DNA from: a virus | Reading direction: 5' to 3' (one strand) | IMG/VR virus record: IMGVR_UViG_3300001450_000008 | Location: 1 to 26,750 of that record | Length of the DNA stretch: 26,750 nt | Shown here: positions 1-26,750 of the stretch, piece after piece | Layout: each line of letters begins with the position of its first letter | How positions within the stretch are numbered: position 1 is the stretch's first letter | Made by a program: the position numbers and the translations under genes | Notes under the pieces: model-generated | The model's input: only the letters and a program-made list of their open reading frames with translations | Told to the model about the DNA's origin: nothing | The model's database searches: none

Positions 1-97
1 CTATAATATCATCATCATTCTTCCAGTCTTCTTTTAGAACTGTCCACATACTTTTACAGAACTTCCTAACGTTACTCATAATCATTAGGTCACACAT
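1..97 (-). CDS. Small hypothetical protein, 5' part (continues across the circular junction)
   Basis: A minus-strand frame opens at ATG 97 (further in-frame ATGs at 85 and 79) and runs off the left edge without a stop. If base 1 is joined to base 26750, the frame continues as IIGMYSDKDEAKGIEYQ and stops at 26704, giving 41-47 residues. The upstream gene ends at 100, only 2 nt before ATG 97, so this is the second gene of a minus-strand operon. The product is small and charged, with a Trp-containing N-terminal part. No family is recognised. Confidence 0.55.
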   Translation of the reverse strand, partial: MCDLMIMSNVRKFCKSMWTVLKEDWKNDDDII

Positions 98-99
98 AA

Positions 100-573
100 T
101 TAATCACTATCCATATCTTCTTCCTTGTCCTTACCCATCATGGCGTCAAGGAATGAACGTCTTTTTTCGCCCTTGACTTGGTAGGAACGTTCAATCTTGT
201 TTCTTGCAATCTTATCTATGAGTGTACTTTGTGCTGAGCCGTTTTCTCTTATACTCTCTGAGGATTTGGAATCTATTGAATACTGGTATGCGATAACCAG
301 TTCCTTGATTTGTTCAGACAGTGCTGTGGCTTTTCGTCTGGACATAAAGTTAAAGCACTGTGTAGATAAATTCTGAAAGTTTTCCAGTTCCAGTACGAAT
401 CTTGCGAGGTGAGGCGAGGCTACGATTAACGTCTTGTAGTATAATGACTTTGGGTCAATGACCAAAGACTTTTCAAAGGTTCCGTCCTCTTGTGGGACTT
501 GCTCTATGCGTTGAACTGACTGAACCAGTACGTCAACTAAGTCCTTGTGTTCAGGTTCGCTTTGTGGAATCAT
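100..573 (-). CDS. Hypothetical protein, first gene of the minus-strand operon
   Basis: This encodes 157 residues, mostly predicted helical, with a basic patch (KIERSYQVKGEKRRSF) near the C terminus followed by an acidic end (DKEEDMDSD). There is no signal peptide, membrane segment or recognised motif. The ATG at 573 lies about 30 nt downstream of a TTTAAA element (601-606), which suits a leaderless or near-leaderless archaeal transcript. It heads a run of six minus-strand genes that continues through the window ends to about 25802. Function unknown; a cytoplasmic or DNA-associated accessory role is only a guess. Confidence 0.7.
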   Translation of the reverse strand: MIPQSEPEHKDLVDVLVQSVQRIEQVPQEDGTFEKSLVIDPKSLYYKTLIVASPHLARFVLELENFQNLSTQCFNFMSRRKATALSEQIKELVIAYQYSIDSKSSESIRENGSAQSTLIDKIARNKIERSYQVKGEKRRSFLDAMMGKDKEEDMDSD

Positions 574-600
574 AGCCCTGTATGTTGTGGTTACTATAAC

Positions 601-606
601 TTTAAA
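601..606. promoter_or_regulatory. Shared bidirectional TATA-like element
   Basis: The palindrome TTTAAA lies between divergent genes. Its centre is about 30 nt from the minus-strand ATG at 573 and about 25 nt from the plus-strand GTG at 629, both at the usual archaeal TATA-to-start distance. One element may serve both directions. Confidence 0.45.
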
Positions 607-628
607 AACATAATGGTTTTTGAATTAA

Positions 629-784
629 GTGTTGGGAAAATCTAAAAAATACCATAGGGAATATTCTAAAAAGTATAGGGAAGCCGATAAGGAAATCTCT
701 AAAAAGTATAGGGCGTTAGGTGTCACTGGAAGTTTTTCAGCGTTTAGAAAACAAGAGAAAAAGAATAAAAAGTCATTGATATAA
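629..784 (+). CDS. Small Lys/Arg-rich protein with SKKYR repeats
   Basis: GTG 629 (or TTG 632) opens a 51-residue frame ending at TAA 782-784. The product is strongly basic and repeats the motif SKKYxRE/SKKYRE/SKKYRA three times in its first half, followed by a short linker and a Lys-rich end. Composition suggests nucleic-acid binding. The non-ATG start is supported by a TATA-like TTTAAA about 25 nt upstream, the spacing expected for a leaderless transcript. No homologue is recognised. A spurious frame in AT-rich DNA is the alternative, but the internal repeat at codon level favours coding. Confidence 0.45.
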   Translation: MLGKSKKYHREYSKKYREADKEISKKYRALGVTGSFSAFRKQEKKNKKSLI

Positions 785-800
785 TTAAGTTTGAATGGTG

Positions 801-841
801 TCGCCCTCACTGTTCCCCCTATCCTTTACGGGATAGGGCGA
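801..841 (+). promoter_or_regulatory. Two mutually exclusive hairpins upstream of the 878 gene
   Basis: CCCTATCC (817-824) pairs with GGATAGGG (831-838) around a 6-nt loop. TCGCCCT (801-807) can instead pair with AGGGCGA (835-841). The two stems share bases 835-838, so only one can form. They sit between the small basic gene and the next promoter. Possible roles are termination of the first transcript or a protein-binding dyad; there is no T-run directly after them. Confidence 0.4.
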
Positions 842-846
842 TAATA

Positions 847-853
847 TTATATA
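847..853 (+). promoter_or_regulatory. TATA box for the 878 gene
   Basis: TTATATA is centred 28 nt before ATG 878, with no Shine-Dalgarno-like sequence between them. This fits a leaderless transcript starting the structural gene cluster. Confidence 0.55.
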
Positions 854-877
854 GATAATTTCTGATGTAAAGTTAAG

Positions 878-1888
878 ATGGGCGTTTTACATGGTAGAGA
901 TTTACTTTCACCTAAATGGATAACTGCAATTATTTCTGACGCTTCACACAGGGTACATTTTGTTCCGATCAAACATACTATCGGTGACTACTTTATCACA
1001 GATATTGACGGTGACGTTTATGCCTTCAAGATTGACGGCAGAAGAATATTACAATACAGAGAGTCAATGGTCAAGACATTTAGAATATTACAGTATGACA
1101 TTACCCATCACTTGCCGTTAAGTTCTGACGGCAAGGAACTGGAAATAATATTAGAGTTAAACAAGCTTCCAAAGGTTGACGGTATGTTGGCAAACATATT
1201 CAAGATACTTGGTTCAAAGGAACGTGACGACTTTGTATCACACAAGTTGTCTGAACTGATTGACAAGATTCAAGGCTATGAGAAAGTTCAGGCACAGACT
1301 GAACTTAACGAAAGATACTCAAAGGAAGCCATGAATATGATTAACTATCTAGATCACTTGGACGTAAGGGAAATCGTTACACCGTTAAAGAAGGTGTCAG
1401 AATTTATTCAGGAAGACCTTATTGCAACAGACCCTAAATTCATGGGTACGGTTGTATCATCATATCAAAGAACCGACATGGAACACAAGAAAGTAACCAA
1501 TACCCCTATCGCTTCCAAACAGGCATGGATTAAGTTCGTTGCTATCTTTATGGCTATCGGCATGGTAGGTGCAATAGGCTACATTGTATATGACGGTGGA
1601 CACCTTGACTCTATGCTGGGTGGTATGTCAGTGCCATCACTAGGTCAGATTGATGATCAGACTGTCATGTCAAAATACCCTGACGCTGAAAGTCTTAGAA
1701 TAGCAGTTGACTCAGGCGAGGTTGATTATGACAAGTTGTCCTCAGTTGCACAAAGCATAGTAGATGAACACAGGGAAGCAAACCCGATAATCATAATGCC
1801 TGATCCTGAACCACCAGTAGAACCAGTTCAACCTGAAGAAGAAATAGAACCAGTATTAATTGAAGTTGAACCTATCGAACAACCTTAA
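878..1888 (+). CDS. Single-pass membrane protein with large cytoplasmic domain and Pro/Glu-rich tail
   Basis: This encodes 336 residues. The first ~215 have no signal peptide and form a mixed alpha/beta then helical region. One membrane helix follows at about residues 219-240 (FVAIFMAIGMVGAIGYIVY). The C-terminal ~95 residues end in a Pro/Glu/Val-rich low-complexity tail. With a charged N-terminal domain and no signal peptide, the N terminus is probably inside the cell or virion and the tail outside. It is the first gene of a run of membrane-protein genes up to the giant surface protein, which suggests a virion or assembly role. The start is set by the TATA box at 847-853 (leaderless). Family not recognised. 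Confidence 0.75.
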   Translation: MGVLHGRDLLSPKWITAIISDASHRVHFVPIKHTIGDYFITDIDGDVYAFKIDGRRILQYRESMVKTFRILQYDITHHLPLSSDGKELEIILELNKLPKVDGMLANIFKILGSKERDDFVSHKLSELIDKIQGYEKVQAQTELNERYSKEAMNMINYLDHLDVREIVTPLKKVSEFIQEDLIATDPKFMGTVVSSYQRTDMEHKKVTNTPIASKQAWIKFVAIFMAIGMVGAIGYIVYDGGHLDSMLGGMSVPSLGQIDDQTVMSKYPDAESLRIAVDSGEVDYDKLSSVAQSIVDEHREANPIIIMPDPEPPVEPVQPEEEIEPVLIEVEPIEQP

Positions 1889-1906
1889 TACTAGAACGGC
1901 TGATGA

Positions 1907-2332
1907 TTGAATGTGTACTGGTATATAATATTGGCAATACTGGCAGTATCTTTTGTATCTAATGAAGCCTATGCACAAAGCACAGTAACTATTATCGGTG
2001 ACGAATCACTTCAGCCATGCTTTATGAACATGACGGCTGGTGCTGAGATGTGGAACAACTGTGGGGCTAACGAGGATTACTTGGACTTTGCACTAATGCC
2101 GTTTGAATACGTCACTGGTGGTTATTTCTCTATGATACTTGTTACTATCTTTATTATTATGGCTTACATAAAATATCACAACGTACTATATCCAATTCTC
2201 ATTGGTCTGTTATTCCTTCCAATAAGTTACACCTTCTTCCCAGATACTTTCTTGGTGTATGCAGTTACATTGGTTGCCGTAGCATTTACTGGACTGATTG
2301 CAACTATGGTTATTTGGCGTACAAGAAACTAA
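1907..2332 (+). CDS. Secreted-type small membrane protein with C-terminal membrane spans
   Basis: This encodes 141 residues starting at TTG 1907 (GTG 1913 is an in-frame alternative). A signal peptide of about 24 residues ends at AYAQ. A short ectodomain with two Cys (CFMNMTAGAEMWNNC) follows, then three hydrophobic spans at about 69-86, 93-110 and 113-135, ending with the basic tail WRTRN. This order (signal, ectodomain, terminal spans, Arg tail) is also seen in the 2998 giant protein and the 11745 protein. An envelope component is the likely role. Family not recognised. Confidence 0.7.
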   Translation: MNVYWYIILAILAVSFVSNEAYAQSTVTIIGDESLQPCFMNMTAGAEMWNNCGANEDYLDFALMPFEYVTGGYFSMILVTIFIIMAYIKYHNVLYPILIGLLFLPISYTFFPDTFLVYAVTLVAVAFTGLIATMVIWRTRN

Positions 2333-2357
2333 TCCACGCCTAGAGTTTACTTTAACA

Positions 2358-2364
2358 TTATATA
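2358..2364 (+). promoter_or_regulatory. Strong TATA box for the capsid-protein candidate
   Basis: TTATATA is centred about 29 nt before ATG 2390, with no ribosome-binding motif. A dedicated strong promoter inside a gene cluster is typical of a highly expressed virion protein. Confidence 0.6.
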
Positions 2365-2389
2365 CTAGAATTATTTGAGAGTAATCAAT

Positions 2390-2656
2390 ATGGTCGAGAA
2401 TAACATTATGGCTTTAGTTGGTGCCTTCATTGGTATCGCCATACTATTAGGAATCGGTACACAAATCTTAGGCAACTCAGTTCAAGATTGTACTAACCTC
2501 TCAGATTATGACGCAACAGCAAACGCAGTCCAAACAGGTTGGTCTGCTCAATGTGAAGCAAACAATTCACAAACTCAAAATGCATACGCACTTTTGATAA
2601 TTGTGTTAATTGTGATTGCAGCCGTTGTAATTTTGACAGTAGTCAAGATGTTATAA
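2390..2656 (+). CDS. Two-span small membrane protein, candidate major capsid protein
   Basis: This encodes 88 residues: a hydrophobic helix at about 6-28 (IMALVGAFIGIAILLGIGTQ), a polar Asn/Gln/Thr-rich loop with two Cys, and a second helix at about 66-87 ending in Lys. Two helices joined by a polar loop in fewer than 100 residues matches the general plan of major capsid proteins of archaeal spindle-shaped viruses (fuselloviruses and relatives). This is likeness of architecture, not proven homology. ATG 2390 is preferred to the upstream TTG 2375 because the TATA box lies 29 nt before it. A T-run follows the gene, so it can form a single-gene transcript. The alternative is a minor membrane protein of a pleomorphic virus. 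Confidence 0.7.
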   Translation: MVENNIMALVGAFIGIAILLGIGTQILGNSVQDCTNLSDYDATANAVQTGWSAQCEANNSQTQNAYALLIIVLIVIAAVVILTVVKML

Positions 2657-2673
2657 GCCTAAAAAACTTATAC

Positions 2674-2686
2674 GCTTTACTTTTTT
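2674..2686 (+). terminator. T-rich terminator after the capsid-protein candidate
   Basis: A short T-rich stretch ending in six consecutive T (2681-2686) lies about 20 nt after the stop codon. T-runs of this kind are typical archaeal termination signals. No clear hairpin precedes it. Confidence 0.45.
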
Positions 2687-2725
2687 AAATAACTTTAATA
2701 ACTACACCCCACACTTTTAGTTAGC

Positions 2726-2995
2726 ATGAGTAGCCTTATCTTTCTAGGATTTTCGGTTATACTTTTTATAATTTCCTATGGTGTCATGTTTACCATAGCA
2801 CCAATGATACTTGGTTCTGTGTTCACAGTCATGGAAAACAATCTGACTAACGGTTCAATGACACAGGAATGGATTGATATGTATAATCAGACCAAAGAAA
2901 CTACACAGTATTTGATACCATTGATTCCAAGTATAGGTATATTCATTCTAGTTATCAAAGTCTTAATGGTAGCAAGTGCTAGAGGACGGGATTAA
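2726..2995 (+). CDS. Two-span small membrane protein
   Basis: This encodes 89 residues with hydrophobic helices at about 3-35 and 63-82, separated by a polar loop (about 36-62), ending in the basic tail ARGRD. It resembles the preceding capsid-protein candidate in size and plan but is not obviously similar in sequence, so it may be a minor capsid or envelope protein. A TATA-like CTTTAATAAC (2693-2702) lies about 28 nt before the ATG. The stop is 2 nt before the ATG of the giant surface-protein gene, so the two are probably co-transcribed and perhaps translationally coupled. Confidence 0.7.
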   Translation: MSSLIFLGFSVILFIISYGVMFTIAPMILGSVFTVMENNLTNGSMTQEWIDMYNQTKETTQYLIPLIPSIGIFILVIKVLMVASARGRD

Positions 2996-2997
2996 TA

Positions 2998-5900
2998 ATG
3001 CGTACGGAAATTGCAATTATCTCAGCACTAGCTTTAGTCTTAACAATGCCAGTTGCCTTTGCACAAGTAGTAGAAACACAAGGACAAAACTATGACCTCG
3101 TTGAGGATTACTTTATCGGTGAAGCAATTTGGAACTCGCACCCCGAAAGAATAATGGACAATGGCTGGAAGAATTATGCACTGACAAACACTGGTGAGAA
3201 AGTTATCTTCAATACCAATTCTGTTGGTTCATTTGTCTTTGATAAGAACAGTTGTAGTTATTCAATCTATGAAAACGGTTACAACGGTCAGCAAGTTATA
3301 CCAAGTGTCAGTGCAGTTGCAAGTTATCTTGACAATGGTCAATGGTCTAACCTACCAGTAAATGATGAAGCCTGTACTGTCAAAGTAACTGAGTATGAAA
3401 ACGGTGTCTTTCTTACTTCAACTAAAGTAATCACAGAAGATATTACACAAGATGTTTTTATTTCATACACTGGAACCACTCAGAATTTTTATTCCAATTC
3501 AACTAACGCAAACTTTAACCTAGTTCAGTTTTCCAACGGAACAAATCAGGGGTATCTCAACGGTGAAACTGTAACAGTAAACTCAGTTGAAGTAGAAAAG
3601 TTCGTACAAGAACTTGACTTGAATATCCATAAAGGATTCAAAGAAACTTTCAAGGTTTGGAATGACGGTGATCAGCCATTAGGGATAAGTCAAACAATTC
3701 ATTCAGGGGACTCAATAACCATTGGTGAAACTGTAATTGATATTGCACAACTAAACGGACAAAGTTTTGACAGGCAATATATCATAGACAACGAAGCAGA
3801 AATCCTAGCCATTACTGATAGCGTGAACTATGACTTTGATACTGGTATTGAAAGTCTAACCAACGTGAACATAATCTTTGAAGATAATACATACAAAGTC
3901 AACATGGATTATGCCGATGGTGGGTTTGTAGGTTATCTCGAAATTGATCCTACGTTTACAGCCACAGCAACTACACAACAAAGAATAATCACAAGTACAA
4001 CAGGTAATTATGATACCAATGATTGTACAATGGACGGAAGTGAAGTTCCATCTTACAGTTCAAATGCTGAGTCAAAATATAACTACATGAGCCATGAGGG
4101 TAATGGTAACGGTGTATGTGCCATGCCAATGTGGGAATATGATATATCAAGTATTCCAAATGATGTTGTAATTAATGATGTAGATGTAGTATATGATATT
4201 GTAGCAACAAGTGAGATAAGTAATCTTAACGGACTGGACTTTATCACTTCTGATGAACAAATAGGTGCAACAAGTGGTACAACATTAAAAACCCAATTTG
4301 AAGAAATGGTATCAAACCCTACATATTTACTAGAAACCAATTTATCAACTGGAACTGGACTTACTGCACAATTAGGAACTTCTGCTAACTCGGATATACA
4401 ATCCTCATTATCACAGGGCTGGTTTACAATCGTCACTAGAATGAACCCATTTGACAATCACCCAAACGATTCTGCTATGATACAACTTAACAATGTAGAG
4501 TTACAAGTTACCTATGCTATTGCAATAGCACCAACGGTAGCACCTACTGGTCTATCAACTGTAACTGGTATTCCATTAGAACTGGACTGGACTGGCATAC
4601 CAACTTCAGGTGACGGTGGCAGTTCAATCACAGGGTATAACGTGTATAGATCACTCAATGAGTTTGCATATCAAGAACTGCCAAACAGTTCAGGTTCAGA
4701 CAGTCAGTTAACATTTACTGACAACGAGTTTTTGATTCATGGATTTGAAACTGTATCAACACCACTCACACATACTGATCAAGGTTGGGATGGCTATCTA
4801 GATTGGAACAATCATAAAATGGCTATTTACATAACAGCCAATTCGGAATTGGTGGGAAAACAAATAACAGAAGTATCATTTTGGATGAAGAACTCAGGTT
4901 CAGGTGGTAGTGCCGATATTGTTGTTTATGATGATAGCAACACCATAGTAGCAGACATGGGAAGTGTCACTGCCAGTCAACTAACTTCGTCATATACGAA
5001 ACAGACGTTTAATTCTGATTCGGTTACATTAGGAGCTGATTATAAAATTTCTATAAATAAGATTACAGGTTCTGGAAGTAATTTCATTAAAGTTGCTGGA
5101 AGCAGTGCAGATTCTTATGACGGAACTAACACATACATGTCACAAACAGATGTCTTAAATTGGAATACTAATTCAGAAGATTTAGATTTTGAAATACTGT
5201 ATAGCACTATTGGACTTACAGACAAGTCAGCCAACAGTATAACAGTAGGTACTGTTGCTGGTGGAGTGTTACTAGCAGAACAAACACAACTAGACAATGA
5301 TGATCAATTAAATTCAAACACGATTGAGGATTGGGGAATTGTAGTCGGTGCTGGTAGTCCGATGGTAGGGGAAGATATTGTTCAAGTTGACTTTTACGGA
5401 AAAAGATACCAGCTATCAGGCTACAACCAAATGTGTGAGTTTGAAGTATTAGATTCCAGTGATTCTGCAAAGTATGAACATTCATTTCTATGTGAGGATA
5501 AATTTACTACAACTGCACAATGGGTATCTTTTGATTTAGCAACACCGACAACAATTTCGGCAGGGGATAGAATTGTAATACATTCCGAACAAGGTGGTGC
5601 AACAAATTATCTTAACCTTTGGGAAGCAACAAGCGATGTTGACTCAGGCGTTCATGTAGCTCAGGGTGATCATGGTGCATGGAATGATGATACAGGTAGA
5701 GATCCAGCATACAAAGTATATTCTGCAAATACAGTGGGTACTTCAACAACTGGTATCATTGATACAGCAATTCAAAATCCTAATTTAGCATATACTGACA
5801 GCAACCTACCTGACAACACTGACGACCTAACCATTGGTGGCTGGGTAAAACTTGATGCACCACCAGCATTAACATTTGAAGATAATTTTGATTCTGATAA

Positions 5901-8900
5901 TTGGACACATGGTGGTGCAAATAGTGTTACAAGTGGATTGTTAGACTGGGGAATAAGAACAAATGATAAATCTACTTTTGATTTAGGTACTGTATCTGAT
6001 GATAAATGGGTATTACAATTCAAGTGGACTATTGATTCCATAACAAGAACCTCAATAACTGACTTTGGTTGGTTTGGAATCTCAGATTCAACAGGTGGTA
6101 AAGGTACTTCACAAGACTTTGTAGGTTTTACTTATAATCCATATAATAGCTACCCATACGACCTACAATTACAAAACATAGATGGTACTGCACTAAGTCT
6201 AGGAACTGGAAATTCTGCTGGATCAGCATATTCAGTAGCACAAGGAACATGGTCAAATGGCGACACATATTATTATGAGTTGGTAAGAGATGGAACAACC
6301 TTATCGCTTAAAGTATTTTCAGATGAATATGTAACACAAGTTGGTTCAACAATATCAAAGACGATTGGAAGTGAGTCAGGATTAAGGTATCTAATTCAAG
6401 CTGGGGATAATACTAGATCAGATACTCAATCAGGACATATGGAGGGATCGATTGATCTGTTAAAATTTTACAACGGTGTAACTTCTTCTACTGGAATACC
6501 TGAATTTGAACCGTCAAAACTTCTCGGACTCAATGATGTGACATTCAATGTCGGAGCTACAACTGCAAGTGTAGGTTCAGTTACATCTACTGAACAAACC
6601 ACTTCTAATAGTGACGGTACTTCAAGTCTTGGTGGTAGTGGTGGTTCTAATGTAAAAGTTGGTGCTAAATTTAATACTGGACACGACATAATCGGAAAAC
6701 CTATTTCATCAATAACAATTAAAACTGCAACTTATGGTTCCCCAACTGGTACAGCATATCTTAAAATTTATGATTCATCTTTGAATCTTATTGCAACATC
6801 TACTAATGGGTTAGATGTTACAACAATGAACGGTGATCCACAAATGTCATTTATTGAACATGAGTTTGAGTTTTCCCCTACTGTTACTTTTGCTGACGGT
6901 TACATAATTTCTTATGAAGGTGCAAGTGCAAGTAATAATAACGAGGTAAACGTTCAGGCTTCAAACGTTGGAACTGACGCAAGTAATACGGAATTTGGCT
7001 GGTATCAATCCAGTTGGTCATGGCAATCAGGCAGGGATATGTGGCTCTCATATAGTTTTGCTTCACCAATCATTTCAGCCACAGGTCTTACAGATAACAC
7101 AAGTACGGCACAGCACTACGCTGTAACAAGGGACTCATCTAATCTTTGGACTCTATATCAGAATGGTGCTTCGGTAGCAACTGCAACGGACTCAACAAGT
7201 TTGGGTGCTAACAGTGGTACAGTTTCACTATCCCCTGACGGAACTATCAACGGTGCAACAACTGGACAAACTGGAAAGATAGGTAGCTCAATGTCATTTG
7301 ACCAAAGTAACGATTACATTGATTCAGGTTCTACTCAATTATTATCATCAACAATATCTGCATTGACTACAAATGTTTGGATAAAACCTGACGGTTCTGC
7401 TACAACTGGTGGTCAATATACTTTTGGTATATCCCCAAATGACGGTAATACAAATAACTTTTTCACAACAATGGTTCAAGCAGTAGGTTCAGGTAATGGA
7501 TTCTTTGTAACTGCTGGATCTAATTCAAACCAATGTTATTCTGATGGTAATGCTGGTACTAACTGGAATACTTCTGACTGGTTTATGGTTACTATGGTCT
7601 TTGACGGATCTCAAAGTGGAACTGACAGATTAAAGATGTATGTTAATGGTGTTGAAGAGGGAAGTGTAGGTGGTTCATGTCCAAGTAGTGTGAGTTATAA
7701 TTCTTATTTATCCATAGGTAGGCAGGGTACAAGTGGTCAGCCTTACTTTGGTGGACAACTTGACGAGGGTAGTATTTGGGAAACTGCATTAAGTCAAAGT
7801 CAGATTACAGCATTATACAATTCAGGTAGTGGAACTACCAACGTACCAACAACTGATCTAAAAGCACATTTTGATTTTGATGATACAGGTTCGACATTAA
7901 CCAATGAATACAATTCTGTATCTGATTACACAACAAACATCTCAGGATCACTTGACGAGTTCTTCATAAACTCAGATGCACTTACTTCAACTGAGATAGA
8001 CAACATCTATGACAGGGGTGGCAAAGGGACATTAGTTACAACCACAAGTGCAAGTACAACTGATTATGACGATTCCAGTGTTACAGGTGGCAACACCTAT
8101 TACTTTGCAGTAGCTGGGGTCAATGCTATTGGTGAGGGTGTTTTGTCGTCTTATACATCTGGACTGGCTGGAAGCCCACCATCTGAACCAACAAGTGTTG
8201 CAACTACAATAAGTTCACCTAACTCTAACCCACTTGACGTTACACTCTCATGGTCAGCACCGACAAACGTTGGAACTGGAACGCTAACGGGCTTTGAGAT
8301 TTATCGTGACGGCACATTACATAAAACAGTTGGATTAGTTACAAGTGATACTGACACAGTTCCGTCAGTTGGAACTTATGTTTATTCATTAAAATCATTA
8401 GCGACACATGGTAACTCAGGTTTCTCAGCAACTTCAAGTATTGACACGCCAACTGCACCCCCAGCACCTAACGCACCGACACTGGGTATAACCAGTCCGA
8501 ACCCAAGTCCGTTTGACGTAACTGTTTCTTGGTCTGCACAGTCTAACGGTGGCAGTGCAATAACTTCAACTGAAATATTCAGAAGTGCAACTGAAACTGG
8601 AACCTATTCTTCAGTCGGAACCGTAAGTGACTTGGACTTTACTGACACAGTTCCGAGTGCTGGAACTTGGTATTATAAAATTGCCAGTACAAACTTGTTA
8701 GGTTCCTCATCTCAGGGAACTTCAGCTAATATCGCAACACCAACTGTACCAAGCAGTGACAGTTCAACGACTTTGGCAATACCTGATCCTAATGCAAGTC
8801 CTAGAGGTATAACCGTATCACTGGTGGCACCAAGCAGTGACGGTGGAAGTACCGTAACTGGATATAACATTTACAGTTCTGATGATAACGTAACATTCAA

Positions 8901-11745
8901 TTCAGTCGCAAGTGCAGTAACAACTGACACGACAATAACAGTTCCGACTGGTGGCACTTGGTATTTCAAGTCAGAAGCAATTAACAATGTTGGCACTGCC
9001 AATCAAGGCAGTTCCGTAAGCATAGCCACACCGTCAGTACCGACTGCTTCAGGTGTGACACTTTCAATTCCTAGTCCTGATCCAAGTCCACTTGACATAG
9101 TTGCAGTATTCACAGCACCAAGTTCTGACGGTGGTTCTTCTGTAACTGGATATAACCTACTCAGTTCGCCTGATGATGTTATTTACAACTATGTCGCACA
9201 GGCAGTAACGGCTGACCAAACAATAACAGTTGACAGTACAGGCACTTGGTATTTCAAATCACAGGCACTTAACAATGTTGGCAACGGAACTTTAAGCAGT
9301 GCAGTTTCAATTACAACTGCAACCGTACCTGACGCACCAAGTATAACTTTGGCAATTAATGATCCTAACCCTAGTCCACTTCAGGTGACAACAACGTTTG
9401 TGACACCGACAAACAACGGTGGTTCTTCGGTAACTGGATTTAACTTGTATCATTCATCTGACGGCACACTTTACAGTTCAGTGATCAATGCGACAAATTC
9501 TGACTTTAACTATTCAGTAGGCAGTTCGGGCACTCACTACTTTAAGGCTGAAGCAATATCCAACGCTGGTACAAGTAACAACAGTACGGCAGTTACTATC
9601 GCAACACCTAACGCACCTGACGCTTCAAGCGTAACTTTGGCAATTAACAATCCTAACACAAATCCGTTTGATGTTACTGCAACATTCGTAGCACCAAGTT
9701 CTGACGGTGGTTCTTCTGTAACTGGATATAACTTGTTTACCTCACCTGATGATACGACATACACGCCAGTCGCAGAAGCAGTTACGGCTGACCAGTCAGT
9801 AACACTTGCAAGTGCTGGAACTTGGTATTTCAAATCACAAGCACTTAACAATGTTGGCAACGGAACTTTAAGCAGTGCAGTCACTATCGCAACACCGACT
9901 GTACCTGACGCACCAAGTATAACTTTGGCTACAAACAATCCTAACACAAATCCGTTTGACATTACTGCAACATTCGTAGCACCAGCAAACAACGGTGGGT
10001 CTGCTTTGATAGACTATAACTTACAATATTCCAGTGACGATTCTCTCTACGTTTCACTTATCAATGGCACAACTATTCCATACACCCATACAGTTTCGGG
10101 AGCTGGCACACACTACTTTAAGGCTGAGGTGACAAACAATGTCGGTACAAGTCTGTTATCCTCATCATACAGTACAGCAACACCGACTGTGCCAAGTGCA
10201 CCAACTAACGCAAACGTGGTTATATCAAGCATTGACAGTGCACCTTATGGCACGACTGTAACATGGTCAGCACCAACAAGTGACGGTGGCTCATCATTGA
10301 TCAACTATAAAATTTACAGACAGACTGGCACTGGTGCTTTCAGTTTGGTCGGAACTACAACACAGTCGGTGCTGACTCTCAGTGACACAGTTCCAAGTGC
10401 ATTGAACCAAAGTTATACTTACAAGATAACTGCATTAAATAATGTAGGCGAGTCAACTGCTTTCGTTACAACTACAATTACGACTGGTGACGTACCAAGT
10501 GCACCGACACTATCTGGAACTGCTGGAACCACTTCACTGTCTTGGAACGTACCAAACAGTGACGCAACTGTAACTGGCTACAAAGTTTATCGTGATGGCA
10601 GTTTAATGACAACCGTAACTGGAACTTCACACTCTGACTTTCAAACACTGACATTCGGTAATGCCTATGTCTATACTCTCAAAGCAGTTTCAATATTTGG
10701 TGACAGTGTTTTGTCTAACACGTTTACGACAACACCTGAAACTGAAATTACTGGAATGATTGCACAGGGCGTTACTGGAACTGGTGTAGTAATTGACTGG
10801 GACGAACCAGCATATTATCAGGGACAGGTTACAAACTATGAAGTTTATTATTCTGAGATAACTGCAAGTGTCAGCACACCTACTACCAGTGCTGGAACCA
10901 CAACCAATACTTATTCCAACTTTGCACCTCAACTGGATTACAATACAAGTTATATCTTTGGTGTAAAGGTTAATTCGCCACTAGGCAACTCTGGATTCAG
11001 CAACTATGTCACTGTCACAACAAGCATTGACAACAGTATCGTGGCATTTGATCCTACAACTGGTGGCATGGAATGGTTTGACATTGATTCAGTCAATGAC
11101 CAAACAGTCAATGTCATAGAGTTCCAAAGAGAAACACAGACAATATCAGTAAATGGAACTGCAACTGCCGTTGATACTTTGCAAGTAGCATACCCTTCAT
11201 GGTGGGACGACATGACTTGTGATGTGGATTACAAGTTTGCACAAAAGACAGACCAGTATGTAGAGGGAACTGACATGACCTCACAGGTAATGGCAAGTGA
11301 CGCAAACAAACAAGTCATAGGATTCAACTTCCAAGACGTTGACAACGAAGTAATTGAAATAGAATGTGCACCTCAGCAAAGTCAGCAAGATGATGGCGTA
11401 TCAGCAAAGTATGTTATGACACAAAATACACTTGGCACTTTGCAACAAGACGGAACATATTCAACTGGACTTCCTAACATTCCTCTAGTCACACAGGTAA
11501 CAAACTTTACGGCTGGTGAATACGGAACTGACGGTGACTTTGGTGCAATAGATATTGTCGGACTGTTTGTAATACTTGTTTCAATGGTCGGCTTTAACAG
11601 AGTGTCACCAATCGTAGGTGTATTAATATCTGCAAGTACGATATTCGCACTGTCATTCTTCGGACTGATAGCAATTCCAACTGTGATAATAGGTGTAATA
11701 GGATTAGTAATATTCTTAGCATGGGGAATTACAAGGAATAGATAA
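2998..11745 (+). CDS. Giant secreted, membrane-anchored lectin/FN3 surface protein (probable receptor-binding fibre)
   Basis: At 2915 residues this gene is about one third of the genome. A signal peptide (1-23, ending AFAQ) precedes a ~300-residue N-terminal domain. An FN3 domain seems to begin at ~511-565 (GGSSITGYNVYRS) and finish only at ~1678-1718 (TLVTTTSAST then YYFAVAGVNAIGEG), leaving ~1110 inserted residues. The insert holds three beta-sandwich, carbohydrate-binding-like modules (~578-738, ~757-911, ~1198-1357), another lectin-like module (~958-1160), and LamG-like pieces (~945, ~1375, a full LamG ~1427-1610, and a LamG end ~1652-1675). Ten tandem FN3 domains follow (~1727-2676), then a unique domain with SWWDDMTCDVDY and three membrane spans (~2851-2911) ending TRNR. 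Host attachment via glycans or S-layer is inferred. Confidence 0.85.
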   Translation: MRTEIAIISALALVLTMPVAFAQVVETQGQNYDLVEDYFIGEAIWNSHPERIMDNGWKNYALTNTGEKVIFNTNSVGSFVFDKNSCSYSIYENGYNGQQVIPSVSAVASYLDNGQWSNLPVNDEACTVKVTEYENGVFLTSTKVITEDITQDVFISYTGTTQNFYSNSTNANFNLVQFSNGTNQGYLNGETVTVNSVEVEKFVQELDLNIHKGFKETFKVWNDGDQPLGISQTIHSGDSITIGETVIDIAQLNGQSFDRQYIIDNEAEILAITDSVNYDFDTGIESLTNVNIIFEDNTYKVNMDYADGGFVGYLEIDPTFTATATTQQRIITSTTGNYDTNDCTMDGSEVPSYSSNAESKYNYMSHEGNGNGVCAMPMWEYDISSIPNDVVINDVDVVYDIVATSEISNLNGLDFITSDEQIGATSGTTLKTQFEEMVSNPTYLLETNLSTGTGLTAQLGTSANSDIQSSLSQGWFTIVTRMNPFDNHPNDSAMIQLNNVELQVTYAIAIAPTVAPTGLSTVTGIPLELDWTGIPTSGDGGSSITGYNVYRSLNEFAYQELPNSSGSDSQLTFTDNEFLIHGFETVSTPLTHTDQGWDGYLDWNNHKMAIYITANSELVGKQITEVSFWMKNSGSGGSADIVVYDDSNTIVADMGSVTASQLTSSYTKQTFNSDSVTLGADYKISINKITGSGSNFIKVAGSSADSYDGTNTYMSQTDVLNWNTNSEDLDFEILYSTIGLTDKSANSITVGTVAGGVLLAEQTQLDNDDQLNSNTIEDWGIVVGAGSPMVGEDIVQVDFYGKRYQLSGYNQMCEFEVLDSSDSAKYEHSFLCEDKFTTTAQWVSFDLATPTTISAGDRIVIHSEQGGATNYLNLWEATSDVDSGVHVAQGDHGAWNDDTGRDPAYKVYSANTVGTSTTGIIDTAIQNPNLAYTDSNLPDNTDDLTIGGWVKLDAPPALTFEDNFDSDNWTHGGANSVTSGLLDWGIRTNDKSTFDLGTVSDDKWVLQFKWTIDSITRTSITDFGWFGISDSTGGKGTSQDFVGFTYNPYNSYPYDLQLQNIDGTALSLGTGNSAGSAYSVAQGTWSNGDTYYYELVRDGTTLSLKVFSDEYVTQVGSTISKTIGSESGLRYLIQAGDNTRSDTQSGHMEGSIDLLKFYNGVTSSTGIPEFEPSKLLGLNDVTFNVGATTASVGSVTSTEQTTSNSDGTSSLGGSGGSNVKVGAKFNTGHDIIGKPISSITIKTATYGSPTGTAYLKIYDSSLNLIATSTNGLDVTTMNGDPQMSFIEHEFEFSPTVTFADGYIISYEGASASNNNEVNVQASNVGTDASNTEFGWYQSSWSWQSGRDMWLSYSFASPIISATGLTDNTSTAQHYAVTRDSSNLWTLYQNGASVATATDSTSLGANSGTVSLSPDGTINGATTGQTGKIGSSMSFDQSNDYIDSGSTQLLSSTISALTTNVWIKPDGSATTGGQYTFGISPNDGNTNNFFTTMVQAVGSGNGFFVTAGSNSNQCYSDGNAGTNWNTSDWFMVTMVFDGSQSGTDRLKMYVNGVEEGSVGGSCPSSVSYNSYLSIGRQGTSGQPYFGGQLDEGSIWETALSQSQITALYNSGSGTTNVPTTDLKAHFDFDDTGSTLTNEYNSVSDYTTNISGSLDEFFINSDALTSTEIDNIYDRGGKGTLVTTTSASTTDYDDSSVTGGNTYYFAVAGVNAIGEGVLSSYTSGLAGSPPSEPTSVATTISSPNSNPLDVTLSWSAPTNVGTGTLTGFEIYRDGTLHKTVGLVTSDTDTVPSVGTYVYSLKSLATHGNSGFSATSSIDTPTAPPAPNAPTLGITSPNPSPFDVTVSWSAQSNGGSAITSTEIFRSATETGTYSSVGTVSDLDFTDTVPSAGTWYYKIASTNLLGSSSQGTSANIATPTVPSSDSSTTLAIPDPNASPRGITVSLVAPSSDGGSTVTGYNIYSSDDNVTFNSVASAVTTDTTITVPTGGTWYFKSEAINNVGTANQGSSVSIATPSVPTASGVTLSIPSPDPSPLDIVAVFTAPSSDGGSSVTGYNLLSSPDDVIYNYVAQAVTADQTITVDSTGTWYFKSQALNNVGNGTLSSAVSITTATVPDAPSITLAINDPNPSPLQVTTTFVTPTNNGGSSVTGFNLYHSSDGTLYSSVINATNSDFNYSVGSSGTHYFKAEAISNAGTSNNSTAVTIATPNAPDASSVTLAINNPNTNPFDVTATFVAPSSDGGSSVTGYNLFTSPDDTTYTPVAEAVTADQSVTLASAGTWYFKSQALNNVGNGTLSSAVTIATPTVPDAPSITLATNNPNTNPFDITATFVAPANNGGSALIDYNLQYSSDDSLYVSLINGTTIPYTHTVSGAGTHYFKAEVTNNVGTSLLSSSYSTATPTVPSAPTNANVVISSIDSAPYGTTVTWSAPTSDGGSSLINYKIYRQTGTGAFSLVGTTTQSVLTLSDTVPSALNQSYTYKITALNNVGESTAFVTTTITTGDVPSAPTLSGTAGTTSLSWNVPNSDATVTGYKVYRDGSLMTTVTGTSHSDFQTLTFGNAYVYTLKAVSIFGDSVLSNTFTTTPETEITGMIAQGVTGTGVVIDWDEPAYYQGQVTNYEVYYSEITASVSTPTTSAGTTTNTYSNFAPQLDYNTSYIFGVKVNSPLGNSGFSNYVTVTTSIDNSIVAFDPTTGGMEWFDIDSVNDQTVNVIEFQRETQTISVNGTATAVDTLQVAYPSWWDDMTCDVDYKFAQKTDQYVEGTDMTSQVMASDANKQVIGFNFQDVDNEVIEIECAPQQSQQDDGVSAKYVMTQNTLGTLQQDGTYSTGLPNIPLVTQVTNFTAGEYGTDGDFGAIDIVGLFVILVSMVGFNRVSPIVGVLISASTIFALSFFGLIAIPTVIIGVIGLVIFLAWGITRNR
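8178..11025 (+). repeat. Tandem array of ten FN3-coding repeats
   Basis: Ten in-frame modules start near 8178, 8467, 8746, 9040, 9330, 9615, 9905, 10190, 10495 and 10745. The central ones have a period of about 288 nt (96 codons) and share the signature DGGSSVTGYN and the linker P(D/S)APS. Conservation at DNA level is strongest among repeats four to seven, which implies duplication or conversion inside the gene. Confidence 0.8.
9115..9928 (+). repeat. 576-bp spaced near-identical segments in the FN3 array
   Basis: Bases 9115-9156 and 9691-9732 are identical over 42 nt. Segments starting at 9244 and 9820 match over about 60 nt with one visible difference. Segments near 9327 and 9903 match again. 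All are offset by exactly 576 nt, two FN3 units, which points to a recent two-unit duplication or gene conversion. Confidence 0.75.
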
Positions 11746-12314
11746 TGGTATCTCAACCTATCGCTGTAATTTTAATTGCCTATATTGCTTCATTTTCTAT
11801 CTTAGGTGCACAGACTATACTCGGTGATCCTATCGGTGTGGACATGCAACGATATAACCCTGATACTGGAAAAATGGACGGTGGCTCGATGAGGGAAGCA
11901 ATTCAATCAATAAGTGATACTTTTGCAGGGTGTTATGACGCTACTGGTAATTTAATTGGGGGTTATTCTAATCAGACTTACACTGACGCTATGAGTTGTC
12001 AGTATGCCCCAACAAACTATCAACCGACACAATGGATTCAAGGTACTAATTCAACATTCTCACAACTGTCATTCCAAACTTCAGAAATGCAATTAACAAT
12101 GGCACAGGAAGTTTCAATTACAGATAACCCACTTACAAGTTCAGCCACTATGATTTACCAATTCTTCCAAGTCATAACTGGAACTTATGCGTTTAACTTA
12201 CTTTTACATTTGAGCATACCACCAGTATTTGTCGCTGGAATCTCAATGATATACGTCATACTAATATCAGTTTGGGCAATAGATACCATTAGAGGAAACA
12301 GAGCTGGTGACTGA
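11745..12314 (+). CDS. Membrane-anchored ectodomain protein coupled to the giant surface protein
   Basis: This encodes 189 residues. An N-terminal hydrophobic segment (about 4-22) acts as signal or anchor. A Tyr/Gln/Thr-rich ectodomain with two Cys follows. Two C-terminal spans (about 139-160 and 161-183) end in a basic tail (IRGNRAGD). The ATG overlaps the TAA of the giant gene (TAATG), so the proteins are probably made together and may form one envelope complex. The hydrophobic ends flanking a polar middle copy, in small, the layout of the giant protein. Family not recognised. Confidence 0.7.
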   Translation: MVSQPIAVILIAYIASFSILGAQTILGDPIGVDMQRYNPDTGKMDGGSMREAIQSISDTFAGCYDATGNLIGGYSNQTYTDAMSCQYAPTNYQPTQWIQGTNSTFSQLSFQTSEMQLTMAQEVSITDNPLTSSATMIYQFFQVITGTYAFNLLLHLSIPPVFVAGISMIYVILISVWAIDTIRGNRAGD

Positions 12315-12363
12315 TACTGAATACGAAGAAAGACCTGAATGGGCTTGGCTTGTTGAAGACTAA
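12307..12363 (+). CDS. Possible 18-residue acidic micro-protein
   Basis: GTG 12307 overlaps the TGA of the preceding gene and opens a frame for VTDTEYEERPEWAWLVED, stopping at 12361-12363, 2 nt before the end of the convergent minus-strand gene. The overlap is of the kind used throughout this genome, but a frame this short can arise by chance. Confidence 0.2.
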   Translation: MTDTEYEERPEWAWLVED

Positions 12364-12365
12364 TT

Positions 12366-12728
12366 TTATTCTCTAAACAATAACAACTGTAAAGTCTGCA
12401 TGATAAAGTGGAATGTCATTAGAATACCAAACATAAAGTTGACAGTTATCCAAATTGGATTGACTAGGTTTATTGTAAACACCTGATTAAGACTGGTGGC
12501 TGTGCCTTGTTCGACACCTGATGATACCACTTCGTATAACCCTACACTTTCCCCCATACCAGCCAGTAAAAATGCACAGACTATTGAAGGAATGAGATAC
12601 ATGGCACGTGTGAACGACTGTGATTTGGTCTGAGGTGCTTCACGAATAGTAGAAATGATCAGCATAAGCATACCTGAATAGGCAATAAAGGCGTAAACTG
12701 CAAACTCGATAATGCTAATATCTGCCAT
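12366..12728 (-). CDS. Three-span membrane protein on the opposite strand
   Basis: This encodes 120 residues with three hydrophobic helices at about 8-28, 43-62 and 92-116 and no signal cleavage motif. It is the only minus-strand gene within the structural region and lies convergent to the 11745 gene. An AT-rich ATTTATATAT box (12751-12760) is centred about 28 nt before its ATG, so the transcript is probably leaderless. Separate orientation suggests expression timing different from the virion genes. A holin-like, egress or superinfection role is conceivable but nothing in the sequence proves it. Confidence 0.65.
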   Translation of the reverse strand: MADISIIEFAVYAFIAYSGMLMLIISTIREAPQTKSQSFTRAMYLIPSIVCAFLLAGMGESVGLYEVVSSGVEQGTATSLNQVFTINLVNPIWITVNFMFGILMTFHFIMQTLQLLLFRE

Positions 12729-12750
12729 TCAAACTTTCAATGTCCTTCTG

Positions 12751-12772
12751 ATATATAAATAACATTAATTAA
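12751..12772. promoter_or_regulatory. Divergent promoter pair
   Basis: ATATATAAAT (12751-12760) lies about 28 nt before the minus-strand ATG at 12728. TTAATTAA (12765-12772) lies about 28 nt before the plus-strand ATG at 12796. The two TATA elements are side by side, so bound factors may compete. Confidence 0.5.
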
Positions 12773-12795
12773 CTTAGTATGCTTTGGTATAACCA

Positions 12796-15700
12796 ATGGC
12801 ACAGACGGCAAAAGAAAAAGAACTTGAAGCAAAGTTGGCTGAAGCCCAGACAGTTCAAGCAGGGGAAATTGCCAAAGTCCAGATTGAAGTTTATGAAGGT
12901 CAGACGTATGTAGCCAAAGACGCATACCAAGAAGCCAAGTCAAAAAGATCAAAGGCTAGATCAAAACTGCCTGAAGAAATTCCTGATGATCCTTATTACA
13001 AGGAAAGATTATTGGAAGCACAGTACATTAAGGCAAACATATCCAGTCCGTCAGAAAGACAGCAAGTTGATGATTATACTGATGAGATAAAGAAACAGCA
13101 AAAGGCAAAAGAAACTATTCATGTTTTAGACAGACAGATTCCAGAGTTATATTCAAGTGCAGTAGAAGAGTCAAAGTCAGTTGAGTCAAAAGTAGAAAAG
13201 GCTAGAGTCGCAGAAGAACAAAGACAGACAGATCTGATCACTGGATTTCAGACTCAGATAGTTGCAGAACAAAAAAGAGAAACCAAAAGATTAGACGACA
13301 TTCAAAAAGCCAAAGAAGCAAAGGCTTTGAAACTTGATCAAGAAGCAACGGCTAGAGAAGCAACATACAAAAATTTTATGAAAAATGTAAGTAGTGGAAC
13401 TAACAAACACCTCAGCAAACAAATTCACTATGCTCAGGTAGGTGGTGTCGGTCTTGCAAAAGGTGACATAATAATTGAAGTTGGCAATAGAGGTAAGACC
13501 AATGCGACATTCCACCAAAGCTATTATGAACGAATTGCAAAGTCATTTCAAAATCAAGGTTATACCAATATCACTTGGATAGAAGCAAGAAAGATTTCGG
13601 GTGCTGGTGCAACTTCTATGTCAGGAAAGGCAAGAGAACAAGTGATGAGAAAATATTTAGATCCGTCAGGAAAAATGGAATCTGATTATCAGGCTTCAAG
13701 GGCACAGGCAAAAAGAAATGTCGCAAGTGCTTACGGTTCTATGTCGGCACAGGAAAAGTTAACCAGCTCTGCTATGGCTTCAACCTTTGCCACTTCACCT
13801 GAAACTAAAAAAGCCGTACAACTTGAAGCACTGTCAGATATGACTGGTGGTCTGCTTGGTAAGAAAGAGTATCAGGTTACTGAAGATAAAATGACAGTGT
13901 ATGAAACTGATGAGTTATACAAAACAAGTGGTGGTACAATGGGAACTAGAAAAGATGTTACTGCACAGGTCATGCCAATCATTCAAAAACAAAGAGCAAT
14001 AGAATTGGCAAACAGACGACAACAAGAGTATGTCAAGGAACTTCGTGCTGGTAACATTGGAACTGCAAATGCTTTGTCAAGTCCACAGACGACACAAAGT
14101 TATACTGGAACCAGTACGGTCAATCTTGGAACCTTCCTGAAGGAACGTGGACTTGTTGCCAAGACTGCACCTGACTCTATGTTCAAGCCTGACTATTATG
14201 AGAAACTCACTGAAGCTAGAAAACAGACAACTGGTGATCTTAGAACTGCTTCACCTCAGTTTGTTGGAAAGTCAGACCAGCCGTACCAAATGAGTCGGGC
14301 TGACTCTAAGGAAATAAACCAAAGGAAGCTGGCACAGCAACGTATTGCAGTATTTGATCCAAAGCCTATCGACTCTTTTCTTGCAAAAGATTCGTCATAC
14401 GTTCCTTCAGTAGGAACTGTCACGTTAAAAAAGAATGAATTGTTGACAAAGAAAGAAACTGATGTTTGGGGGTTTGATCCTATCGCTAATCAAGTCAACA
14501 AAGATATGCAGACAACTTGGACTGTACCAATAAAAACCAAAAATGCAGAATATACGGCTGACTTTAAGACTAGGGAAGAAGCAGTTTTGTTTCAAAAAAG
14601 TCAGATACCAAAAGTATTTTCTGGAACTGATAATGAATGGTGGAACAAATACAACTATGCACCAGCAGTTGACTCAGGCGAGGTTATACACCCAAGTAAA
14701 ACTGAAACATGGTCTGATGATATAAGACTTGGTGCTGGATATGTTATCACACCGTCTTACAATATTCTTAAAACTGTTTACAACCTGACACAGCCTGAAG
14801 ACAAACAAGTCCCAATGTTGGCAACTGCCGAAGACAAGTTAATCGGTGGTACTATCACTGATGTTATGTCAGGTACACCGTTAAAAGGTACAGGGGTAAC
14901 TGGACTTGCTGACTATGTTGTAGAAAACCCGTTCAGAGCTGTGGCTGAAATACCAAGTGCCGTTGTCACAGGTGTCATGGGTGGCAAGGCAATAACTTAT
15001 GGAATCAAAGGTGCAAGTATTGGCGTAAGTGCAACTGCAAAACTTGGCAACAAAATAATTCAAAGTAACGCACCAACAATAGTCAAGGTTCCGACTATTG
15101 CCATGATGGGTGCTGGTCAAGCGATTCAGCGAACTGGTGCACAGGTGTCAGCAATTCCAAGCAGAATTGGAAGTTCCGTTTATACTTACGGTGATATTCC
15201 AAGAGGAACAAAATATGGTATGCCAGTATTTACAATACCACAACAGGTAGTGCGTCAGGGAATTGTAAAGCCATACGATACTGCGACAATGTTTCAGGGA
15301 AGTCGTGTCGGATTTGGTGCTAAGGCTAATTTCATTATGACACCTTCAGGCAGAATGTTTGTAAGACAGTCAACTGATATTGCTGGTGAGATAGGTGCAA
15401 AGCCAAAGTTCCTAAACAAACAAGTTGCCATGTTTGAAAATGAAAATGTTGTAGGATTTGCAACAAGAGGTAAGATGAAAACAACAAAATATGATATGCC
15501 AAAAGAAACCCCGTTCAAGTCTGATGTGTTTACACCAACTGATAAAACAAAACTAATTCCAAAAGAAGGACTGCCAAAAGAGAAAAAACCATTCCCTGAG
15601 TTATATGACAGTAAGGCAACTACAAGTGGAAAACCATTCCCTGAATTAGTCAAAGTTGAGGACATTGGTAAAACCAGTATTCCAAAACTTCAGACACCGA

Positions 15701-17445
15701 CAGTTCTTGACAGAATTAAATCAACTGCATTATACAGAACAAAAGTCAGTACAAAACAATATAAGACAAACATTGACGAGGTTACATTTTATTCAGATAC
15801 CACTGGCGATTTGGTCAAAGGTGTCAAAAGACCCAAAGCCGAATTGCAAGGCGAGGGTGTCAATTACAGGGGATTTAAAAAGCCTGAGATAACTGGAACT
15901 AGAACAAGACTTCAGGACTACAAGACTTCAACAAGTGAATCAACTGTCAAAGGTCAGCTAAAGTTTTCTGAAGTTGCTGGTGGCAAGATAAAGTTCAAGG
16001 GAAGTCCAGTAAGGCAAGTTGACACAATAGTTACTGGTGCAAAACTTACTGGCAAAAAGAACTTGAAACTAATTGATGATATGGTAGAAGAAGGACAGAT
16101 TGAAGAAGTTGGAAAGAAGACTGTAATGAAGGGAACTGATTATTTCGGGGGTGGCAAGAAGGCTGGTCAGTTAAAGCAGTCATTGGAAAGCAGAAACCCT
16201 ACAACGTATGAAACCCAAAGTGGAAAGATAAAACCAAAAGATGAAACAATACTTTACGGTGTAAGCAAGGGAAAGATTCCAGTTGACAAAAAGGCTTTCG
16301 CACAGACCATGAAAGAGTCAAATCTTCTTAGAGAGATGGCAGACAAAGCACCATTAAACAAAAAGCCTAAAGTACCAAAAGGTGTTGACGAACCACCAAC
16401 AGAAAAGTATCACGCATTTATCGGTGAGTCAAAGTCAACTGGTAAGACTTTTCAGGGAACTAGGGTTGAACTTGGTTCAGGCATTGGTACAACGGGTGTC
16501 GGCAGTAGTTTCACCAAAACAAATGTTGACTTGGGTAAAGGGGGTGGTATATCTAACATAAAAGATGTTAAAAGAATGTCTAGCAAACCTGATGTTGTTG
16601 GTGTTACAACCAATAGAATAAACGTAAAAAAGTTTGAAGAACCTAAAATACAAAAAGGTGATAAGATAGTTGACGGTAAAGAGGGGTCAACTGTTCAAAG
16701 AACAAGACTTGGTACATTCCAAGAAACCAAAATCAAACTGGGTCAAAGTGCAGTAGCAAAACCAGCACAGATACAAGTGCCAAAAGTTAAGGCTAGTGTT
16801 AAACCACCAAAGGTTTCGCCAAAGATTAAACAGATTGTCACACCTACTGTAAGTCAGAAAACTGGAACTGGTTTGGTACAACAAACTGCACAGTTGACCA
16901 AACAACAGACCAAACAAAAACCTAAGATTAAACAAGCACAAAGACTTAGAGCAGTTCAAAGTCAGTCTGCTATAACAGCCGTAGTTGCAAAGACAGTACA
17001 GGTTCAGGCAGTTGCACAGATGAAGTTGCCAACAATACAAAAAACTACAAAAAGAATAGGGGGTGGTACATTATTCTATGACACACCAAACCCACAAACA
17101 CAAAAAAGAAAAAGAAAGCGTGGTAAGAAGGCAGGGTTCATTGGCAACGTCAGACTTGACAACGTTGTTGGAATGTACAAGAGAAAAGAAATCACATACG
17201 GTCAAAAGAAAGTATCAAAGTTAGAAAGACAGGACATGAGATTGACGGCTGGAACTAAAAACAGAATTGCACTTCCGTCTTCAGGTCTGCTAAAGACCAA
17301 GAAGAAAAAGAAAAGCAAGACAGAAAGTGTGTTTGGTAGAAGTGTAACAAAAACTAAAGATGAATTTGTTGGATTTGAATCCAAACCTAAAAAGAAAACA
17401 GCCAAGCGTAAAAAATCCAAAACAAAAACAGTTAGATTAATGTAG
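12796..17445 (+). CDS. Very large coiled-coil protein with Lys-rich C-terminus (probable virion protein)
   Basis: This encodes 1549 residues without a signal peptide. Residues 1 to about 190 are rich in Lys, Glu, Ala and Gln and look like a long coiled coil. The middle is mixed. A Gly/Ala-rich hydrophobic stretch (about 715-780) could contact membrane. The C-terminal third is increasingly basic, ending in runs such as KTKKKKKSKT and KPKKKTAKRKKSKTK. A motif of the form F-x2-T-x-(V/I)-x-LG occurs at about 1219, 1239 and 1308, and KPFPEL occurs twice near 930-950. Size and layout suggest an internal scaffold or tail/tape-like protein, with the tail binding the genome. No enzymatic motif is visible. 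A TATA-like TTAATTAA 28 nt upstream supports ATG 12796. Confidence 0.7.
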   Translation: MAQTAKEKELEAKLAEAQTVQAGEIAKVQIEVYEGQTYVAKDAYQEAKSKRSKARSKLPEEIPDDPYYKERLLEAQYIKANISSPSERQQVDDYTDEIKKQQKAKETIHVLDRQIPELYSSAVEESKSVESKVEKARVAEEQRQTDLITGFQTQIVAEQKRETKRLDDIQKAKEAKALKLDQEATAREATYKNFMKNVSSGTNKHLSKQIHYAQVGGVGLAKGDIIIEVGNRGKTNATFHQSYYERIAKSFQNQGYTNITWIEARKISGAGATSMSGKAREQVMRKYLDPSGKMESDYQASRAQAKRNVASAYGSMSAQEKLTSSAMASTFATSPETKKAVQLEALSDMTGGLLGKKEYQVTEDKMTVYETDELYKTSGGTMGTRKDVTAQVMPIIQKQRAIELANRRQQEYVKELRAGNIGTANALSSPQTTQSYTGTSTVNLGTFLKERGLVAKTAPDSMFKPDYYEKLTEARKQTTGDLRTASPQFVGKSDQPYQMSRADSKEINQRKLAQQRIAVFDPKPIDSFLAKDSSYVPSVGTVTLKKNELLTKKETDVWGFDPIANQVNKDMQTTWTVPIKTKNAEYTADFKTREEAVLFQKSQIPKVFSGTDNEWWNKYNYAPAVDSGEVIHPSKTETWSDDIRLGAGYVITPSYNILKTVYNLTQPEDKQVPMLATAEDKLIGGTITDVMSGTPLKGTGVTGLADYVVENPFRAVAEIPSAVVTGVMGGKAITYGIKGASIGVSATAKLGNKIIQSNAPTIVKVPTIAMMGAGQAIQRTGAQVSAIPSRIGSSVYTYGDIPRGTKYGMPVFTIPQQVVRQGIVKPYDTATMFQGSRVGFGAKANFIMTPSGRMFVRQSTDIAGEIGAKPKFLNKQVAMFENENVVGFATRGKMKTTKYDMPKETPFKSDVFTPTDKTKLIPKEGLPKEKKPFPELYDSKATTSGKPFPELVKVEDIGKTSIPKLQTPTVLDRIKSTALYRTKVSTKQYKTNIDEVTFYSDTTGDLVKGVKRPKAELQGEGVNYRGFKKPEITGTRTRLQDYKTSTSESTVKGQLKFSEVAGGKIKFKGSPVRQVDTIVTGAKLTGKKNLKLIDDMVEEGQIEEVGKKTVMKGTDYFGGGKKAGQLKQSLESRNPTTYETQSGKIKPKDETILYGVSKGKIPVDKKAFAQTMKESNLLREMADKAPLNKKPKVPKGVDEPPTEKYHAFIGESKSTGKTFQGTRVELGSGIGTTGVGSSFTKTNVDLGKGGGISNIKDVKRMSSKPDVVGVTTNRINVKKFEEPKIQKGDKIVDGKEGSTVQRTRLGTFQETKIKLGQSAVAKPAQIQVPKVKASVKPPKVSPKIKQIVTPTVSQKTGTGLVQQTAQLTKQQTKQKPKIKQAQRLRAVQSQSAITAVVAKTVQVQAVAQMKLPTIQKTTKRIGGGTLFYDTPNPQTQKRKRKRGKKAGFIGNVRLDNVVGMYKRKEITYGQKKVSKLERQDMRLTAGTKNRIALPSSGLLKTKKKKKSKTESVFGRSVTKTKDEFVGFESKPKKKTAKRKKSKTKTVRLM

Positions 17446-17478
17446 AAAGATATATTAAAGCAAAATATTCTATATTGT

Positions 17479-17625
17479 ATGTTGTCAGAAAATAAAAACG
17501 GTTCAACAGTTGCAGTAAGTAATGAGATACACGCAGAGATTCACAGACTATGTAAGCGTGATGATCTCAAAGTTAAGGCAGTTGTAAACGAAGCTTTGAA
17601 AGAGTATCTGAAGGGCAGGGCATAA
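17479..17625 (+). CDS. Ribbon-helix-helix DNA-binding protein
   Basis: This encodes 48 residues: a short beta strand (STVAVS), helix one (about EIHAEIHRLCKRDD) and helix two (about VKAVVNEALKEYLKG), the CopG/MetJ-type fold that binds DNA as a dimer. TATATTAA (17451-17458) is centred 24-25 nt before the ATG, giving a leaderless start. Its TAA overlaps the ATG of the next gene (TAATG). As the first gene of the 17.5-19.4 kb cluster it is likely its repressor. Confidence 0.75.
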   Translation: MLSENKNGSTVAVSNEIHAEIHRLCKRDDLKVKAVVNEALKEYLKGRA

Positions 17626-18104
17626 TGACTTTAAAGCATACGTTAGAAAACTATCTGGGAAATTTAGTGAACTCTGATCCAAGAGTCAAAGAAAATCTCG
17701 ATAAGTTATTTCCTAATGACTCGACCTTGAAGGAAATAACGGACAACATTAACACTGAGGTACAAACAAACTCAGAGGAAGGTGAAGAAGAAAAAATGGC
17801 AAAATTTGAAAAACAGAACTCAGAATACATTAGTGGAAACGACTTGGTAAATACTGAAAATGTTCGATTTGAAATCCTTACAGAAGTGAAAGAAGAATCT
17901 AGCAACTTCGGTATGAAGCCTAAATGTTCCGTTAAGGTATCAAACAATGGTGTAACAACAGAGCAAAAGTGGACACTCAACTTACAGAACATCAATTTCT
18001 TAATTGATAGTTTCGGTGATGAATCTACTGCTTGGGTTGGAAAATCCGTAGGTGTTTTCGTAGAGAACATCAAGGGTAACAATGCAATCAGGGTAAAGGC
18101 ATAA
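17625..18104 (+). CDS. OB-fold-like, putative ssDNA-binding or recombination accessory protein
   Basis: This encodes 159 residues. The first ~57 are acidic and helical, the rest beta-rich. The C-terminal segment with KWTLNLQNINFLIDSFGD, then AWVGKSVGVFVE and IRVKA, resembles small phage proteins of the form (W/F)xLNxxNxxxLxxxxGDxTxxWxGK...IRVK, which are probably OB-like and are often found near replication genes. This is pattern recall, not a search result. An internal in-frame ATG near 17796 (MAKFEKQNS) could give a shorter product of just the beta domain. It is coupled by TAATG overlaps to genes on both sides. Confidence 0.5.
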   Translation: MTLKHTLENYLGNLVNSDPRVKENLDKLFPNDSTLKEITDNINTEVQTNSEEGEEEKMAKFEKQNSEYISGNDLVNTENVRFEILTEVKEESSNFGMKPKCSVKVSNNGVTTEQKWTLNLQNINFLIDSFGDESTAWVGKSVGVFVENIKGNNAIRVKA

Positions 18105-18208
18105 TGTGTTACACACAATTTAGAATGTCACAGGTTTTAGACAGTGACAATTCTATTCTTTTTTCTAAAGAATCAGACCAGCAAGACGAGGACGAAGAAG
18201 ATGGGTGA
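18104..18208 (+). CDS. Acidic mini-protein
   Basis: This 34-residue frame starts at an ATG overlapping the previous TAA and ends at a TGA overlapping the next ATG, both in this genome's usual manner. The C-terminal half is very acidic (ESDQQDEDEEDG). It may be a binding partner of a basic protein. Function unknown. Confidence 0.45.
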   Translation: MCYTQFRMSQVLDSDNSILFSKESDQQDEDEEDG

Positions 18209-18410
18209 CTTGTGGAAATACAAGGCAATAAGGGAAATCAAAGCCCGTCAGGAAGAAGCACGAAAAAAAATGAAAGATGAAAATTTTGCAATAGATTATG
18301 AATGTCGTTCATGTGGAACTTTGATTAAAGATTTTAATTCACTTCTTGTCCATATAGACAATGGACAAGAACACGAAATAAGGTATTTGAATAAAGATGA
18401 AACCAGTTAA
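18201..18410 (+). CDS. C2H2 zinc-finger protein
   Basis: This encodes 69 residues from ATG 18201, preferred to an upstream in-frame start at 18144 because it overlaps the preceding stop. A basic amphipathic helix rich in Lys/Arg/Glu (about 5-27) precedes a C2H2 finger, CxxC (CRSC) then H-x7-H in LVHIDNGQEHE. It probably binds nucleic acid as a small regulator. It overlaps the next gene by 14 nt. Confidence 0.65.
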   Translation: MGDLWKYKAIREIKARQEEARKKMKDENFAIDYECRSCGTLIKDFNSLLVHIDNGQEHEIRYLNKDETS

Positions 18411-18672
18411 ACTTAGCACCCAATTTTTATTATTTTTTATACCAGTCGCAGGTTATTACGCATGGTACAGGATAGGCAAACTATGGTCTGGATTCTTTTT
18501 GAATCTTGCACTTGGACTTACGGTGGTTCCGTTGTTTGTATTTCCAAATATGTTTTTGTATCAGAACTTTTTATTCCTAAGCATATCGATAGTCGGCTTT
18601 ACAGTAAAGATATACTTTTTAGTCAAGTGGTCAAAACAACATAACGAGAGGTGTGAAAATGACAAAATGTAA
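18397..18672 (+). CDS. Small membrane protein
   Basis: This encodes 91 residues with hydrophobic helices at about 8-25, 29-50 and 55-77, and a charged C-terminal tail (KWSKQHNERCENDKM). The ATG lies inside the 3' end of the zinc-finger gene. It sits among small regulatory genes rather than the virion cluster, so a host-membrane role early in infection is possible. Family not recognised. Confidence 0.6.
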   Translation: MKPVKLSTQFLLFFIPVAGYYAWYRIGKLWSGFFLNLALGLTVVPLFVFPNMFLYQNFLFLSISIVGFTVKIYFLVKWSKQHNERCENDKM

Positions 18673-18916
18673 ATGTGGTTCGCCACCTTGCAAGTGCAAG
18701 TCTTTCCAAAGAGATACCAAATGCGAACACAGACTGAAAGGCGAGTTTGGAAAAGAGTTGCACGAATGTGGAAAGGCTGGAATATTCAGGGAAGACTGTA
18801 ATACTTTCTTTCAAAGTAAAAAAGTTCTTTGTGAGGAACACTACGGTCAACATTACAGATACGCCCATACCAAATGTGGAATATGTGGCACAACATACGC
18901 AGAGTGTTGTTGTTAA
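18659..18916 (+). CDS. Cys/His-rich zinc-binding protein
   Basis: The product has 85 residues from ATG 18659 (GTG 18653 is in frame). It is rich in Cys and His: KCKCGSPPCKCK at the N-terminus, ECGK and DCNTF in the middle, then CEEHYGQHYRYAH, CGICG and the terminal CCC. At least two zinc sites are likely. A GGTG about 8 nt upstream of the ATG may help initiation at this internal cistron. It overlaps the membrane-protein gene by 14 nt. A DNA- or protein-binding adaptor is the likely role. Confidence 0.65.
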   Translation: MTKCKCGSPPCKCKSFQRDTKCEHRLKGEFGKELHECGKAGIFREDCNTFFQSKKVLCEEHYGQHYRYAHTKCGICGTTYAECCC

Positions 18917-18973
18917 TGCTTGTTGGTTTAACTTAGCTGACAAGGTGGTTGGCTACCGATTAGTTAATTAGAT

Positions 18974-18991
18974 GGGGGGGTATAACCCCCC
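18974..18991 (+). promoter_or_regulatory. G-run/C-run hairpin abutting a start codon
   Basis: GGGGGG (75-80 of 189xx) pairs with CCCCCC (86-91) around the loop TATAA. An extra G precedes the stem. It ends 2 nt before ATG 18994, so it could hide the start codon in the mRNA, terminate the upstream transcript, or bind a protein as DNA. Confidence 0.5.
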
Positions 18992-18993
18992 TT

Positions 18994-19095
18994 ATGACTG
19001 GACTTTGTAGCAAGTGTCATAATTCTAACGTGGAATTGTTTGATATAGACGAAGGGCTGTACCAATGTGAGTTATGCATAATAGGCAACGAATGA
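18994..19095 (+). CDS. Mini zinc-ribbon protein
   Basis: The product has 33 residues with two CxxC knuckles: CSKC near the N-terminus and CELC near the C-terminus. It starts just after the G/C hairpin and ends by TGA overlapping ATG 19092 of the nuclease-like gene. It is probably a regulator or a partner of the next product. Confidence 0.6.
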   Translation: MTGLCSKCHNSNVELFDIDEGLYQCELCIIGNE

Positions 19096-19412
19096 GAATT
19101 AGTAATGGTCACGCTACAAAATATCTATTGCAACAAAAATATAATCACATTTGGCTCAAAGCCCACACAAAGTTTAAAGACAAAGTACAATGTCAGGATT
19201 CTAGATACTATGCTCTTGACTTATGGAACCTTTATGATGGCTTATGTTTTGATTCCAAAGGTTATCTTTGGGCTATCCAAATTAAGACAAACGCATGGGC
19301 GAAAGCCAGTGACATTATAGAGTTCCAAAAAGACCACAGGATAAAATGTATCGTTTTGAACGTAAAGAAACAGGGTTCAAGGTGGAAAGTTTTTGAAAGA
19401 AAGTATATATGA
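19092..19412 (+). CDS. PD-(D/E)XK-like nuclease candidate
   Basis: This encodes 106 residues from ATG 19092, chosen because it overlaps the preceding stop; ATG 19074 is in frame. The order fits a restriction-endonuclease-like core: an N-terminal helix (KYLLQQKYN), then ALDLWNLYDGLCFD with candidate acidic residues, then the strand WAIQIKT, then a helix and the final strand CIVLNVKK. The usual E-x-K appears as Q-x-K, a known variant in some divergent members but also a reason for caution. Holliday-junction resolution or DNA cleavage during replication would fit its neighbours. Assignment is from pattern only. Confidence 0.45.
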   Translation: MRISNGHATKYLLQQKYNHIWLKAHTKFKDKVQCQDSRYYALDLWNLYDGLCFDSKGYLWAIQIKTNAWAKASDIIEFQKDHRIKCIVLNVKKQGSRWKVFERKYI

Positions 19413-19422
19413 AAGTATATTC

Positions 19423-19431
19423 TTAATATAA
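19423..19431 (+). promoter_or_regulatory. TATA box for a small transcript
   Basis: TTAATATAA is centred about 31 nt before ATG 19458. A direct repeat of CTAGAA (within 19433-19447) lies between them and could be an operator. Confidence 0.4.
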
Positions 19432-19457
19432 TTCTAGAAGGCTAGAACCGTATCATA

Positions 19458-19574
19458 ATGGACAATCAGTCGAATCCAATTCTTCAGTCTAAAAGTACGG
19501 CATGGGTTTTTAGGTTTATGGTCTTAACCTATTGTCCCACATTGAAGCCTTCGCAACATAACATTTTAATATAG
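19458..19574 (+). CDS. Possible 38-residue leaderless peptide, or structured small RNA
   Basis: ATG 19458 opens a 38-codon frame ending at TAG 19572-19574, with a TATA box about 31 nt upstream. The same bases contain a 7-bp closing stem, GGACAAT (19460-19466) with ATTGTCC (19531-19537), and an inner stem, TAGGTT (19511-19516) with AACCTA (19526-19531 region). The span is 78 nt, tRNA-sized, but it lacks tRNA anticodon and T-arm features. The peptide reading and the RNA reading compete, and neither is proven. Confidence 0.3.
   Translation: MDNQSNPILQSKSTAWVFRFMVLTYCPTLKPSQHNILI
19564..19573 (+). promoter_or_regulatory. TATA box for the PAPS-reductase-like gene
   Basis: TTTTAATATA is centred 27 nt before ATG 19596, with no ribosome-binding motif between them. 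Leaderless start. Confidence 0.5.
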
Positions 19575-19595
19575 AAAATTATACTGATTGTTGTT

Positions 19596-20420
19596 ATGAA
19601 TGAACGTAATGAGAAAAAAGTTGAAAAAGTATGGGGTAGTATTGTGAGATTAGAAACTGCCAAGTACCATGTAGATAACTATGAGCCATCATACCATATA
19701 TTATCATTTGGTGGTGGTCGTCAAACAGTTGCGTTATTAATATTAATGAAAGATATTTTTAAAAATAATGATAAAGGGTATGTCATATTTGCAGATACGG
19801 GGGGTGAGCATCAAGAAACTTATGATTACATAAGTGATTATATTGTACCATATTGTAAAACCAATAATATTAATTTTGTAAGAGTTTATAATAAATATGG
19901 AAAAACATTATATGATTATTGTTGGGATAAAAAAATTGTGCCATCAATAAAATTCAGAGATTGTACTTCCAAATTCAAGATAGCACCAATTAGAAAATTC
20001 ATAAGAGAAGAATTAGGTGTTACAAGAAAACACCCATGCTATGTTCATATTGGAATATCTTATGATGAGGCAACTAGAATGAACGCTTCTAATGTTTTAT
20101 ATGCCAAATCAGTATATCCGTTTGTTGATGGGTATAGGGATATAGAGGGTAAAAAAACAGTAGAGGACTGTGCTAAAATTGTTGCAGATGAGGGCTGGGC
20201 GATAGTACCAAAATCAGGGTGTTGGTTTTGTCCTTTTGCTCAGACATTGGACTTGTTAGACCCACGTTACAAAGAAAAGACACAGGCATTGGAAGAAAAT
20301 AATAGTAGATACCCAGAAATTAAACTGAGAGGTATGGGTAAAAATACAAAATCAGTTAATGAATTGACAATAAATGATGTAGGAAAAGACTCTTGTAAGT
20401 CTGGGTACTGTATGGTATGA
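19596..20420 (+). CDS. PAPS-reductase-family / PP-loop ATP pyrophosphatase-like enzyme
   Basis: This encodes 274 residues of the adenine-nucleotide alpha-hydrolase-like (PAPS reductase, DndC-related) superfamily. A PP-loop-like SFGGGRQTVA lies at 37-46, then FADTGGEHQETYDYI (65-79), RDCTSKFKIAPIRKF (121-135), and GCWFCPF (208-214). Two more Cys lie near the C terminus (SCKSGYC). C123 with C209/C212 and the terminal Cys could bind a metal or Fe-S cluster. Phage members are often called PAPS reductases without proof; sulfur transfer to nucleic acid or nucleotide activation is as likely as sulfate reduction. The gene looks more AT-rich than its neighbours (many TTA, ATA, AAA, AAT codons), which suggests separate acquisition. 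It has its own promoter and overlaps the next gene by ATGA. Confidence 0.75.
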   Translation: MNERNEKKVEKVWGSIVRLETAKYHVDNYEPSYHILSFGGGRQTVALLILMKDIFKNNDKGYVIFADTGGEHQETYDYISDYIVPYCKTNNINFVRVYNKYGKTLYDYCWDKKIVPSIKFRDCTSKFKIAPIRKFIREELGVTRKHPCYVHIGISYDEATRMNASNVLYAKSVYPFVDGYRDIEGKKTVEDCAKIVADEGWAIVPKSGCWFCPFAQTLDLLDPRYKEKTQALEENNSRYPEIKLRGMGKNTKSVNELTINDVGKDSCKSGYCMV

Positions 20421-20512
20421 AGTGTAACTGTTTCCCATGCCAAAACGGCACACATATTGATAGGGAATGTACCTATCGTTGCAACTGCACACATGAGGCA
20501 CATGAGAAATGA
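20417..20512 (+). CDS. Mini Cys/His-rich zinc-binding protein
   Basis: The product has 31 residues with six Cys and four His: KCNCFPC, ECTYRCNC and THEAHEK. The ATG overlaps the TGA of the PAPS-reductase-like gene and its own stop overlaps the next ATG. It may bind one or two zinc ions and perhaps partners the enzyme. Confidence 0.55.
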   Translation: MKCNCFPCQNGTHIDRECTYRCNCTHEAHEK

Positions 20513-20613
20513 GTTGGTTTAACCTGTCTGTAAACGCCAAGACCTGTAAAAGATGTAGGCAAAGAATTATGAATTATCCATGTGTTGAGTGTGGATTTAA
20601 TATAACCCGATAG
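20509..20613 (+). CDS. Mini zinc-ribbon protein
   Basis: The product has 34 residues with CxxC (CKRC) and CxxC (CVEC) separated by a short basic stretch. It is coupled by overlap to the preceding mini-protein. Its stop codon lies inside the left arm of a 9-bp hairpin that ends this transcription unit. Confidence 0.6.
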   Translation: MSWFNLSVNAKTCKRCRQRIMNYPCVECGFNITR

Positions 20614-20632
20614 AGGGCTTCATTCTATCGGG
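20606..20632 (+). terminator. Hairpin at the end of the PAPS-reductase unit
   Basis: CCCGATAGA (20606-20614) and TCTATCGGG (20624-20632) form a perfect 9-bp stem with a 9-nt loop. It overlaps the stop codon of the last gene. There is no T-run after it, so it may protect the RNA 3' end or bind a protein rather than terminate. Confidence 0.45.
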
Positions 20633-20809
20633 ACTAGGAATATGAGTATGCAATCTTAATACTCTGTATGAATAGTATGATACTGTTATTTATAAAAGGT
20701 GATGATGTATCTACATTCTTTCACCTTGAAGGGTTTGGTTCGTGACGAATTTAATCTAATCAGCGAACTTAAACTAAGACTTGTTATAATCTATTTAAGA
20801 TTGTAGTAA

Positions 20810-20821
20810 ACTTACTTAGGT
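20810..20821 (+). repeat. 12-bp direct repeat, copy 1
   Basis: ACTTACTTAGGT occurs here and at 20939-20950, on either side of the large inverted repeat. It may be an iteron or RHH-protein site. Confidence 0.55.
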
Positions 20822-20849
20822 GTCCCATGATATTTACGGGACACTTTTT
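20820..20849 (+). terminator. Hairpin with T-run
   Basis: GTGTCCC (20820-20826) pairs with GGGACAC (20838-20844) around an 11-nt loop, followed at once by TTTTT (20845-20849). It resembles an intrinsic terminator. GGGACAC can instead pair with the second GTGTCCC at 20901-20907. Confidence 0.5.
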
Positions 20850-20917
20850 CATCATTAACTTTCTTGTATATTTTTTTCTAGCAAAGTTAATGATAGAATT
20901 GTGTCCCGTAAATTCAT
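20827..20917. repeat. Nested long inverted repeat (origin-like)
   Basis: Outer arms ATTTACGGGACAC (20832-20844) and GTGTCCCGTAAAT (20901-20913) are perfect over 13 nt and extend by ATGA/TCAT after a one-base bulge. Inner arms ATCATTAACTTT (20851-20862) and AAAGTTAATGAT (20883-20894) are perfect over 12 nt. The 20-nt centre is mostly A and T, with a run of seven T. Confidence 0.7.
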
Positions 20918-20921
20918 TATA

Positions 20922-20931
20922 CTTTATATAA
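20922..20931 (+). promoter_or_regulatory. Consensus-like TATA box
   Basis: TTTATATAAA is a near-ideal archaeal TATA box. It predicts a start near 20950 and a ~32-nt leader for the RHH gene. A second box TTTATTAA (20955-20962) would give a leaderless start at TTG 20985. Confidence 0.5.
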
Positions 20932-20938
20932 AACACTG

Positions 20939-20953
20939 ACTTACTTAGGTAAG
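20939..20953. promoter_or_regulatory. Candidate RHH operator (12-bp repeat, copy 2)
   Basis: The second ACTTACTTAGGT is extended here to CTTAC-TTAG-GTAAG, a dyad with 5-bp arms. It lies between two TATA boxes of the RHH gene, where a bound dimer would block transcription. Autoregulation is inferred. Confidence 0.45.
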
Positions 20954-20984
20954 ATTTATTAATTCAATGAAATATAGATAAATA

Positions 20985-21179
20985 TTGAAAGTGGTTAAGA
21001 ACTATTCATTAAATATTGAAGTGATAAGGGCATTTGACGCTGAAGTTTCTGATCAAACAAGGTCTAGGTTAATTGAGGCACTTATAATAAAATTTTTAGT
21101 TGAATATACTAGGGGTAGTGTCCAAACAACCCCTAGTGACGATTCCAGTCTTACCACAGAAAAGGAAGCGATACTATGA
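20985..21179 (+). CDS. Ribbon-helix-helix protein, likely regulator or initiator partner
   Basis: The product has 64 residues from TTG 20985 (GTG 20991 in frame): a beta strand (VVKNYSL), helix one (IEVIRAFDAEV), turn (SDQTRS), helix two (RLIEALIIKFLVEY), then a Ser/Thr-rich tail. This is the CopG-type arrangement. Its TGA overlaps the ATG of the SF3 helicase, like copy-control RHH proteins paired with replication genes on plasmids. Its probable operator lies just upstream. It could repress helicase expression or bind the origin repeats. Confidence 0.7.
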   Translation: MKVVKNYSLNIEVIRAFDAEVSDQTRSRLIEALIIKFLVEYTRGSVQTTPSDDSSLTTEKEAIL

Positions 21180-22849
21180 CTTTAATTCCTAATGATAAAT
21201 TGATTACTAATTGTGAGTTTTGTCTTAAAGACGATTTTGAAAACTGTGTTAACGGTGGTTTATGTCCAAACTATCCAAGTAAACCTCAGTTATCTACTAG
21301 AACCGTACTATGTGATCACTGTCAAAAAGACGGTGGGTATATGAACGGGTACCATGAGATATGTGAGCAGAATTATATCAACAATGGCATGAAGACATTT
21401 TGTCAGTGTACCAATATGGGACATGGTAGGAATGTTACAACTTCCAACGAGTCGTTATCATTTGCAGACCAAATTAAGTTCGAGGCTGACTCATTAGATA
21501 CTGTAAAACATGAGCATAAGGACAGAATTGACATTGTTACTGGTAGGCTAATTACAAAATATAATTTTATTACTGCAAGGGAAACCGATTCAATTTATTA
21601 TTTCAATGGCAAGATTTATGATTCCAAGAATTGTGAGTCAGTAATCAAACAGGAAACTGAGGCACAGATTGTAGAGTGTACCAAGTCAGACAAATCCGAA
21701 GTCATTGACAAGATAAAGTCAAGAACCTATGAAAGTCTTGAACATTTTGACAGTGACATTGACATTCTAGTCGTACAAAACGGGGTGCTGAATTTACAGA
21801 CAATGGAATTGTCGTCACATACCCCCCTTCTTTTGACAAAGGTTTTGTTACCTTGTAATTACGCCAAGCCTGAGTTTGAAATTAGATCAGATGATATTTT
21901 TGAGTCGTTAAAGTCAAACTTACAAGACACGTTGTTTTGGAAGTTCTTAGAAACTTCTTTTACAAAAGAGTATGTCATTGATGAAAAATCCATGCTTACC
22001 GTATTGGAAATGATGGCTTCGACATTCATTAGAAAGAATATTGACGAAAGAAGTTTTATCATGCTTGGCAACGGTGCCAATGGAAAGTCAGTATGTCTTG
22101 ACTATCTTTCCACACTGTTAGGAAATGACAACGTGTCACATATTCCGTTACAGGTTTTGGCTGAAGACAAATTTGCTTCGGCAAGACTTGACGGAAAACA
22201 AGCAAACATATTTTCTGACTTGGAAAGAAACGAGCTGTTCCATACAGGTATGATTAAGGATCTGTCTTCAGGCGAACCAGTACACGCACAGTTAAAAAAC
22301 AAAAACGGTTTTGATCTTTACCCTTTTGCTTCATTGGTATTTTCATGCAACAAGTTTCCCAGAGTCTTTGACCAGTCGCAGGGATTTTTCCGTAGATGGA
22401 TTCTTATTTTTTGGGAAAGAAACTTTGAGAAAGACCCACAAAGAAATGACAACTTGAAAAAGGAACTGTTGGAAAAGTCTGATGAAATGGACTTGGTATT
22501 CTCATGTCTGATTCATGTTGCCAAGATGTTATATGACTCTAACAGATTTTTAAATCCTAAAGACTGGAAGACGGTTCAAAAAATGTGGAATGAAAATTCC
22601 GATCCCTTGAACTGGTTTGTCGAGAACCATATTATTGATTCAAACGGTCACCGTTCAAAACGTGACACATACCAGTTTTATAAAAAAACAATGTTTGAAA
22701 AGGGCGAGGTTCCTTTGGGCATGGGTAGATTCAGCAAGGCTTTTTCGGAATATTATGAGGACTCAAAGTCAGACCATGAAAGAATTTGGCTGAACATTGA
22801 GTTCAGGGAACCACAGCAAACAATATTAGAGGACAGTGATAAAACATGA
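21176..22849 (+). CDS. SF3 (D5-like) replicative helicase with N-terminal zinc-finger-like Cys clusters
   Basis: This encodes 557 residues. The N-terminal ~90 hold Cys clusters (CEFC, CVNGGLC, CDHC, CEQNY, CQC), likely two zinc sites. A D5_N-like region follows. The helicase core has Walker A GNGANGKS (298-305), Walker B NIFSDLE (344-350), motif C FSCNKFP (389-395, Asn392) and an arginine-finger region FFRRW (about 405-409). SF3 helicases unwind origins of viruses and plasmids. No archaeo-eukaryotic primase or primpol signature is obvious in the N-terminal part, and no polymerase gene is present, so host primase and polymerase are probably recruited. The gene is coupled to the RHH gene by ATGA, next to the candidate origin. 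Confidence 0.9.
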   Translation: MTLIPNDKLITNCEFCLKDDFENCVNGGLCPNYPSKPQLSTRTVLCDHCQKDGGYMNGYHEICEQNYINNGMKTFCQCTNMGHGRNVTTSNESLSFADQIKFEADSLDTVKHEHKDRIDIVTGRLITKYNFITARETDSIYYFNGKIYDSKNCESVIKQETEAQIVECTKSDKSEVIDKIKSRTYESLEHFDSDIDILVVQNGVLNLQTMELSSHTPLLLTKVLLPCNYAKPEFEIRSDDIFESLKSNLQDTLFWKFLETSFTKEYVIDEKSMLTVLEMMASTFIRKNIDERSFIMLGNGANGKSVCLDYLSTLLGNDNVSHIPLQVLAEDKFASARLDGKQANIFSDLERNELFHTGMIKDLSSGEPVHAQLKNKNGFDLYPFASLVFSCNKFPRVFDQSQGFFRRWILIFWERNFEKDPQRNDNLKKELLEKSDEMDLVFSCLIHVAKMLYDSNRFLNPKDWKTVQKMWNENSDPLNWFVENHIIDSNGHRSKRDTYQFYKKTMFEKGEVPLGMGRFSKAFSEYYEDSKSDHERIWLNIEFREPQQTILEDSDKT

Positions 22850-22962
22850 GGTGTTTATTATGTGGCAAAGTTGTAAAGGTTCCCAATAATTATCATTGTT
22901 GGGTTGTTTCACAACAATGTGCCAAGTGTCATTATTTTGGGGGTAAAAAAATTGTCAGGTAG
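22846..22962 (+). CDS. Mini zinc-ribbon protein
   Basis: The product has 38 residues with CLLC at the start and CAKC later, plus His residues nearby, a typical small zinc ribbon with a basic end (GGKKIVR). The ATG overlaps the helicase TGA, and the gene overlaps the next one by 11 nt. Confidence 0.6.
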   Translation: MRCLLCGKVVKVPNNYHCWVVSQQCAKCHYFGGKKIVR

Positions 22963-23125
22963 AAACTATGAACTGTATTCGTATTGCAACGGCTGTTCAG
23001 AAAGAAAGATGAAAAAATTTCCTAAAAATATGCTAAGATGTGATTTTTGTAATGAGAAACTAAGACACAAACCAAAGTCACCCTCAGCTAAAAGACGGGA
23101 AAATGTTAACTATACTCGTATTTAA
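22952..23125 (+). CDS. Zinc-ribbon protein with basic tail
   Basis: TTG 22952 overlaps the end of the preceding gene and is the likely start of a 57-residue product; a longer in-frame start at 22904 exists. CNGC and CDFC flank a basic stretch (SERKMKKFPKNMLR), and the tail is rich in Lys and Arg (HKPKSPSAKRRE). Nucleic-acid binding is likely. Confidence 0.6.
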   Translation: MSGRNYELYSYCNGCSERKMKKFPKNMLRCDFCNEKLRHKPKSPSAKRRENVNYTRI

Positions 23126-23128
23126 ATA
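23121..23128 (+). promoter_or_regulatory. TATA box for the 23155 unit
   Basis: TTTAAATA is centred about 30 nt before ATG 23155, overlapping the preceding stop codon. It starts a new transcription unit within the dense cluster. Confidence 0.45.
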
Positions 23129-23154
23129 TGGGTATAGTTTGATATATTCAGGGC

Positions 23155-23331
23155 ATGGCTAGACCAAGAATAGATTACCAAACTCAATGTATCTGTATGG
23201 AATGTAACCAACTTTATTCAAAGGAATTAAAATTAACCATGTGTCCTAACCCGAATTGCTACAATGCTCATCTACGATTTCAGTCAAGAAGCAAGTCTGC
23301 TCGACACCGTAGAGAGGTCAAGAGGTATTGA
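23155..23331 (+). CDS. Zinc-ribbon protein with Arg-rich tail
   Basis: The product has 58 residues with Cys at CICMEC and CPNPNC, about 15 residues apart, then a basic tail (RSKSARHRREVKRY). It probably binds DNA or RNA. A TATA box 30 nt upstream supports a leaderless ATG. Its stop overlaps the TTG of the next gene. Confidence 0.65.
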   Translation: MARPRIDYQTQCICMECNQLYSKELKLTMCPNPNCYNAHLRFQSRSKSARHRREVKRY

Positions 23332-23429
23332 AGTGCAAGTTATGTGGGGAAAATTTTGATGAAGAGGACAGGTTCAAACACCAAAGTCAGAAACACTTTT
23401 GGTATTTGGGTGACATAACTGATGATTGA
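23328..23429 (+). CDS. Mini C2H2 zinc-finger protein
   Basis: The product has 33 residues from TTG 23328: CKLC, then H-x4-H (HQSQKH) at finger spacing, then an acidic end. The start overlaps the previous TGA and the stop lies inside the next gene's start (ATGATTGA). Probably a single finger. Confidence 0.55.
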   Translation: MKCKLCGENFDEEDRFKHQSQKHFWYLGDITDD

Positions 23430-24429
23430 AATTATAATGCTTATGATGTTGGGTAATGCTGGTGCATTGATGGACGTACAGATCAACATAGATGAGAAAA
23501 CTGAACTGGTTACAGAACTTGAAAAGGAATTTGAAGAACTGCTTGTAAAAAAAACTGCACAGGAAGTCAAGTTGAACATATTGTTTAACGAGTTTAAACA
23601 GTATGAACGTGAAGAAGAATGGGATAACTCAAAGACTAGACAGGAATTTGTAGAGTTTAAGGCAAGGGAAGTCAAGAGTGAATGGCGTGTCGAGTATAGA
23701 ATACTTGATAAAATAATAATTGAGTTTAAAAAATTAGAACATGATTTAGAAACTGCCAAGATACTACTGGAAAGAATGAACAAGGATTTTGAAAATATAA
23801 CCAAAGCAAACTCAGATGTAAACAGATACAATAATATCTCAATTTCACTTAGCAAGAACTGTCAGACCATGATCGAGTACGGGTTATACACCAACTGCCC
23901 TACCTATCGTGAACTGTTTGACACGTTTGATACGACAAATCCAACTGCGTCAGGCACAATGACTGACTATGGGTATGATGTTTCTAGGGAAAACATAATG
24001 AAAAAGCATTGGAAATTTTATGAATATCAGACTGACTTTGATTTAATCATGGTAGATCCTGACTCTGACTATCAGAACAAGTCAGTCAATATAGAAATTC
24101 AGGCTAGTAACTTTACCACTCTTTCGGTAGTTGGTAGTGACAATGCAAGGGGTTTTAAAAATGGAAGTTATACAACATGGGAAAATTTTAAAGTCACTGA
24201 GGACTGCCGTCAGATAATTGTTGCACCTAACATGGAACTGATTACACAGGCTGTTGAATACGCAAGAAACAACTGTAACGGTGAGATTGAAGTCTTGAAA
24301 AATACTGTTATCAAGCAAGAACCCACACCACATGACGATAGGAACTGGCGTGACTCACCAGCACTGGTTTATCAGGACTGGTTAAGGAACGCCATTGAAA
24401 ACAACAAAGGACTGATGTTAGGTGGTTAA
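23422..24429 (+). CDS. Coiled-coil protein with unrecognised C-terminal domain
   Basis: This encodes 335 residues from ATG 23422, chosen for its overlap with the preceding stop; ATG 23470 is in frame. Residues ~25-130 are rich in Glu, Lys and Leu and form a probable coiled coil. The C-terminal ~190 residues have alpha/beta character with FDLIMVDPDSDYQNKSVNIEIQ-type strands and several Trp and Tyr. The spacing of acidic residues before IEIQ loosely recalls PD-(D/E)XK nucleases, but the lysine is missing, so no function is assigned. It lies between zinc-finger genes and the integrase cluster. Confidence 0.6.
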   Translation: MIEIIMLMMLGNAGALMDVQINIDEKTELVTELEKEFEELLVKKTAQEVKLNILFNEFKQYEREEEWDNSKTRQEFVEFKAREVKSEWRVEYRILDKIIIEFKKLEHDLETAKILLERMNKDFENITKANSDVNRYNNISISLSKNCQTMIEYGLYTNCPTYRELFDTFDTTNPTASGTMTDYGYDVSRENIMKKHWKFYEYQTDFDLIMVDPDSDYQNKSVNIEIQASNFTTLSVVGSDNARGFKNGSYTTWENFKVTEDCRQIIVAPNMELITQAVEYARNNCNGEIEVLKNTVIKQEPTPHDDRNWRDSPALVYQDWLRNAIENNKGLMLGG

Positions 24430-24733
24430 GAAATTTAACAATAGGTATGACAACCTAAGTCCGTTTAAAAGAATCTTGCACAAATATACAGGCTTTATTG
24501 TGATGGGTATTTTTATTGCAGTTGTCTTTACTGCTTGGACTATGTATGATCAGGAAACAGAATTTTTTCATTCATGGGCTTGTGACAAACTGTTTTATTA
24601 TATGCAAGAAGAAACAACCTATGGCTATACTGGACACGCAGAACTGGACGAGGAAAAACACCTAAAGTTACATGAGTTATATGACACTGACTGTACCAAA
24701 GGAAACTTCCAGCCGTCAGACAAAATACATTAA
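24422..24733 (+). CDS. Single-pass membrane protein
   Basis: The product has 103 residues from GTG 24422, overlapping the previous gene by 8 nt. A basic N-terminus (KKFNNRYDNLSPFKRILHK) is followed by one helix at about 24-43. A C-terminal domain of ~60 residues has two Cys (WACDKL, DTDCTK) that could form a disulfide outside the cell. Topology is N-in, C-out. Function unknown. Confidence 0.6.
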   Translation: MVKKFNNRYDNLSPFKRILHKYTGFIVMGIFIAVVFTAWTMYDQETEFFHSWACDKLFYYMQEETTYGYTGHAELDEEKHLKLHELYDTDCTKGNFQPSDKIH

Positions 24734-24757
24734 ATATAAGGTCATTTAGTATAAATC

Positions 24758-24898
24758 ATGGACAGATGGGACGATACACCTCAAGATTTAGTTCAGATTA
24801 AACGTAACAAATTAAAAAAACTACTAGTCTTATATGGAATTGCTGGTGCATTGACAGGTATATCATTCGGGCTATACTTTTCGGGTGCTGTTTGCTAA
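24758..24898 (+). CDS. Small single-span membrane protein
   Basis: The product has 46 residues: a charged N-terminus with Lys/Arg (about 14-22) and a hydrophobic helix at about 23-45. TTAAATATAA (24730-24739) lies about 24 nt upstream, so the ATG is probably leaderless. It ends with a TAATG overlap. Function unknown. Confidence 0.55.
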   Translation: MDRWDDTPQDLVQIKRNKLKKLLVLYGIAGALTGISFGLYFSGAVC

Positions 24899-25017
24899 TG
24901 CCACATGGGTCTGATTACGGTTATGGCGTAACAAATTACACAGTAAAATCTGGAAAGCGTTGCCCTGCTTGTGGCAAGACAAAATGTAAGCATGGCAGAA
25001 AAGCTAGAGTTTTCTAA
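24898..25017 (+). CDS. Mini zinc-finger protein upstream of the integrase
   Basis: The product has 39 residues. CPACGKTKCKHG forms a compact CxxC...C-x-H site, followed by a basic end (RKARVF). It is joined by TAATG overlaps to the membrane-protein gene before it and the integrase gene after it. It could act as an excisionase-like or regulatory partner; this is only suggested by position. Confidence 0.6.
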   Translation: MPHGSDYGYGVTNYTVKSGKRCPACGKTKCKHGRKARVF

Positions 25018-25595
25018 TGCAAGATAAAGTAAATTATATTTCCCCCGAAACTTTTGAGAGAATCGTTGACTATATACCGATACTAGGTATTCGCAAGTGG
25101 AAAGACGAGGACATTAAAATGCTCTATAAGACAATGTATTACTGTGCATTACGGGCTAACGAGGCAATTCATTTAAAGAAAGAAAGTTTCAACTTGGAAG
25201 ACAGGGAAATTTATCTAGGCAAAACCAAAACAAAGAAACAAGATACTGCACATATTCCTCATATTTTTGTAGATGAACTAAAGACTTGGCTTATCTTCAA
25301 GGAAAAAGGTAGGCTGTTTGAAGGATTGACATATCCAAGACTGTATGTATGGTGTAAAAGAATAGGATCTGACTTGGATATTTCAGCATGGCAAAGTCTT
25401 GAAGCCGAAGTTGGTGAAAAGGTTGTGACACATTTGTTCAGAAAAAGTATTGGCAAGGAAATGTTAAACGGTACTCATGGTGAAAAAGCCAGTTCGATAC
25501 CAGTCATTTCAAAACACCTCAGACATTCAAAACCTTCCATGACAGTTGACCATTATCTAAAAGCCAGTCTTGAATCAGTCAAAGAGGCGTGGTAG
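25017..25595 (+). CDS. Tyrosine recombinase (integrase), catalytic-domain-only
   Basis: This encodes 192 residues carrying the expected catalytic set: Arg46 in CALRANEAIHL, Lys72/Lys74 in the beta-hairpin, His139-x-x-Arg142 in THLFRKS, His170 in LRHSKPS, and the nucleophile Tyr180 in VDHYL. There is little room for the usual N-terminal core-binding domain, so it is short like several archaeal virus and plasmid integrases. It would integrate or excise the circular genome, or resolve dimers. No tRNA-derived attachment site was recognised nearby. The start is fixed by a TAATG overlap with the zinc-finger gene. Confidence 0.85.
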   Translation: MQDKVNYISPETFERIVDYIPILGIRKWKDEDIKMLYKTMYYCALRANEAIHLKKESFNLEDREIYLGKTKTKKQDTAHIPHIFVDELKTWLIFKEKGRLFEGLTYPRLYVWCKRIGSDLDISAWQSLEAEVGEKVVTHLFRKSIGKEMLNGTHGEKASSIPVISKHLRHSKPSMTVDHYLKASLESVKEAW

Positions 25596-25628
25596 TATTT
25601 TTATACTATAATGTTTTGTACATAATTA

Positions 25629-25718
25629 ATGCCGTTTAAAAAAGGAAACAGACCTCACAACAAAGGGCACGTTAAAGTCGGTTCACATTTTAAAGCAAAA
25701 CCAAAACGTAAGAAATGA
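25629..25718 (+). CDS. Tiny basic protein
   Basis: The product has 29 residues, rich in Lys, His and Arg (GNRPHNKGH, KAKPKRKK). A TATA-like TTTTTATA (25598-25605) lies about 27 nt before the ATG. Its stop overlaps the next ATG. Composition suggests nucleic-acid binding or condensation. Confidence 0.5.
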   Translation: MPFKKGNRPHNKGHVKVGSHFKAKPKRKK

Positions 25719-25801
25719 CGGGTGTAAAAGGTTCTTGCAGAACAAAATATAATCGAAGTATTCCAAAGACTTACAAAAAAAAGTCAAAGAAAAAGAAATA
25801 G
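25715..25801 (+). CDS. Tiny Lys-rich protein
   Basis: The product has 28 residues ending in KTYKKKSKKKK. It is coupled by ATGA overlap to the preceding tiny basic protein and abuts the end of the convergent minus-strand operon at 25802. Likely function as for its neighbour; one may be a partner of the other. Confidence 0.45.
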   Translation: MTGVKGSCRTKYNRSIPKTYKKKSKKKK

Positions 25802-26077
25802 TTATTTTTTAAACTGACTCATAAAAGCGTCAATCAATATTACACAGCCATTTACGGGTTCACTATGGTCTATTAGAAATGACTTGTTTTCTACAAACTT
25901 CAAATCAAATTCTATGTCCTTAGTAACCATAACTATGTCATCCCTTGTTACAAGCCAGTCTTCCAAGTCATAGTCAGACACGCCCTGTGGTGTAAAGACC
26001 AGTTTGTAACCCAACTTTCGCAGTTTTCGTACAAGCTTGGCATTTCTGATATTTTCATCAAGAAATATCTTTTTCAT
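25802..26077 (-). CDS. PIN-like (DUF5615-type) small protein
   Basis: The product has 91 residues from ATG 26077, chosen because MKKIFLDEN is the usual start of the family; the frame is open to 26125. Acidic residues at expected places are Asp7 (FLDEN), Asp35 (VSDYDLEDW) and Asp54/Asp58 (VTKDIEFD), typical of PIN-like nuclease folds often found as toxins beside a DUF433 antitoxin. No DUF433 or other clear antitoxin lies next to it; the upstream gene is a zinc-ribbon-like protein. An RNase aimed at host or rival transcripts is possible. It is the last gene of the minus operon and overlaps the upstream gene by 20 nt. Confidence 0.65.
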   Translation of the reverse strand: MKKIFLDENIRNAKLVRKLRKLGYKLVFTPQGVSDYDLEDWLVTRDDIVMVTKDIEFDLKFVENKSFLIDHSEPVNGCVILIDAFMSQFKK

Positions 26078-26372
26078 ACCAGCCATATCCCCTAAGTCCG
26101 TCACGTTTTTCGTACAAACTTTCAAGCCATTCCTTGTCAGTCAGGATTTCATCACCTGTCATTTCATAATGTGTCAGAATTATGGAATAACAGTCTAGGC
26201 ATTTACCTACTAGATTTCCATAACCCCCGTCAAACCCGTCTGTATTGCTTCTTGAATGGAAACTTACCATTCTATGGTTACAGTCTTTAGGGTCTTGCAA
26301 CTCACCAAGTATCGCATTGATTATTGTCTTTGCTTCAGACTCGGAAGCCTTACGGATTTCAATCAAATCCAT
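26058..26372 (-). CDS. Hypothetical protein with possible zinc site
   Basis: The product has 104 residues from ATG 26372 (GTG 26375 in frame). A helical N-terminus precedes DCNHRMVSFHS and GKCLDCYS, a Cys/His set that could bind zinc. The C-terminal ~40 residues are charged, with several Tyr and Trp. It overlaps the genes on both sides. As the neighbour of the PIN-like protein it could be its partner, but it does not look like a known antitoxin. Confidence 0.6.
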   Translation of the reverse strand: MDLIEIRKASESEAKTIINAILGELQDPKDCNHRMVSFHSRSNTDGFDGGYGNLVGKCLDCYSIILTHYEMTGDEILTDKEWLESLYEKRDGLRGYGWYEKDIS

Positions 26373-26556
26373 CACCTGTTCTTTTTATGGCTTCAAAAAT
26401 TACCAATACAGTAAGTGTACTGCTCATTGTATAATTTACCATTGACACCTGTATAGGCTTACAACTGTTTTCATATCCGTACATATTGATTTGTGAATCA
26501 ATCGGTTCGGTTGTTGAATCCTGTTCAAACAAATGAGTATGGGTTCTTTCACTCAT
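26359..26556 (-). CDS. Hypothetical protein
   Basis: The product has 65 residues from ATG 26556, which overlaps the stop of the upstream zinc-ribbon gene; a longer in-frame opening to 26610 exists but would lie inside that gene. Ser/Thr-rich, with a weakly hydrophobic stretch (about 42-55) and no recognised motif. Confidence 0.55.
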   Translation of the reverse strand: MSERTHTHLFEQDSTTEPIDSQINMYGYENSCKPIQVSMVNYTMSSTLTVLVIFEAIKRTGDGFD

Positions 26557-26707
26557 TGTGTACGTCCTCAACAAAACAACCAGCACATAGATACACGTTA
26601 CCATCAACAAAAGTTATTTCTTTGTTTTTTGGCAACTTTGTAACTATGTATCTGTGACCTATCCCTATCGGATTTTCACAGTTGTCGCAGTATAGTGAAG
26701 ACTTCAT
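26549..26707 (-). CDS. Mini zinc-ribbon protein
   Basis: The product has 52 residues with CDNC (Cys7, Cys10) and CAGC (Cys41, Cys44), 30 residues apart, a classic zinc-ribbon layout. The ATG overlaps the TGA at 26704-26706 of the gene that crosses the window ends. That ATGA overlap is part of the evidence for circularity. Confidence 0.65.
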   Translation of the reverse strand: MKSSLYCDNCENPIGIGHRYIVTKLPKNKEITFVDGNVYLCAGCFVEDVHNE

Positions 26708-26750
26708 TGGTATTCAATTCCTTTTGCTTCGTCTTTGTCTGAATACATTC
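26704..26750 (-). CDS. Small hypothetical protein, 3' part (continues from the left edge)
   Basis: A frame open from the right edge ends at TGA 26704-26706. It is in phase with the minus-strand gene that leaves the window at base 1, given a direct join of base 26750 to base 1. See the entry at 1-97. Confidence 0.5.
   Translation of the reverse strand, partial: MYSDKDEAKGIEYQ

Follow-up and report, generated by a model that had tools for sequence, protein, structure and literature searches.

The window, i.e. the whole stretch of 26,750 nucleotides analysed here, is part of a 35,661-base IMG/VR virus record (IMGVR_UViG_3300001450_000008). At positions 2998–11745 it carries an open reading frame, open throughout, that codes for a putative adhesin of 2915 residues (P0001), all features of which are encoded on the plus strand. 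This gene is preceded by small genes whose products contain two hydrophobic segments and resemble the capsid proteins of the spindle virus NYMAG-47. The product of the ORF at 2375–2656 (93 residues, two hydrophobic segments) showed 61–96% identity in six relatives and, compared with NYMAG-47 by description only, is a candidate for a spindle-virus-type major capsid protein. The proposed family Nipumfusiviridae (NYMAG-47 and its relatives) has a two-helix putative capsid protein of ~90 residues and a putative Nitrosopumilaceae host, and its criterion is a set of six conserved genes including those for an ATPase and a zinc-binding protein (PMC10866085). By description, the virus studied here is similar in genome size, in its IMG/VR origin and in its candidate capsid protein of ~90 residues with two hydrophobic segments (PMC10866085); because of this similarity, its hosts are probably marine ammonia-oxidizing archaea. 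Three proteins of more than 500 residues without a match to known tail proteins were reported for NYMAG-47, but an adhesin of the present type is absent from that description (PMC10866085). Searches of the phage database gave no match for the ATPase or the small capsid-like protein, and the queries tried found no Nipumfusiviridae reference genome in the phage collection. Downstream of the adhesin region, an ORF of 1549 residues without a family match (12796–17445) was 84–89% identical in DNA sequence over long stretches in several relatives. Further genes coded for a PAPS-reductase-like protein (19596–20420), a D5_N/DUF5906 primase-helicase-like protein (21176–22849) and an integrase-like protein (25017–25595), suggesting that the virus is able to integrate.

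Relatives of the adhesin were collected by scanning viral contigs with several conserved pieces, and by one scan of genome contigs. They comprised P0002 (L002), P0003 (L003), P0004 (L006), P0005 (L009), P0006 (L008), P0007 (L007), P0008 (L011), P0009 (L012), L019 and L026. Seven related tips were compared with that of the window; P0003 and P0008 have one tip in common, and the tip of P0002 and P0005 is a different one of the same general kind. No relative was found in a genome scan with the C-terminal anchor, and a phage database search with the adhesin returned only FN3-type matches, to phage tail proteins. L026 (NZVE01000056.1), which carries an adhesin of the same kind, comes from a bin labelled Rhodobacteraceae; the genome also includes the capsid-like gene (90% identical), so that L026 is in all likelihood a virus contig placed in the wrong bin, and the bin is probably contaminated.

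P0001 begins with a signal-peptide-like segment that is hydrophobic from residue 1 (residues 1–23, 2998–3066), followed by a conserved N-terminal region (residues 24–340, 3067–4017; 63–85% identity among relatives) without a family match in Pfam or NCBIfam. The next domain (residues 341–511, 4018–4530) is highly variable though not nested (25–31% identity between well-conserved flanks). At the other end, a membrane-proximal region and a hydrophobic C-terminal anchor (residues 2679–2915, 11032–11742; hydrophobic windows from residue 2845) are 75–84% identical in relatives. A family FN3 profile was built from 50 FN3 domains, all intact and taken from stalks of this protein family, and run against whole proteins. 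In P0001 it identified ten complete FN3 domains (residues 1736–2678, 8203–11031; 48–101 bits each) and just two half-domains.

These two halves, F1 (about residues 512–565, 4531–4692; 60–69% identity in relatives) and F2 (residues 1678–1731, 8029–8190), correspond to the proposal in the initial annotation that an FN3 half at 511–565 is completed at 1678–1718. The profile match of F1 (536–572) covered profile positions 20–55 and that of F2 (1669–1731) positions 32–95, i.e. complementary parts of the domain. When residues 512–558 were joined in turn to 374 candidate segments from the tip, the top score (56 bits) was obtained with the segment starting exactly at 1678, compared with 31.5 bits for the best unrelated segment and a median of 20.7 bits, which bears out the proposed partner. 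With the Pfam fn3 profile (cut-off 25), the joined halves of the window scored 24.1 bits over profile positions 3–80 of 84 and those of the homologue P0004 33.9 bits; by itself, F1 of the window scored 13.8 bits and F2 gave no match. No uninterrupted F1–F2 was found among the relatives; the insertion of LamG into FN3 is indicated by the profiles.

The region between F1 and F2 contains short conserved pieces of an outer LamG domain separated by foreign domains. The pieces O0 (residues 739–752, 5212–5253; motif GLTDKSANSITVG, common to five relatives), O1 (residues 914–953, 5737–5856; 52–65% identity to relatives), O2 (residues 1173–1194, 6514–6579; KLLGLNDVTFNVG, 43–77%), O3 (residues 1357–1408, 7066–7221; 61–80%) and O4 (residues 1642–1677, 7921–8028; conserved, aligning with LamG profiles) were recognized in this way. 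Judging from its sequence, the conserved segment at residues 566–582 (4693–4743), which ends in NEFLIHG and in which EFLIHGF resembles LKAHFDF, is probably strand 1 of the same domain, in which case the modules at 583–738 and 753–912 probably also lie inside the outer LamG. The initial annotation had this domain running from about 945 to 1652–1675; the end was confirmed (at ~1677), and the start has to be placed earlier in the sequence, at ~914 for O1, at 739 for O0 and probably at 566. After removal of the inserts, the joined outer pieces of the window matched Laminin_G_3 with 33.2 bits (profile positions 55–150 of 151; cut-off 27.6), and those of P0004 and P0009 with 35.4 and 37.4 bits (positions 7–151), so that three of the four joined homologous scaffolds passed the cut-off; no Laminin_G_3 match was obtained for the joined pieces of P0008, nor for the intact stretch of O1, insert B and O2. 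In a profile-profile alignment, a profile of five joined scaffolds aligned with a profile of the LamG inserts over 148 collinear columns (P 4e-9), compared with 50 columns when the scaffold pieces were taken in reverse order.

Five foreign domains interrupt the outer LamG in P0001: insert A1 (residues 583–738, 4744–5211), insert A2 (residues 753–912, 5254–5733), insert B (residues 954–1172, 5857–6513), insert C (residues 1195–1356, 6580–7065) and insert D (residues 1409–1641, 7222–7920). A hub of ~181 residues thus carries inserts of 156–233 residues each, about 930 in total. Modules were grouped into families by BLASTP matches with E below 1e-3; on this basis A1 belongs to family M1 (it is a homologue of the module in slot D of P0007, E 4e-7), B to family M2 (matching the A1 insert of P0008 with E 1e-16) and D to LamG, with A2 and C falling into no module family. 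Among known families, only LamG and, in one relative, a glycine-rich family matched any of the modules.

The same slots were found to be empty or differently filled in the relatives. P0008 has M2 in A1, M3 in C and an unclassified module in D, with A2 and B empty; P0004 has LamG in A2 and B and M2 in C, with A1 and D empty; P0009 has M2 in A1 and C and LamG in B, with A2 and D empty. In P0006, M2 occupies B and D and the module in C belongs to no family, P0007 has M1 in D, and L019 has M2 in A1 and an empty A2. L026 has LamG in A1, M3 in A2, modules in B and C that are M2-like by eye and unclustered, and an unclassified one in D. Each of the slots A1, A2, B and D is accordingly empty in some relative, which answers the call in the initial annotation for versions lacking individual inserts; slot C was never empty among the tips compared, and in P0004, P0008, P0009 and L026 it holds modules unrelated to insert C. 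Modules of one family also recur at different places (28 module pairs at different sites with BLASTP E below 1e-6): M2 occurs in slots A1, B, C and D, LamG in A1, A2, B and D and in an FN3 loop of P0002 and P0005, and M3 in A2, in C and likewise in an FN3 loop. In the second FN3, an M3 module interrupts P0005 exactly where P0002 has no break, and in the FN3 of L026 a Gly_rich_2 domain (62 bits) lies between strands B and C. A scan of 200 host-phylum genomes for M2, run without a positive control, gave no match.

Structure prediction was informative for one insert. An AlphaFold2 model of window residues 519–1718, computed with eight aligned tips, reached a pLDDT of 35 and was unusable. In P0005, residues 594–907 comprise an FN3 whose strand B is followed by an inserted LamG; AlphaFold2 modelled this LamG as one ConA-like jelly-roll domain across the insert, and the model aligned with PAPP-A with a Z of 15 and an rmsd of 2.8 Å over 175 residues. 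The FN3 halves in this model were of low confidence, and the structure search covered the LamG only. This prediction supports the view that an insert is a complete domain, and from the sequence data we infer that the split host domains would each pack in one fold.

According to the simplest alternative, P0001 would consist of independent domains in a linear string, and what look like FN3 and LamG halves would be small complete domains or chance resemblances. The weak scores of single halves, which alone remain below the Pfam cut-offs, are in line with such a string, as is the failure of the AlphaFold2 model (pLDDT 35) to show packing; however, the halves map to complementary profile parts and score synergistically when joined, the pieces are contiguous in relatives with empty slots, and the order of the scaffold pieces is constant in every relative containing them. 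A simple end-to-end order in homologues, named beforehand as the observation that would speak against nesting, was looked for and not found. The relatives with empty slots largely refute the linear string, which we consider very improbable. At the sequence level the nested architecture is real, and a LamG inside an FN3 with whole modules inserted into the LamG loops, as initially annotated, is strongly supported by the collinear relatives and their empty or differently filled slots.

Conservation differed sharply between scaffold and slots. Scaffold pieces were mostly 45–80% identical between relatives, compared with about 25% identity, or no relationship, for the contents of the same slot unless both belonged to one family (47% in the best case). 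At the DNA level, long flanks of the window matched relatives with up to 92% identity, and within the tip the scaffold pieces alone matched. Between L019 and L011, F1 was 94.2% identical over 223 bp and O1 95.0% over 121 bp, and the insert of ~740 bp between them showed no DNA match and 32% protein identity; with flanks of 94–95% around an unrelated insert, this looks like a recent cassette replacement. Such differences could in principle be metagenome assembly artefacts arising from chimaeric contigs. The 61.6-kb contig of L003, L011 and L019 gives some reason for caution, as it has three tip genes and a single match to the 93-residue putative capsid gene and may thus join more than one genome; other samples nevertheless show the pattern too, in independent contigs (L006, L008, L012, L026 and the window) whose reading frames are open all the way through, and we regard artefact as the least probable of the explanations considered, with almost no weight. 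On the same 61.6-kb contig, L003:2–2273 and L011:6453–8724 share about 2,272 identical bases across the tip, after which the two adhesin genes diverge sharply near the O4/F2 boundary, reflecting either a recent whole-tip transfer or an assembly effect.

Insert D had been described as a second complete LamG at 1427–1610. Its completeness holds (Laminin_G_3, 69.6 bits over profile positions 2–150 of 151), but its limits do not: the span is about 1409–1641, wider than noted because the first strand sits at the C-terminal end. In this domain the first strand (DLKAHFDFDD) is the last in sequence, so that the strand order is permuted relative to LamGs of the host. The same order was seen in four of the five other LamG inserts first aligned (the exception being slot A2 of P0004) and also in slot A1 of L026. 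LamG domains were present in 24 of 200 genomes of the host phylum, with the usual strand order where strand 1 was seen. The permutation was considered as a novelty and set aside, as the LamG-insert span can be aligned with pentraxin-type chains and PAPP-A without reordering the sequence; the strand order of the LamG inserts probably has known parallels.

Several known systems resemble parts of this arrangement. Bacterial RTX adhesins have split Ig-like domains, and the domains that emerge from these bind ligands and are projected off the stalk axis (PMC12077191, PMC10865825). FrhA, MpIBP and AhLap share with P0001 a beta-sandwich stalk, in which whole ligand-binding domains break up the Ig-like domains; one inserted domain of AhLap carries an insert of its own, comparable to the nesting described here (PMC12077191, PMC10865825). 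As in such split domains, sequence profiles indicate that the host domain of P0001 is completed after the insert. RTX adhesins are, however, bacterial, type I secreted and usually have one insert per split domain (PMC12077191, PMC10865825), whereas in P0001 the LamG hub, itself lodged in an FN3, has five inserts and varies in content between related viruses. In place of the type I signal and nonapeptide repeats of RTX adhesins, P0001 has a signal-like peptide and a hydrophobic anchor at its C-terminus, and a Pfam scan of its whole sequence found fn3 and no RTX family. Evolved Dit proteins of siphophages carry carbohydrate-binding modules in a galectin-domain loop (PMC9692632). They are likewise viral adhesion proteins with a module in a beta-sandwich loop and with versions with and without the insert, but Dit forms a ring in the tail and has a single insertion site (PMC9692632), in contrast to the five slots, long FN3 stalk and membrane anchor of P0001. 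Multi-level nested insertions are also known, for example a six-level case in cyanobacterial RNA polymerase (PMC13114784), and share with P0001 recursive insertion and one host domain with several inserts; in that survey inserts were consistently smaller than their hosts (PMC13114784), whereas the hub of ~181 residues accommodates an insert of 233. Within the literature covered, which was incomplete and lay mostly outside subscription papers, we came across no account of this architecture for archaeal viruses, and none of a multi-slot hub whose modules are exchanged, relocated or absent from one related virus to the next. Such a hub, with its exchanged contents and in a virus that is putatively archaeal, appears to be a new variation on the known arrangements.

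Taken together, we propose, with a probability of roughly 0.7, that P0001 is an exported, membrane-anchored adhesin with a stalk of ten FN3 domains and an eleventh FN3 split by a LamG hub with exchangeable modules. The ten-FN3 stalk would carry the split domain, and the LamG would act as a hub whose five loops serve as slots for whole modules, here one LamG and four others; related viruses would keep the hub and have modules replaced, moved or omitted. With the hub kept and the modules exchanged, recombination could change the exposed surface and leave stalk and anchor unaltered. The likeliest role is that of a virion surface adhesin, whose modules, by analogy with the RTX adhesins, may project from the tip and meet the host surface; the branched shape of the tip, its location on the virion and the binding of receptors or glycans are all presumed on these grounds. 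Alternatively, the nesting may be correct and the inserts may serve as structural spacers, or as shields or decoys against host defences. Most modules have no annotated relative, their binding is itself an inference, and the slots vary too widely in content for any one ligand to be conserved, all of which would suit spacers or decoys. On the other hand, the one recognized module, LamG, belongs to the ConA-like lectin superfamily, its relatives of solved structure include carbohydrate-binding domains, and in bacterial adhesins the domains emerging from split Ig-like domains do bind ligands (PMC12077191, PMC10865825), so that we consider spacers or decoys unlikely and retain the adhesin reading. 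Its most far-reaching form is more tentative, and we hold it to be somewhat less probable than even: viruses of ammonia-oxidizing archaea would share a LamG hub with five standard slots (six with the FN3 loop) and a common pool of binding modules, exchanged among slots and genomes by recombination at the short conserved scaffold pieces and thereby retuning host attachment.

Ammonia-oxidizing archaea are central to the marine nitrogen cycle, and to our knowledge almost nothing is known about how viruses attach to them. The architecture shows that small beta-sandwich domains can accommodate several inserts of their own size or larger, and the natural pairs of filled and empty slots provide material for domain-insertion studies. 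Should the conserved hub and its interchangeable loop modules be confirmed, they would be a concrete candidate for the determination of host range and would explain how attachment can diversify while the rest of the particle stays constant.

Follow-up and report, generated by a model that had tools for sequence, protein, structure and literature searches.

The window, 26,750 nt taken from a virus record of 35,661 bp to which IMG/VR holds close relatives, contains eleven small Cys/His ORFs, and nine of them are real genes under purifying selection. Here, we propose with moderate confidence that the products form a repertoire of single-domain zinc micro-proteins serving as small regulators or accessory factors, with a core and a swapped accessory set, and that they are not fixed enzyme subunits. 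All eleven ORFs located in a preliminary description of this DNA are present and are listed below, together with a minus-strand gene in which a possible further site had been suspected.

18201–18410, plus strand: 69-aa ORF, C-x2-C...H...H; zinc motif common to G001 only, other C-termini in the remaining relatives
18659–18916, plus strand: 85-aa ORF with 13 Cys and 5 His; G000, G001, G003, G004, G005, and G007; pN/pS 0.25
18994–19095, plus strand: 33-aa zinc-ribbon-like acidic ORF, CxxC...CxxC; four Cys invariant in 5/5 records, also in G007; pN/pS 0.27
20417–20512, plus strand: 31-aa ORF with 6 Cys and 3 His; in 5/5 records, 5/6 Cys invariant; pN/pS 0.17
20509–20613, plus strand: 34-aa basic ORF, CxxC...CxxCG; in 5/5 records, every Cys invariant; pN/pS 0.13
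22846–22962, plus strand: 38-aa basic ORF, CxxC...HC...CxxCH; in 5/5 records, every Cys invariant; pN/pS 0.36
22952–23125, plus strand: 57-aa ORF, CxxC...CxxC with a basic tail, pI 9.9; in 5/5 records, every Cys invariant; pN/pS 0.37
23155–23331, plus strand: 58-aa ORF, CxxC...CxxxxC with a basic C-terminal helix; 4/5 Cys invariant in 5/5 records; pN/pS 0.16
23328–23429, plus strand: 33-aa C2H2-like ORF, CxxC...HxxxxxH; in 4/5 records (absent from G005), also in G006 and G007; pN/pS 0.16
24898–25017, plus strand: 39-aa ORF, CPxCG...CxH with basic ends; three Cys invariant in 5/5 records; pN/pS 0.15
26549–26707, minus strand (26707m): 52-aa ORF, CxxC...CxxC; G001 only, 98% identical
26058–26375, minus strand: 105-aa gene of ordinary size, not a micro-ORF, C...H...CxxC; three Cys in 3/3 records with a match

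The reported size range of 31–69 aa holds for ten ORFs, the exception being 18659 with 85 aa. The minus-strand gene (start 26372/26375) does carry the suspected C/H..CxxC motif, but its 105 aa make it a gene of ordinary size. Linkage to neighbors by start/stop overlaps was confirmed throughout: all 11 ORFs overlap at least one neighbor by 1–22 nt, and 6/11 overlap both. Five products are basic (20509, 22846, 22952, 23155, and 24898; pI 9.6–10.0) and three are acidic (18994, 23328, and 26707m; pI 4.2–5.5). The start codon of 23328 is TTG, as is that of 22952, for which the relatives use ATG or GTG. A paralog of 22846 (40% identical) is located at positions 27831–27691 of the record on the minus strand. 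The eleven ORFs are placed outside the structural genes and spread across several predicted transcription units, one of which is headed by 23155. Archaeal TATA-like boxes lie 25–34 nt upstream of unit-head genes, among them 23155, whose box is invariant in 5/5 records. An Rfam search of positions 17400–26750 gave no match.

The region is the half of an archaeal virus genome given to replication and accessory functions. G000 and G004 have 38 of 60 counted genes in common at 83.8% identity, and G004 has a 123-bp end repeat. Membership in the Nipumfusiviridae is defined by an average amino acid identity of at least 30% with classified members (PMC12451623), and a shared MCP and ATPase serve as a further criterion. 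In a comparison among the related records, G001, G003, G004, and G005 had an ATPase and a small MCP-like membrane protein in common with this virus. The virus is probably a member of this family, and its hosts, judged from the published family, are probably ammonia-oxidizing archaea. In the genome collection, the integrase matched a single 18-kb contig, which belongs to a Rhodobacteraceae MAG and was taken as a mis-binned virus contig.

Cys/His motifs are strongly enriched in the short ORFs. ORFs of 28–110 aa with at least two C/H pairs numbered 10 (nine of the eleven plus an antisense chance match at 18943 on the minus strand), against 1.6 ± 1.2 in shuffled DNA, an approximately six-fold excess, and 0/500 shuffles reached 10. 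Five ORFs had at least two strict CxxC motifs against 0.09 in shuffled DNA, and this number was likewise reached in 0/500. Nine of the 11 ORFs recur in at least four of the five full-length records, and their Cys columns are 85–100% identical, compared with 61–87% for the other columns. Conservation by blastp was dropped as evidence because antisense ORFs score too, and pN/pS and stop counts were used instead. The median pN/pS was 0.21 for the 10 measurable ORFs (26707m had too few changes and was left out), 0.20 for ordinary genes, and 1.03 for 73 non-gene ORFs, the power of this measure being limited by overlapping frames and short ORF length. In-frame stops were found in 0/10 measurable zinc-motif ORFs versus 61/73 other ORFs. 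The Cys-pair conservation in relatives, on which the preliminary description had let its idea stand or fall, was borne out for nine ORFs; 18201 and 26707m are weak members, whose motifs are kept in the nearest relative only (G001).

Family searches returned little. None of the small ORFs scanned exceeded the curated Pfam cut-offs, and none of the ten plus-strand ORFs exceeded those of NCBIfam; in PHROGs, which has no curated cut-off, their best E value was 0.015. The 20509 product shows sub-threshold similarity to the zinc pocket of HVO_2753/PRK14890, below the family cut-offs of PF07754 (16.0 of 33.2 bits) and NF041909 (17.8 of 80 bits), and 23328 fell below that of the classical C2H2 family PF00096 (13.5 of 25.2 bits). 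18994 also matched TFS4 (E = 0.02), which was not used as evidence, and an L074 zinc ORF showed sub-threshold similarity to NinD. Sequence searches of solved structures with three zinc-family profiles and a 19074 profile gave nothing credible. The structure models are of low confidence: 23155 was modeled as a hairpin plus helix (pLDDT 68), with no fold-search match at E ≤ 0.001, and 18659 had a pLDDT of 63.

The neighboring genes bear on an alternative in which every micro-protein would serve the adjacent enzyme as its own zinc adaptor or subunit. Three such genes were assigned.

19596–20420, plus strand: PAPS reductase-like gene (Pfam PF01507, E = 2e-7)
21176–22849, plus strand: D5-type primase/helicase (DUF5906 and D5_N)
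25017–25595, plus strand: tyrosine integrase (PF00589, E = 2e-11)

The gene overlaps are in favor of such pairing, including 4 nt between 20417 and the PAPS reductase gene. In the same way, the PAPS reductase gene ninC in the nin region of lambda is followed by overlapping genes for the tiny Cys proteins NinD, NinE, and NinF, although lambda is a bacterial phage and the window ORFs scanned had no Pfam Nin-family match. However, dedicated pairing fails where it is testable, because the ORFs persist when the PAPS reductase, the primase, or 19074 (the gene after 18994) is lost or replaced. The PAPS reductase-like gene is common to G001 and the fragment G002 only; G003, G004, and G005 (3/5 records) lack it and still carry 20417 and 20509. 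G003 has another, longer primase, followed by an inserted 249-aa gene, and yet retains 22846 and 22952 downstream, and 18994 is kept in G005 ahead of a different gene that replaces 19074. The sole pair never split is 24898 and the integrase gene, which it immediately precedes with a 1-nt overlap (7/7 records). Pairing with particular enzymes, one of the suggestions of the preliminary description, is therefore unlikely as an account of the set.

The Cys residues might instead serve redox or disulfide chemistry, since CxxC doubles as a redox motif and one neighbor is the PAPS reductase-like gene. Most of the ORFs, however, have two spaced pairs, like zinc ribbons and treble clefs, several carry basic tails, and no thioredoxin-like match was found among the small ORFs scanned with Pfam and NCBIfam; we consider this quite improbable. 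The tight start/stop overlaps could also mean that the ORFs are cis coupling peptides that control how the following gene is translated and whose own products are unimportant, but the protein-level constraint is focused on the cysteines, a pattern that a device acting only in cis should not show and that leaves this possibility with little probability. Joint buffering or sequestration of zinc in the infected cell has a parallel in His2, whose infection raises host znuABC (PMC7221443), but the ORFs differ in sequence and charge and each is conserved in its own right, which speaks for distinct roles and makes such a pooled function very improbable. Short ORFs are common (94 of 28–110 aa occur in the stretch), and chance may still explain the 18201 motif and 26707m, but it is refuted for the nine others by conservation and pN/pS, with the shuffle enrichment also against it, and hardly comes into question for the set.

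The most likely reading is the repertoire of regulators or accessory factors. The ORFs would be translationally coupled to their overlapping neighbors. Each small domain would bind one zinc; 18659, whose 13 Cys columns are 98% identical over five records, probably has more than one metal site. The five basic products may be nucleic acid-binding, and the three acidic products may have proteins as their partners. Together they would act in viral transcription, replication, and host control. The core is present in all or nearly all relatives and the accessory set is exchanged among lineages; further zinc ORFs turn over among the relatives. One member is common to an otherwise different archaeal virus: a zinc ORF of the record has a 67% identical copy on a contig that also carries genes for MCM helicase and tail collar. 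By precedent, the regulatory or host-takeover toolkit suggested earlier is plausible for ORFs outside the structural genes, several of them strongly basic, in several transcription units, and the earlier interpretation as a whole is partly supported. A bolder extension, which we offer as a doubtful speculation, is that the spindle-type viruses infecting ammonia-oxidizing archaea possess an exchangeable zinc micro-protein kit, with a fixed core and a fast-swapped accessory set common to unrelated archaeal viruses, in which several members make direct contact with the RNA polymerase or basal factors of the host; this kit, and not classical transcription factors, would reprogram the host.

Genes of ~30–60 codons are usually dismissed, yet the controls show that here they make up a large conserved share of a group of viruses whose probable hosts are ammonia oxidizers of global importance. 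The ORFs 23155, 20509, 24898, and 22952 provide defined families in which expression, zinc, and interactions can be tested. In its main text, PMC10866085 uses "zinc" once, for one core protein, and an earlier description of this repertoire was not found in the open-access literature searched. That such genes are missed by ordinary gene callers was an overstatement, as the annotations of HF2, His1, and Hardycor1 include comparable genes.

Small archaeal-virus zinc fingers are known from AFV1p06, which binds zinc and DNA (PMC3541406), and from the SSV1 annotation. They typically number one or two per genome (PMC3541406), whereas 18 small zinc-type ORFs were counted in the present record. Micro-proteins of Haloferax volcanii (HVO_2753, HVO_0758, and others) are likewise single-domain, shorter than 70 aa (as are 10/11 of the window ORFs), and carry paired Cys motifs, and deletion of zinc-finger micro-protein genes gives phenotypes in 12/16 cases (PMC6562870). 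Their defining feature is a pair of C(P)XCG motifs, whereas 0/11 window ORFs have two, and 18201, 18659, 20509, 22846, 23328, and 24898 have one each. Among haloviruses, small CxxC genes in dense sets have been described before. In the HF1 group (Serpecor1, Hardycor2, and HF2), many tiny Cys-pair genes lie outside the virion module and overlap nucleic-acid enzyme genes, as compared by motif and annotation (PMC7230728; HF2 annotation), but these are tailed viruses with haloarchaeal hosts. His2 has small CxxC proteins among its early and late genes (PMC7221443). His1 (Halspiviridae) is a spindle-shaped archaeal virus with at least eight annotated CXXC ORFs, but differs in its haloarchaeal host, type-B DNA polymerase, and linear genome. 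The excess of ORFs with at least two CxxC motifs was 2.6–4.5 per 10 kb in the present group, ~0.6 in HF2, and 4.2 in His1, in a comparison with eight hand-picked reference viruses that is no survey and covers five of them in part (STSV1, 50/75 kb; phiCh1, 50/58 kb; His1, 14.0/14.5 kb; AFV1, 20.0/20.9 kb; and SIRV2, 35.0/35.5 kb). The density of zinc-motif tiny genes in this virus is unusually high, but no record can be claimed because His1 is equally dense. The halovirus pattern extends to viruses of, probably, another archaeal phylum, which suggests that archaeal viruses in general carry zinc micro-proteins.

The preliminary description had listed eleven small zinc-motif ORFs, and all of them were found in the window (18201, 18659, 18994, 20417, 20509, 22846, 22952, 23155, 23328, 24898, and, on the minus strand, 26707). 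The start/stop overlaps it had claimed for nearly all of them were present in every one of the eleven, and the coordinates of 26707(-) overlap both neighbors. Ten two-pair small ORFs, which include one antisense chance hit and leave 18201 and 24898 outside the pattern, were observed versus 1.6 expected, and five strict double-CxxC ORFs versus 0.09 expected; none of 500 shuffles contained as many of either kind.

The window is the first 26,750 bases of a 35,661-base virus record (G000), which has the following relatives:
G001, 34,470 bp, close relative in IMG/VR
G003, 33,221 bp, close relative in IMG/VR
G004, 27,304 bp (27,181 bp without the end repeat), close relative in IMG/VR
G005, 61,587 bp, close relative in IMG/VR
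G002, 4.3-kb fragment, close relative in IMG/VR
18-kb contig in G006, relative added from later scans
G007, 16.8-kb record, relative added from later scans

Eight ORFs (18659, 18994, 20417, 20509, 22846, 22952, 23155, and 24898) have orthologues in 5/5 full-length records, and 23328 in 4/5. Conservation of the Cys pairs was borne out for these nine, whose zinc-type cysteines are nearly invariant except for Cys84 of 18659 (altered in G005), Cys3 of 20417 (altered in G003), and Cys12 of 23155 (present in just 2/5 records); 26707(-) itself and the zinc motif of 18201 are common to G001 only. The pooled pN/pS of the ten measurable zinc ORFs was 0.13–0.40, with a median of 0.21 (26707(-) had too few changes to be counted), compared with medians of 0.20 in 17 other genes and 1.03 in 73 remaining non-gene ORFs. 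A low ratio alone is no proof for a single ORF, because 20 of the 73 also fell below 0.5. In-frame stops occurred in 0/10 zinc ORFs versus 61/73 remaining ORFs. The low pN/pS, the absence of stops, and the Cys conservation combined show that the zinc ORFs are real genes.

Beyond the window, G000 carries seven further small zinc-type ORFs, giving a total of 18. By a blastp criterion, 15, 12, 12, and 11 of these are common with G001, G003, G004, and G005, respectively, as are 34, 25, 26, and 34 of the 42 non-zinc genes; zinc genes therefore turn over at roughly the rate of other genes. The relatives have additional zinc ORFs of their own. A 29-residue one lies between 18397 and 18659 in G001, G003, G004, G005, and G007; it appears to have been deleted in G000 near window 18650–18670, with its start fused to 18659. 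A paralogue of 22846 (40% identity) lies at record 27831–27691(-). A zinc ORF at record 27961(-) has no counterpart in the close relatives, yet one of 67% identity lies in L074, a contig that also encodes an MCM helicase and a phage tail collar protein. This points to exchange among archaeal viruses that otherwise differ.

The following genes neighbor the zinc ORFs:
17479, ribbon-helix-helix gene
19596, PAPS reductase
21176, D5-type primase-helicase
25017, tyrosine integrase

The suggestion that the zinc proteins are adaptors paired with particular enzymes fared poorly, since 20417, 20509, 22846, and 18994 are kept when the neighbor is lost or replaced. G003, G004, and G005 have no PAPS reductase but still carry 20417 and 20509, which lie apart from each other in G003 and G005. 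The primase of G003 is a different protein (796-aa Prim-Pol/D5-like), separated from 22846 by a 249-aa gene. In G005, 18994 precedes a gene with a sub-threshold HNH match only, in place of 19074, the gene that follows it in G000; in G007, a divergent 18994 resembling that of G005 is followed by 19074 (87% identical). The sole pair found together in 7/7 records (G000, G001, and G003–G007) is 24898 and the integrase. Judged from this gene order, a fixed partnership is therefore generally unlikely, although 24898 may have one. The integrase gene is followed by two very small ORFs rich in Lys/Arg (29 and 28 aa; window 25629–25801), which are kept across relatives.

We think that most of the zinc micro-proteins are instead nucleic-acid- or protein-binding regulators, because five conserved ones are strongly basic (pI 9.6–10.0) and three of the eleven acidic (pI 4.2–5.5), and because there are precedents in AFV1p06, His2, and the H. 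volcanii micro-proteins. We infer their zinc binding, expression, and targets.

TATA-like boxes, judged by eye and with no shuffle control, were found 25–34 nt upstream of unit-head genes (e.g., 100(-), 629, 878, 17479, 23155, 24758, and 25629). Internal genes mostly lack one, although 25715 has it, and for 19596 the only box given by the pattern scan is at −18. From these positions, the zinc ORFs are predicted to be distributed over several transcription units, with only 23155, whose upstream box is invariant in 5/5, clearly a unit head. Between 18659 and 18994, a non-coding element (window 18914–18980; TGCTTGT..GG...GACAAGGTGGTTGGCTACCG...) is nearly invariant in six records of the G000 group. 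It also occurs in L074 and L071, two contigs that otherwise differ from this group, directly 3' of a tail-collar gene. Its RNA fold z is −3.2, and Rfam gave no match. The element may be a 3'-end or a regulatory RNA that archaeal viruses share.

The termini of G000 have 67 bp in common, and G001, G003, and G004 have end repeats of 100–127 bp; the genomes are therefore probably circular. According to Ni et al. 2024 (PMC10866085), NYMAG-47 and ten IMG/VR genomes (27,181–38,019 bp) are probably spindle-shaped viruses that infect Nitrosopumilaceae; the family Nipumfusiviridae was ratified by ICTV in 2025 (PMC12451623). Because G000 has 38 of its 60 counted genes in common with G004 at 83.8% identity, we infer that it probably belongs to Nipumfusiviridae. 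The 18-kb contig of this group inside a Rhodobacteraceae MAG (L038, G006:C91, NZVE01000056.1) is probably mis-binned. The window also encodes a giant surface-type protein (2998–11745, 2,915 aa) and a Lys-rich protein (12796–17445, 1,549 aa). The 61.6-kb G005 resembles two related viruses fused at giant surface-protein genes (stretches L025–L028); the portion at 1–25.7 kb is only distantly related (ATPase identity about 29%) and has small zinc ORFs of its own. The 100% identity of 59701–61587 to 25744–27630 suggests that the giant gene was a site of recombination or of mis-assembly.

Sets of this kind also occur in His1, where eight ORFs carry a CXXC annotation in the stretch covered, and in His2, which has small CxxC genes (PMC7221443). 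They occur likewise in HF1-group viruses (21–23 CxxC genes, 12–14 of them <100 aa; PMC7230728) and in Hardycor1, which has ten CxxC proteins annotated as hypothetical (PMC7911831). At window 19596–20613, the PAPS reductase gene and the very small, overlapping Cys genes behind it resemble the lambda ninC-ninD-ninE-ninF order. As one single count, the excess of double-CxxC ORFs per 10 kb was 2.6–4.5 in the G000 group (5.3 in the reported stretch), compared with 4.2 in His1, 1.0 in lambda, 0.9 in AFV1, 0.7 in STSV1, 0.6 in HF2 and SSV1, 0.5 in phiCh1, and 0 in SIRV2. The zinc-ORF set of the G000 group is a dense new example of sets already known elsewhere.
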